From Cymodocea nodosa (Eukaryota > Streptophyta > Magnoliopsida > Alismatales > Cymodoceaceae): a stretch of DNA of 64,000 nucleotides. Under the pieces are notes generated by a model. That model was given only the letters and a program-made list of their open reading frames with translations, had not been told where the DNA came from and made no database searches. The position numbers were made by a program, and so were the translations under genes. Positions 1 through 64,000 of this stretch are shown here, piece by piece (within the stretch, counting starts at the first letter, position 1; each line of letters opens with the position of its first letter). The stretch lies in the NCBI GenBank assembly GCA_036874045.1, contig CM072347.1, positions 9,860,501 through 9,924,500 on the forward strand, written 5' to 3'.

Positions 1-56
1 ATAACACAATGGAGTGACCTTATATTTTATTATTGACCTTATGGAATTAAGGTTAA
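1..56. repeat. D-family intergenic repeat fragment flanking element B
   Basis: This short stretch closely matches the intergenic repeat of element D around 33160-33215, with a shared run beginning GAGTGACCTTATATT and degenerate ACTCAACGGA-type motifs. It is interrupted at 57 by the LTR terminus of element B. The inference is that B inserted into another D-family copy, only the edge of which is visible. Confidence 0.6.
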
Positions 57-2306
57 TGTTGAGGTTTTTGTTGTCCCCAAAATAAGATCTTAAAACTGAC
101 AAAGGAACCAAAATGATAAAACATTAAACTCAAAACTCATTTTAAAATAACTGCAAGCACACGGTGCAATTGTAATATACTTCGGCGAGTATAAGCCGAA
201 TCCACAAGGATTTGGCTTTTACAAAATATTTCTAAGGAGCCCAAAACAGGGATTTGAAAATATGATCAAAGTTTGATTCAAAATACTTTTTACACATGAT
301 TCATTCATCCTTACATTAGAATATTATGCTATAAATTCTAGCTGAAAAAAAAAGATTTTACATCACTTCCTTCGAACTCCCAATTCATTCTATTGCATAT
401 AAAGTCACGTAAAAATTACATATTGAAACATCTATGGATCAACTAGAAGGCTGAATTGATTTCATTCAAAAATATTAAGTACAGCTCTGTAAACACCCAG
501 ATTAACACAGACGTGCATTCAGCAGTTTAATAATATAGAATTGCAGGTGGTAACTAAAACTACCATAACTTTCTCAATACTTAATGAAATTTCCCTAAAT
601 CAAAGGGCTTTACAGATAACCTCTTGAACTAAAAACCCATGTAAATTCATGCAAATATTTAACTCATAACCCCTTCAAATTTACTTCACAAAACACAGAA
701 AAATCTGGATTCCTGCAGGAAAACAGAGCAGTTGCTCATCCATTGAATAAAATCGATAACTGATCTGAAACATCTCTGAAAAATTCTTTAAAACTCATGA
801 CTGCAATCTACTCTTCGAGAGCTTGTATGGGAATCCAAAAAACGTGAAAAACTGATATCGAAAACCCTCTGAACATTCACATCAAAATTGTAAAATAGTA
901 AATCCGAGAACAGTTGTCATTTTTTCACTCACAACATTAAGATCTACACTACCACCATGGTATTTTATTGAATCACCTCAAAATAACTTGAAGTAAAGAA
1001 TAGACACATCTAACACACATGTATTTACAACATTTACAAATATACAAATGGGGTTAATCATCAGATTAGTAATATCATACATAAACAAAAAGAACTATGT
1101 ACATTCATTCACACATTCACAAGATTCAACCAAAATTTGCTTTCATTCATTCAAACTAAACATAATATGCTACTTAAATTAAAGTTCTATGATTAAACTA
1201 CAATGTAACATTACAACTACATCTAAAACTACAACTACAACATCTAAAAACTATTATTAACCTACTGAAATTACAACAAACACAACTTACACAAAGAAAT
1301 GAAAACCTAGAGAGCTCAACCACTTCAATCCTTTTTACCTTAAAGTCCAAGCTTGCTTAGGAGAAGAATGATGCAAGAGATTTGCTCCTAGCCAAGAATT
1401 TCGTGGCTGTCACCACACGAGTTCTCTTCCAGAAGTGGGAGGTCTTCAAGCAACACCAAGAACAAGGAGTCATCCACCTCAAGTCCACAACCCTTGCCTT
1501 TCTTCTACAAGGAATGATCCATGGAAGAAGGGAGACAGTTGCACGACTGGAAATGTGCTCCACACAGCACCCACAATGTCTGGAAAGAGTGCCCTAGCTG
1601 TCCTTCTACCAGCAACCACCAAGAGAGGAGAAGAAGAGGTCGGCCAAACCTTGCAACTTCCTTCTTGGAGCTTCACGAGAGGGGGGAGGCCACCACCATC
1701 CATGAGGGCTTGAAGGAGGGTATGTAGCTGACGACTTCACGGGATTGAGAGGGCAGCCCAATGAGAGAGAGGGTTGGAATGTTGGCCTTGCCTCTCCTTT
1801 TATAGAGGCTCCAAGTGGTGGAGCTTGATCTCCATCTTTGATCTTCAATCCAAGGGCCAAGATTCCTCCTATCTTGATTTGCTTTATTTTTCTTATGTTT
1901 CAACCTATAAAACTCAAAAAAATACATCAAAACACTAAAGAAATAAGATAAGATATATTTCTAAACATGGATACTTCCAAAGGGGGCAAAAATCATATTT
2001 TTCATTGAATTCCAAAAATACCCATGTACTTATTTACATAATTAATCCTAAGTGCTAAAGTAAATTTAATCTACTTAATAAAATGCAATTGTATTGCCAC
2101 CAAGATGCAAATGTGTTTTCTTGAAATGCAAAATAACAATAGAGTCTCATTTATGCATTACTTTCTTCATTTAAGCCCATAACTACATTATTTACCCAAA
2201 ATGCATTATAACTTAAATCTTCATTAAGCACTTATGAGTATATGACTTTAAGCACATAAAATGTATTAATTAACTTTATAAAATATGCATAAATTATGAC
2301 TCTACA
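57..2306 (-). repeat. 3' LTR of element B (about 2250 bp)
   Basis: The minus-strand LTR starts TGTAGAGTCA and ends CCTCAACA, so the termini form an imperfect TG...CA inverted repeat. A purine tract sits directly outside the high-coordinate end, as expected for a 3' LTR. Near the U5 end (about 165-225) is a block of the form GCAAGCACACGGTGCAATTG. Equivalent blocks are found near the U5 ends of the A and D LTRs, so it is a clade feature. Open frames inside the LTR show no protein similarity and are taken as chance. The second LTR of B is not visible. Confidence 0.72.
1796..1804 (-). promoter_or_regulatory. TATA box of element B LTR promoter
   Basis: TATAAAAGG on the minus strand lies inside the LTR and is followed in element sense by a G/A-rich leader. 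It occupies the same relative place as TATA boxes in the A and D LTRs. Confidence 0.6.
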
Positions 2307-2325
2307 AAACCCCCAAGCCTAAATT
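2307..2325 (-). other. Polypurine tract of element B
   Basis: The minus strand reads AGGCTTGGGGGTTT directly before the LTR start TGTAGAG. This is the usual plus-strand primer position. The tract ends in T residues, so it is less pure than those of A and D. Confidence 0.55.
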
Positions 2326-4114
2326 ATGCTAGTCCTTAGCATAACTAGCTAGAAGTCTAAAAGATAAACACAATTAACAAGGTGGCATACTTATTTAAAA
2401 ACAAAACTAACTACTAAAAATAGAAATCCTAAGTCACTTTCGCAGGAATCACGGCTGCATTTAGCTTAAGCAACAAGCCGTTAAACCCCTAGGTCACCCT
2501 AGTGGTGGAGTGTTGTCTCCGGAGGGTTTACAAAAGACATACCCACAAAGTCTAAATCAAAATAAATGAAAACAAAACAAAATAAAATCATAGTAAAACC
2601 ATGTAAAATCCATACATAACACATTAAAACACTAAAAAAAAAAAATAGACACAAAATATAAAATAAGAGAGATTAAAGCTCAAGTGAAAGGTTGCTAGGC
2701 TCAATCACCACTATCAAGGTCTTTGGGCACTAGTAGTGGCTCAAAAAGAAAAGATAACTCACAAGTTCTTTAAATTCCAACAAGTCGACACTAACATGCT
2801 CAAGGAGTCACCTATCCACTAGGACCATTTGCCTTGCATCAAGAAGAATCTCACCCTCACTACACATAAGAGAATATAAAACACACAATAATGGACATGT
2901 TCAATAACCACAAAATGGTAGGTAGTGATTCCTTCCTTCCTATGAAAACTATTGGAAAATGTCTAGTCCAAGCCGACAAGATACCACGCTTGATATGCCA
3001 AACCCCCAACACTCGAGAAAGGAAAAATTGATAACAAAAGGAAAACTTTATTCACTCCCCACATCATTCTCACTACCCATTGGACTACAAACTAACTTAT
3101 TTACTTTATTGCTTTCTTTCCTTCTTTTCTTTTCTTTTTTCAACCATAAACTAACTAATTTCATAATGGTATACACCTTATTTCTCCAACTACTTATCCC
3201 AACACCATTCTTAGCATATCAAGTGTGATAACCTTGAAAACTGTCCTAAACACAACCTTCAGATTCTCATGAAAATTTGGAATGATCCATATTTTCTCAC
3301 CTCAAGGTTATAGAATAACCCATTATTATGGTAGCACTTGGCTTAGGATCACTCAAAAATGGGTGCAAAAGAAACAAGGCATTAATCCAAGTAACTAGGA
3401 AGACTCAACTAAAAACACATCAGCATGAAACTCATCTTCCTCAAAAGAACTCATAATGGGTCCACACATATGGCTTTGGAGATACCACTCAAAAGTAAAT
3501 GGGGGATAATCCCATAAATCTTAATAGCAACTCTTGAGTTTTCGAAACCTCATCAAACTTGAGTTCCAATCAAAAACTGAAAATTACAAAAAAATTTAAA
3601 CACCACATAAAAACAACAAAACAATACTAATAACATGAAAATAATAAATAAATAAATAAACTATCACAGACTATCGTCAAATGCCTCCCCCCATGCCTAG
3701 TATATGCATTGTCCTCAATGTTAAGAGATAACTAAGTTAAGTTGAAAGCATGTAGACGATAAAGACAAACATAAAACACACTTTACAAGTCAAGATGTCG
3801 TCCCCCCCATGCCTAGCATGAATTCTACATGCACTTTCAGAATTACTCATGATATTTGCTCTAGCATACACGAAATGATAAACATGCAAATATACAAGAT
3901 TATAACATGAAAAACATAAGTGCATTGTAAAGGATAAGGATAAGGGATGCGTACCTAGCTTGTAGTTGAAAAGACAAACACTTCAAAACTAACACACATA
4001 TCAAACATGAATTTAACAAACAAAAACATATATAATTTAATTATGTGCAAAAATAAAATACAGATACACTCAAGATGGAGGGGCGCTCAAGCTTACGTTC
4101 GTGTGTCCTCCAAA
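2326..4114 (-). other. Element B 3' noncoding region with internal polypurine motifs
   Basis: No gene is supported here. The part near 2690-3560 resembles element A 5970-6900 in order and wording, including a pyrimidine-rich tract near 3110-3140 (purine-rich in element sense). Two internal G-rich tracts lie near 3683-3695 and 3800-3812. The first is joined to the motif CATTGAGGACAATG, which recurs in A and D. Conservation in noncoding DNA between elements with different LTRs suggests a function in the element life cycle; that is an inference. Confidence 0.5.
3683..3720 (-). promoter_or_regulatory. Internal purine tract plus CATTGAGGACAATG motif (B)
   Basis: In element sense, CATTGAGGACAATG is followed after a short spacer by GCATGGGGGGAGG. 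The same pairing is present at 6989-7026 (A) and 20639-20676 (D). It resembles a second plus-strand priming site and lies well upstream of the PPT that touches the LTR. Confidence 0.5.
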
Positions 4115-4239
4115 CTAGTTATTACCACTAGCATTTCGTGGGTTCGGTGCCGGCTGACTTAGCAAGGATCCGCGCTCCTGATTTCCAACAGATAAACGTT
4201 CTAACTGATCCTCAATTCCTTTAATTATCTGAGAGTGCT
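4115..4239 (-). pseudogene. Element B capsid gene, C-terminal part (separated by element A)
   Basis: On the minus strand this continues the reading frame interrupted at 14124. It has a glutamine/leucine-rich helical stretch (IIKGIEDQLERL) followed by a serine/proline-rich tail (SQPAPNPRNA). It ends at a TAG at 4115-4117; a second stop follows at about 4070. The tail resembles the end of Athila Gag that normally precedes the zinc-knuckle/protease linker. Here it ends in noncoding DNA instead. The TSD copy at 4235-4239 joins it to the part beyond 14123. Confidence 0.65.
4235..4239. repeat. Target-site duplication of element A, left copy (GTGCT)
   Basis: GTGCT sits immediately outside the LTR terminus TGTTTGG and is repeated at 14124-14128 outside the opposite terminus ATCCAAACA. 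A perfect 5-bp duplication shows one transposition event into B. Confidence 0.93.
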
Positions 4240-5867
4240 TGTTTGGATATTTTAGAAGTTTTAAATTTATAAACCGCAAGTGCATGACGTCCAATGAAGT
4301 ACGTTGATAAGTACGGGTCGAACCACAGAGAAATGAGGATAATCTAGGATTCTAATTACAAGAATATGGTAAGCAAATACTTTCCAAAAATAGATTAGAC
4401 TACAAGAAAGGTAAGTCCACAGATTTTTAATTTATCGACCAATCAACAGATTAGACTGAAAATTTAATCTCAATCAGATCTGTTAATGTGGACTTCAGAT
4501 AAAAATTTTCACACTTAAAAACGCACGAATGGTATGACTGAAAATTCGGGGATTGAAAATGATGCATAAAATTGGAAACTTCTGCGCATTAACAATAGTA
4601 TCTTAAAAACCTTATAAATCCCGAATTACTCAACCAAAAATTAAAAATCAGATGCGTTGCAAAATAGACAGAATGTAGATATTAATGAAATATTTATTAG
4701 AATTTTTATGCGATCTGAGTTGTAAAAAAAACACGTTACAATCACGACAAAAGAGTCTTAGACCGAATTCTGTGCTTGATAGAGTTATGGCCTCAAAATG
4801 GCAACAAATCTTCTCGGCTTGCTATGAAATTTTACAGAATCACAGAAGGCTTATAATAGCACGATTAAGATTTTTTTTCGGAATTTTCAATTAAACAGAA
4901 TCGCTCCAGAACGCATATGAACTCTCGGAATAATAACAGATCAACAAAACTGCAAATCTGCAAACAACATGCACAACCTTCAACGAATTTTATGTTGTTT
5001 CATGCATAACAGAATGTAATATCTGGATTTCAACATCAATAAACAACAATATATGAATATATATCAATAACAGGACCTGTTTTTATGATTTTCAGATGAA
5101 AAGAACAAAGATTCACGGATTCAAAAAGGAACAAACAAACAACAATGAATCTGTTTTCTACTTTTACCCTATTACAATGAAAACTAAGAACATAAATAAC
5201 TACCTACGTGAAACATGATAAAAGGTGATACATCTGAAGCCAAAGAAGAGGGGAAAGAGGAGAAATGATTTGTGGAACATTACAAATGAAGTAGAGAACC
5301 CTTGTAGTGGTGGACGTCCCTCCTCCAAGATGTCAGATGAAGGCTTTCACGTTGGAGATGACTTGTGGAATGAAGATGATGAGATCCGAGTTGAAGAGAT
5401 GTGGTGGAATGACCGGCGTTCTCCTTCCTTGCTTCAAGACGTGGAGCTCCAAGAGGGGGTGACGGCTGGTGGTGTTGGAGGTGGAAAACAAAAACTCCAA
5501 GAGAAGAGACCTAGACGTGCATCACTCTCTTTTATAGAGAGAGTTTCCAAGTTTGGAGATCCATCTTTGATTCAATGGTTGGGATTAAATCCCACTTGAT
5601 TTTCTTTCTCCAATCTTCAATTTCTATGATCTTCAATTGAATTATAAACTTTTCACAACAATAAATACATCAAAATATCAAGTCATCCATAAAATTCATA
5701 AATGATGCATGTTTGAAATAATTTCCTACTTTTAACTATATAAAATGGGGATTGGTTCTTATTGGTTAAATAATGAAATAAATGCATAATATGACTTTAA
5801 TAAATCTCATGTAAATATATTTAACCAATAAGATCCTATAAAAATATGCAACATTTTAATCCAAACA
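4240..5867 (-). repeat. 3' LTR of element A
   Basis: The sequence starts TGTTTGGAT and ends ATCCAAACA on the plus strand, an inverted terminal repeat. Its length (1628 bp) equals the other LTR at 12496-14123. The two copies differ by scattered substitutions, clustered near the U5 end. A TATA box is present at 5529-5536 on the minus strand. Confidence 0.93.
5529..5536 (-). promoter_or_regulatory. TATA box in element A 3' LTR
   Basis: TATAAAAG on the minus strand, flanked by a short CTCTCT/AGAGAG inverted repeat. The matching site in the 5' LTR is 13785-13792. Confidence 0.65.
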
Positions 5868-5882
5868 AACTCCCCCATGCTT
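5868..5882 (-). other. Polypurine tract of element A
   Basis: The minus strand reads GCATGGGGGAGTT immediately before the 3' LTR start TGTTTGG, which is the canonical plus-strand primer position. Confidence 0.85.
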
Positions 5883-6360
5883 AAACTTTTACTCTTCCCG
5901 AGTAATAAAAACAACTGAAAATCAAGAACTTGAAATCACACGAAAAATTATTCAGTTCACTTGTCACTATTGAACTCGTTGGGTATGGTGGTGGCTCAAA
6001 CTAATATCACAATCTCTCACAATGTCCTCCAGTTTCAACAAGTTTACACTATTGGAATGAGAAGTCACCTATCCACAAGAACTATTTTGCCTTGAACAAA
6101 AAGGATTCACACCCTCACTACTTAAGAAAAATCTCATTGTATAACAATATGATAATGAATCAAATGAAAGAAATATGTGGTAGTGATTAACTCCCTCCCT
6201 TCAAATGAGATAAGTCAGAAAATGCTTAGAATGAACAACCAAAGTATCACATCATAGCGTGCTCTAATCAACCCACTCTCAAGAAAATAAAAGAAGCTAG
6301 ACACTTGAGAAAGCCCACTACTTCCTCACATCCCATATGTCTTCAAGCTCCCTTTCAACA

Positions 6361-6532
6361 TTGAAAGTTTTTTTCTTCTTCTTCTTCTTCTTTTTTTTCT
6401 ACTTTTTTTTTTTTTCATTTCAAATTCCTTTTTTTTTTTTTTTTTTTTAGGCCACTTTGGCCCCTTTTTCTTTTTCTTTTTCTTCTTTTTTTTTTGTTTT
6501 TTGTTTTTTGTTTTTTTTTTTTGAACAATAGA
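6361..6532. repeat. Pyrimidine-rich low-complexity tract
   Basis: Runs of T with CTT repeats on the plus strand, so A/G-rich in element A sense. Comparable tracts occur in the 3' regions of B (about 3110-3140) and D (about 19755-19800 and 19988-20062). The lysine-rich frame it creates on the minus strand is not a gene. Confidence 0.85.
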
Positions 6533-6988
6533 ATTTTCCAATGGTATCAAACACCTTATTTCACCATTAAGCCTAACCTACCCCAAGGAACTTCTTAGCA
6601 CACTAGATGTGATAACTTAGGTGTTTTCCTAAACATATCCTTCAAAATTTTGTAGAAGTTTGGGATGGTCCTAAATATCTCACCAAAGGTCATGTAATGA
6701 ATAACCTAATTATGGTGGCACTCGGCTTAAAGATCACTCAGAAAAGATGTATAAAAATAACAAGGCGAAACTCATCTTCTTTGGAGAACATCACTATTAG
6801 GTCTTATGTTTTTTGGTTCTGGAGTCTCACCACTCAAAAGGAAATGGGGTTGTCCCATAAAATCTAATAGTGACAACTGAATAGGCAATCTCATCAAGTG
6901 TGTTTTTCAAGTAAAAATACAATAAAATCATGTATCTAAAATTTTAAAATATGAGCCTATCAAAGCAATTATAATGAAATGAAATTCA

Positions 6989-7026
6989 CCTTCCCCCCAT
7001 ACTTAAATTTGACATTGTCCTCAATG
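6989..7026 (-). promoter_or_regulatory. Internal purine tract plus CATTGAGGACAATG motif (A)
   Basis: In element sense CATTGAGGACAATG is followed by ATGGGGGGAAGG. Spacing and wording match B 3683-3720 and D 20639-20676. Confidence 0.55.
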
Positions 7027-7358
7027 CAATATAAAAGAGGGGATATAGATATCATACCAGATTGAAGTCACTTAAAGTCAAACCTTATTCCATACTTGTG
7101 ATGCCTACGTGGAATTCTTGTTAGAAAAATATCTTGAAAATTACATATAAGGCATGTACTAATGGATATAATTTGAAGATAATACAACATAATCTGTAAC
7201 GAAATAACTATTTCAGCCTACTACATGTTGTCTTATTCATGCATCATTAAATTATATGCTAATCAAAGAAAGAAAAACCCTGGTCAATTTGATCAATAAA
7301 GCATTGAATTTCCGCATCCATCTTCTTTCGTGGTTTCACATTCGTCATCTTTGGCTCT

Positions 7359-7517
7359 TCATCTTTGTTTGTCATTGGAATTTCTTGCACTTGTAGATGG
7401 TTGTGCTGCGGTGACAGGAGCTTTTCCTTTTTCTACCCATGTTGCTTTTGCTGGTTGTGCTTGTTGCTTTGTTTTCCCTTTTGATTGACGGTTCTTCCTA
7501 GCTTTTGTAGTCTCCAT
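7359..7517 (-). CDS. Small basic post-pol ORF of element A (52 codons)
   Basis: An ATG-initiated frame lies about 325 bp downstream of the integrase stop in element sense. The product would be very basic at its N-terminus (METTKARKNRQSKGK) and then Ala/Gln/Pro-rich. It ends at TGA, but a coherent continuation starts in another frame across the stop (KPRKKMDAEIQCFIDQIDQG), so a frameshift may have shortened it. It is not recognised. The position matches where some plant gypsy elements carry accessory or env-like ORFs, but no transmembrane segment is seen. Confidence 0.35.
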   Translation of the reverse strand: METTKARKNRQSKGKTKQQAQPAKATWVEKGKAPVTAAQPSTSARNSNDKQR

Positions 7518-7841
7518 GTGTTAAACCTGTGAAAAACTTCTACAAGAGCTACATGTGGATAAGCAACAGTTATGATAAAACAATAATAAGTATTTTAGCA
7601 ATGAAATAATAAACATGAACTTCAGTAATGAAACAAAAATTATAACAATAATGCACATCAGTTAATCTCCATAAAATAAGATCACACTCCACAATACCAT
7701 AGATAAGAAAAATAGACAACAAAAGAGTAAAATAAAATAAAACTTCTAACTACTAAACTAAATTAAGATAGTGAAACAAACTAAAAGAAAACACACAAAA
7801 CAAAGATAAAAGGAAAAGAAAAACAAAATCTACTATTCCAT

Positions 7842-9212
7842 TTATTCATATTGAGGTTCCTGCAAATTCTCCTCTCTAGCTTTGAAATCAATACCAGCAG
7901 GTGTCTTCAAAATAGGCTTGAGCCTTTGTCCATTAACTTTGAAAATGGTGTAGTCTTTAGGATTCGTGATATCTACGGAACCATAAGGATATATCTTATG
8001 CACCACAAAAGGCCCAGCCCAACAAGATCTTAACTTACCAGGATGAGTATGAAGCCTAGACATATACAACCAAACATCTTCTCTAGGGACAAATGATTTC
8101 TTACTTATCTTTTTATCATGAATAGCTTTCATTTTCTCTTTTCCTGAGACAGTTCTTACATAAGCTTCATCCCTCATCTCCTCTAATTCTACCAATTGAA
8201 ACTTCCTAAGTGGGCCGGCTACTTCTAAATCCAAATTGAGTTTCTTTATAGCCCAAAAAGCTTTATGCTCCAATTCTGCCGGCAAGTGACAAGCTTTCCC
8301 ATATACCATTCTATAGGGGGTCATTCCAAGGGTAGTCTTGTAAGTAGTTTGGTATGCCCATAGTGCATCCACTAACTTATCTGCCCAATCCCTTCTTGTG
8401 TGGTTAACCATCTTTTCCAAAATTGTCTTAATTTGTTTATTAGCACTCTCAACTTGATCACACATTTGGGGGTGATAAGGGGTAGCAATTTTATGCACAA
8501 TTCCATATTTTCTCATTAAAGCCTCAAAACTTCTGTTACAGAAATGTGTGCCCCTATCACTTATAATAGCTCTTGGCATACCAAACCTTGATATAATATT
8601 ATTTCTTACAAATTTCACAACTACCTTGTTATCATTAGTTTTGGTAGGGATAGCTTCAATCCACTTGGAAACATAATCAATTACCAACAACACATAAAGA
8701 TATCCTGCTAAAATGGGAAATGGGCCCATGAAGTCAATCCCCCAAACATCAAATACTTCAACTTCAATAATGGGGTTGAGAGGCATCATGTTCCTCTTTG
8801 AAATTTTTCCTAGTTGTTGACATCTGGCACAACTTATACAATATTGATGTGCATCCTTGAATAAAGTTGGCTAGTAAAATCCACACTGCAGCACCTTGGT
8901 AGTAGTCTTCCCAGAGCCGAAATGTCCCCCACATGCTTGGTCATGGCAAAAGGAAAGAACACTCCTAACCTCATTGTTAGGGATGCAACATCTCAAGATC
9001 AAGTCTGGGCATTGCTTAAACAAATAAGGATCATCCCAGTAAAAATACTTGACTCGAGACAAGAAGATCTTCCTATCCTGCCTTGTCCAATCATGTGGCA
9101 TCGATCCCATGACTAAATAATTAGCAACATCTGCAAACCATGGGACGGCATTAACCATTAAAACTTGCTCATCAGGAAATGACTCTCCAACTTCTAAATT
9201 TGAGGGTGCTAA
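7842..9212 (-). pseudogene. Element A integrase
   Basis: The minus-strand segment holds an HHCC zinc-binding region ([10 protein letters not shown] then CISCARCQQ) and a catalytic core with the three acidic residues in context: GIDFMGPFP (D), ISDRGTHF (D) and [12 protein letters not shown] (E). A C-terminal domain follows ([27 protein letters not shown]). The long open part is 7842-8789, 315 codons, ending in GluProGlnTyrGlu and TAG. A TAG at 8871-8873 replaces the expected Trp of GFYWPTLF, so the polyprotein is broken here. It normally inserts cDNA into the host genome. Confidence 0.85.
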
Positions 9213-10142
9213 CTACAGTCTGGATAAATGATCAGCTACAACATTTTCACATCCTTTCTTGTCTTTGATTTCAATATCAAATTCCTACAGCAATAAAATC
9301 CATCTCATCAAACATGATTTGGCATCCTTCTTTGCCAGCAAATACTTTAATGCTGCATGATCTGTATACACAATTACTTTGGCTCTGATTAGATATGACC
9401 TAAATTTCTCCAAAGCAAATACAACAACCGAAAGTTCTTTCTCAGTGATTGCATAATTGAGCTAAGCATCATTGAGGGTTTTGCTGGCATAACAAATTAC
9501 ATATGGAAGCTTATCAATCTTTTGTCCCAAAACAGCCCCTACTGCAAAATCAGAAGCATCACACATAACCTCAAAAGGATATGCCCAATTAGGAGATTGG
9601 ACAATAGGGGATGATACAAGTTGATTCTTAATCTTATAAAATGCTTCCTTGTGCTCTTGGTTGAACAAAAATGGGACATCTTTTAACAAGTTCATTAAGG
9701 GTCTAACTATCTTGCTAAAATCCTTAATGAACCTCTTGTAAAATCCAACATGGCCTAGAAAAGATCTTATATCTTTAACTTTTTTAGGCTCAAGTAAATT
9801 GGTAATTAATTCCACTTTTGCCTTATCCACTTCCAATCCTTTCTTAGAGATCACGTGTCCCAACACAATTCCACTTTGGACCATGAAATGGCACTTTTCC
9901 CAATTTAAGACCAGCTTCTTCAATTTGCATCTTTCTAGCACTGATATTAAATTCTTCAAACATTCATCATATGAAGATCCAAAAATAGAAAAATCATCCA
10001 TGAAAATCTCAAGATAACTCTCAGTCATTTCATTAAAAATGCCCATCATGCACCTTTGGAAAGTTGCTGGTGCATTACAAAGTCCAAAAGGCATTCGCCT
10101 ATATGCAAATGTTCCAAAAGGGCATGTGAAGGTTGTCTTCTC
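9213..10142 (-). pseudogene. Element A reverse transcriptase C-terminus and RNase H
   Basis: The catalytic RT motif FMDDFSIFG follows [15 protein letters not shown]. Further on come LGHVGFYKRFIKDFS and an RNase H start ([17 protein letters not shown]). Codons 9462-10094 are open; then TAG codons near 9462, 9286 and 9213 interrupt RNase H and its connection to integrase. Several of these sit where relatives have Gln, as expected from C-to-T change of CAG. An additional stop just before 10142 separates it from the RT N-terminus. Confidence 0.83.
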
Positions 10143-11210
10143 TTAGTCTTCAAGTGCCACAGCAATTTGATTATAACCCGAGTATCCATCAAGAAAGCAA
10201 TAATATTCTTGCCCTACTAATCTTTCTAACATTTGATCAATAAAGGGCAATGGAAAATGATCCTTCCTGGTGGCGGCATTGAGCTTCCTATAATCAATAC
10301 ACACACGCCAACCAGTTTGCTTCCTCACAGGGATGAGCTCATTCTTATCATTTGCTTCTACCGTCACTCCAGATTTCTTAGGGACAACCTGAATAGGACT
10401 GACCCAAGTACTATCAGAGATTGGGTAGATGATATCATTATCCAAAAGTTTAATTATTTCTTTTTTAACTACCTCTCGTATGTTAGGGTTTAATCTCCTT
10501 TGAAACTCATGAGAGGGCACAACATTATCTTCCAAATAAATTCTATGTTGACAGATAGCAGGACTTATACCTTTGATATCTGCCATAGTCCAACCAATGA
10601 CTTCTTTAAATTCCCTCAGCAAATCTAATAAACTCAACTCTTGTTCTCTAGACAAGTCATTTGCAATAATCACTAGAAATGTTTCATGTTCTCCTAAAAA
10701 TCCATATTTCAAGTTATCAGGTAAATGTTTCAACTCTAATGAAGGAGCTTCTAAAGTTGGGAGTTCATGTGGAGTATTGATGGGGAGTTCCCAAACTTGG
10801 TTCTCCTCATCCTCTCCTCCAATGATCTCAACTTCATCATCTTCACGTCTCATTCCTGAGTTTGATTCATTTAAAACATTCATCATCTTTACCTGCACAA
10901 GTTCATCCATTCCATCCTCTTCATCTTCAAAAAATTGGAGCATATGTGTACTTACTTCATCATCTTTATGCTCCTCACTTGTTCCTCCTTTAGGATGGAA
11001 AACATTCAACTCAATTCTCTTATCTCCATAAGTCAACCTCATGACACCTGACTTACAATTAATCACTGCCTTAGCAGTGGCCAAAAATGGTCTACCCAAA
11101 ATAAGAGGAATAAAATCAGACTTATGAAGAGAATTACAGGTTTCTAAAACTAAAAAATCTACAGGGTAAATACAATCTCTAATCCTAATTAAGACATCAT
11201 CGATCTTCCC
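10143..11210 (-). pseudogene. Element A protease-RT linker and RT N-terminus
   Basis: It begins in the linker after protease (LILGRPFLATAKAVINCKSG), runs through a long acidic spacer, then enters [34 protein letters not shown] and [13 protein letters not shown]. It ends at a TAA at 10143, within the conserved [10 protein letters not shown] region of relatives. The frame opens after a TGA at 11211-11213. A frameshift near 11237 separates it from protease. Confidence 0.85.
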
Positions 11211-11236
11211 TCAAGAGTATCTTAAAGACCTATCAG

Positions 11237-11560
11237 CTAACTGTACAATGGTTTGGTTTTCACCAGACCCTCTAATCCTAGGGATTCAAAAACACTACTA
11301 GGCATGACATTAATTCCAACTCCCAAATCTATGAGAGCTTTATCTAATGTTTTATCCCCAATAATACAAGAAATCAAAGGAGTACCTGGATCATCTAACT
11401 TAAAAGGAAGGTGGTTGGTAAAAGGAGAACTAGCTTTTTGAGCCAGAAATGCTCTCTTAATGACTTTCCTAGTTCTCTTCTTAGTGCACCACCCCTTAAG
11501 AAATTTAGCACAATTAGGCATTTGTTTTAATAAATCAAGGAGAGGTATATTAACTTGCAC
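11237..11560 (-). pseudogene. Element A aspartic protease segment
   Basis: The segment opens with the conserved Athila linker VQVNIPLLDLLKQMP and FLKGWCTKKRTRK, then contains the protease active-site context ALIDLGVGINVMP; relatives have DLG(A/S). It follows a TAG directly after the zinc-knuckle gene and is lost to a frameshift at its C-terminus. The role is polyprotein cleavage. Confidence 0.8.
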
Positions 11561-12382
11561 CTATTTAAAAATTCTTTCAATGTCTTCATTTTTTATATTT
11601 TCATTTGATTTTAACCTATCAGGATAAGGTGCTAAAGCTATAGGTTGAGTAGGTTCTAAATGATTTTCTTTAGGTTCTAAGTCTACTCCCTCTCCATCTA
11701 AGTTACTATGTTGATTTTCAATATTTTCATTTTCCTTATTTTCTTCTTCTTGTCTAATTATTTCATTTTCTTCTCTTATGGGTGGGGTCTTATGAGTGAC
11801 ATTACCTGATCTAAGTGTTACATAAGCATCTACTAAGTCACTTTCTTCACTTAAATTTTTCCCACTATTTTCATTATTTTCTTCAATTGTTACAAAATTT
11901 TCTGAATTATCCTCTCGTTCTCTTTCTATATTAATTTGAAATTGGTGCTCTACCTCTTCACTAGATTGGGTTGAAGACTCCTCTAATCCTATAGATAGAT
12001 TTATCTCATAACCTCCTTCTACCATCCTAGCTAGATCTTCAATTTGTTTACCTAAGGCTTGCACCTCACTCATAATTCTAAATTCTTTTTCCTCAATTGG
12101 TTGTTCATAAATAGTTGGTTGAGTATAATAATTTTGACATTCATTTTCTTCATGATAGTAATTAATTGAATTAATGGCTTTTACTATTTCATCTTTAGGG
12201 TTTTGTAAACATTCTTCTTCATTATGTCCTAACATTAAACATTTATTACATTGTTTAACATTTTCTGATGGTTGAGGTGGATAATAATAAAAAATGCAAT
12301 TGGTTGTAGTATGCCCCTCTACATGACATAAGTCACAATAAAGAGAACATTCATCTCCAAAGGCATAGAAATTATTTTCCAT
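11561..12382 (-). pseudogene. Element A nucleocapsid-like Gag segment with two zinc knuckles
   Basis: The 273-codon frame starts only about 90 bp downstream of the PBS, so it is the first gene of the element. Two CX2CX4HX4C knuckles lie near residues 18-31 (CDLCHVEGHTTTNC) and 44-57 (CNKCLMLGHNEEEC). A long Glu/Asn-rich acidic region follows, then the Athila landmark DAYVTLRSGNV and APYPDRLK. No capsid (Retrotrans_gag) domain is present, unlike standard Athila Gag, where capsid precedes the knuckle. A TAG fuses or separates it from protease. Confidence 0.82.
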
Positions 12383-12470
12383 AATTATCTCCTTTGAAGA
12401 TGCACAACCAAAACACTTAAAAGGCTCAAGTCTAATCTAAAAAATTAAAACCTAGATTATACCGTGCCAA

Positions 12471-12489
12471 ATCCCCGGCAACGGCATCA
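12471..12489 (-). other. Primer-binding site of element A (tRNA-Asp type)
   Basis: The minus strand reads TGATGCCGTTGCCGGGGAT, close to TGGCGCCGTTGCCGGGGA, the complement of the 3' end of plant tRNA-Asp. It lies seven bases inside the 5' LTR at 12496. Confidence 0.88.
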
Positions 12490-12495
12490 AAAACT

Positions 12496-14123
12496 TGTTT
12501 GGATATTTTAGAAGTTTTAAATTTATAAACCGCAAGTGCACGGGGTCCAATGAAGTACGTCGGCAAGTACGAGTCAAACCACAGAGAAATGGGGATAATC
12601 TAGGATTCTAATTACAAGAATATGGTAAGCAAATACTTTCCAAAAATAGATTAGACTACAAGAAAGGTAAGTCCACAGATTTTTAATTTATCGACCAATC
12701 AACAGATTAGACTGAAAATTTAATCTCAATCAGATCTGTTAATGTGGACTTCAGATAAAAATTTTCACACTTAAAAACGCACGAATGGTATGACTGAAAA
12801 TTCAGGGATTGAAAATGATGCATAAAATTGGAAACTTCTGCGCGTTAACAATAGTATCTTAAAAACCTTATAAATCCCGAATTACTCAACCAAAAATTAA
12901 AAATCAGATGCGTTGCAAAATAGACAGAATGTAGATATTAATGAAATATTTATTAGAATTTTTATGCAATATGAGTTGTAAAAAAAACATGTTACAATCA
13001 CGACAAAAGAGTCTTAGACCGAATTCTGTGCTTGATAGAGTTATGGCTTCAAAATGGCAACAAATCTTCTCGGCTTGCTATGAAATTTTACAGAATCACA
13101 GAAGGCTTATAATAGCATGATTAATATTTTTTTTCAGAATTTTCAATTAAACAGAATCGCTCCAGAACGCATATGAACTCTCAAAATAATAATAGATCAA
13201 CAAAACTGCAAATCTGCAAACAACATGCACAACCTTCAACGAATTTTATGTTGTTTCATGCATAACAGAATGTAATATCCGGATTTCAACATCAATAAAC
13301 AACAATATATGAATATATATCAATAACATGACCTGTTTTTATGATTTTCAGATGAAAAGAACAAAGATTCACAGATTCAAAAAGGAACAAACAAACAACA
13401 ACGAATCTGTTTTCTACTTTTACCCTATTACAATGAAAACTAAGAACATAAATAACTACCTACATGAAACATGATAAAAAGTGATACATCTGAAGCCAAA
13501 GAAGAGGGGAAAGAGGAGAAATGATTTGTGGAACATTACAAATGAAGTAGAGAACCCTTGTAGTGGTGGACGTCCCTCCTCCAAGATATCAGATGAAGGC
13601 TTTCACGTTGGAGATGACTTGTGGAATGAAGATGATGAGATCCAAGTTGAAGAGATGTGGTGGAATGACCGGCGTTCTCCTTCCTTGCTTCAAGACGTGG
13701 AGCTCCAAGAGGGGTTGACGGCTGGTGGTGTTGGAGGTGGAAAACAAAAACTCCAAGAGAAGAGACCTAGACATGCATCACTCTCTTTTATAGAGAGAGT
13801 TTCCAAGTTTGGAGATCCATCTTTGATTCAACGGTTGGGATTAAATCCCACTTGATTTTCTTTCTCCAATCTTCAATTTCTATGATCTTCAATTGAATTA
13901 TAAACTTTTCACAACAATAAATACATCAAAATATCAAGTCATCCATAAAATTCATAAATGATGCATGTTTGAAATAATTTCCTACTTTTAACTGTATAAA
14001 ATGGGGATTGGTTCTTATTGGTTAAATGATGAAATAAATGCATAATATGACTTTAATAAATCTCATGTAAATATATTTAACCAATAAGATCCTATAAAAA
14101 TATGCAACATTTTAATCCAAACA
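12496..14123 (-). repeat. 5' LTR of element A
   Basis: 1628 bp, TGTTTGG...ATCCAAACA, bordered inside by the PBS and outside by TSD GTGCT. In element sense it is the transcription-initiating LTR. Confidence 0.93.
13785..13792 (-). promoter_or_regulatory. TATA box of element A 5' LTR promoter
   Basis: TATAAAAG on the minus strand at the same LTR position as 5529-5536 (offset 8256, equal to the LTR offset). It would start genomic RNA of element A. Confidence 0.65.
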
Positions 14124-14128
14124 GTGCT
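14124..14128. repeat. Target-site duplication of element A, right copy (GTGCT)
   Basis: Perfect repeat of 4235-4239, directly outside the element A LTR end. Confidence 0.93.
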
Positions 14129-15307
14129 CCGCTAGCATTGGTCCCATCTTAGTTAGTAAAGTTTGAATTCCTTCCTCCATTTTAGCCATTCTACGTTCCA
14201 TATCAGCATTGATGTTTGACTACATGTTTGGTGCAGGAAGGGTAGGAACTTGCGGTTGGGTGTGTTTGGTGCAGGAAGGGTAGGAACTTGTGGTTGGGGC
14301 TGCCTGCTCGAATTAGCTCTGAAATGATGTTGCTTCAGCGCATTTTCTCTCAAATAATCTTGGTTCCTCCAACTAAAATTAGGATTGTTTCTCCATCCGG
14401 GGTTATAATATTGGTTGTTCCTCATTCCAAACCCCATAGTTTGTACATCCTCATATGGTTGTAATTCTTCGATCTTTTTTAGAGCAGCTTGTAATCTCGC
14501 CTCCATATTAGTAATGTTGTCGACTGCGTGAGGTCCTCGAGCAGGTGTAGAGCTATCAAAAGTCTTATCTAAGGATGTCTCCCATTGCATTGTGCGGTTG
14601 GCAAGCTCTTGCAAAACTTCCCAAGCAGCATTCTCTCTTAATTGACAAAAACCACCAGGAGTCATGGACTCTAACATGGTTCTTGATTGCATGTTCAAAC
14701 CTTCATAAATAGCTTGGGTCTACCTTGCCCTGTCAACTCCATGGTTTAGGCATCTAGCTAATAAATTCATGAAGCACTCCATATATCGCTAGAAAGACTC
14801 ATTTGGCTTCTATTGAATACTCAAAATAGCTTTCTTAAGCTGGATGGTGCAATATAGAGGATGATGTTTCTTTAGAAAGACCTTGCAGAATTCTTCCCAA
14901 TAACGGATTGAGTTAGGAGGTAAACTATACATCTACCTCTTAGCATCCTCCTTAAGTGCAAAGGGAATAAATCTTAGCTTGATTGCATCTATAGGTACAT
15001 TAGGCAAATGAATTAACCTACACATCTCATTAAATTCATGTATAAACAAGTAGGCATCTTCTCTTTCTAAACCTAAAAACTTTGGTAATTGATGAATATA
15101 GTTTGAGTGTAACTCAAACTTTTGTCCTTCCACATTTGGAAGCACAAAACATGATGGTTGGTCAAATTGTGGGGGATACCACACATCGGCTAGCACTCTT
15201 CCTTGATCTTTCATTTGATGTAATGGTGGAGAGTTAACAAGTTCTATAAGAGGTTCACAACGCTTTAACCTATTTGCTTCGGTTCTTCTCCACACTCCTC
15301 GATGCAT
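14124..15307 (-). pseudogene. Element B capsid (Gag CA) gene, N-terminal and central part
   Basis: This minus-strand gene encodes the Athila capsid region: CFVLPNVEGQKFELHSNYIH, FLGLEREDAYLFIHEFNEMC and IKLRFIPFALKEDAKR, then RENAAWEVLQELANRTMQW and YYNPGWRNNPNFSWRNQ. It has no zinc knuckle, and none lies downstream. A TAG or related stop after ALKEDAKR, further stops near 14720-14930 and a frameshift near 14220 disable it. It begins only about 260 bp downstream of the integrase stop. The A insertion at 14123 removes its tail to 4115-4239. A coding start at ATG 15307 is likely. Confidence 0.8.
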
Positions 15308-15566
15308 GCACAATGCAAAACTACTGCAAGTAAGAACAGCAAGTAAAATAGCTCAGTTTGGATTTTACCAGGTTCTCATAGTTGCTATCAGTTGTACCAC
15401 CCTGAAATACCAAGTAGTTACAAGATATATCACAAGAAGAATAATTATAAACAATAACATCGTAACAACTATAAACAAACATGCATAAAAGAATAACTAA
15501 TGAAAAAGAAAGAAAGAGTAAATACACATTACAAAATATAGATACTTACAAAGAAGAAAAGAATGA
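15308..15566 (-). other. Element B integrase-capsid intergenic region
   Basis: 259 bp without gene or LTR. In element sense it ends in a pyrimidine-rich stretch and TTACTTGCAG just before the capsid frame, which looks like a 3' splice site. If used, capsid would be translated from a spliced subgenomic RNA. That is an inference. Confidence 0.35.
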
Positions 15567-16106
15567 CTAACTACTATATTCTACTTCACACAAATCTACA
15601 CTACTTGCTTCCCACAAATCAGCCTTGTTTAGAAACAATTTGAGACATTGGCCATTAACCTTCATCACTCGCCTATCTTTGAGATGTTCAATATCCACTA
15701 CTCCATAAGGGTAGACTCTCTTTACAGCAAACGTGCCATTCCACCTAGATTTTAACTTTCCTAGAAAAAGGTGGAGTCTAGAGTTATATAACAAAACTTG
15801 CTAGCCTTGCTGAAACTCTTTTCTTAAAATTCTTTTATCATAAAAAATTTTTGCTCTTTCTTTAGCAATCTTAGCATTCTCATATGCTTCATTCCTTAAC
15901 TCTTCTAGCTCAATCAGTACAAATTTCCTTTTGTCCCCAGCGGCCTTAAAATCCAAATTTAACTTCTTAATGGCCCACATGGCCCTATGTTCCAACTCTA
16001 CTGGTAAGTGAAAAGTCTTTCCATATACAGCTCTATAAGGAGACATACCCAAACTAGTCTTAAATGTAGTACGGTATGCCCATAGAACATCATCCACTTT
16101 ATCAAC
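15567..16106 (-). pseudogene. Element B integrase C-terminal fragment
   Basis: Minus-strand reading gives [19 protein letters not shown] and [20 protein letters not shown], then [11 protein letters not shown] and after a stop the C-terminal part (LGKLKSRWNGTFAVKRVYPY and VNGQCLKLF). This aligns domain for domain with the last third of element A integrase. The catalytic D,D,E part is missing: the gene is cut at 16106 by the terminus TGTTTAGAATG of a D-family LTR. A TAG near 15800 and the missing N-terminus make it nonfunctional. Confidence 0.83.
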
Positions 16107-16877
16107 TGTTTAGAATGAAATAGTGCATATTATTAATGGTTAAATGATGGTTAATTGCATAATATTTAGCTTATCATATAAGCATTAAGCCATTATGTTA
16201 TAATTGCACTATTATGCTTTAATTGAAGAATCTACTTAATTTGAGGAAATTAATGTTAATTTAGTAGATTTCTGAACTGTCGGTAAGTTGCAAGCTGTGA
16301 AATTCTTAAGTATCCGAATTTTCTGATATTTCAGACAGTTATGTTTAACATACCGAACATATTCGGACAGTTATGTTTAAATTGCCGAACAGTTATGTTT
16401 TGAGAGAATATTTTATTATTTCCTGAAGTACAGGTGTCGAAACCATAATGAATGACTTAAGTGAACTTTCGGTGAGTTATCTATAACTATCCGAAATTGT
16501 AGTTGGGCATCAGATAGTTATCCCTGTAACTCTCTGAAATCTCTTTTTATTTATAAAATAGCTGAGGACACATGTCATGTTCTAGGAAAGTGACTTAAGT
16601 GGATTTTCGGTGAGTTATCTCTAACTATCTGAAATGCATCTAAGCATCGGATAGTTAGCTTTATAACTCTTCGAAATGTTATTTTATAATTAAACTGCTA
16701 CTAACACATGTCGAGATCTGGTAGATTTACTTAAGTTATATATCGGTGAGTTATCTGTAACTATCTGAAATGCATCTGAGCATCGGATAGTTAAGTTTAT
16801 AAGTATTCGAAATGCACCTGAGCATCAGATAGTTATATTTATGCACGTGTTTTATAGTTAAATCAACGAAGAAAGTC
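16107..16877 (+). repeat. D-family LTR fragment, forward orientation, with expanded U3 repeats
   Basis: It starts with the intact D-family LTR terminus TGTTTAGAATG and continues about 770 bp into U3. It ends at a junction with the zinc-knuckle gene near 16878, inside the motif AAATCAACGAAG. Three tandem copies of a roughly 138-bp unit (near 16440-16850) each contain GGTGAGTTATCT and TAACTATC(C/T)GAAA. The D LTR at 42300-42400 has about one copy. Confidence 0.75.
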
Positions 16878-17506
16878 TAGTAGGGTAAGGAGCACTAGTA
16901 GATGATTCTAATGGGGCATCGGCTACTTGCCTACCCTTATCACTTCTAGAGATAACTATAGGATCTTCAAAAATTTCTACTCTAGATGGATTGCAACAAG
17001 GCTCTAGAGGACTTACGGATAAAGGAATTTCACCACTAGTCCTACTCACTTCCTTACCTGACCTTAAAGTGACAAATGCATCCATTTGTTTTCCAAGGTC
17101 ATCACATGTTGCATCCACATCAATTGGATCAACATGAAAAACACTCTTACTATAACTACTAACAGATTTCTCTTTAGCAATGCTGTCCATAATTGCATTA
17201 AATTTATCTATATCTTCACTTAGATCTATAGTAGATGCATGATAAGAATTTTCAGATTTACTAGTAGATGCATATGCATGATTAGGTAAATCATGGTGAA
17301 TATATGAATCATATTTCATGCATGGAAGATGATTACTTTCATATTCTAATACATTACATGGCATGCTAGAAATTTGTTCATGAAGCATATCATTTGGGCA
17401 TTCACTAGTAACATGATCACTTGCAAAACAAGAAAAGCAAGATGGCATAAAGTCATTTTCATCATAGCTATAATAGTCATCAACCTAGCTTGACCAATCA
17501 TCCATG
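16878..17506 (-). pseudogene. Nucleocapsid-like Gag gene of an Athila-type element (truncated)
   Basis: The likely start is ATG near 17506. A TAG seven codons in is followed by an open frame with one CX2CX4HX4C knuckle (CFSCFASDHVTSEC). The landmark DAFVTLRSGKEV comes next, then APYPTRLSS, where it runs into an LTR fragment. It thus matches the first gene of A and D: a zinc knuckle without capsid. Protease and RT are missing beyond the junction. It may be the 5' gene of element B, separated from B's integrase by the LTR insertion and a deletion. No PBS is recognisable upstream. Confidence 0.7.
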
Positions 17507-18021
17507 GCAAATAAGTTCTAAATCAGATAAAAAGAAAATAAAGAATCAACGACTAAGTTAATCTTTACCAGCCTTTGTTTTTAATTTTTCTAACTCTTCA
17601 AGTGATTCACTATTAGTCAGATCTGCACAAAGTAGCAACCAAGTGAGTAACCTTAATCCATTTTAAATAAAAGAATGACTACACAATGAAAGAATAAATA
17701 ATAATTAAATGAAGAAAATTAAAGAATAATGCAATATAAATACAAGATTACTTATACAACACTTTCCCAATTCATTCTAGATTAACTAATGAATCTACTT
17801 TCAAATTGAAACAGCATGCTAGCCTGACTTTGAAAAATCATAACTTTTTGCATACAACTCCAAATTAAGCATACAAATACTCTACAGAAACATCTTAACC
17901 TGAACTTTACAGGAATAGCAGAATTTAATTTTCCAGTTACAAGTTTGCATTTCAAAATAATTACAAATACTATACACTTAAACTTTCGTGTAGAAGGTAT
18001 GTCCTAGCACTGTTACAAAAC
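17507..18021. other. Unassigned AT-rich stretch, possibly leader/LTR of the zinc-knuckle element
   Basis: No gene is seen. The base composition and word use resemble Athila-type LTR R/U5 sequence, but no TG/CA terminus, PBS or partner copy could be identified. It ends where the truncated 3' LTR of element D begins. Confidence 0.3.
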
Positions 18022-19269
18022 TGATACAGATAACATTAATCACGATACAACACAAACAATACAACACTCAAATACAACATACAAACAAAGATAAATTGTT
18101 TTTGGTATTTTTGTTTTGATGTGAACATGGAAATGGGTGAAAGGTGAAATGTAAAGTAATTTCACTTGACAGTAAATACTTCCGACACTACTTGCAACGT
18201 GATTACACCATTGAAAATTGAACCACTTACAATTCTGTCTCCTCTCCCTATAGTATCGCGAGTCCAGAATTGCAAGATGATCTACTCTTCAGCATACAAG
18301 CATCAACCCGAAGCCAAGGCTAAAAGCTTTACGATCTCCTGAAATATGAGTCGACGCTTGGTGAAAATGTCTTCCCTTCCTACGATGCGATCACTCCTCA
18401 CAGTGGTTGTCAGGCACTATGTTTGGCTCAGAATCGACCCGACATCAGGTAAGTATCCTCACAGACCTTCAATGATTGGTGATTATGGTGGTGATAACGA
18501 TGGTTGGTGTGATACTTCAGAGAATCGCCGATACTATCTGCAGAAAGCTTAGTGCTCCTCCTCTGTATACACTGGCCGTCCATCGATCACACTCTTTCTT
18601 TTTTTCTTCTTTTCTTTTATATTTCTTCAGTGGTAACTGCTTCTACTTGAATGATCGGTTGGATTTCCTTCCTTCAAATCAATGGCGATGATTTCTTTCT
18701 CCCTACGCGATTGAATTCCTGTGTGATACGTGCGAACGTGGTTTTTCCTTCCAACTGTCTGTTCCTACAACCGCTATAGTGGCATATTAGAAAATATATA
18801 GTCCGTGGAGTTACAGATAACTCAACGGACTTCCTTCGTTGATTTAACTACAAAACACATGCAAAAATAACAACTTAAGTTTATAACGCGTTGCCTTAGT
18901 GTATTTTCATGTAACTCAATGCGTGCAGTTATACTAACTTAACGAGTTATAACGTAAGTAAATCTACCAGCTCTCAATACGTGTCAGCAGCAGTTTAAAC
19001 ATAAAATAACATTTCAGAGAGTTACAGGTATAACTATCCGATGCTCAGATGCATTTTTGGATACTTACAAATTTCACAGCCTACAATTTACCGACAATTC
19101 ATAAATGTACTAAATTAACATTAATTCCCCAAAATTAAGTAGATTCTTCAATTAAAGCATATAACAATGCAATTATAACATAATGGCTTAATTCTCATAT
19201 GATAAGTTAAATATTATGCAATTAACCATCATTTAACCCTTAATAATATGCACTTTTTCATTCTAAACA
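18022..19269 (-). repeat. 3' LTR of element D (U5 side truncated)
   Basis: It matches 41325-42583 of the 5' LTR nearly base for base, apart from scattered substitutions and an 11-bp deletion near 18889. It starts TGTTTAGAATG on the minus strand next to the PPT. The lower end is truncated near 18022, so no 3' target-site duplication is available. Confidence 0.85.
18614..18621 (-). promoter_or_regulatory. TATA box in element D 3' LTR
   Basis: TATAAAAG on the minus strand, upstream in element sense of a long A/G-rich leader; the counterpart is 41917-41924. Confidence 0.55.
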
Positions 19270-19284
19270 CTTCCCCCATACCTA
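19270..19284 (-). other. Polypurine tract of element D
   Basis: Minus strand TTAGGTATGGGGGAAG directly precedes the 3' LTR start TGTTTAG. This supports the assignment of 18022-19269 as 3' LTR. Confidence 0.82.
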
Positions 19285-21093
19285 AATTTTGCTAGTTCCT
19301 TAGCAAACTAAGATCTAATTAATTGGTCTTTCAAAAAGTGCTAGAATTAATTCTTCCCCTTTTGTTTTTTTTCTTCTGTTTAGCATAAACATATATTATG
19401 TATGTTTCAGTAATCAACCTGCAAAGATATTTAGAATATATGTAAATTACATACAAAGTATATCATCTTCATATAGGTGTTAATTATATTATCGTTTGTT
19501 CTTCTTTTTATCATCTATAATCCTGAATTTTCCAATAAGTTTTTCTAGAAGAAATTTCAACAACATACAAATTAAAGTACAATCCAATTCAATCTGATTA
19601 AGACAAGCAAAATAAAGAATTGTATTTCCATTAAACAACTTCAAAAGTCAATTCCAGATTCATATTTCAGCAATTCTAGATAACAGAAAATATACTCGAT
19701 TCATAAGATATCTGTATTTCACAAAACACTTGTATCTTTTCAGAACAGTATATGTTTTTTTCTTCTTCTTTTTCTCTTTTTTTTTTGTTTTTATTTTTTT
19801 TGTATTTTAAAAGTTAATTTGACAAGCTTGAATCATGCAAGAGCTTTCTAATGTACCCATGTAACGAGCTTTCAGTCAACAATCCCATATCTGATCAAGA
19901 TCTTAGGTTGCCAGATTTTCAGAGTCCTTTTTCAGGTCAACAATCCTTACATACCTATCTGCTAAAGTACAAAAGACTCGTGATCAAACAAGTCAATAAT
20001 CTCTCAAGGTTTTTTTTTTCTTTTCTTTTTTTTTTCTTCTTTTTTTTTTCTTCTTTTTTTTTCTAAAAATAAATGCACACACAAAACAAAGCATTAATCA
20101 CATACTGTATATGCACTTATTTCATTAATATAAATGCAGTAAAACACCAATCTCATATAATCCTGCTTCTATCATTTACTAAAGATATGAATCCATAACA
20201 ATAAGCTCATACTTTATCTGTAGTTTAATAAGATCTACACATAAATCATTCTACAAGTTAAATCAGTCAAAGTAAATGTATCTTTCATCATATGTGTTTC
20301 CTTTAATCTAGAATTCACATCTCAGCTCCTTCAGGACTTCAGATAATTTTCTGATTAAGCATTAAATATTCTGATTTCATTTTAAAATCGTGAAACTGTT
20401 AAACTCATGAAATTCAGAAAAATCATAAGATACTATATCTAGATTTACATAAATAATAAATTCTATAGCATCTTCTATAGCCTTCTAAATATAGCATTCA
20501 AGCAGTTTATAAAAATTTTACAGTCTCAATTATCGGATAGTTACAGTAAGTTCATAAAAATTTTCAATTTCCTCAAAACTTTGCAGTACCATTTTAATTC
20601 CTTTAATTAACAAACTTACATGGCTGTTACTTTAATTACCTCCCCCCCATACCTACATTTTGCATTATCCTCAATGTAAAAGATTTGACAATAAGTATAG
20701 TAGTTGTAGCAGGCATGAATAAAGTTTTGTTTGATTTAAAATTCAGGATAAGTAATTAGTTACATACCTTGTTCCATTTGTATCTCTTTCTGCATATTCC
20801 GATTTTTGATTCTGAAAAACTTTTCATTCCCAGATAAACACAGAATATAAAACAAAATAACATTTAACAGATATTAATAAATCAGTGTCTTGTGTGGAAC
20901 CTAGGCTCCTATGCCTTTGGTGGCTCACAAGCAAGCCAATTGGTTTCCCAAAACAAATACCAACAAACTGGATTGATTTTTGTTTTGTTTGTTTTTTTTT
21001 TATAAAATGAACATGAAAAACTTCAAAATTCTTTTTTTTTTTTTTCTAAAAATAAATGCAGAATACACAACATTAAACACACAAAATCACAGC
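19285..21093 (-). other. Element D 3' noncoding region
   Basis: About 1.8 kb between the F-box gene and the PPT without a supported gene. Pyrimidine tracts (plus strand) lie near 19755-19800, 19988-20062, 20975-21000 and 21031-21045. An internal purine motif lies at 20639-20676. The part next to the PPT recurs, diverged, at 49338-49852. Confidence 0.6.
20639..20676 (-). promoter_or_regulatory. Internal purine tract plus CATTGAGGATAATG motif (D)
   Basis: Element-sense CATTGAGGATAATG followed by GGTATGGGGGGGAGG. It is the third instance of the motif pair seen in A and B. Confidence 0.55.
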
Positions 21094-22233
21094 TTAAGAA
21101 CATGATTGAAAAGTAGAAACAAATGGAATAAATGTATCAGTCCAAGCAAACTTTTTAGGCATAGTTCTTCTTGCTATTAATTCTGTTTTAATGCAGTTCT
21201 TGGTCCTTTTTAATTTGTAAACATGCAATATATTATAAATTCCAAATATGAGTGTATTACCATTAATGATATGTAATGTAGAAAGGGATCCTTTTTGGTT
21301 CCAAGGTAATGTAGCAGTTTCTATTTCTACATCTATTTCAATATACTCCTCTTCCCACTTCCATTCATTCATGTCTTCCATAATCCATATTTGAAATTTC
21401 ATCAGTTCATCCCACCATCTTATCAGACATAAAGTAGGATCATCTTCTTCATTATACCACATTCCTATTTGAATTTCATTAAATTTTTCAGATGGTGGTT
21501 TAGCTATTTCACTCGGTACAGGTAAAATTTCTGTATAATCATCATAATTGTCTATGCTCACTATGTATAAATCAGATCTATATGCTATTGATATCTCCGT
21601 GACTAAATAAATATAATCATCAAGTATGACATGTGTTTGGTTAATTAATGATTTCTGTCCTAGATATATTATAATGTTTTCATTCCAAGATCTGTTCAGA
21701 AAATTATACACACTTAAGCGTAAATCTTCACCCCAATTTCCTGTAGGTCTCCAATAATATAATTTTTCAGGAATTGCAGAATTTTTATCAGAAAATATTA
21801 AAGCTGACCCACAATTTTCAATTGGTGCTTCAAATATATTAGGTCTTCCTATATTACATTCTTCTCTTGTTATAGGATTTCTTATCAAAATCTCAGGTAA
21901 TGATAAACTTGCATACCTTGGTCTCGTCTTGTATATGATTAATCCTTCATCTATCCCCATAATATGACTCATTCCTTCTAATGCATTGGGTGGAATTCCA
22001 GTAGTTTCTTCCATAGCCAGATATTCATGGGTATTTGAAATACGATTAAATGACCTCCATATGAATCCATCTCTAATCTTAGTCATTTTTGCAGCTTGTA
22101 GTCCCTGAAAATATTTTCCTTCAATACAGTCTTTAATTTCCTTTGATACACAACACATCCTGCACAGATCTTTAGCTGACAAGTTACTTAGTATTTCCCT
22201 TTGTGCATCCAACGGAAATTGCATTAATTCCAT
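21094..22233 (-). CDS. F-box-like protein carried inside element D (379 aa, intact)
   Basis: A single uninterrupted frame opens with an F-box-like sequence: FPLDAQREILSNLSAKDLCR then CCVSKEIKDCIEG (residues about 6-38). In plants the F-box binds SKP1/ASK within SCF ubiquitin ligases. The rest (about 60-379) is Trp-rich and beta-rich in pattern, like the F-box-associated interaction domains of plant F-box proteins: IRNPITREE, YYWRPTGNWGEDLRLSVYNF and NGNTLIFGIYNILHVYKL. It lies between the capsid gene and the PPT of D, same strand, about 200 bp after the capsid stop. It has no intron and no stop although neighbouring gag/pol genes are broken. Substrate and symbol are unknown. Capture from a host mRNA or gene is inferred. 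Confidence 0.78.
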   Translation of the reverse strand: MELMQFPLDAQREILSNLSAKDLCRMCCVSKEIKDCIEGKYFQGLQAAKMTKIRDGFIWRSFNRISNTHEYLAMEETTGIPPNALEGMSHIMGIDEGLIIYKTRPRYASLSLPEILIRNPITREECNIGRPNIFEAPIENCGSALIFSDKNSAIPEKLYYWRPTGNWGEDLRLSVYNFLNRSWNENIIIYLGQKSLINQTHVILDDYIYLVTEISIAYRSDLYIVSIDNYDDYTEILPVPSEIAKPPSEKFNEIQIGMWYNEEDDPTLCLIRWWDELMKFQIWIMEDMNEWKWEEEYIEIDVEIETATLPWNQKGSLSTLHIINGNTLIFGIYNILHVYKLKRTKNCIKTELIARRTMPKKFAWTDTFIPFVSTFQSCS

Positions 22234-22297
22234 TTGTCGATTCTGTAAAATAAAAACAAAAATTTAGTAGAGACAAAAATTAACATAACTACTACAC

Positions 22298-22362
22298 ACC
22301 CTCGTGGAGTTAAGGCATAACTCAACGGACTAAGTTCGTTGAGTTAAAAATTAACTCTACGA
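22298..22362. repeat. AGTTA/TAACT inverted-repeat cluster between capsid and F-box genes
   Basis: Alternating GGAGTTAAGG, TAACTCAACGGAC, TCGTTGAGTTA and TTAACTCTACGA units form imperfect palindromes in 65 bp. The same unit type lies at every other gene boundary of D and in the LTRs. Confidence 0.75.
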
Positions 22363-22428
22363 TACTATTAACTTAAAATAAAAATAAAAACATATATACA
22401 TACAGATAGTTGCTTCAGATATGTTGCT

Positions 22429-23625
22429 TCATTCAGTTGCCCTCCCAGAAAAGGTATCAATTTCATTAACCGTTCTATTGATAGGATTAGGTATAGCTTG
22501 TATTGGCAATCCTCTAGTAGGTCTAACTTCCATTGGTTCCTTCTGTCTAAGTGGTATATTTCTATTCTGATTTTGATTTACAGCATTTCCAAATATAAAT
22601 TCTAGACGATTGTTTACTTATTAGATTATCTTTTCTAATTTCTCTATTCTAGCTCCTTGTTCAATTAATACTTCATAACTTATGTTCTTCTCATTTATAT
22701 TTTCTCCTCCCTAGAAATTGTTGTTTCTCCAAGATAAATTCGGGTGATTTCTCCAATTAGGATTATAATAATTTCCCAAGTTATCTCTCTGGTTTCTAGC
22801 ATAAATAATATCTAAGTCATTTATGTTTGTATTCTTTTCTGCTAGCTTTTGATTTAATGATAACTCTTCTATTTTCTTTGTTAATTCATTTAATTTCACC
22901 TCAAGCATAGTAATGGAATCTATTTCATGCATTCCTCTTGGCAATAATCTTTTATCTGCAATAGCTTCAGCCGAATTTTCCCACTATGTAGTTCTTTTTG
23001 CAAAATTTTCTAAATATGCCCATGCTTCTTCACTACATAATTTTAAAAATCCATTTTGACAAGTAGATTCTAATAAAGATTTCGTTGAAACATCTATGCC
23101 TTCATAAATTATGCCTATTAATTGTGCTTTACTCATTGCATGATGTGGACATTGAGTCAGTAAATCTTTAAATCTTTCAAAATATTTCTAGAATGATTCA
23201 CCCTGTTTTTGGCTACGCATTAATATTTCTTTCTACTTTTTAATCGTTTGATGTGTTGGATAGTATTTTTCCACAAAAACAGAGCAAAATTCAGTCCATG
23301 TAGAAATTGAATCAGGCGACAGAGTATGTAACCATCTCTTAGATGTATCTTTTAAAGCAAAAGGGATGTATCTAAGTTTAATAGCATCTATACTAATGTT
23401 CGGCATTCTCATCATTTGACAAACTTCGTTAAATTCTCTAAGGAAATAATAGGCATCCTCTCTTTCTAATCCATGAAAATGTGGCAATTGACTAATATAA
23501 TTAGATTTCAGTTCAAACCTATCTCCGTCAAAGTTTGGCAATCGAATACATGAAGGTTCATCAATTAATTTAGGATACAGAATCTCTCCTAATGGTTTTT
23601 CTACTAGAGCAACCATCTCCACGTT
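22429..23625 (-). pseudogene. Element D capsid (Gag CA) gene, main part
   Basis: It encodes the Athila capsid: RLPNFDGDRFELKSNYISQL, FHGLEREDAYYFLREFNEVC, KLRYIPFALKDTSKRW, then TMLEVKLNELTKKIEELSL and YYNPNWRNHPNLSWRNNNF, ending near 22429 after a C-terminal helical region. No zinc knuckle is present. TAG stops at several places (for example near 22711 in place of Trp, 22983, 23188 and 23237) disable it. Its 5' end is displaced to 32579-32605 by C1 insertion. It lies downstream of pol in D, as in element B. Confidence 0.82.
23621..23625. repeat. Target-site duplication of C1, left copy (ACGTT)
   Basis: ACGTT precedes the C1 5' LTR start TGTTGAGT and is repeated at 32574-32578 after the 3' LTR end. 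Confidence 0.93.
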
Positions 23626-24150
23626 TGTTGAGTATTTTTGTTTTGATGATGTGTGCTGAATGAATATAATCATATTTGCTCAATTACTATTGCTTGTGAA
23701 AAGACATTAAAATCATCAATTAATACAGAAAAAGCTTACTGATATAAATACTTGTCTGTATTGGATCTGAAGTTAATAACTAGTTGTTTTGTTGCATTAA
23801 TTTCTCATTTAGCTAAACGTTAAGTTAACGTGTGTTTTTATTGAAAAGCATGATATGTTTTAATGTTATATCTTCTATATCATGAACAGTGCACGTTTAG
23901 ACAACTCGTTAAGTTAGAGTTTTGTTTGTATAGAGGTCACGTGAGAACTCGTTAAGTTAGAGGCTTAAAGGTTAAAATAGGTCACGTTATAACTCGTTAA
24001 GTTAGTGAGTAAAAGAAGAGACGAACTCGTTAAGTTAGTGTTATACACGTGGTGAAATTATAAGTTACGAATGTTGTATTGTATCACGTGAGGTGCACAT
24101 GTTTAACTCGTTAACTTAACATAACTAAACGCGTTGAGTTGCTATAATGA

Positions 24151-24208
24151 ACACTAAGGCAACGCGTTAGGTTAGCGTTATAAACTTAAGTTGTTATTTT
24201 TGCACGTG
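24151..24208 (+). promoter_or_regulatory. 58-nt U3 block shared exactly with gypsy element D
   Basis: The block runs from ACACTAAGGCAACGCG to TTTTTGCACGTG and includes a G-box. Its reverse complement occurs without mismatch at 42159-42216 in the D 5' LTR. Because D is on the minus strand, the block has the same sense in both elements. Weaker similarity extends about 50 bp upstream. See findings. Confidence 0.85.
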
Positions 24209-24246
24209 GTAAAATTCTTATTATAAAAACATTTTTTTATTACTGA

Positions 24247-24375
24247 TTCGTTGAGTAATCATAACACAACGGAGATGGTTCGTTGAGTTATCATAACACA
24301 ATGGAGATGGTTCGTTGAGATAGCACAACACCACAGACATAGTTCGTTGAGTTAGCTACAGTACTTTTCATGTGA
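24247..24375 (+). repeat. Four tandem 32-bp repeats in C1 LTR U3
   Basis: Units start TTCGTTGAG at 24247, 24279, 24311 and 24343. The same array is at about 31582-31710 in the 3' LTR, while the C2 and C3 LTRs have about two units. Confidence 0.8.
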
Positions 24376-24671
24376 AATGGCACATGAGGAACTCGTTAAG
24401 TTAGAAACGTTAAGTTATATTTAAACTTGTGTTACTCGTTTAGTTAACATTAAAGTAACGACTTCTTATTACACTGATGAAAAACTTTTGGACAAGAAAG
24501 TTTATTTTGCAGGAAATTTTTCAGAGATCCAGGACTAATGATTAAAGAAAATTTGAAATATAAACGTGGGTTAGAACATGTGTGTTTCGATGAAGGAAAA
24601 AGAAAAGACGTGGAGAAGTGGAAAACTGGTGGTGGTTAAACATGAAGGATATGCATGAAATGAAGATACAG

Positions 24672-24680
24672 TATAAAAGG
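24672..24680 (+). promoter_or_regulatory. TATA box of C1 5' LTR promoter
   Basis: TATAAAAGG inside the 5' LTR, followed by an A-rich leader with AAGAAGAAGAAG repeats. The 3' LTR counterpart is 32007-32015, at the exact LTR offset of 7335. Confidence 0.7.
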
Positions 24681-25240
24681 CATAGAATTCTCGTTGATCA
24701 ATTTATCCTTGCACACAAAATGAAAAATCTTTTCAAAGATCAAACCATCCCTGCACACCAAAAGAAAAATCTTCTTCAGGGATCAAAAACATCTTCTCAG
24801 GGAAAATCTCTCAAGTGGAAGAAAGTTCAGTGAAGCAAAAAAAGATAAGATTTTCGTCACTGAAGATTTGAAGTATCAAAAGAAAGCAAATTCGGTGAAG
24901 CATGAAAAGACAAGATATTCGTCATTGAAGAATTGCTAAAGAAGAAAAAGAAGAAGAAGAAAGATCTCAAATAGGGAGAAAAGTTTTAAATTCCGCAAAT
25001 TAGTTTTCTCTGTTTGTAGTTATGAAATTGTTTAGATGATACATGGTATCGAAATATAATTGCATCTACAATTTATGAGGAGAATTGAATTGTATATTGT
25101 AATTGAAACCTTGAATAAAAATGATTTTATGAAAACAATGTCTCGACTTGTTTTTGAGTTTTAAAGTTTCAAATATATTTCAGAAAATATTAAAGATATA
25201 CAATTCACCCCCCTCTTGTGTAGCCATACAATCCTACAAG

Positions 25241-25252
25241 TGGTATCAGAGC
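25241..25252 (+). other. Primer-binding site of C1 (tRNA-iMet)
   Basis: TGGTATCAGAGC, two bases after the 5' LTR end, is complementary to the 3' end of plant initiator tRNA-Met. Confidence 0.93.
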
Positions 25253-25438
25253 TTTGTTAATAATCTTTAATATAAAATCAATACCAACTTATTTAATATC
25301 ATTGTTTATTCTACCTTCCTTGTTTTTAAACAGAAATTAATATCTGAGCATACGTTTAACTCTACTGATTTAAGGCTCAAGTTGTTTTAAAGTTTTTAGA
25401 CTGTTTAAAATCAAATAGGTTGAAAAATCTAAGGTAAA

Positions 25439-26550
25439 ATGGCTACTGGAAATGGTAATTTTTCTTTATATGAAGGCCAAAATCTTAATCGTCCTCCTTT
25501 ATTTGATGGAATACATTTTGAATATTGGAAATATAGGATGACTGTTTTTGTTCAAAGTATAGATCATAAGTTTTGGTTCATGATTTTTAAACCATATACT
25601 CTATTAACTACTCCTTATAATAATTGGACAATTACTGAAAAAGAAAATGAAACTCTAAATGCTAAGGGCTTAAATATTTTATTTTGTGCATTGAGTTATG
25701 AACAGTTCAGTAAAGTGTCGGCATATAAATCTGCTTATAAGGTGTGGCATGCATTAGAAGTTTCACATGAAGGTACTTCTCAAGTTAAAGAGACAAAAAT
25801 AAACATGTTGATTCATAAGTATGAACTCTTTAAGATGCATGGAGACGAAAATATTTCTGAGATGTTTTCCAGATTTCTTGATATCATACTCTTTAAAATG
25901 TTTAGGAAAGAATTTTGAACAGAAGGATTTGGTGAGGAAAATTCTCAAATCCCTAAGTTCTAAATGGTCTCAGAAAGTAACATCAATTGAGGAATCACGA
26001 GATTTAAATGTTTATTCTATGAATGAACTTATAGGAAATTTAACAGCCTATGAAGTTCAATTAAATGAATCACTAAGTCACAACAAACTAAAAATGAAGA
26101 AAGAAATAGCCTTCGAAATTAATTCAGATTCTGATATATCTACTGATTCTTAAGAGGATTTGATTTTGCTGACTAGGAAATTCAAGAAAGCATGGAAAGC
26201 TAGGAAACAGCAAAGGAACAAAAATGATATACCCTCAACGTCAAAATCATTGAATGAGAAGAATTCTTCATCCAGAAAGTATGTATGTTACAACTGTAAG
26301 AAACCTGGACATCTTTCTCTAGATTATCCTATGAGGAAAAATGAAAAGCAAAGTAGGACAAATCAGAAGAAGACGGCTCAGAAAACTCAGAAAAAGTTTT
26401 ACAAGAAAAAGGCTTTGAAGGTCACTTGGGATGACACGTCTGAAGAGTCTGAATCTGAGGAATCAGCATCAAAATCTTCACATTCAGAAAGAGAACAAGA
26501 GTTAGAAGACGTTGCTCATGTGTACTTCATGGCAGATGAGTCTGAGGAGG
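25439..26550 (+). pseudogene. C1 Gag (copia type, UBN2-like capsid plus zinc knuckle)
   Basis: The start ATGGCTACTGGAAATG is 187 bp after the PBS. The N-terminus has the copia Gag signature PPLFDGIHFEYWKYRMTVFV and the central helices KETKINMLIHKYELFKMH and LVRKILKSLSSKWSQKV. Near 26284 lies a zinc knuckle (CYNCKKPGHLSLDY) whose final Cys is Tyr. A 2-bp deletion near 25887 shifts the frame, and a TAA lies at 26152-26154. The gene passes without interruption into protease at 26551 through MADESEEE, the site where C2 and C3 hold the 1161-nt segment. Confidence 0.85.
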
Positions 26551-28140
26551 AAATAACATCAAAATGGATCTTGGACAGTGGAGTGTCAAGTCACATGACC
26601 AGACAAAAAAGTCTATTACAAAATTTTACAAATACCATGAAAGGAAGTGTAACATTTGGAAACAAAAGCAAAGATAAAATCATAGGTATGGGCAATGTTC
26701 AAATAACTCCTACTTGTGTTATTTTGAATGTACTATATGTAGAAAACCTAGGATTTAAATTTGCTGAGTGTCATAAAACTAACTGAAAATGGATATTATG
26801 TAGTGTTTGAAGATAATGTATGCAAAATAATTGATAAAAATACAGATGAAATTAAGTTTATTGCTAAAAGAAAAGGTTCTGTATGTATTTTATCTTTACC
26901 TTCTAGTGCAGTTGATTTAAATTCATGTTTTGCTAGCTGAAACTAGTGATGCATATCTATGGCATAGAAGGATTGGGCATATAAATATGAGACTGTTACA
27001 TAAACTATCTAGAAAACATTTAGTGAGAGGTTTACCAAAGATTAAATACTCAAAGAACTTTATGTGTGATGCATGTGAGTGAGGAAAACTTCACAAAAAC
27101 TCTTTTAAATCCAAAACTGATATTTCAAGCAAGAGAGTCTTAGAACTTATACATATGGATCTATTTGGACCAACAAGAATCATGAGTCTTGGTGGTAAAC
27201 GGTATGTACTTGTTTTAGTAGATGACTTCTCTAGATACACTTGGGTATATTTTCTAGTATCTAAGATAGAAGTTTTTGAAAAATTTAAAATGTTTTACAA
27301 TTTTGTTCAAAATGAGCAAAGTGTCTCTATTCAAAAACTTAGGAGTGATCATGGAACTGAATTTGATAATGATCAAATGGATAACTATTGTAATGAGCAT
27401 GGCATTGATCACAGATTTTCTTTTCCAAGAGCACCGTGTCAAAATGGTGTTGTTGAGAGAAAGAATAGATCACTTCAAGAAATGGCCAGAACTATGTTGA
27501 ATGAACATAAGTTACCTCAAAATCTTTGGGCTGAAGCAGTAAATACAACTTGTTATGTTATTAACAGAAGTCATTTAAGACCTCATGTTAATAAAACTCC
27601 TTTTGAAATTATGTTTAATAGGGTTCCAAAAATTTCCTATATGAAACCATTTGGCTGCAAGTGTTTTATTCTTAATACTAAGGATAAAAGGGATAAATTT
27701 CAAGCCAAATCGGATGAAGGAATTTTTGTAGGTTAATCTACTAGAAGTAAAGCCTATAGAGTATATAACAAGACTTCTAGGACTATTGAAGAAACCCTCC
27801 ATATAAGCTTCATTGAAAATTCTCTTAGAGAATCTCAATCTAAAGTTGATAATGATGATATGATCAATTTTCCAAATGAGTTAGAGATCAATAGAGAGAT
27901 TGATGATTTATCTGAGAAAATCAAAAATATGAACTTAAATGATCAAACTAATGATGAAAATGATGGACTTTCAGATGTTGATGAGAATATTGAGGAAAAT
28001 CAGAGAAATTGGCGTTATTCTTCATCACATCCCATTACTCAAGTCATTGGTAATATTAATGAGGGAGTTAAAACTAGAGCTTCAGTAAATTTAAATAGTA
28101 TGTGTATGTTTGTTTCTATGGTGGAACCAAGGAATATATA
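26551..28140 (+). pseudogene. C1 protease and integrase
   Basis: The aspartic protease active site is KWILDSGVSSHM at about 26560. A 1-bp insertion near 26760 and another near 26930 shift the frame. The GAG-pre-integrase HHCC region follows (LWHRRIGHIN then CDACE), with a TGA at 27081. The integrase core (27155-27736) has its acidic residues in MDLFGPT, RSDHGTEF and GVVERKNRS. A TAA interrupts IFVG at 27734. The acidic linker before RT ends at a TAA at 28139. Confidence 0.85.
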
Positions 28141-28716
28141 AGAAGCATTATCTGATGAAAATTGGATAGTGGCAATGCAAGAAGAACTAAATCAATTCAT
28201 CAGAAATGATGTATGGGAATTAGTCTCTCCACCAGAAAATCAGTCCATAATAGGTACAAAGTGGATCTTTAGAAACAAAACTAACGAAACTGGTCAAATT
28301 ATAAGGAATAAAGCTAGATTAGTTGCACAAGGGTATACATAGGAAGAAGGATTTGATTATGATGAAACATTTGCTCCTGTGGCTAGGTTAGAAAGTATTA
28401 GAATATTATTGGCCTATGCTTGTTATATGGATTTTAAATTATATCAAATGGATGTAAAGAGTGCATTTCTAAATGGTTTAATTAATGAAGAAGTCTATGT
28501 AAAACAACCACCTGGATTTGAAGATATTAAAAATCCTGACTTTGTGTATAAATTGAAGAAAGCCTTATATGGTTTGAAGCAAGCACCTAGATCATGGTAT
28601 GAAAGATTGTCTACTTTTTTAATAGAAAAGGCTTTATCATGGGAAAAGTGGATCATACTCTATTTATTAAGAGAGATGGTAAAGATCAGATTGTTGTTCA
28701 AATATACGTGGATGAA
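28141..28716 (+). pseudogene. C1 reverse transcriptase, truncated fragment
   Basis: Copia RT motifs are present: QEELNQFIRNDVWELV, GTKWIFRNK, FAPVARLESIRILLAYA, YQMDVKSAFLNGLINEEVYV and KALYGLKQAPRSWYERL. A TAG at 28340 and a 1-bp shift near 28630 disable it. The sequence stops matching C3 just after the codons for IYVD, at 28710-28735, so the second catalytic Asp, the RT thumb and all of RNase H are absent. The copy could not reverse transcribe without help. Confidence 0.85.
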
Positions 28717-30460
28717 AACTTTTATGGAGCAATTTGAAAAGAAAACAGCAATACTTGAAATGGAGAAACAAAAATGTTATAGAAGAAGGAAAGTCAGAAA
28801 AATTATGTCTAAGGAAACAAAGTCTATTGAAAAAGGAAAATCAGATGAAAATTTATTTTCAAAGGACAATGTATGTCTAGACATTGTACCTTATTGTGCA
28901 TCTGATAAACTCATCAGTTCTAAACATAGTGAAACTGATGAAGATAATGAGACTTTATTTTCCCTTGCTAGAAAGCTTGAGAAGAAATCCAAGTCAAATA
29001 TAAGCTCAAGTTTTTCTATTAATACAAGTCCTAATGATGCAGAAATTGACAAATCAGAGCATCAGGCACCTGATTTTAAACAAGTTATTGCAGATATAAT
29101 TGACAATGTTGAGGCAGTAACTAGTTCAAAGGCTGAATTGTTTGGAGTAGCAGATATTGAAATTGTTAAGACTCTAGAAGAGCTAAAAGTTAACCAGCCT
29201 TCTACGTAATCTATAGAAGTAGAGTCTGAGAATTCACAACATAAATCAATGGAAATATCTGTTGAACAAAATGAACAATTACAGACAGATACACCGGCTA
29301 TAGAATTTGTAGAAAAATTGTACTCTGAACATTCTATAAAGACTGAACAGATGAATGTTGAGCATATTGACAATGTTCCTAACACTGTTAAAGCTGAAGA
29401 ATCAAGCTTACCTGAGCAGCTTCATGATATTATTTTGGAAGAGGATCAACATGACATTCATTTTGAAGAAGAGGTTCCTAAAGATGAATTAAACTCTGAA
29501 TCACGGCTTCAGGTATCACCTTCTTTGTGTACAATGTTAAACATTCAAGGTAATACAATTCATTTTAGATCTGAAGAAGCATTACAGAAATACAATAATC
29601 TGATTACATGTTAGATTCTGCATGCTCGTCCAATAAAATTCAGAAATTTGATGGACATAAGAGATCTGTTTGAGTTTCAAGACCTCATTAAATTCTTGCC
29701 AGTAGGAATGAAATAGAAGCAATACACAAAGCTTATTGCAGCTTTTTATAGCAATCTCGTCAACAATGGAAATTTTCTGAAAACTCAAATAAATGAACAG
29801 GAGTTTATATTGTCTCCTGAATTAATTTTTGAAGTTTTAGGATTAAAGAATGAAGGTGTTGTTGTTACCAACAGATTTGACCTAATAAGACAACTGGAAT
29901 GGAACATTCAGTCTTTATCAAAAATTCCAGATGTATATTCTGAAATGAGATTAATGGAAAATCTGAATGCAGAAGCAAGGTTTATTGCAAATATATTGCA
30001 TGCAAATTTATTTCAGAGAGTTGGACACAATATGGAAGTTAGCAAAAGTTGTTTATATGCAACTTATAGCTTGCTGAATAGAATTCAAATCAATTGGTTT
30101 GATGTTTTCACTTCTCAACTACAGCATATGAGTTCAAAGTTATTTTATGGTGATGCTGTATGTAGACTCATTGCAAGCTAATTGAATTTATCCGATTGGC
30201 CCTCTGAAACTAAAGGCATGAGAGCATTTAGTGTCGAAGATTTGCAAAAATTCCACGCCATGCATAAACCTCAACGACAACAACAACAACAACCTGATAC
30301 AGATCATATACAACAACAAAGTTATTCAGTTCAAGCAGAAGAGCAAACCCAGCTACCTCCTGACTTAGATGTAGTGCTTAACGACATCAGAAATGATATT
30401 AAGCATCTAGGAGATAAAATATGTAATGCTATAAGTGATATACTTAGGACGGGTCGCTAA
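28717..30460 (+). pseudogene. C1 accessory ORF, homologous to the accessory ORF of gypsy element D
   Basis: This is a long coding stretch broken by stops (near 29207, 29612, 29714 and 30179). The N-terminal part is acidic and Ser/Glu-rich. The C-terminal domain has DIRDLFEFQDLIKFL, AFYSNLVNNG, ILSPELIFEVLGLKNEG, ARFIANILHANLFQRVGHN, RIQINWFDVF and KLFYGD, followed by a Gln-rich tail and a final helix (VVLNDIRNDIKHLGDKI). Element D 33676-35905 has the same order of motifs. The domain resembles the plant family often annotated as putative plant transposon protein; function unknown. Its place after pol is where Sireviruses may carry env-like ORFs. Confidence 0.7.
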
Positions 30461-30946
30461 CTATTTTTGTTTGTTTCTGAATACAAAATGTAATGTTTGT
30501 ATTACTTGTTTAATTCATTGAACAATACATTTTTCTATAAATGTCTTCAATTATTATTCTTGTTTACAGAAAGAGTTGTTGTAATTATATCTCTTATATA
30601 TGTATATATATTCTTTGTAATTATTTTTTTGATTAATGACAAAAAGGGGGAGAAATATTATAAAAAGATGATTATGATCTTAATTGCATATATATATTAT
30701 AAAAGGAGATTCTATTTAAATGGTTATTGTAATCTGACAGATGATAATTAGAAAACTGATACTTATATAATTATTGACATTTGAGAGTTTTAGTTCTGAG
30801 AGGTAAAATTTACACAAACAATAGAAATAAGCTTAAGTGAACTTAAGTCAACAAACAAGTTTGTTGAATTAAAAGTTAACCCAACGATGGTGCTTTGTTG
30901 AGTTATACATATTTCATAATTGATTTAATATGGTTTTGTCATCATC
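30461..30946 (+). other. C1 3' noncoding region with an extra polypurine tract
   Basis: No gene is supported. A first purine tract, TGACAAAAAGGGGGAGAAA, lies at 30637-30655, about 300 bp before the PPT that touches the LTR. AGTTA-type palindromes occur near 30830-30905. Confidence 0.55.
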
Positions 30947-30960
30947 AAAAAGGGGGAGAT
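30947..30960 (+). other. Polypurine tract of C1
   Basis: AAAAAGGGGGAGAT ends immediately before the 3' LTR TGTTGAGTA. Confidence 0.9.
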
Positions 30961-32573
30961 TGTTGAGTATTTTTGTTCTGATGATGTGTGCTGAATGAAA
31001 ATAATCATATTTGCTCAATTACTATTGCTTGTGAAAAGAAATTAAAATCATCAATTAATACAGAAAAAACTTACTGATATAAATACTTGTCTGTATTGAA
31101 TCTGAAGTTAATAACTAGTTGTTTCATTGCATTAATTTCTCATTTACCTAAACATTAAGTTAACGTGTGTTTTTATTGAAAAGCATGATATGTTTTAATG
31201 TTATATATTCTGTATCATGAATAGTGCACGTTTAGACAACTCGTTAAGTTAGAGTTTTGTTTGTATAGAGGTCACATGAGAACTCGTTAAGTTAGAGGCT
31301 TAAAGGTTAAAATAGGTCACGTGATAACTCGTTAAGTTAGTGAGTAAAAGAAGAGACGAACTCGTTAAGTTAATGTTATACACGTGGTGAAATTATAAGT
31401 TACGAATGTTGTATTGTATCATGTGAGGTGCACATGTTTAACTCGTTAAGTTAACATAACTAAACGTGTTGAGTTGCTATATTGAACACTAAGGCAACGT
31501 ATTAGGTTAGCGTTATAAACTTAAGTTGTTATTTTTGCACGTGGTAAAATTCTTATTATAGAAACATTTTTTTATTATTGGTTTGTTGAGTTATCATAAC
31601 ACAACGGAGATGGTTCGTTGAGTTATCATAACACAACGGAGATGGTTCGTTAAGATAACATAACACCACGGACATAGTTTGTTGAGTTAGCTACAGTACT
31701 TGTCACGTGAAATGGCACATGAGGAACTCGTTAAGTTAGAAACGTTAAGTTATATTTATACTTGTGTTACTTGTTTAGTTAACATTAAAGTAATGACTTC
31801 TTATTACATTGATGAAAAACTTTTGGACGAGAAAGTTTATTTTGCAGGAAATTTTTCAGAGATCCAGGACTGATGATTAAAGAAAATTCGAAATATAAAC
31901 GTGGGTTAGAACGTGTGTGTTTCGATCAAGGAAAAAGAAAAGATGTGGAGAAGTGGAAAACTGGTGGTGGTAAAACATGAAGGATATGCATGGAATGAAG
32001 ATACAGTATAAAAGGCATAGAATTCTCATTGATCAATTTATCCTTGCACACAAAACGAAAAATCTTTTCAAGGATCAAACCATCCCTACACACCAAAAGA
32101 AAAATCTTTTTCAAAGATCAAAAACATCTTCTCGGGGAAAATCTCTCAAGTGGAAGAAAGTTCAGTGAAGCATAAAAAGGTAAGATTTTTGTCACTGAAG
32201 ATTTGAAGTATCAGAAGAAAGCAAATTCGGTGAAGCATGAAAAGACAAGATATTCATCACTGAAGAATTGCTGAAGAAGAAAAAGAAGAAGAAGAAAGAT
32301 CTCAAACAAGGAAAAAAGTTTTAAATTCCGCAAATTAGTTTTCTCTATTTGTAGTTATGAAATTGTTTAGATGATACATGGTATCGATATATAATTGCAT
32401 CTACAATTTCTGAGGAGAATTGAATTGTATATTGTAATTGAAACCTTGAATAAAAATGATTTTATGAAAACAATGTCTCGACTTGTTTTTGAGTTCTAAA
32501 GTTTCAAATATATTTCAGAAAATATTAAAGATACACAATTCACCCCCCTTTTGTGTAGCCATACGATCCTACA
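30961..32573 (+). repeat. 3' LTR of C1
   Basis: 1613 bp, the same length as the 5' LTR, with scattered substitutions (several in the first 200 bp). It is followed by TSD ACGTT at 32574-32578. The TATA box is at 32007-32015. Confidence 0.93.
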
Positions 32574-32578
32574 ACGTT
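32574..32578. repeat. Target-site duplication of C1, right copy (ACGTT)
   Basis: Perfect copy of 23621-23625. Confidence 0.93.
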
Positions 32579-33675
32579 CTCTTTTAAAGAAAGGTTAGCT
32601 ACACCCTAAAGAATTTCGTTAAAGTTCAGTTCAGAAAATTTTTTAGTACTCCTTTGCAATGGAAATTCCTAGATAGGTGTTCTTACTAATCGCTTAGTGC
32701 TTAGAGAACGAGTCTATGTGCTCATAAATAAATAACAGAAGATTAATTACATACCAGTCTGAAGCTTTCCATTCTATAAATATTTATTGTCAGATGAAGG
32801 TTGAATCAACTGCTTCTCCTTCTAGTTCCTCCAACGCTTTCTCCTTTCTCTTAAAAGTGTTGGTAACTCGTAAATAACATTATGTTTCATATATATACTG
32901 TGCATCCATAAAGTGAATAAATCTCGTTGCAAGAACGTGTCTTGCAATGTGTATCGTGGTTCCTGTTCTAATGGGTACGTGTACCACTACTAATTTCAAA
33001 TTTTGGTAACCGCTAAACCGACGAAGTTTCGTTTGTGGTTAAAAAGAATAACCATTCTTCTTAATCCACGAAATAACCTTGTTAAGTTACAAATTACTCA
33101 ATAGAATACAGTCGGTTACTATTGCTAACTCCACGGACTAACTTCGTTGAGTTACAGATAACTCAACGGAGTGACCTTATATTATATTACTGACCTTGTG
33201 GAGTTACAGTTAACTCAACGGAATTACTTCGTTGAGTTAACACTTGGCAACTTCTAAGTTTCACTCTCGTAAGTTTTCTATTCTGTTTTTTTTTTTCTTT
33301 GTTTTTCATTCTGCTAACTGTAATAAAGTTAAATCTATGTCATTAATGCCTCATTTTGATTAAAATACATTTAAACCTGAACATTATATAAAGATTTAAA
33401 TTGCAGGTCATTTTATGTTATGCAGAATTTACATTTTACCTTATAACATGCAGAAATTTTTAAGCAGTTATCTTGTTATTCAGAAAATTGTAAATATGTC
33501 ACATATTCATAAAGTTCCACAAATTACATAATATTCAATAAATTCCATTCATTTCACATTCAAATACGTATGAAAATTGCATCTGAAAAATTATATTCAT
33601 TAATATGAATCAATTACATTACAAGTACATCATACAATTTCATACAATTTTACACAAGTATACGAACAATACAAT
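32579..33675 (-). other. Element D accessory ORF-capsid intergenic region and start of capsid gene
   Basis: 32579-32605 is the displaced beginning of the capsid frame, open back to a TAG at 32606-32608. The remainder has no gene. AGTTA/TAACT palindromes are concentrated at 33121-33245. The same repeat wording occurs at window positions 1-56. Confidence 0.55.
33121..33245. repeat. AGTTA/TAACT inverted-repeat cluster between accessory ORF and capsid gene
   Basis: Units include TAACTCCACGGAC, TTCGTTGAGTTA, GATAACTCAACGGAG, TGTGGAGTTA and GTTAACTCAACGGAA, in alternating orientation. Confidence 0.8.
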
Positions 33676-35905
33676 TTAATCTCTATGCCTAAGTTCATCT
33701 ACTTCCTTCTGGAGTTTTTCTAATTGCTGCTCTAATTGATTTATCCTCTCTACTACTCCTGCAATTTCTCCAAAAGGTACAGCTAATTCTGCAGCTACAA
33801 AATTTCTGTATTCTTTCATTGAAATGGTTCTAGATCTTATCTTTTTTGATGTCCATTTAGTGAAATCAATACTATCCACCATCAGCAGTGGAATCAAATC
33901 TCCATAAAATAATTTCTTCTTCACTGTTTTCAGCTTGGAGATAAAAACTGCAGACCAATTTATTTGGATCTTATTTACAACTGCATACGTGGCCCATTTG
34001 ACAAATTGATTTAATTCTATGTCATGGCCCTATCGTTGATAGACATTCTTAATCAGAATGTTAGCTACCATGTGTGCTTTACCATTTAAATGCTTCAATC
34101 TGTTTAATAATGGCACACCAGGATTGATAGCTAAACAATCCTTAATTTGCTACTCAGTTCATTCAACTGTAGTTGTATCTACCAAAATTTTTGTTCCTTC
34201 ATTCTTTAAACCAAATATGTTGTGGAGAAGCTCTGGTGTTATCTGTACATCAGCTTCCTCCATGTTTGAAATTAATTCTCCTTCTCCTTCTCTTAAATTT
34301 GCATAGAAACAGGGCACTAAATTCTCATATACTGCATGCCCTCTATCTTGAGATATAAATTGCAGTAGACCTTGAAATTCAAATAGATCTTTGATTTCTT
34401 GCATTCCATCCCAATTTACTGGTCTACTGTAAATAATATCGTAACCCCTTATTTCTTGGTATTTGGTATAAGCTTCCTAACTACAAAAATGTACTACATT
34501 CAAAATTGTTGTTTCAGTCGGGTCAAGAAGGTAACTTTGTTGCTCCCGAGGGGTTTGCTCTTGCTCTTCCTCTAGCATAGGCTGCATTTGGACATTCTCT
34601 TCAGATTCCTGAATTTTTGCTTTTGCTTCTATCTGTGGTGGTGAGCCAGCAGAACTCTTCACTTTGTCTTGAATTCTTTCCATAATTTGCTGAAGAGTTT
34701 CTTGCTCTTCAATGGAATCTGTGAAATTATTTTTGTCCAAATGGCTTCTTTCAGCCTCTTCATTTTCTACTCTTTCTTCTTCCTCCTGACTACCAATCTG
34801 TTCTATTACTGTTTTTCCTGATTCTATAACAGATTGGGATGGAGTCACGGGCAATTCAGTTTCTACCCTTATTTCTGTTTCTTCTTGTACAGACTGCAAA
34901 CTAATTTCAGCCTAATTTTTTTCTTTTCTTTGCTCCTCCTACTCCTCCTCAGATTCGGATAGCAGGTTAATAAAAATCTACCCTATAGGCCTTGTAAAAA
35001 TTGGTACTTCAGATTTAATTTCTTCATAATCAGGCACTTTTTCTTTTTCTTTCTTTTTTCTGATTAGTTGTGCTTGTTCTTCCTCTTCATCTTTTGAAAT
35101 TAAATCTACAAAAATAGGCTCTGTAGGCTTTCGAACCACAGGTATTGGCTCTTCTTGTTTAATTCTTCCAATAATTGCTCGTCTCGAAGGACCAACTTTA
35201 GCTTCTTTTGCAGCATATCTAACAGCAGTTTTGGCAGTAGCTTCTTGATGCTGTTCCACTTTAATTTTATATTTGGCTTTCAACTTTTTCTGCAGCCCTC
35301 TATTTATACAGTGCATCAAACACCAGGTGTGCTTTAGCCACTGCCAAATCTTCTAATTCTCCTTGGTTTTTTCCAACTTGAACCAGTTCTGCAAATTCTC
35401 TTATTTCTTCTTCAGTCGAAGGCCCCATCATTTCTGCTCGTGCCAATGGCTTAAATGGTGGAACTGAAGGTCCAGACTACTGCTCCTCAAGAACAGGTTT
35501 TTCAGCAGTTGGTTCCTCCCGTTCTTCAGTTGCCTCTTCATTTGCTTTCCTTTCTTGCTCCCAGATCACCCATTTAGCTTGTCTACAGATTCGTCTTTTG
35601 AACCAGAGTCGAGACTTACGCTGGATTAATTCTAGGGCAACTTCATTACTTGGCCTTATTTGTCTTTCCTTGCTTACAGTTATTTCTGTTGCTATTCTGA
35701 TTCGTGTTTCCATTATTTGAGGTATTTGTATATCCATATCTACTAAATCTCCTCTAAACTTGAAAAGTTCTGATTCTACCTTCTGTAGCTCTTTCTCTCT
35801 TGTCGTATTTCTGATCTTTTACCGCGTGTGCCACTCTTCTGATTCCTTCAGAAATTCTGATCTATCAACAACATCTTCCCAGAATTCAAGCGTCATCTTC
35901 CTCAT
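33676..35905 (-). pseudogene. Accessory ORF of element D (plant transposon-protein-like)
   Basis: It starts near ATG 35905 (MRKMTLEFWEDVVDRSEFL) and runs on the element's coding strand. The first part is charged and helical (about 35477-35905). A long Glu/Gln-rich acidic middle follows (34477-35319). The C-terminal domain has EIKDLFEFQGLLQFI, CFYANLREGEGE, ITPELLHNIFGLKNEG, KIQINWSAVF and KLFYGDLIPLL, and ends in a coiled coil (INQLEQQLEKLQKEVDELR). Stops near 35820, 35478, 34975, 34475 and 34158 and a shift near 35300 disable it. The same domain is carried by copia element C1. Function unknown. Confidence 0.72.
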
Positions 35906-36059
35906 CGTGGAGTTACACAACAGCACGGAATCGCTCTGATTTCTACTGTTCTAGATTCTAAATTATTTGTCGAATAATGCCCTCAAAACCCTAGGTTTTA
36001 GTTTAAATAAGCACTAAGTTTAGGCGAGTAATCAGGTCATTTCCCGAACCAACTATTAC

Positions 36060-36190
36060 TATTTTATCTGCGGTCTTAGCTACAGTACTCCGTTGTGTTA
36101 CAAGTAACTCAACGGAATAAGCTCGTTGACTAACTCAAGACTTAACGGAGTATGCTCGTTGAGTTAAGCGTAACTCAATGGACTCCCCGT
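36060..36190. repeat. AGTTA/TAACT inverted-repeat cluster between integrase and accessory ORF
   Basis: CTCCGTTGTGTTAC, AGTAACTCAACGGAA, GCTCGTTGAGTTAAG and GTAACTCAATGGAC alternate over about 110 bp. Confidence 0.75.
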
Positions 36191-36239
36191 ACAAGCAATT
36201 ATAATAATAAAAATATTACAGAGAATAGTTTTTCTGTTT

Positions 36240-36656
36240 TTTTACAGGTTTATTCGATACTATGCTTCGGTCAGACCTAAATATTTTTTTATTTTTTATT
36301 TTTCTTTCGGTTGAATCGATACTATCTTTCGGTAAAACCAAATTTTTTTAATGTTCCGGTCATACCGATGCTACGCTTCAATCAAACCAAAATATTTTTT
36401 ATTTTTTTACTTTTCTTTCGGTTGAACCAATACTATGTTTCAGTAAAACCAATATTTTTTTCTGAAAATGAATATACAATTTTTTTCCGGTTTAACCGAT
36501 ACTATGCTTCGAACATACCAAAATATTTTTTATTTTTTTACTTTTCTTTTGGTTGAACCGAAACTATGTTTCGGTAAAACTAAATTTTTTTTTTATGTTC
36601 CGGTCATACCGATGCTACGCTTCGGTCAGACCTAAATATTTTTTAATTTTCCGGTA
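36240..36656. repeat. Seven-unit inverted-repeat array (CGGTT...AACCGATACTATG...TTCGGT)
   Basis: Units centred near 36255, 36315, 36365, 36425, 36495, 36555 and 36610 share the pattern CGGTTnAACCGATACTATG then CTTCGGTnnnACC, separated by T/A-rich runs. Two subtypes alternate (GGTTGAACCGA and GGTCATACCGA). The array joins directly to the truncated integrase at about 36657. A diverged version follows the integrase at 46700-47040. Confidence 0.82.
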
Positions 36657-38403
36657 AACTTCTATTACAGAAATGAGTTCCTCTATCACTGATAATAGCT
36701 TTAGGTATTCCAAATCTAGCAAATATATTTGTTCTTATAAATTGTATTACCACTTTGTTATCATTAGTTTTTGTAGGAATAGCTTCTATCCATTTAGATA
36801 CATAATCCACCCCCAACAGTATGTAATTAAATTGATTAGACATAGGAAATGGACCCATAAAATCTATTCCCCACACATCAAAGATTTCAACCTCAATAAT
36901 AGGATTAAGAGGCATCATATTCCTCTTTGATATTCTTCCTATTTGTTGACATCTTAAACAACTTAAGCAATATTTATGAGCATCTTTGAATAGTGTTGGC
37001 CAATAAAACCCACATTGCAGAATTTTTGCAACAGTTTTCCCTGAACCAAAATGTCCTCCACAAGCTTGGTCATGACAGAAAGACAATATGCTCGAATATT
37101 CAGTTTCTGGAGCACACCTCCTTAAAACTAGATCAGGACATTTCTTAAATAAGTAAGGGTCTTCCCAATAGTAATATTTTACTCTTGAAAAAAACAATTT
37201 CTTATCTTGTCTATTCCAATCCTTAGGTGTTAAACCAGTAACTAAGTAATTAACTATGTCTACATACCAAGGCATTGTGTTGATGGTCATTAATTGTTCA
37301 TTAGGAAAACTATCCTTAATTTCAATATTTGATTTTTCTATTTGTAATCTTGATAAATGATCTGCTACTACATTCTCACAACCTTTTTTATCTTTAATTT
37401 CTAGATCAAATTCTTGCAATAATAATATCCATCGGATCAATCTAGGTTTAGTTTCTTTTTTCTTTATTAGATGTTTTAGAGCTGAATGATCCATGTATAC
37501 TATTACTTTAGCTCCAATCAAATATGATCTAAACTTTTCTAAAGCAAACACAACAACTAATAATTCTTTTTCAGTAGTTGTGTAATTAACTTGAGCATCA
37601 TTTAAGGTTTTGCTTGCATAATGAATCACTCTAGGAGATTTTTCTATTTTCTGTCCTAACACTGCTCCTACAGCAAAATCAGAAGCATCGCACATTAATT
37701 CAAATGGATGGTTCCAATTAGGTGCTTGAATTATAGGAGTTGAAATTAAGCTAGTCTTAAGTCTGAAAAATGCTTCCTTGCAATTTTTATCAAAGTTAAA
37801 TGGAACATCTTTTAATAGATTAGTTAAAGGTCTAGCTATCTTGCTAAAGTCTTTAATAAATCTTCTATAAAAACCAGCATGTCCTAGAAATGATCTAATA
37901 TCTTTTACTAATTTAGGTTCTGGTAGATTAGAAATTACTTCTATTTTAGCTTTATCTACTTCCAACCCTTTTTTAGAAACAACATGCCCTAAGACTATTC
38001 CTTGTTTAACCATGAAGTGACATTTTTCCCAATTTAAAACCAGATTTTTTTCCACACAGTGTTTTAATATTTGGTCTAAATTGCTTAAACACACTTCATA
38101 TGAGTTGCCATATACAGTAAAATCATCCATAAATATTTCTAAAAATTCATCAGTCATTCTAGTAAATATGCCCTGCACATACCTTTGAAAGGTAGCTGGT
38201 GCATTGCATAATCCGAATGGCATTCTTTTAAAAGCATAAGTTCCATTAGGACAGGTGAAAGTTGTTTTCTCTTGATCCTCTAATGCTACTGGAATTTGAT
38301 TATACCCTGAATACCCGTCTAGGATACAAAAATATTCCTGCCCTGCTAATCTTTCCAGCATTTGATCTATAAAAGGTAAGGGAAAATTATCTTTCCTAGT
38401 CAT
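36657..38403 (-). pseudogene. Element D reverse transcriptase, RNase H and truncated integrase
   Basis: A single open frame of about 580 codons. [30 protein letters not shown] and catalytic FMDDFTVYG. RNase [34 protein letters not shown] and MDHSALKHL. Integrase: [37 protein letters not shown] and [12 protein letters not shown]. The integrase ends at 36657, after its second acidic residue, by fusion to the inverted-repeat array. The catalytic Glu and C-terminal domain are lost. RT and RNase H look catalytically intact but are separated from protease by stops near 38450 and 38508. Confidence 0.88.
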
Positions 38404-38505
38404 AACATTCAGCTTTCTATAGTCTATACATACTCTCCAACCAGATTAAATTCTAGTAGGTATCAAGTCTTGACTTTCATTCCTAATAACTGTTAATCCT
38501 GATTT

Positions 38506-39585
38506 CTAGGGAACTACATGGATTGGACTAACCCACGAGCTATCAGAAATCAGATATATTATATCATTATCTAACCATTTAACTATTTCCTTCCTGACTA
38601 CTTTCTTAAGGTTTGGATTTAATCTCCTCTCAGGAATTCTAACAGGTTTAGCATTCTCTTCTAAATATATGTGGTGACAGCATAAAGTTGAACTTAACCC
38701 TTTTATATCAGTCATAGTCCATCCTATTGCTTCTTTATAACTTTTTACTACATCTTTTAATTTAGCTATTTGATCCTCTTTCAAATCTGAAGCAATAATG
38801 ATTGGAAAGGTCCATTTATCTTCCAGAAATATATAGGTTAATTCAAGAGGTAAAGGTTTTAATTCTAAATGTTGTCCATCAAAAGCTAGAGCTCCTAATT
38901 GAACATCATCATTTTTTAAATTAATTTCTTCCTGATCTCCTTCTATATTTATGCTTTCACTTTCTTCTAAAGTTTCAGAATTGATTTGCCTATTTAATTC
39001 TTCTTGAATCACATCATCTAACATATCTCCTTCATCCTCTAAAAAGTCTATGGTATGTAAGGACATTTCTAACTCCTCAAACCTTTCTGGTTTGAAAATA
39101 TTTAATTGAGTATCCTCATTACCATATGCTAACTTCATTACTCCAGTTTTACAATTTATAACAGCCCCTGATGTTGCTAAAAATGGTCTTCCCAAAATTA
39201 AAGATGTATCACTATTTTTATGCTTAATTTGTTGGGAATCCAAAATTACAATATCAATAGGATATATAAAATTCTTGATTTTAATTAAGACATCCTCTAT
39301 TTTTCCTCTAGGGTATCTTATACTTCTATCAGCTAATTGAATAACCGTACTAGTAGGAGTTAAGCCTTCTAATCCTAAGGATGCAAATATATCACTTGGC
39401 ATAACATTTATACCTGCACCTAAGTCTATTAAGGTTCTTTCTAGAATGGTATTTCCTATGGTGCATGATATAACAGGGATTCCAGGATCAGATAACTTTT
39501 TAGGAATTTGTGGCAGAAATAGGTAACTACTTTGCTCAGCTAAAAAGACCTTTCTAAGAACTTTTCGCTCTCTTTTCTTAGTACA
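38506..39585 (-). pseudogene. Element D protease and RT N-terminal region
   Basis: The frame opens after a TAG near 39588 (within FLKDxCTKKR). The protease active site is TLIDLGAGINVMP. It is followed by LILGRPFLATSGAVINCKTG, a long acidic linker, and the RT entry NDIIYLISDSSWVSPIHVVP ending at a TAG at 38506-38508. The linker contains AIGWTMTDIKGLS, as in element A. Confidence 0.85.
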
Positions 39586-40115
39586 CTAATCCTTCAGAAA
39601 TTTAGCACAAGGTGGCATATTCTGCAATAGATCTAACAAAGGAATGTTAACTTGTACTTTTTCAAAAATTTCTCTGATTTTTTCTTGTTTTTTAGGAATT
39701 GTTTATTGTAATCTTTTAGGATAGGGTGCTAAAGATTTTGATTTCAAAGACTCTTTTTCTTTTAGTTGATTTGTTTAATTATTTTTAGCTTCAATTGTAG
39801 ATTCAGATTGTTCTTCAGTGATTTCTAGATTTTCAGCTATTACATTTTCATTATCATTTTGATTTTTACTCTTGTCCGCCTTCATATCATTTTCATTTTG
39901 AGTTCTTGGTGGTATATCAATTCCAGATCTTAATGTTATACATCTTCCAGATTTTCGTTACTTTCATGATGTTTTTGTATATCATTTTCGTGATTATGAT
40001 CTTCAATTGTTTTTAGTTTTAAAGTGCATTCTTTAAATTCTCTTACATTAGTGTTTTCTGTTTGTTGTATATTTTGCAAGTTGTGCAGGTTTATAACATT
40101 ATAATTTTCATTGTC
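39586..40115 (-). pseudogene. Element D Gag-protease linker, degraded
   Basis: Coding remnants in more than one frame include the ITLRSG-type landmark near 39935, APYPKRLQ near 39725 and VQVNIPLLDLLQNMP near 39640. Several stops are present, so Gag and protease are no longer joined. Confidence 0.6.
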
Positions 40116-40610
40116 CTATTGTAAAACTTGTATTTTCATTGCATTTTTATCTAATGCTTTTAATTTTGTTTCCAAATCATCTAATTTCATTGCATTCAAT
40201 TTTTGATCAATTTTCTTTATGGCTTTTTCAGTTTCGTAAATTATATCCTGTTTAGGTTCTGAATATGCCTCCTTATAGTTTAATTGGTTGACTTCTTGTT
40301 GTTGACACACAAAGTATTCCAGTTTGTCCAGATTTTGCTCTATACTATGCTCCAATCTGTCATAGCTATCCCAAACTTCAGTGTCTCTCATCATATTGCA
40401 CATTCTATACTGACCATCAGTTGGGTAAACTATAGGATTCTCATACTCGACTCTATTATATTGAGGATAATTCATTTGTTGTTCATGGGATCTATCAATC
40501 TGTAAATGTCTCAATTTCAAACAATCAGAAATGTCGTGTCCTTCAGAATTGCAGAATTCACATATGCTAATTAAAAGTTTCAGAAATCTTTGAGCATAAG
40601 CATATGCCAT
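40116..40610 (-). pseudogene. Element D nucleocapsid-like Gag segment (one zinc knuckle)
   Basis: The ATG at 40610 lies about 85 bp after the PBS. The frame could be read further upstream, but that would run through the PBS into the LTR, so the inner ATG is preferred. One CX2CX4HX4C knuckle (CEFCNSEGHDISDC) is near residue 17, followed by a polar helical region (DDLETKLKALDKNAMKIQ). No capsid domain is present; capsid is 3' of pol in this element. Confidence 0.75.
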
Positions 40611-40695
40611 ATTCTCAATTACAAAAGAAAACACACAACTTTGACTATTAAAATGAAACAGCTCTAACAGTTGCTTATATCTATTCAATTCAATT

Positions 40696-40712
40696 CCCCG
40701 ACAACGGCGCCA
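40696..40712 (-). other. Primer-binding site of element D (tRNA-Asp type)
   Basis: Minus strand TGGCGCCGTTGTCGGGG differs at one base from the tRNA-Asp complement TGGCGCCGTTGCCGGGG. It lies seven bases from the LTR end at 40720. Confidence 0.9.
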
Positions 40713-41916
40713 TAAAACTTGTTCGTGCTTTCCCAACACTACACTAGAAAAACTTGGATTTGTTACTTCTATTTTTTACTTAGTTAATTTATCTTTATGC
40801 CTATTCTTTCTTTTAGAAGTAAACAAACAACATTTAATACAATTTAGATATTCATTCCAATTTGTACTTTAACTACAAGTGCACAGTGTCTATTGTATCA
40901 GTGTGCAAGTACAGGTCGATCCCACAGGGAATTGCTGACGAATTTAAGAAATGTTTGATTGTGAACAATTCAAATTTATATTCAATAAGCACTCCATTGA
41001 GTTACAGTTAACTCAACGGACTAAGTTCGTTGAGTTATGGATAACTCAATGGACTATCCTCGTGGACTTAAGTTAACTCCATGAGTCTGTCTCTTCTTTA
41101 TAATACTGCTATTTACAGAGGAATTCGGCCAACCATTGGGCGATTCCACAGATTGTAAATAACATCAATTAAACTTTTTAATGCTAGTTAACATTGGATT
41201 TATCATTATGAAATACTAACATTCAAATGATTCAAACAGTAACCATTAAAATCTTTAAGTTGTTTTGTACGAACCAATTTCAGTAAACTATAAAATTAAA
41301 ACTAACATAAAATAATCATAAAATTGATACAGATAGCATTAATCACGATACAACACAAACAATACAACACTCAAATACAACATACAAATAAAGATAAATT
41401 GTTTTTGGTATTTTTGTTTTGATGTGAACATGGAAATGGGCGAAAGGTGAAATGTAAAGTAATTTCACTTGACAGTAAATACTTCTAACACTATTTGCAA
41501 CGTGATTACACCATTGAAAATTGAACCACTTACAATTCTGTCTCCTCTCCTTATAGAAGCGCGAGTCCAGAATTGCAAGATGATCTCCTCTTCAGCATAC
41601 AGACATCAACCCGAAGCCAAGGCTAAAAGCTTTACGATCTCCTGAAATATCAGTGGGCACTTGGTGAAAATGTCTTCCCTTCCCGTGACGCGATCACTCC
41701 TCACAGTGGTTGTCAGGCACTGTGTTTGGCTCGGAATCAACCCGACATCAGGCAAGTATCCTCACAGACCACCGATGATTGGTGATTATGGTGGTTATAA
41801 CGATGGTTGGTGTGATACTTCGGAGAATCGCCGATACTGTCTGTAGAAAGCTCGGTGCTCCTCCTCTGTATACACTAACTGTCCATCGATCACACTCTTT
41901 CTTTTTTTCTTCTTTT

Positions 41917-41924
41917 CTTTTATA
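41917..41924 (-). promoter_or_regulatory. TATA box of element D 5' LTR promoter
   Basis: TATAAAAG on the minus strand followed in element sense by AAAAGAAGAAAAAAAG. Confidence 0.6.
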
Positions 41925-42158
41925 TTTCTTCAGTGGTAACTGCTTCTGCTTGAATGATCGGTTGGATTTCCTTCCTTCAAATCAACGGTGATGATTTCTT
42001 TCTCCCTACGCGATTGAATTCCTGCGTGATACGTTCGAACGTGGTTTTTCCTTCCAACTGTCTATTCCTACAACCGCTATAGTGGCATATTAGAAAATAT
42101 ATAGTTCGTGAAGTTACAGATAACTCAACGGACTTCCTTCGTTGATTTAACTACAAAA

Positions 42159-42216
42159 CACGTGCAAAAATAACAACTTAAGTTTATAACGCTAACCTAA
42201 CGCGTTGCCTTAGTGT
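42159..42216 (-). promoter_or_regulatory. 58-nt U3 block shared exactly with copia element C1
   Basis: Reverse complement of 24151-24208 without mismatch. In element D sense it lies upstream of the TATA box, as it does in C1. The D 3' LTR copy has lost 11 nt of it. Confidence 0.85.
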
Positions 42217-42583
42217 ATTTTCATGTAACTCAACGCGTGCAGTTATACTAACTTAACGAGTTATAACGTAAGTAAATCTACCAACTCTCAATACGTGTCT
42301 GCAGCAGTTTAAACATAAAATAACATTTCGGAGAGTTATAGGTATAACTATCTGATACTCAGATGCATTTTCGGATACTTAAGAATTTCACAGCCTGCAA
42401 TTTACCGATAGTTCATAAATTTACTAAATTAACATTAATTCCCCAAAATTAAGCAGATTCTTCAATTAAAGCATATAACAGTGCAATTATAACATAATGG
42501 CTTAATTCTCATATGATAAGCTAAATATTATGTAATTAACCATCATTTAACCGTTAATAATATGCACTTTTTCATTCTAAACA

Positions 42584-42714
42584 GGGGTTAATCCTAATTG
42601 TTCCTCCCACAAACTCGAACTTTTGAGAGTTTCTAGGCTTACTTAAAAGGATTGGTAACGCCTTTACTATCAGCTCGAGCTTTGGGCATAATGGTAGTCC
42701 GATCCTATTCAATG
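42584..42714. other. Unassigned 131-bp stretch between two D-family LTRs
   Basis: No gene, terminus or repeat partner recognised. It is less AT-rich than its surroundings. It could be older sequence into which D inserted. Confidence 0.3.
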
Positions 42715-44483
42715 AATGATGGTGATTTCTTCTTCATTCCATGAGTGAATTCCTACATGATACGTGTAATCATGGTTTTCCTTCAACTGTCCTATTTCTG
42801 CAACTACTATAGTGGCATATTAGAAAATAGTTGGTCCGTGGAGTTATAGATAACTCAACGGACTTACTTCGTTGGTTTAACGATAAAACATGTGCAATAA
42901 AGAAATAATCTACTTGTTAGGGCAAGTATTACAAGTGTGGAGTATGCCACAAGAAATTCAGGTTCAATCGGAAACTTGTTAACAATAAGTATCTGGCAAT
43001 TTTATATTTTTGGTAGGTTGTAGACCTAAGTATCTGGAAATAAAGGTTCAGTTAGAGGCTTTGAGTTAACTATCCGAAAGTTAGAAGATTTCAGAGAGTT
43101 ACTGATTGTAACTATCCGAAATGACTTAAAGGACACTTAAGTGGACGTTCGGATAGTTATGAAGCTAAGTATCCGAAAGTCAGACACTTAAGTGGATCTT
43201 CAGATAGTTAAGAAGCCAAGTATCTAGAAAGCAATGACTTAAGTGGATCTTCGGATAGTTAGGTAGTAACTATCCGAAGTTCAAAAGTTTTCGGAGGGTT
43301 ATCGACAAAACCTTTCGAAATGCCTAAAAAGACACTTAGTGAGTTTTCAGATAGTTAAGATGTAACTATCCGAAAAACATGTAGTTTTTGGAGAGTTATC
43401 AGCAAAACCTTCCGAAAGGACAGAAAGAGAGAAGTAAGTGACTTTTCGGATAGTTAAGTTAGTAACTATCCGAAATACCGAATCTCTCTGGACAGTTAGC
43501 TTGGTACAGTTCCGCCCGTTCAAAAAGAATATTCTCTTCGGATAGTTAAGTCTGTAACTATTTGAAATGTTGCAGATTTCAGAAAGATAAGAAGATAAGG
43601 CTCCGAAATTAAGAGTCTCTTCTCTAAAGCATTGTTTCTCTACTATAATGGCTTGTATGTAATTAAAGGTTTATAAACCCTAAGTTGGGTAGTATATAAA
43701 CCTTTATGATGTTGTAAAACATTGTGGTTGATTGTGCTGAAGCTCATAAAGGAACCCTCAACTCTCCATGGACGTAGGCTGTTGCTGAACCACGTAAATC
43801 CTATTTCTTCTCTATATTATTTCTTCTCTTACTCTTCACTCCTAACTTCGGTGAGTTTAGAGCTAAGTGTTTCAGTATCGTGCCATAGAAGGTTAATTGA
43901 ACGATCCATTCCATCCATAACATTGCTAATATAACGTGTTACCTTAGTGTGTATTCATGTAACTCAACACGTACAATTATGCTAACTTAACAAGTTAAAC
44001 ATGTGCATCTCACGTGACATAATAAAGCATTTAAATTCAACACATGTATAAATCTAACTTAACAAGTTTAGATATTTCAGATACTTACGAACCTAATTAT
44101 CCAATGCCTAGATGCATTTCAGATAGTTAACAGATAACTTAACAAAAATCCACTTAAGTCATGCATTAAGGTTTCAACACGTGTACTCTAGAAAATAATA
44201 AAATATTCTTTAAGCAATTAAACATATCTGTCCAGTACATTCAATATAACTCTCCAAAATAACAGAAAATTCAGACACTTAGGAATTTTCCAGCCTACAA
44301 TTCACCGACAGTTCAGAAATGTACTAAATTAACGTTAATTCCTTGAAATTATGTAGATTCTTTCATTAAAGCATATAATAGTGCAATTATAACATAATGG
44401 CTTAATTCTTATATGATAAGCTAAATATTATGCAATTAACCATCATTTAACCCTTAATATTATGCACTTTTTCATTCTAAACA
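42715..44483 (-). repeat. D-family LTR, truncated, interrupted by a solo copia LTR
   Basis: The high-coordinate end is the LTR start TGTTTAGAATG (minus). The sequence follows 48590-49337 closely, apart from the insertion at 42915-43922. The lower end breaks near 42715, so R/U5 are missing. Confidence 0.75.
42915..43922 (+). mobile_element. Solo copia-type LTR (1008 bp) with CGGATAGTTA/TAACTATCCG array
   Basis: Termini are TGTTAGGGCA and CCATAACA. A TATATAAA box near 43690 gives the plus orientation. The 5-bp flanks, CTACT (42910-42914) and TTGCT (43923-43927), both approach CTGCT, the sequence of the uninterrupted homologue near 48775, so they are a decayed TSD. The part 43060-43570 carries six CGGATAGTTA/TAACTATCCG inverted pairs. 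No internal region remains, consistent with LTR-LTR recombination. Confidence 0.75.
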
Positions 44484-46139
44484 ATATACACTAAGGTAAC
44501 GTGTTGTATTAGTATTATAAGCTTATAAGTTATTTCTTTATTATACATGTTTTATAGTTAAATCAACGAAGTAAGTCCGTTGAGTTACATGAACTCCACG
44601 TACCATTTATTTTCTAACATGCCACTATAGTAGTTGCAGAAACAAGAAATTCGAAGGAAAGCCACGATTGCACGTATCACGTAGGAATTCACTTGTGGAA
44701 TGAAAAAGAAATCACCATTGTTGATATGAATGAAGGAAATCCAACCAATCATTTAAGCAAAAACAATTACTACTAAAAGAAATATAAAAGAAGAGGAGAA
44801 AGACGAAGAAAAAGTGTGGAGAGAGATGTGGAGAACTGCACTAACTACAAGAAGCGTCGGAAATTTCCTAAAGGAAAGCCACGATTGCACATATCACATA
44901 AGAATTCACTTGTGGAATGAAGAAGAAATCACCATCATTGATATGAATGAAGGAAATCCAACCGATCATTTAAGCATAAATAGTTACTATTGGAAGAAAT
45001 ATAAAAGAAGAGGAGAAAGACGAAGAAAAAGTGTGAGGAGAGAGGTGGAAAACCACGCTAACTGTAGAAAGCGTCAGAAGTTCCCTGAAGCTCCACACCA
45101 CCACTAAAATCACCAACCATCGGAGGTCTATGAGGATACTTTCTGGATGTTTGGTCGATTCTGAGCCAAACACGGTGACTAACAACCACTGTGAGGAGTG
45201 ATTACATCGTAGGAAGGGAAGTCATTTTCACCAAGTATTGACTCATATCTCAAGAGATCGTAAAGCTTCTAGCCTTAGTTTCGGGTTGATGCCAGTATAC
45301 TGAAGAGGAGATCAACTTACAAGTCTTGGTTTGCAATTCAATAGGGAGAGGAGGCAAGACTATAAGTGATTAAGTTTTTAGTGGTGTAATCACATTGCAT
45401 GTAGTGATGGAAGTTTTTATTATCGATAGAGATTTTTACATTTCACCTTTCTCTCATCTTCAGAAACATATCAAAACAAAAATACCAAAAACAACTAATT
45501 ATCTGTGTTTACATTTAGTATTAAAGTGTTGTATTGTTTGTTTTGTATCATGATTAATGTTATCATTGTCAATATTGTGAATGTTTTATGTTTGTTTGAT
45601 TCAGAAAATAGAAAATAGTTTTATTGTTTACTAAAATTGATTCGTCCTAGATACTTAAGGATTTTAATGGTTATTGTTTGAAATATCTAAATGTTAGTGT
45701 TGCTTAATGACAAATCTCAGATTAACTAACATTAAAGAGCTTAATTGATGTTATTTACATTCTGTGGAACTGCCCAATGGTTGGCCGAATTTCCTTGTGA
45801 ATAACAGTATTTAACTAGAAAGGTAGGCTCGTGAAGTTAACTTAAGTCCACAGGATTAGTGCATTGAGTTAATCATAACTCCATAAACTAAGTCCATTAA
45901 GTTAACTGTAACTCAATAGAGTGCTCAACTAAACACATATAAACTCCAATATAAAATCAGAATAGTACACAATTCTTATTTAATCTCTATGGGATTGACC
46001 TGTACTTGCACACAAATACAATATATACTATGCACTTGCAGTTAAAATACCAATTGGACTTAATATCTAATTTGTATGAAAAGTTATTTGTTTACTTCTA
46101 AAAGAATTTATTAATATAATCATAAAAACAAATTAAACA
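44484..46139 (+). repeat. D-family LTR in forward orientation, U3 truncated, with a 217-bp tandem duplication
   Basis: It matches the reverse complement of 47333-48830. It lacks the first part of U3 and abuts the minus-oriented LTR head to head at 44483/44484. It ends AATTAAACA at 46139, followed by a degraded PBS. A 217-bp segment is duplicated in tandem (44654-44870 and 44871-about 45085), covering the TATA/leader region. Confidence 0.75.
44654..45087 (+). repeat. 217-bp tandem duplication in LTR
   Basis: Both units start AAGGAAAGCCACGATTGCAC and run through a GAAATATAAAAGAAGAGGAG core containing the TATA box. They differ by scattered substitutions, so the duplication is not very recent. 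Confidence 0.82.
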
Positions 46140-46177
46140 AGTTTTCAAGCACCACCGAATAGACAAGTTTTTGATTT

Positions 46178-46679
46178 AACTTTTCATAACAATACATCAC
46201 CTCTTAGGATAGTATATGGAAAAAGTTGTCATTTACTAGTTGAAATTGAATATAAAGCTTATTGGGCATTAAAAACTCTGAACACTAATTTAAATCAAGT
46301 TACTGAAAATAGAAAAATGCAATTGATTGAATTAGAAAAATTTAGGAATGAAGCCTATTCGAAAACTGTAAAAGAAAAAGAGAAAATGAAGTTTTGGCAT
46401 GATAAGAAAATTATTCCAAAAACTTTTAAATTAGGACAAGAAGTATATTTTTACATGATTAGACTTCATAACCATCTAAGAAAATTAAAATCTAAATGGG
46501 CAGGACCTTACATAATTCGAAATATTAATTCCTATGGAGCAATTGAAATTGAAAATCCTAAAAATCAGAATATATTTAAAGTAAATAGACAAATACTTAA
46601 ACCTATTCTGAAAATTCTAAAAAGTTCCTTTGGAATTGTAGAAGTAAGAGTAGAGGACTACTCAAGCTTTATTAAGTAA
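46178..46679 (+). pseudogene. Integrase C-terminal fragment of a D-family element
   Basis: It begins inside integrase (TSPLRIVYGKSCHLLVEIEY) and continues open to the stop: KAYWALKTLNTNLNQVTENR, MKFWHDKKIIPKTFKLGQEV, KLKSKWAGPYIIRNINSYGA and FKVNRQILKP. The catalytic core is absent. Just upstream, after the LTR end, about 35 bp resemble a degraded PBS/leader. The whole of gag, protease, RT and the integrase core is therefore deleted between the PBS and this point. It supplies the integrase end that element D has lost. Confidence 0.8.
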
Positions 46680-46699
46680 ATATACATATGTTTGTTAGT

Positions 46700-47040
46700 T
46701 TAAAAAAAAATTATTTTAAATATAGTAACGGTTCAACTGAAAGAAACTATCAATTTTACCGAAACATTTATTAAAAGAAAAAAAACATTGTTACGGTCAC
46801 ACCAAAAGGATCCATCGGTTTGACCAAAACATAAAAACAAATATATATATATATATATATATTATATTAAGTAAAAATATTGGTTATAATGAAGCATGGT
46901 ATCGGTTCAATTGGTAAAAAAGAGAAGGAAAAAAAAAATTAATTTCAGTTTGATCAAGGAAAAGCAACGATTTGACCGAAGTTAAGTATATAGAAAAATT
47001 AAGAGTCGGTTAGACCAGAGATTCTTCGATGTTAATTGAG
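46700..47040. repeat. Diverged CGGTT/AACCG array after integrase, with an AT run
   Basis: Degenerate units such as AACGGTTCAACTGAAAG, TTTTACCGAAAC, CATCGGTTTGACC and ATCGGTTCAATTGG occupy the same place as the array at 36240-36656 in D. A perfect AT dinucleotide run covers about 46840-46862. Confidence 0.65.
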
Positions 47041-47084
47041 TATAAAATCATTATAGTTATTTATTTTTATTAGTTATCACTTTA

Positions 47085-47245
47085 TGGGAGGTCCATTGAG
47101 TTAAACTTAACTCAACGAACTTACTCCATTGAGTCTAGGATAAGTTAACAAACTTACTTCATTGAGTTAACTGTAACTCAACGAAGTACTTAAGGTAAGT
47201 CTATAGACTTAGTCCGTGGAGTTAACCCTAACACCATGGAGTAGT
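47085..47245. repeat. AGTTA/TAACT inverted-repeat cluster
   Basis: TCCATTGAGTTAAACTTAAC, CTCAACGAACTTACTCC and ACTGTAACTCAACGAAG alternate. This is the same element position as 36060-36190 in D. Confidence 0.75.
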
Positions 47246-47308
47246 ATATTTAAGAAGCAATAGGTTGCTATTTGGGTTTTTAGGCGACACTAAAGAACTT
47301 GATTATTT

Positions 47309-47324
47309 CCCTGGCAACGGTACC
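47309..47324 (-). other. Primer-binding site (tRNA-Asp type) next to LTR 47333-49337
   Basis: Minus strand TGGTACCGTTGCCAGG resembles the tRNA-Asp complement and lies eight bases from the LTR terminus TG at 47333. Confidence 0.75.
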
Positions 47325-47332
47325 AAAAAACT

Positions 47333-49337
47333 TGTTTTGGATTTGTTAACTTCTATTTAGTTGTGCAAAGTTAAATCTTAAACTTGCTTATATCAATAAT
47401 TTCTTTTAGAAGTAAACAAACAACCTTTCACACAAATTAGATATTAATTCCAATTTATATTTTAACTACAAGTGCACAATGTATATTGTATTTGTATGCA
47501 AGTACAAGTCGATCCCATAGAGATTGAGTAAGAATTGTGTACTGTTCCATTTTTTAATAATGAAATTTAGATGTTTAGTAAGCACTCCGTTGAGTTACAG
47601 TTAACCCAACGGACTAACCTCGTGGACTTAAGTTAACTCTACGAGCCTATCTTTCCAGTTTATAACTACTATTTACAGAGGAATTCGACCAACCATCAGG
47701 CGATTCCATAGATTGTAAATAACATCAATTAAGCTCTTTAATGCTAGTTAATATTAGATTTATCATTAAGTAATACTAACATTCAGATATTTCAAACAGT
47801 AACCATTAAATCTTTAAGTATCTAGAACGAATCAATTTTAGTAAACTATAAAACTATTTTCTATTTTCTGAATCAAACAAACATAAAATATTCACAATAC
47901 TGACAATGATAACATTAATCACAATACAAAACAAACAATACAACACTTAAATATTAAATATAAACACAAATAAGTTGTTGTTTTTGGTATTTTTGTTTTG
48001 ATATGTTCATGAAAATAGGCAAAAAGTGAAATGTAAAAATCTCTATCGATAGTAAATACTTCCATGACTACATGCGATGCGATTACACCACTAAAAACTT
48101 AATCACTTGCAATCCTACCTCCTCTCCCTGTAGAATCGCAAATCCAGAATTGCAAGATGATCTCCTCTTCAGCATATTGGCATCAACCCGAAACCAAGGC
48201 TAGAAGCTTTACGATCTCCTAAGATATGAGTCGTTGCTTGGTGAAAATGGCTTCCCTTCTCGTGATGTGATCACTCCTCACAGTGGTTGTCAGGCATTGT
48301 GTTTAGTTCAGAATCAACCCAACATCAAGAAAGTATCCTCACAGACCTCCGATGGTTGGTGATTATGGTGATGTTGATGATGTTGGTGAATTGTTGGTGA
48401 TGGTGTGGATGCTTCAATGAACTTTCGACGCTATTTGCAGTTAGCACGGTCCTCCACCTCTACATACACTGCCACACACCGCCAACCACACTTTCTTCAT
48501 TTTTTCTCATCTTCTTTTATATTTCTTCAGTAGTAACTACTTCTGCTTAGATGATCGGTTGGATTTCCTTCATTCATATCAATGATGGTGATTTCTTCTT
48601 CCTTCCACTAGCGAATTCCTGCATAATACATGCAAACGTGGTTTTCCTTCGAATGTCTTGTTTTTGTAACTGCTATAGTGGCATATTAGAAAATAAATGG
48701 TTTGTGGAGTTACAGATAACTCAACGGACTTACTTCGTTGATTTAACTATAAAACACGTGCAATAAAGAAATAAGCTGCTAACATAACGCGTTACCTTAG
48801 TATGTATTCATGTAACTCAACGCGTACAGTTATGCTAACTTAATAAGTTAAACATGTGCATCTCACGTGATATACTAAAGCATTTAAATTTAACACGTGC
48901 ATAATTCTAACTTAACAAATTCAGATATTTCAGACACTTACGACCTTAACTATCCGATGCCTAGATGCATTTCGGATAGTTAATAGATAACTTACCGAAA
49001 ATCCACTTAAGTCATGCATTATGGTTTCGACACGTGTATTTCATGAAATAATAAAATATTCTTCTATCGTTAAAAACATAACTGTCTGGTACATGCAATA
49101 TAACTCTTCGAAATAATAGAAAATTCGGATACTTAAGAATTTCACAACCTGCAATTTACCGACAGTTCAGAAATGTACTAAATTAACATTAATTCCCTGA
49201 AATTATGCAGATTCCTTCATTAATGCATATAACAGTGCAATTATAACATAATGGCTTAATTCTCATATGATAAGCTAAATATTATGCAATTAACCATCAT
49301 TTAACCCTTAATATTATGCACTTTTTCATTCTAAATA
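47333..49337 (-). repeat. D-family LTR bounded by both a PBS and a PPT-side region
   Basis: About 2005 bp, minus orientation, TGTTTAGAATG-type start mutated to TATTTAGAATG, ending CCAAAACA. The low side carries a PBS. The high side (49338 onward) matches the PPT-adjacent internal sequence of D. A normal LTR has only one of these. It contains G-boxes, AGTTA/TAACT units (47585-47645, 48715-48745) and the U5 block ACAAGTGCACAATGTA. Confidence 0.8.
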
Positions 49338-49852
49338 CTTCTCACATACTTAAATTTTGCTAGTCCCTTAGCAAACTAAGATCTAACTAGTTGGTCTTTC
49401 TAAAGTGCTAGAATTAATTCTTCACTTCGTTTTTCTTCAGAATACATAATTTAGATTACTATATAGATATTCTGTATTTTTCAGTAATCTGTTTTAACTT
49501 TGTTTTCTCCTCTTCAACCTACAAATATATTTAGAACATATGTAAATTACATACAAAATATATTAGCATCACATAGGTGTTAATTATATTATCATTTTTT
49601 TTTTCTCAACATCTATCATCCTAAATTTTCCAATATGATTTCCAGAATAAATTTCAACTACATACGAATCAAAACACAATCCAATTCAATATGATTAAGA
49701 CAAGTAGAATAAAGAATTGTATCTCAATTAAACAACTTCAAAAGTCTATCTAGATTCATACTTCAGCAATTTTAGATAATAAAAAATATACTCGATTCAA
49801 AAGATATCTGTATTTCACAAAACACTTGTATCTTTTCAAAACAGTATATGCA
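49338..49852 (-). other. PPT-side internal fragment of a D-family element
   Basis: It matches 19270-19760 of D (AAATTTTGCTAGTCCCTTAGC near 49350). The purine tract is mutated to GTATGTGAGAAG. It ends abruptly near 49852, where forward LTR sequence starts. Confidence 0.7.
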
Positions 49853-50575
49853 TATTTACCTTTCACCTTTCATTCATCTTCAAGAACAAAAAACAAAATC
49901 AAAACTCATTATCTGCTTTTGTGTTTATCAAAGCTATGTTGTATCATTTGTTTTGTATTGTCATTATTGTTAGTAATGTTAGTATTGTCAGTATTATTGA
50001 AAGTTTTATGTTTATTTTATTCCAGAAAATAGGAAATCGTATTACTGATTATTGAAACCAGTTTGCATTCAATTCTAAAATCCTGATTAATATATTTACT
50101 ATTTGAAATATCTGAATGTTAATGCTAATTAATGATAAATATAGTATAAACTAAAATTAGAAGCTTAATTGATGTTGTTTATATTCTATGGAACCGCCCA
50201 ATGAATGATTGTATTTCTCTGTGGATAGTAGTATTAATTTGAAGTTACTAGGGAGACTCGTTTAGTTAACCTTAACTCCACGAGGATAATCCATTCAGAT
50301 AACTATAACTCAACGAACTGAGTCTATTGAGTTAGCAATAATTTAACAAAGTGAGTAATTTAAATATAATAATTCCTAGCTAAGAAAATTTAAATAGTAC
50401 GAAATTTTACTCATTCCCTGTAAGATCGACCTGTACTTGCACACTTGTGATAGACATTATGCACTTGTAGTTAATAAAAATAAACAAATTTACTAAACTT
50501 AAATCTTATTCATGAAAATTACTTGTTTACTTAAAGAATTATTAGATATACATATATTTAAGTAAATAAGAGCAA
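49853..50575 (+). repeat. D-family LTR U5 part, forward orientation
   Basis: It resembles 45420-46139 of the forward LTR, including the clade block near 50420-50470 (GACCTGTACTTGCACAC). The 3' boundary near 50575 is approximate because the following sequence belongs to copia element H. Confidence 0.6.
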
Positions 50576-50967
50576 AGAATCAATGCCTCATAATTTTCTG
50601 AAGATAGAATGTCAACTAACCTCTTACTAATTGCCAAACTAGAACAAATGCAAAAATCTATGGCAAAAATGCAAGCAAATATAGAAAAATTAAAAGAAAA
50701 ATTATAAAGAAATCTTCTCTATGTACTCTAAAACTATTGTAATGTTTTGTTTTTGAAATGACAAAAAGGGGGAGAAAACATTATTTTCAAATATATTTAA
50801 ATGAATGAATGAATGTTTCTACTATGTTTGTTATGAATTTTATTTAAGGGGGAGTAAATGAGTGTGATAAATGACTATTTGATGTTATGCTATGAATGCT
50901 ATAAATGTTAGATTATTGAATATTGAATCATTTGAAAAAGTTTTGTCATCATCAAAAAGGAGGAGAC
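50576..50967 (+). mobile_element. 3' internal end of copia element H with three polypurine tracts
   Basis: A short ORF tail (50609-50707) would encode a coiled-coil end (KLEQMQKSMAKMQANIEKLK). Purine tracts lie at 50759-50777 (GACAAAAAGGGGGAGAAAAC), 50846-50854 (AAGGGGGAG) and 50953-50967 (ATCAAAAAGGAGGAGAC), the last touching the LTR. Multiple PPT-like tracts are typical of Sireviruses. Confidence 0.65.
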
Positions 50968-52106
50968 TGTTAGGGATAATGTTCTTATCTATTAATATAT
51001 TTATATCTTGATGATTTACAAAATGATTTATACTTTAGTTATGTAAAATGATGAACTTTAGAATAGTATCAAGTTCATAAGTATACGAATAGTCGTAAAG
51101 TTATATAGTTAACTTTACGAATAATCATAAACTTATCTAATTCATAACACTGGTTTAAAACTCTAAAATTTATCTAAATATATAATTTTACAGAAGCTCG
51201 TAAAGTTATAAGGATAACTTTATATAAATTCGTAAAGTTAAGAAGTTGCATATATATATATAAGTTATAAATCTTAAGATCATAAAGTTATGACTTTAAC
51301 GTTATGGATCTTCGTAAACTTATGATATATATAATCTGTAAAGTTATAAGGATAACTTGACAAACCTTTATAAGGTTATCTCTTAAGGGATTCATAAAGT
51401 TATAAGTCTAGTATATGCATTTTGGCAAAGATAAACAATTGTGTTTTACACATGTCAGCTTGTAAGGATCCGTAAAGTTATAGGGATAAGTTTATGGATG
51501 CTCGTAATGTTCTGCTATGCATAAGCTCGTAAAGTTATAGGCATGACTTTACGAAGGGTCATAATGTTATCACTTTGATGGATTTATTTAACTGTTATAT
51601 TTTTATATATTTAATAAAAGCTTGTTATAAGATTATTTATTTTGCAGATGACATGTGGCACACACGTACTCACACACATTCTACCATATTTCTAAGACTC
51701 AGTCAAATATTTATAAATAATAATCAGAGATAAATTTGACAAAGTTAAGATTGAAGATCGTGATTCGAAAAAGTCTAGAATCAAATAAGTCTGTTGAGTT
51801 ACAATTAAGTCAACGAAGTAAGTCCATTGAATTATAGTTAAGTCCATGAAGTAAGTCTGTTGAGTTACACTAACTCCACGAGCTAGTTATTTTTCTACTA
51901 TTCACGAGTGAGCAATTGTAGAAAATTTGAAAAAGAAGGAATGTGTATACAGGATCGTGTATAATCAGTTAGAGTTCTTTTTGTAATATAAATTGAGTAA
52001 AATCAAAGTTAGAAGTGAGTTCCTTTCGGTAGTAACTCTAGAGAGAAAATTCTTCGAAGTCTTGAAGATATTTGGAGAACGAAAGCTGAAAGTGATTTGA
52101 AGGAAC
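50968..52106 (+). repeat. 3' LTR of copia element H, cut by C2
   Basis: It starts TGTTAGGGATAATG right after the PPT and is interrupted at 52107 by the C2 LTR. U3 (about 51080-51560) has many CGTAAAGTTA/TAACTTTACG units, and 51790-51890 has three TCTGTTGAGTTA-type units. The U5 end is not visible. The terminal TGTTAGGG is shared with the solo LTR at 42915. Confidence 0.72.
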
Positions 52107-53355
52107 TATTGAGTATTTTGTTTTGATGATGTGTGCTGAATGAAAATAATCACATTTGCTCAATTACTATTGCTTGTGAAAAGAAATGAAAATCATCAAT
52201 TAATATAGAAAAAGCTTACTGACATAAATAATTGTCGGTATTGGATCTAAAATTATACTAAGTTAATAACTAGTCGTTTCATTGCATTAATTTCTCATTT
52301 AACTAAACGTTAAGTTAACGTGTGTTTTTATTGAAAAGCATGATATGTTTTAAAGTTATATCTTCTGTATCATGAACAATGCACGCTTAGACAACTCGTT
52401 AAGTTAGAGTGTTATTTGTATAGAGGTCACGTGAGAACTCGTTAAGTTAGAGGCTTAAAGGTTAAAATATGTCACGTGAGAACTCGTTAAGTTAGAGGCT
52501 TAAAGGTTAAAATATGTCATGTGAGAACTCGTTAAGTTAGTGTTATACACGTGGTGAAATTATAAGCTACGAATGTTATATTATATCACGTGAGGTGCTC
52601 ATGGCTAACTCGTTAAGTTAGCATAACTAAATGCATTGAATTGCTATATTGAACACTAAGGCAATGCGTTAGGTTAGCGTTATAAAACTTAAGTTGTTAT
52701 TTTTGCACGTGGTAAAATTCTTATTATAAAAACATTTGTTTATTACTGGTTCGTTGAGTTAGCATAACACCACAAACTTAGTTCATTAAGTTAGCTACAG
52801 TACTTGTCATGTGAAATGGCACATGAGGAACTCGTTAAGTTAATATCTACTTGTGTTACTCGTTTAGTTAACATTAAAGTAATGACTTCTTATTACACTT
52901 GATGAAAAATTTTGGAAGAGAAAGTTTATTTTGCAGGAAATTTTTCAGAGATCCAAGACTAATGATTAAAGAAAATTTGAAATGTAAACGTAGGTCAAAA
53001 CGTATATGTTTCGATGAAGGAAAAAGAAAAGACGTGAAGAAGTGGAAAATTGGTAGTAATTAAATGTGGAGGATATGCATAAAATGAATATACAGTATAA
53101 AAGGCATAGAGTTCTCGTTGATCAAACTATCCTTGCACACAAAACTAAAAATCTTTTCAATGATCAAAAACACCTCTTCAGGGAAAAGCTCTTAGGTGGA
53201 AGAAAATTCAATAAAGCATAAAAAAGTAAGATTTACGTCATTGAAGATTTGAAGTATCATAAGAAAGAAAATTCAGTGAAGCATAAAAAGACAAGATATT
53301 CGTCACTGAAGAATTGCTGAAGAAGAAAAAGAAGAAGAAGAAAGATCTCAAAAAA
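52107..53355 (+). repeat. Truncated 5' LTR of C2 with a 45-bp tandem repeat
   Basis: It matches the C1 LTR up to the AAGAAGAAGAAAGATCTCAAA leader and then jumps to gag. A 45-bp unit (GTCACGTGAGAACTCGTTAA...) is repeated at 52426, 52471 and, partly, 52516. Confidence 0.85.
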
Positions 53356-54132
53356 GGTACTTCTCAAGTTAAAGAGACTAAAATAAATATGTTGATTCAT
53401 AAGTATGAACTCTTTAAGATGCATGAAGACGAAAGTATTTCTGAGATATTTTCCAGATTTCTTGATATCACAAACTCTTTAAAATGCTTAGGAAAGAATT
53501 TTGAACAGAAGGATTTGGTGAGGAAAATTCTCAAATCCCTAAGTTCTAAATGGTCTCAGAAAGTAACATCAATTGAGGAATCACGAGACTTAAATGTTTA
53601 TACCATGAATGAACTTATAGGAAACTTAACAGCTTATGAAGTTCAATTAAATGAATCACTGAGTCACAACAAACTAAAAATGAAGAAAGAAATAGCCTTT
53701 AAAATTAATTCAGATTCTGATATATCTACTAATTCTAACGAGGATTTGATTTTGCTGACTAGGAAATTCAAAAAAGCATGGAAAGCTAGGAAACAGGAAA
53801 GGAACAAGAATGATAAACCCTCAACGTCAAAATCACTAAATGACAAGAATTCCTCATCTAGAAAGTATGTATGTTACAACTGCAAGAAACTTGGACATCT
53901 TTCTATAGATTGTCCTATAAGGAAAAATGAAAAGCAAAGTAGGACAAATCAAAAGAAGACGACTTAGAAAACTCAAAAAAAGTTTTACAAGAAAAAGGCT
54001 TTGAAGGTCACTTGGGATGACACGTCTAAAGAATCTGAATCTGAGGAATCCTTATCAAAATCTTCACATTCAGAAGGAGAACAAGAGTTAGAAGATGTTG
54101 CTCATGTGTGCTTCATGGCAGATGAGTCTAAG
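53356..54132 (+). pseudogene. C2 Gag, N-terminally deleted
   Basis: It begins in the middle of copia Gag (TSQVKETKINMLIHKYELF) and includes SLKCLGKNFEQKDLVRKIL and a zinc knuckle that keeps all four ligands (CYNCKKLGHLSIDC). A TAG near 53966 interrupts it. It ends at the donor-like AAG|GTAATATC at 54132/54133. Confidence 0.85.
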
Positions 54133-55293
54133 GTAATATCTAATCCTGAAAGTTATTCAGATTTCAACTTTGATGAATTATTATGTGCTTAACATGCATT
54201 ATTATAAAAACTTAAAGTTTGTAAACTGGAAAATAAGAATATTAGAAACTCTTTATCCATTGTGGAAGAAGAAAATTGTTTCCTGTCTACTACTTTAGAA
54301 AAGTTTAAATGTGATAATGAAAATCATGCTAGAGATTTGCATAAATTTAGATTTAATGAGTGTGTCTTGCATGAACAAATATAGAATACAAATGCTGAAA
54401 AATTAAAGATAGAATCTGAAAATTAAATGTTGAGAAACAATATAAATGAACTTGAATTAGAGATAGATAAATTAAAACTGAGACAGCTAGATTTAAATTC
54501 TACCATTTAGAAATAGAATTTAAGTCAAACTAAGTTAGACAAACTAACTAGTACCCCTGCAGTGTCATATAAATTTGGCTTAGGATTTGATTATCCTGAA
54601 TATCCTGAATCTCAAGCCAATAAAGGATTTGTTAGTTGCAGTTCAAGTAAATCTAAGACTAAAATTCCTTTTATCATGAAACAAGGTAATAAATATGTAA
54701 AAGTAGGTACTCCAAAGGATGAATCATGTAGTAATAATATAAATCAATGTGATTTGTCAAAATGTACTTCTAACATGATTATAAATGTTTCTAAAAATCT
54801 TGTTTCTTGTTCTCGAAATTCAATTACTAATGTTTCTAAAATTTCAAACAATTGTAGTAAATTGGAAATTCAGAAACCCAAGCATATAATTCAAAACACT
54901 AGTGTTAGACCAATTACTCATTCTACATGTTCTTTATCTGAAAATATATGTGCAGAAAAAGATTTTGTATGTACTGAAAATTCAAATAAAAGTACAAAAT
55001 CTTGGTATGAACTTACTGAAATGTATGAGCATGACCAAAATAAATTAACATCTTATAAAAATCTGTTTAGTCTTGATTATACTACACTTGAAAACAAAAA
55101 GAATGATTATAAGAGCAATAATGCTATAAGTAAGTATGATGTTAAAAATAAGTCTATAATACTTACAACTAATAAGAATGTAAATGAAAATGTTAAACTA
55201 TTTTTAAACAAAAAGAAGAAATATGTGTTTAATGAACTTGGTCTTCAACAACATTGGGTACCAAGAAAAAGTTTTTCTTAATTTGTTTTGTAG
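54133..55293 (+). other. Candidate facultative intron in C2 (1161 nt)
   Basis: It starts GTAATATCTAATC and ends ATTTGTTTTGTAG, directly before GAGGAAAC. The length is divisible by three and equals that in C3. The interior is coding-like in the Gag frame (54562-55281 is open, ending QQHWVPRKSFS), then a TAA lies close to the 3' end. Other stops are C2-specific. C1 lacks exactly this segment. Confidence 0.65.
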
Positions 55294-56860
55294 GAGGAAA
55301 CAACATCAAAATGGATTTTGGACAGTGGAGCGTCAAGTCACATGACCGAATAGAAAAGTCTACTACAAAATTTTACAAATACCATGAATGGAAGTGTAAC
55401 ATTTGGAAACAAAAGCAAGGATAAAATCATAGGTATGGGTAATGTTTAAATAACTTCGACTTGTGTTATTTTGAATGTACTGTATGTAGAAAACCTAGGA
55501 TTTAATTTGTTGAGTATCATAAAACTAACTAAGAATGGATATTATGTAGTGTTTAAAGATAATGTATGCAAAATTATTGATAAAAATACAGATGAAATTA
55601 AGTTTATTGCTAAAAGAAAAGGTTCTGTATGTATTTTATCTTTACCTTCTGGTGTAGTTGATTTAAATTCATGTTTGCTAGCTAAAACTAGTGATGCATA
55701 TCTATGGCATAGAAGGATGGGGCATATAAATATGAAACTGTTACATAAACTATCTAGAAAATATTTAGTGAGAGGTTTACCAAAGATTAAATACTTAAAG
55801 GACTGTGTGATGCATGTGAGTTAGGTAAACTTCACAAAAACTCTTTCAAATCCAAAACTGATATTTCAAGCAAGAGAGTCTTAGAACTTATACATATGGA
55901 TCTATTTGGACCAACAAGAATCATGAGTCTTGGTGGTAAATGGTATGTATTTGTTTTAGTAGATGACTTCTCTAGATACACTTGGGTATATTTTCTAGCA
56001 TCTAAGACAGAAGTTTTTGAAAAATTTAAAATGTTTTGCAATTTTGTTCAAAATGAACAAAGCGTCTCTATTCAAAAACATAGGAGTGATCACAGTACTG
56101 AATTTGATAATGATCAAATGGATAATTATTGTATAGATCATGGCATTGATAATAGTTTTTATTTTCCAAGAGCACCGTCTCAAAATGGTGTTATTGAGAG
56201 AAAGAATAGATCACTTCAGGAAATGGCCAGAACTATGTTGAATGAACATAAGCTACCTCAAAATCTTTGGGCTAAAGCAGTGAATACAGCTTGTTATGTT
56301 ATTAACATAAGTCATTTAAGACCTCGTGTCAATAAAACTACTTTTGAAATTATGTTTAATAGGGTTCCAAAAATTTCCTATATGAAACCATTTGGCTACA
56401 AGTGTTTTATTCTTAATAATAAGGATAGAAGGGATAAATTTCAAGCCAAAGCGGATGAAGGAATTTTTGTAGGTTACTCTACTAGAAGTAAAGCCTATAA
56501 AGTATATAACAATACTTCTAGGACTATTGAAGAAACCCTCCATGTAAGCTTTAATGAAAATTCTTTTAGAGAATCTCAATCTAAAGCTGATAATGATGAT
56601 ATGATCAATCTCCTAAAAGAGTTAGAGATCAATAGAGAGATTGAAGATTTATCTGAGAAAATCAAAAATATGAACTTAAATGATCAAACTAATGATGAAA
56701 ATGATGAACCTTCAGATGTTGATGAGAATATTGAGGAAAATCAGAGAAATTGGCGTTATTCTTCATCACATCCCATTACTCAAGTCATTGGTAATATTAA
56801 CGAGGGAGTTAAAACTAGAGCTTCTGTAAATTTAAGTAGTATGTGTATGTTTGTTTCTAT
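55294..56860 (+). pseudogene. C2 protease and integrase
   Basis: Protease KWILDSGASSHMTE (canonical DSGAS) is followed by a TAG at 55349-55351. The GAG-pre-integrase region (LWHRRMGHINMKL) has a 4-bp loss near 55803 that shifts the frame. The integrase core 55896-56600 is open, with MDLFGPT, RSDHSTEF and GVIERKNRS. It is cut at 56860 within the linker before RT by C3. Confidence 0.85.
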
Positions 56861-58597
56861 TGTTGAGTATTTTTGTTTTGATGATGTGTGCTGAATGAAA
56901 ATAATCATATTTGCTCAATTACTATTGCTTGTGAAAAGAAATTAAAATCATCAATTAATACAGAAAAAGCTTACTGATATAAATACTTGTCTGTATTGGA
57001 TCTGAAGTTAATAACTAGTCGTTTCATTGCATTAATTTCTCATTTAGTTAAACGTTAAGTTAACGTGTGTTTTTATGGAAAAGCATGATATATTTTAAAC
57101 TTATATCTTCTGTATCATGAACAGTGCACGTTTAGACAACTCGTTAAGTTAGAGTTTTGTTTGTATAGAGGTCGCGTGAGAACTCATTAAGTTAGAGGCT
57201 TAAAGGTTAAAATAGGTCACGTGATAACTCATTAAGTTAGTGAGTAAAAGAAGCGATGAACTCGTTAAGTTAGTGTTATACACGTGGTGAAATTATAAGT
57301 TACGAATGTTATATTGTATCACGTGAGGTGCACATGTTTAACTCGTTAAGTTAACATAACTAAACGCATTGAGTTGCTATATTGAACACTAAGGCAACGC
57401 GTTAGGTTAGCATTATAAACTTAAGTTGTTATTTTTACACGTGGTAAAATTCTTATTATAAAAACATTTGTTTATTACTGAATCGGTGAGTTAAAGTTTT
57501 TTCAGAGACTTACAGTCATAACCATCCGAAAGGTAACTTAAGTCATGTTTTCAGGTCTTGACACGTGTCTCATTAGTTTTATAAAATAAAGAGTTTTTCG
57601 ATGACTTACATCTATAACTATCCGAAACTTAAATTGTTTTCGATGAGTTATCGTTTAACCTTCCGAAAGAAAGGTTAAGCTGGTTCGTTGAGTTAGCATA
57701 ACACCACAGACTTAGTTTGTTGAGTTAGCTACAGTACTTGTCACGTGAAATGGCACATAGTCAACTCGTTAAGTTAGAAACGTTAAGTTATATATATATA
57801 CTTGTGTTACTCGTTTAGTTAACATTGAAGTAATGACTTCTTATTACACTGATGAAAAATTTTTGGACGAGAAAGTTTATTTTGCAGGAAATTTTTTAGA
57901 GATCCAGGACTGATGATTAAAGAAAATTCGAAATATAAACGTGGGTTAGAACGTGTGTATTTCGATGAAGGAAAAAGAAAAGACGTGGAGAAGTGGAAAA
58001 CTGGTAGTGGTTAAACGTGAAGGATATGCACGAAATGAAGATACAGTATAAGAGGCATAGAATTCTCGTTGATCAAATTATCCTTGCACACAAAACAAAA
58101 AATCTTTTCAAGGATCAAACCATCCCTGCACACTAGAAGAAAAATCTTTTTCAGGGATCAAAAACACCTCTTCGGGCAAAATCTCTCAAGTGGAAGAAGA
58201 TTCAGTGAAGCATAAAAAGGTAAGATTTTTGTCACTGAAGATTTGAAGTATCAGAAGAAAGAAAATTCGGTGAAGCATAAAAAGACAAGATATTCGTCAT
58301 TGAAGAATTGCTGAAGAAGAAAGATCTCAAACAAGGAGAAATGTTTTAAATTTCGTAAATTAGTTTTCTCTGTTTGTAGTTATGAATTATATAGATGATA
58401 CATGGTATCGAGTTATAATTGCATCTACAATTTCTGAGGAGAATTGAATTGTATATTGTAATTGAAACCTTGAATAAAAATGATTTTATGAAAACAATGT
58501 CTCGACTTGTTTTTGAGTTTTAAAGTTTCAATTATATTTCAGAAAATATTAAAAATACACAATTTACCCTCCTCTTGTGTAGCCATACGAACCTACA
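56861..58597 (+). repeat. 5' LTR of C3 (1737 bp)
   Basis: TGTTGAGTA...ACCTACA. It is about 120 bp longer than the C1 LTRs, because a segment near 57480-57676 with TAACTATCCGAAA-type motifs replaces part of the 32-bp repeat array. The TATA box is altered to TATAAGAGG (58047-58055). Confidence 0.92.
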
Positions 58598-58599
58598 AG

Positions 58600-58611
58600 T
58601 GGTATCAGAGC
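58600..58611 (+). other. Primer-binding site of C3 (tRNA-iMet)
   Basis: TGGTATCAGAGC, two bases after the LTR end. Confidence 0.93.
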
Positions 58612-58797
58612 TTTGTTAATAATCTTTGATATAAAATCGATACCAACTTATTTAATATCATCGCTTATTCTACGTTCCTTGTTTTTAAATAGAAATTAAT
58701 ATTTGAGCATACGTTTAACTCTCTTGATTTAAGGCTCAAGTTGTTTTAAAGTTTTTAGACTGTTTAAAATCAAATAGGTTGAAAAATCTAAGGTAAA

Positions 58798-59786
58798 ATG
58801 GCTACTGGAAATGGTAATTTTTCTTTATATGAAGGTCAAAATCTTAATCGTCCTCCTTTATTTGATGGAATACATTTTGAATATTAGAAATATAGGATGA
58901 CTGTTTTTCTTCAAAGTATAGATCATAAATTGTGGTTCATGATTTCTAAACCATATACTCCGTTAACTACTCCTTATAATACTTGGACAATTATTGAAAA
59001 AGAAAATGAAACTATGAATGCTAAGGGCTTAAATATTTTATTTTGTGCATTGAGTTATGAACAGTTCAGTAAAGTGTCGGCATATAAATCTGCTTATGAG
59101 GTGTAGCTTGCATTAGAAGTTTCACATGAAGGTACTTCTCAAGTTAAAGAGACAAAAATAAACATGTTGATTCATAAGTATGAACTCTTTAAGATGCATG
59201 AAGACGAAAATATTTCTAAGATGTTTTCCAGATTTCTTGATATCATAAACTCTTTAAAATGTTTAGGAAAGAATTTTGAACAAAAGGATTTGGTGAGGAA
59301 GATTCTCAGATCCCTAAGTTCTAAATGGTCTCAGAAAGTAACATCAATTGAGGAATCACGAGATTTAAATGTTTATACTATGAATGAACTTATAGGAAAT
59401 TTAATAGTGTATGAAGTTAAATTAAATGAATTACTAAGTCACAACAAACTAAAAATGAAGAAAGAAATAGCCTTCGAAATTAATTCAGATTCTGATATAT
59501 CTACTCATTCTGACAAGGATTTGATTTTGCTGACTAGGAAATTCAATAAAGCATGGAAAGCTAGGAAACAGCAAAGGAACAAAAATGATAAACCCTCAAC
59601 GTCAAAATCACTGAATGACAAGAATTCTTCATCCAAAAAGTATGTATGTTACAACTGTAAGAAACCTGGACATCTTTCTCTAGATTTTCCTATGAGGAAA
59701 AATGAAAAGCAAAGTAGGACAAATCAAAAAAAGAACAAGAGTTAGAAGACGTTGCTCATGTGTGCTTCATGGCAGATGAGTCTGAG
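58798..59786 (+). pseudogene. C3 Gag
   Basis: The start ATGGCTACTGGAAATG matches C1. The signature PPLFDGIHFEY is followed by TAG at 58886-58888 (Trp in C1), and another TAG lies at 59104-59106. The open part 59164-59745 holds the capsid helices and a zinc knuckle whose last Cys is Phe (CYNCKKPGHLSLDF). About 130 bp are missing near 59730 relative to C1 and C2, shifting the frame. It ends at the donor-like GAG|GTAATATC. Confidence 0.87.
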
Positions 59787-60947
59787 GTAATATCTGATCC
59801 TGAAAGTCATTCAGATTTCAACTTTGATGAATTATTATGTGCTTATCATGCATTATTACAAAAACTTAAAGTATGTAAACTGGAAAATAAGAATATTAGA
59901 AAATCTTCATCCATTATGGAAGAAGAAAATTGTTTCCTGTCTACTACTTTAGAAAAGTTTAAACGTGATAATGAAAATCATGCTAGAGATTTGCAAAAAT
60001 TTAGATTTAATGAATGTATCTTGCATGAACAAATACATAATATAAATGCTGAAAACTTAAAGATAGAATCTGAAAATGAAATGTTGAGAAACAATATAAA
60101 TGAACTTGAATTAGAAATAGATAAATTAAAACTGAGAGAGCAAGATTTAAATTCTACCATTGAGAAATGGAATTTAAGTCAAACTAAGTTAGACAAACTA
60201 ACTAGTACCCCTGCGGTGTCTTATAAATTTAGCTTAGGATTTGATTATCCTGAATATCCTTAATCTCAAGCCAATAAAGGATTTATTAGTTGCAGTTCAA
60301 GTAAATCTAAGACTAAAATTCCTTTTATTATGAAACAAGGTAATAAATATGTAGAAGTAGGTACTTCAAGGGATAAATCATGTAGTAATAATATAAATCA
60401 ATGTGATTTGTCAAATTGAACTTCTAACATGACTATAAATGTTTCTAAAAATCTTGTTTCTTGTTTTGGAAATTCAGTTTCTAATGTTTCTAAAATTTCA
60501 AACAATTGTAGTAAACTGAAAATTCAGAAACCTGAGCATGTAATTCATTACACTGGTATTAGACCAATTACTCATTCTACATGTGATAAAACTAAAAATT
60601 CTTGTGCAGAAAAAGATTTTGTATGTACGGAAAATGTTAATACAAGTACAAAATCTTGGTATGAACTTACTGAAATGTATGAGCATGACCAAAATAAATT
60701 AACATCTGATAAAAATCTGTTTGGTCTTGATTATACTACATCTGAAAACAAAAAGAATGATTGTAAAAGCAATAATGCTATATGTGAGTATGAAGCTAAT
60801 GATAAATCAATAGTACTTACAACTAATAAGAATATAAATGATAATGTTAAACTATTTTTAAACAAAAAGAAGAAATATGCGTTTAATGAACTTGGTCCTC
60901 AACAACATTGGGTACCAAGAAAAAGTTTTTCTTAATTTGTGTTGCAG
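59787..60947 (+). other. Candidate facultative intron in C3 (1161 nt)
   Basis: GTAATATCTGATCC...ATTTGTGTTGCAG, followed by GAGGAAAC. In the Gag frame it encodes a coiled-coil domain (59787-60263: NINELELEIDKLKLREQDL) and, after C3-specific stops, a C-terminal part ending QQHWVPRKSFS. Then a TAA lies at 60933-60935, just before the acceptor. Removal would drop this stop and join Gag to protease in frame. C1 looks like the joined product. Confidence 0.68.
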
Positions 60948-63160
60948 GAGGAAACAACATCAAAATGGATCTTGGACAGTGGAGTGTCAAGTCACATGAA
61001 CAGACAAAAAAGTCTATTACAAAATTTTACAAATACCATGAAAGGAAGTATAACATTTGGAAACAATAGCAAAGATAAAATCATAGGTATGGGCAATGTT
61101 CAAATAACTCCTACTTGTGTTATTTTGAATGTACTATATGTAGAAAACCTAGGATTTAATTTGCTGAGTGTCATAAAACTAACTAAAAATGGATATTATG
61201 TAGTGTTTGAAGATAATGTATGCAAAATAATTGATAAAAATACAGATAAAATTAAGTTTATTGCTAAAAGAAAAGGTTCTGTATGTATTTTATCTTTACC
61301 TTCGAGTGCAGTTGATTTAAATTCATGTTTGCTAGTTGAAACTAGTGATGCATATTTATGGCATAGAAGGATTGGGCATATAAATATGAAATTGTTACAT
61401 AAACTATCTAGAAAACATTTAGTGAGAGGTTTACCAAAGATTAAATACTCAAAGGACTTTATGTGTGATGCATGTGAGTTAGGTAAACTTCGTAAATACT
61501 CTTTTAAATCCAAAATTGATATTTCAAGCAAGAGAGTCTTAGAACTTATACATATGGATCTATTTGGACCAACAAGAATCATGAGTCTTGGTGGTAAACG
61601 GTATGTATTTGTTTTAGTAGATGACTTCTCTAGATACACTTGGGTATATTTTCTAGCATCTAAGACAGAAGTTTTTGAAAAATTTAAAATGTTTTGCAAT
61701 TTTGTTCAAAATGAGCAGAGTGTCTCTATTCAAAAACTTAGGAGTGATCATAGAATTGAATTTGATGATGATCAAATGGATAATTATTGTAATGAGCATG
61801 GCATTGATCACAGATTTTCTTTTCCAAGGCCACCGTGTCAAAATGGTGTTGTTGAGAGAAAGAATATATCACTTCAAGAAATGACCAGAACTATGTTGAA
61901 TGAACATAAGTTACCTCAAAATATTTGGGATGAAGTAGTAAATACAGCTTGTTATGTTATTACCAGAAGTCATTTAAGTCCTCATGTTAATAAAACTCCT
62001 TTTGAAATTATGTTTAATAGGGTTCCAAAAATTTCCTATATGAAACAATTTGGCTGCAAGTGTTTTATTCTTAATACTAAGGATAAAAGGGATAAATTTC
62101 AAGCCAAATCGGATGAAGGAATCTTTGTAGGTAACTCTACTAGAAGTAAAGCCTATAGAGTATATAACAAGACTTCTAGGACTATTGAAGAAACCCTCCA
62201 TGTAAGCTTCAATGAAAATTCTCTTAGAGAATCTCAATCTAAAGCTGATAATGACGATTTGATCAATCTTCCAAAAGAGTTAGAGATCAATAAAGAGATT
62301 GATGATTTATCTGAGAAAATAAAAAATATGAACTTAAATGATCAAATTAATGATGAAAGTGCTGGACTTTCAGATATTGATGAGAATATTGAGGAAAATC
62401 AGAGAAATTGGCGTTATTCTTCATCACATCCCATTACTCAAGTCATTGGTGATATTAATGAGGGAGTTAAAACTAGAGCTTCAGTAAATTTGAATAGTAT
62501 GTGTATGTTTGTTTCTATGGTAGAACCAAGGAATATACAAGAAGCATTATCTGATGAAAATTGGATAGTGGCAATGCAAGAAGAACTAAACCAATTCATC
62601 AGAAATGATGTATGGGAATTAGTCTCTCCACCAGAAAATCAGTCCATAATAGGTACAAAGTGGATCTTTAGAAACAAAACTAACGAAACTGGTCAAGTTA
62701 TTTGGAATAAAGCTAGATTAGTTGCACAAGGGTATACACAGGAAGAAGGATTAGATTATGATGAAACATTTGCTCCTATGGCTAGGTTAGAAAGTATTAG
62801 AATATTATTGGCCTATGCTTGTTATTTGGATTTTAAATTATATCAAATGGATGTAAAGAGTGCATTTCTAAATAGTTTAATTAATGAAGAAGTCTATGTA
62901 AAACAACCACCTGGATTTGAAGATATTAAAAATCCTGACTTTGTGTATAAATTGAAGAAAGCCTTATATGGTTTGAAGCAAGCACCTAGATCATGGTATG
63001 AAAGGTTGTCTACTTTTTTAATAGAAAAATGCTATATCATGGGAAAAGTGGATCATACTCTATTTATTAAGAGAGATGGTAAAGATCAGATTGTTGTTCA
63101 AATATACGTGGATGATATAATCTTTGGAGCAACCTCTGATAAGTTGATAGAATATTCTCT
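60948..63160 (+). pseudogene. C3 protease, integrase and reverse transcriptase
   Basis: One open frame of about 740 codons. Protease: KWILDSGVSSHM. GAG-pre-integrase HHCC: LWHRRIGHINMKL and CDACELGK. Integrase core: MDLFGPTRI, RSDHRIEFD and GVVERKNIS. RT: GTKWIFRNK, ARLVAQGYTQEEGLDYDETF, DVKSAFLN, LYGLKQAPRSWYERL and catalytic IYVDDIIFGA. Shortly after the catalytic site a 2-bp CT insertion (about 63156-63160) shifts the frame into a TGA. Apart from that, the domains appear complete. Confidence 0.9.
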
Positions 63161-64000
63161 GAAGAGATGACTAATCAGTTTGAAATGAATATGATAGGAG
63201 AACTTTCATATTTTCTAGGACTTCAAATTAAACAAATGGATAAAGGTATATTTTTAAATCAAGAAAAATATGCAGATGAAATGCTTAAGAAATTTAATTT
63301 TAATGATACAAGGATTCGAGGAACTCCTATGAGTACTACTTTAAAGTTAGATATTGGTGACATAGGAAAATCTATAGATCAAAGAAAATACAGAAGTATG
63401 ATTGGTTCTTTACTTTATTTGACTACTAGTAGACCTGATATTATGTTTGTTGTGTGTGTTTGTGCTAGATTTCAATCTAATCCTAAGGAATCACACTTAA
63501 TTGCAGTTAAAAGAATATTTAGATATATACAAGGAACTAAAAATTTCAGACTGTATTTTTCTAAGGATAGTTCAATAGATCTTATAGGATATATTGATGT
63601 TGATTATGCAGGATCTAAATCTAATAGAAAGAGTACCAGTGGCACATGTCAATTATTGGGAAATAATTTGGTGTCATGGTTTAGTAAAAAGCAAAACTGT
63701 GTAGCACTTTCTACTACAGAAGCTAAATATGTTGCTGCTGCACTGTGTTGCACTCAGATTCTGTGGATAAGGCAAACTTTAGAAGATTTTGGATTATCTT
63801 ATGATACAACTGAGATTTATTGTGATAGTAGTTCTGCAATAAATCTTTCCAAAAATCCTGTATTACATTTAAGAGCAAAGCATATAGAGGTTAGACATCA
63901 TTTTCTAAGAGATAACGTAATTAAAGGAAAAATTAAATTAGAATTTATGTCTAGTAAAAATCAATTAGCTGATATATTTACAAAACCTCTAGACGAAAAT
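63161..64000 (+). pseudogene. C3 RT thumb and RNase H, in the shifted frame, open to the window end
   Basis: From 63161 the frame is open for 280 codons to the last base. It contains ELSYFLGLQIKQMDKGIFL, SMIGSLLYLTTSRPDIMF and the RNase H motifs DYAGSKSNRKSTSG, ALSTTEAKYVAA, YCDSSSAIN and KHIEVRHHFLRD. It ends in LADIFTKPLDEN, close to the usual end of copia polyproteins. In C1 this whole region is missing. It continues beyond the window. Confidence 0.9.

Follow-up and report, generated by a model that had tools for sequence, protein, structure and literature searches.

Copia-like U3 segments in the LTRs of a Ty3/gypsy family of Cymodocea nodosa: probable repeated transfer between superfamilies

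Known exchanges among LTR elements

In soybean, LTR swapping between elements was reportedly described by Du et al. in 2010, the partners there being related gypsy elements, unlike those treated below. The literature cited here, as far as the accessible portions of those papers go, describes recent LTR-element exchange among relatives. Copies of the copia element ONSEN recombine during transposition bursts and their chimeric LTRs, like ours, were ascribed to template switching, with one event in U3, but the partners belong to one family (PMC5668417) and here to two superfamilies. Heterologous co-packaging and template switching were also proposed for Triticeae complexes, with target-site duplications (TSDs) as evidence; those complexes are insertions of related copia elements with three LTRs (PMC1950507), whereas here U3 patches cross superfamilies. 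Pararetroviruses in rice relatives show concerted evolution of noncoding regulatory regions, comparable to our case as a repeated, region-specific regulatory exchange between different elements of one host, although the partners are autonomous and non-autonomous pararetroviruses and the authors favour homologous recombination of minichromosomes (PMC5491270). A U3 segment that differs or is exchanged beside a conserved pol is likewise a feature of fission-yeast Tf1/Tf2 and of Tosmo mosaics, but within Ty3/gypsy relatives (PMC10085805); in Drosophila rover recombinants LTR regulatory variants recombine and reporters show that the variants set the expression niche, but these come from one lineage (PMC12992720). 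In the Tnt1 superfamily, too, U3 is a separate, fast-changing module, for which the accessible part of the report names no donor from another superfamily (PMC1838419), and the cross-element modular transfers proposed for the deep history of LTR elements concern an ancient origin of pol and LTR (PMC3601003), whereas the U3 patches here are recent and lie in families still living. The accessible parts of the open-access literature searched contained no report of U3 exchange between copia and gypsy, though this does not prove absence.

We analysed a stretch of 64,000 nucleotides of C. nodosa (the window; GCA_036874045.1, contig CM072347.1, positions 9,860,501 to 9,924,500) and related loci elsewhere in the genome. 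The reading that we favour, with a probability of roughly 0.58, is that copia U3 segments were copied in sense orientation into the U3 of one gypsy family at least twice and probably at least three times, most likely by template switching. If this is correct, regulatory DNA can move even between transposon lineages that are only very distantly related. If copia and gypsy RNAs recombine, no lineage has its regulatory modules to itself: an effective promoter, or one that evades control, could be acquired by an unrelated transposon, classifications and dates based on LTRs may be wrong, and cross-superfamily co-packaging could be tested in this genome, with its dozens of chimeric copies.

A block shared by a copia and a gypsy LTR

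The superfamily assignments of the original prediction agree with domain order. Integrase precedes reverse transcriptase, as in Ty1/copia, in the copia elements C3 (ORF 60936-63167, integrase before RVT_2) and C1 (rve at 27083-27733, RVT_2 at 28343-29206), and C1 has a 5-bp TSD and TG..CA LTR ends; TGGTATCAGAGC, which stands after its 5′ LTR, is presumably an iMet-type primer site. In the gypsy element D, reverse transcriptase and RNase H come before integrase, the Ty3/gypsy order, and TGGCGCCGTTGTCGGGGA follows the 5′ LTR, to which about 600 bp past 41320 still belong (Table 1). The copia element C1 is inserted inside D. An F-box ORF had no protein match at 1e-10.

The C1 and D LTRs share, as predicted, a block identical at 58 of 58 bases. 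It lies within a wider, ungapped similarity of 105 bp (the module), whose left 47 bp (24104-24150 in C1) differ from D at 12 positions and correspond to the weaker upstream similarity that had also been noted. Compared with the first 1264 bp of the D LTR, the C1 LTR has a longest common word of 58 nt in sense and 17 nt in antisense; because 300 dinucleotide shuffles gave a mean of 11.1 nt and a maximum of 14 nt, the identity is beyond chance. Its U3 placement stood as well: in each LTR the block ends in CACGTG and precedes a TATAAA-like site (at 1047 of the C1 LTR and 660 of the D LTR). Some details required amendment: the block is present in C2 and C3, but there and in the C1 3′ LTR it is near-identical rather than identical, and the 11-nt loss is indeed seen in the D-type module at 19269-18017, but the LTR copy there is truncated at its 3′ end.

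Table 1. Positions of the copia and gypsy features in the window
Feature	Position	Strand	Remarks
C1 5′ LTR (copia)	23626..25238	+	TG..CA ends; 5-bp TSD ACGTT at 23621-23625 and 32574-32578
C1 LTR 142-631	23767..24256	+	copia U3 segment with homologue inside X-type gypsy LTRs
105-bp module in C1	24104..24208	+	C1 LTR 479-583; 88.6% identical to 42263-42159
58-nt block, C1 5′ LTR	24151..24208	+	C1 LTR 526-583; exact match to reverse complement of 42159-42216
C1 3′ LTR	30961..32573	+	module at 31439-31543
Module in copia element C2	52606..52711	+
Module in copia element C3	57339..57443	+
D 5′ LTR	40720..42583	-	1864 bp; primer-site-like TGGCGCCGTTGTCGGGGA follows
105-bp module in D	42159..42263	-	D LTR 321-425; left 47 bp E-like, right 58 bp copia-like
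58-nt block, D 5′ LTR	42159..42216	-	exact match to C1 block
D pol ORF (38445-36646)	36646..38445	-	RVT_1, RNase H, integrase (gypsy order)
D-type LTR, 3′ end truncated	18017..19269	-	module 18949-18856 with 11-nt loss
J, 5′ part of same-family gypsy LTR	16107..~16877	+	native U3, without copia module
Older module version in gypsy LTR E (49335-47894)	48778..48922	-	76.0% to C1 LTR 398-551
Older module version in gypsy LTR fragment F (44483-43924)	43925..44068	-	75.8% to C1 LTR 399-551
G, related gypsy element	4238..14123	-	pol 72% identical to D over ~2.1 kb

The D module is a mosaic: its left part has eight E-only and two C1-only sites, whereas the block has no E-only and 11 C1-only sites (Fisher test, 2.2e-4). 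The boundary is sharp, with 12/47 versus 0/58 differences to C1 (Fisher test, 2.7e-5), and the right joint lies at TGCACGTG (42166-42159). Older versions of the module, 72-79% identical, occur in E, F and other gypsy LTRs. In D-type LTRs the 105-bp copia-like module stands in place of native U3 that is still present in J; native, module-free gypsy U3 is further represented by the native part of L008 and L019. The comparison element G has neither module nor motif in its 1630-bp LTRs; J and G are gypsy relatives without the block, of the kind that the original prediction proposed to look for.

Gypsy elements with longer copia tracts

Elsewhere in the genome, gypsy LTRs that we term X-type contain a copia U3 tract of up to 490 bp at a U3 site other than that of the D-type. 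The left joint of this insert was present at 40 of 40 scored places among 2648 candidates, L008 itself included. X-type LTRs formed nine same-strand pairs 12-19 kb apart, eight of which were analysed; the copia segment was found in 16/16 LTRs and gypsy sequence resumed after it in 15 of them, 5-bp TSDs were recognized in five pairs (four exact, one matching at 4 of 5; the other three pairs were not assessable), and D-type 3′ internal DNA preceded the 3′ LTR in all eight. In L019, the sole X-type element in which pol was checked, D-type pol follows with 94.4% identity over 2930 bp. The X-type elements are thus Ty3/gypsy elements by their LTR ends, internal sequence and TSDs, and the U3 of D, L008, L019 and L065-L080 is recombinant, having gypsy flanks around a copia tract of which J is free. 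With the segment in both LTRs of each pair and TSDs around five, the recombinant U3 has been replicated as part of an element: the chimeric LTRs are competent, whole gypsy elements carrying them having been replicated and inserted anew. Counts of U3 states leave out L016 (nested copia), L064 (truncated LTR) and L022 (fragment), and no module site was found in L081 and L083.

A nested copia insertion was rejected as the source of the X segment, whose ends lie inside U3 with gypsy U3 on both sides in all but one of the 16 LTRs, and the nested and fused cases (L016, L066) look unlike X-type inserts. In L066, the shared segment joins a gypsy 3′ LTR to a copia LTR with copia internal DNA.

The original prediction named as its refutation a third repeat, unrelated to either family and found in many other genomic contexts. 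Independent insertion of such a repeat (a miniature transposon, satellite or host promoter) into both LTR families is extremely improbable, and nothing was found in its favour: the module stood outside copia- or gypsy-type LTR sequence at 0 of 60 loci (30 from the 40 highest-scoring matches of each search), and the shared part varies by gypsy type (105 bp, ~154 bp, up to 490 bp) and runs in step with the coordinates of the copia LTR.

Diversity, joints and the route of transfer

Common descent or convergence, with strong functional constraint preserving the block, could in principle explain the match without recent exchange, an account that we regard as very unlikely. The block is motif-rich, with its CACGTG, and its diversity is low in D-type LTRs (n=33; 0.007 versus 0.066 upstream and 0.059 downstream), where recency, constraint and sampling are inseparable because 30 of the 33 were picked with a query including the block. 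In X-type LTRs, which were not chosen by the block (n=15), diversity is higher in the block than in gypsy LTR 1-214 (0.056 versus 0.037) and the block is exact in 2 of 15; in copia LTRs (n=29) it is 0.056 versus 0.076 in the 200 bp upstream. The block is accordingly less diverse than its surroundings in the block-selected D-type sample, but it is unprotected in the copia and X-type sets, and on these two sets we rejected functional constraint, which the original prediction had offered as a possible cause, as the sole one. Also against this account stand the sharp boundary within the D module, the colinear copia U3 of X-type LTRs, which extends over hundreds of bp, and the block-free J and G.

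The exchange of a promoter-region segment between superfamilies, as originally proposed, is well supported and occurred more than once. Separate events are probable for the old versions in E and F, for the patch of D-type LTRs, source of the 58-nt identity, and for the X-type insert; at the two recent sites (D-type and X-type), short native gypsy stretches were replaced. In the midpoint-rooted tree, from which L067 (extra insertion) was left out, as it was from the X-type diversity, 17 gypsy rows group with 20 of the 29 copia rows in a single starred branch. This nesting of the X inserts within copia suggests a copia-to-gypsy transfer, a direction that rests on J, the tree and the extent of the segment; the older E/F event fits either direction. 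Several separate X origins were not favoured, a single clade (L066 left out) not being rejected (p 0.18). A reverse transfer, of gypsy pieces into copia LTRs, was not favoured either: such pieces adjoined the module in none of 26 copia loci, all of them found with the module.

The D joints fall at GTTATA (6 nt, if the donor was the copia repeat near C1 LTR 359) and at 13 of 14 matches around TGCACGTG, and the X joints at CTGAAGT (7 nt) and at 12 of 14 matches around TTCGKTGAGTWATC; such homology, 6-14 nt at four joints, fits template switching and DNA repair alike. Copia insertions within gypsy elements (C1 in D; L016) place DNA templates adjacent to each other, and the same copia-to-gypsy exchange may instead have taken place in DNA. 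Nested or nearby copies would then have undergone gene conversion or microhomology-mediated repair, and transcription of the patched gypsy LTR would have spread it. We hold this to be a serious but lesser possibility. Nested copies, the joint homology and L066, a DNA-level fusion at the same shared sequence, argue for it, while the sense orientation and U3 position of the segments in 16 X-type LTRs and D, together with two heterologous ends inside short motifs, which are less expected of ordinary homologous conversion, argue against it without being decisive.

Judged from the sequences, template switching between RNAs during reverse transcription is plausible as the leading mechanism. Copia and gypsy RNAs would have been together in one reverse-transcribing particle, and the enzyme, while copying U3, would have switched to the copia RNA where the two have a short motif in common and returned at a second such motif. 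The patched U3 of the resulting gypsy element would then have been copied into both LTRs; later, gypsy variants would have recombined with one another, and deletions would have arisen between CTCGTTAAGTTAG repeats. The segment may bring candidate enhancer-like motifs (CGTTRAGTTA, CACGTG). We suggest, tentatively and as somewhat doubtful, that the copia and gypsy elements of a genome share a promoter gene pool, in which repeated heterologous template switching from copia to gypsy would give gypsy the copia expression niche, bring the two kinds of RNA together and so favour further exchange.

To the right of the module, five of the 26 copia loci (L004, L013, L018, L025 and L030) have short, weak matches to a D LTR motif (38-93 bp, 74-90%). 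One minus-strand match each is listed in L055 and in the L022 fragment.

Block identity and its hosts

The 58-base block, which the original prediction placed in the U3 regions of both C1, a Ty1/copia element, and D, a Ty3/gypsy element, was identical at every base between the two, and its assignment to hosts of different superfamilies was borne out by domain content and order. The longest word shared in 300 shuffles was 14 nt, so the match is not due to chance. The genome looks like that of a flowering plant: Vitis, Citrus and Trifolium are among the plants that provide named relatives of the copia protein, most of them with ~50-55% identity. Outside the 105-bp copia-like module that contains the block, BLAST comparison of the C1 LTR with positions 1-1264 of the D LTR yielded a single 23-nt word. 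In the genome (374.6 Mb, 28 contigs, with the window at C21 9860501-9924500), the exact block was found in 28 of 32 D-type loci, that is, gypsy LTRs with a D-like module, and in 3 of 26 copia loci; the window's own copies (L031 and L001) are counted among these loci. Of the 32 D-type loci, 30 were chosen using D's own sequence, and the presence of the module in all 26 copia loci follows from its use as the query that retrieved them.

Coordinates of features in the window
Feature	Position	Strand
C1 (copia) 5' LTR	23626-25238	
Module in C1	24104-24208	
58-nt block in C1	24151-24208	
CGTTGAGTTAT-type motif in copia U3	24251-24306	
D (gypsy) 5' LTR	40720..42583	-
Module in D	42159..42263	-
58-nt block in D	42159-42216	reverse complement
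CGTTGAGTTAT-type motif in D LTR	40992-41084	
J (5' part of gypsy LTR)	16107-~16877	
F-box ORF in D	21094-22263	-

The CGTTGAGTTAT-type motif lies outside the module and is similar between D and the copia U3 at ~74-90% over 38-93 bp; it is perhaps an older shared element. The F-box ORF (PF00646, 5e-9) is situated towards the 3' end of the internal region of D. Copies of its DNA occur in L043, L063 and L064 (92-97%) and, as short pieces, in L033 and L073 (88-90%); no protein relative was found at 1e-10, and the ORF may be a host gene that the gypsy family has picked up.

The native gypsy state and a mosaic module

J belongs to D's gypsy family (84% identity over the first 300 bp), and no copia segment was found in its U3, where native repeats continue up to TTATGCACGTGTTTTATAG. 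Comparison with J places the copia-like stretch of D between TTTACTTA[A/C]GTTATA and TGCACGTG, bordered by gypsy sequence on each side. Both the module and the motif are absent from G, a more distant gypsy element whose pol is 72% identical. In a small sample of eight gypsy LTRs that cover the site and were not selected on the module (five in the window plus L062, L082 and L084), one had none (J), one had the 88.6% module (D), one had a D-type module with an 11-nt loss and five had an older form. This older version is 76% identical to C1 398-551 in E and F, two other LTRs of D's family, and 72-79% in L062, L082, L084 and the LTR flanking L016.

Sites in the D module were classed by comparison with E and C1. 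Within its left 47 bp, eight sites agree with E only and two with C1 only, versus none and 11 in the block (Fisher 2.2e-4). Two further gypsy LTRs, L022 and L029, are closer to C1 on the left (4/47 differences versus 12/47 for D) and differ from it at 2/58 positions in the block. These comparisons suggest that copia sequence was recently laid over part of an older shared module, giving the block. L022 is also a strongly shortened derivative, in which a gypsy LTR end is separated from the next LTR by only ~500 bp of 3' internal DNA.

A probable larger transfer

L008 and L019 surfaced in the copia-module search yet sit in gypsy LTRs with more copia U3 (C1 142-292, 358-412 and 480-631 in L008; 143-292 and 358-640 in L019; 93-95% identical), and their native parts resemble J. 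L019 continues into D-type pol (94.4% over 2930 bp), and its 3' LTR is interrupted after 211 bp by other DNA. A query spanning the L008 left joint matched at 90-100% in all 40 places scored from 2648 candidates, L008 itself among them (39 matches covered 1-166 and one 1-164). Of nine same-strand pairs spaced by 12-19 kb, eight were analysed. All 16 of these X-type LTRs consist of gypsy LTR 1-214 (one 1-210) followed by copia sequence starting at C1 142 or 143, with main copia segments 88-96% identical, and 15 return to gypsy sequence, L073 and L074 via a D-type module. The exception, L066, continues as a copia LTR: in the L065/L066 pair the copia segment of the 3' LTR leads on to a complete copia LTR end, beyond which lies copia internal DNA, probably as a result of ectopic recombination at the shared sequence. 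Gypsy internal DNA precedes the 3' LTR in 8/8 pairs, and the 5' LTRs of two (L067, L077) are embedded in copia LTR sequence. Target-site duplications, assessable in five of the eight pairs, were exact in four (CTCAT, CCAAC, ATCCC, CACAT) and matched at 4/5 in one (CCGTA/CCGTT). LTR-pair distances of 0.046-0.055 (Jukes-Cantor; 684-2411 aligned bases), together with 95.6% identity of the C1 LTR pair, indicate that activity of the two families fell in much the same period. L076 retains copia 142-631 without the deletions found in the other X-type LTRs. The segment was therefore probably acquired once at full length and afterwards shortened by deletions between CTCGTTAAGTTAG repeats. A census of gypsy LTRs also gave one minus-strand copia U3 match each in L055 and an L022 fragment.

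Direction and mechanism of exchange

When 46 U3 segments, 29 from copia and 17 from gypsy, were placed in a midpoint-rooted tree, all 17 gypsy and 20 copia rows fell on one starred branch, with nine copia rows outside; a single origin of the X inserts was not rejected (p 0.18). The X insert is read as having moved from copia to gypsy, and the native state in J points to the same direction for D. At least two events are read as recent, since the D-type and X-type segments occupy different sites and are unlike in length and joints; the old E/F event would make a third.

Mosaic LTRs, a segment-free state, replicated chimeras and short homologies at the joints were all observed. We favour template switching (probability roughly 0.6), in which reverse transcriptase would have made the switches; the segments lie in sense orientation within U3 and their joints show 6-14 nt of homology, and related plant elements provide a precedent (PMC5668417, PMC1950507), all of which argues for it. 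Two observations count against template switching: L066 points to DNA-level recombination at the same shared sequence, and where copia copies are nested the two templates already lie side by side in the genome. The same exchange at the DNA level seems less probable. Taken together, these two routes therefore make exchange in some form very probable. As to constraint, block diversity was 0.056 in X-type LTRs (exact in 2/15; 0.037 for gypsy LTR 1-214), 0.056 versus 0.076 upstream in copia LTRs, and 0.007 versus 0.066 and 0.059 in the flanks of 33 D-type LTRs, a sample picked with the block. Motifs in the segment hint at a possible promoter function.

As far as the portions available describe it, exchange occurs within families or among relatives: ONSEN (PMC5668417), Triticeae complexes (PMC1950507), Cereba/Quinta (PMC11302176), Tf/Tosmo (PMC10085805), rover variants (PMC12992720) and pararetroviruses (PMC5491270). 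The accessible parts of PMC4379980 and PMC12786077 contain nothing on copia-gypsy exchange; ancient cross-element transfers are proposed in the part available of PMC3601003.
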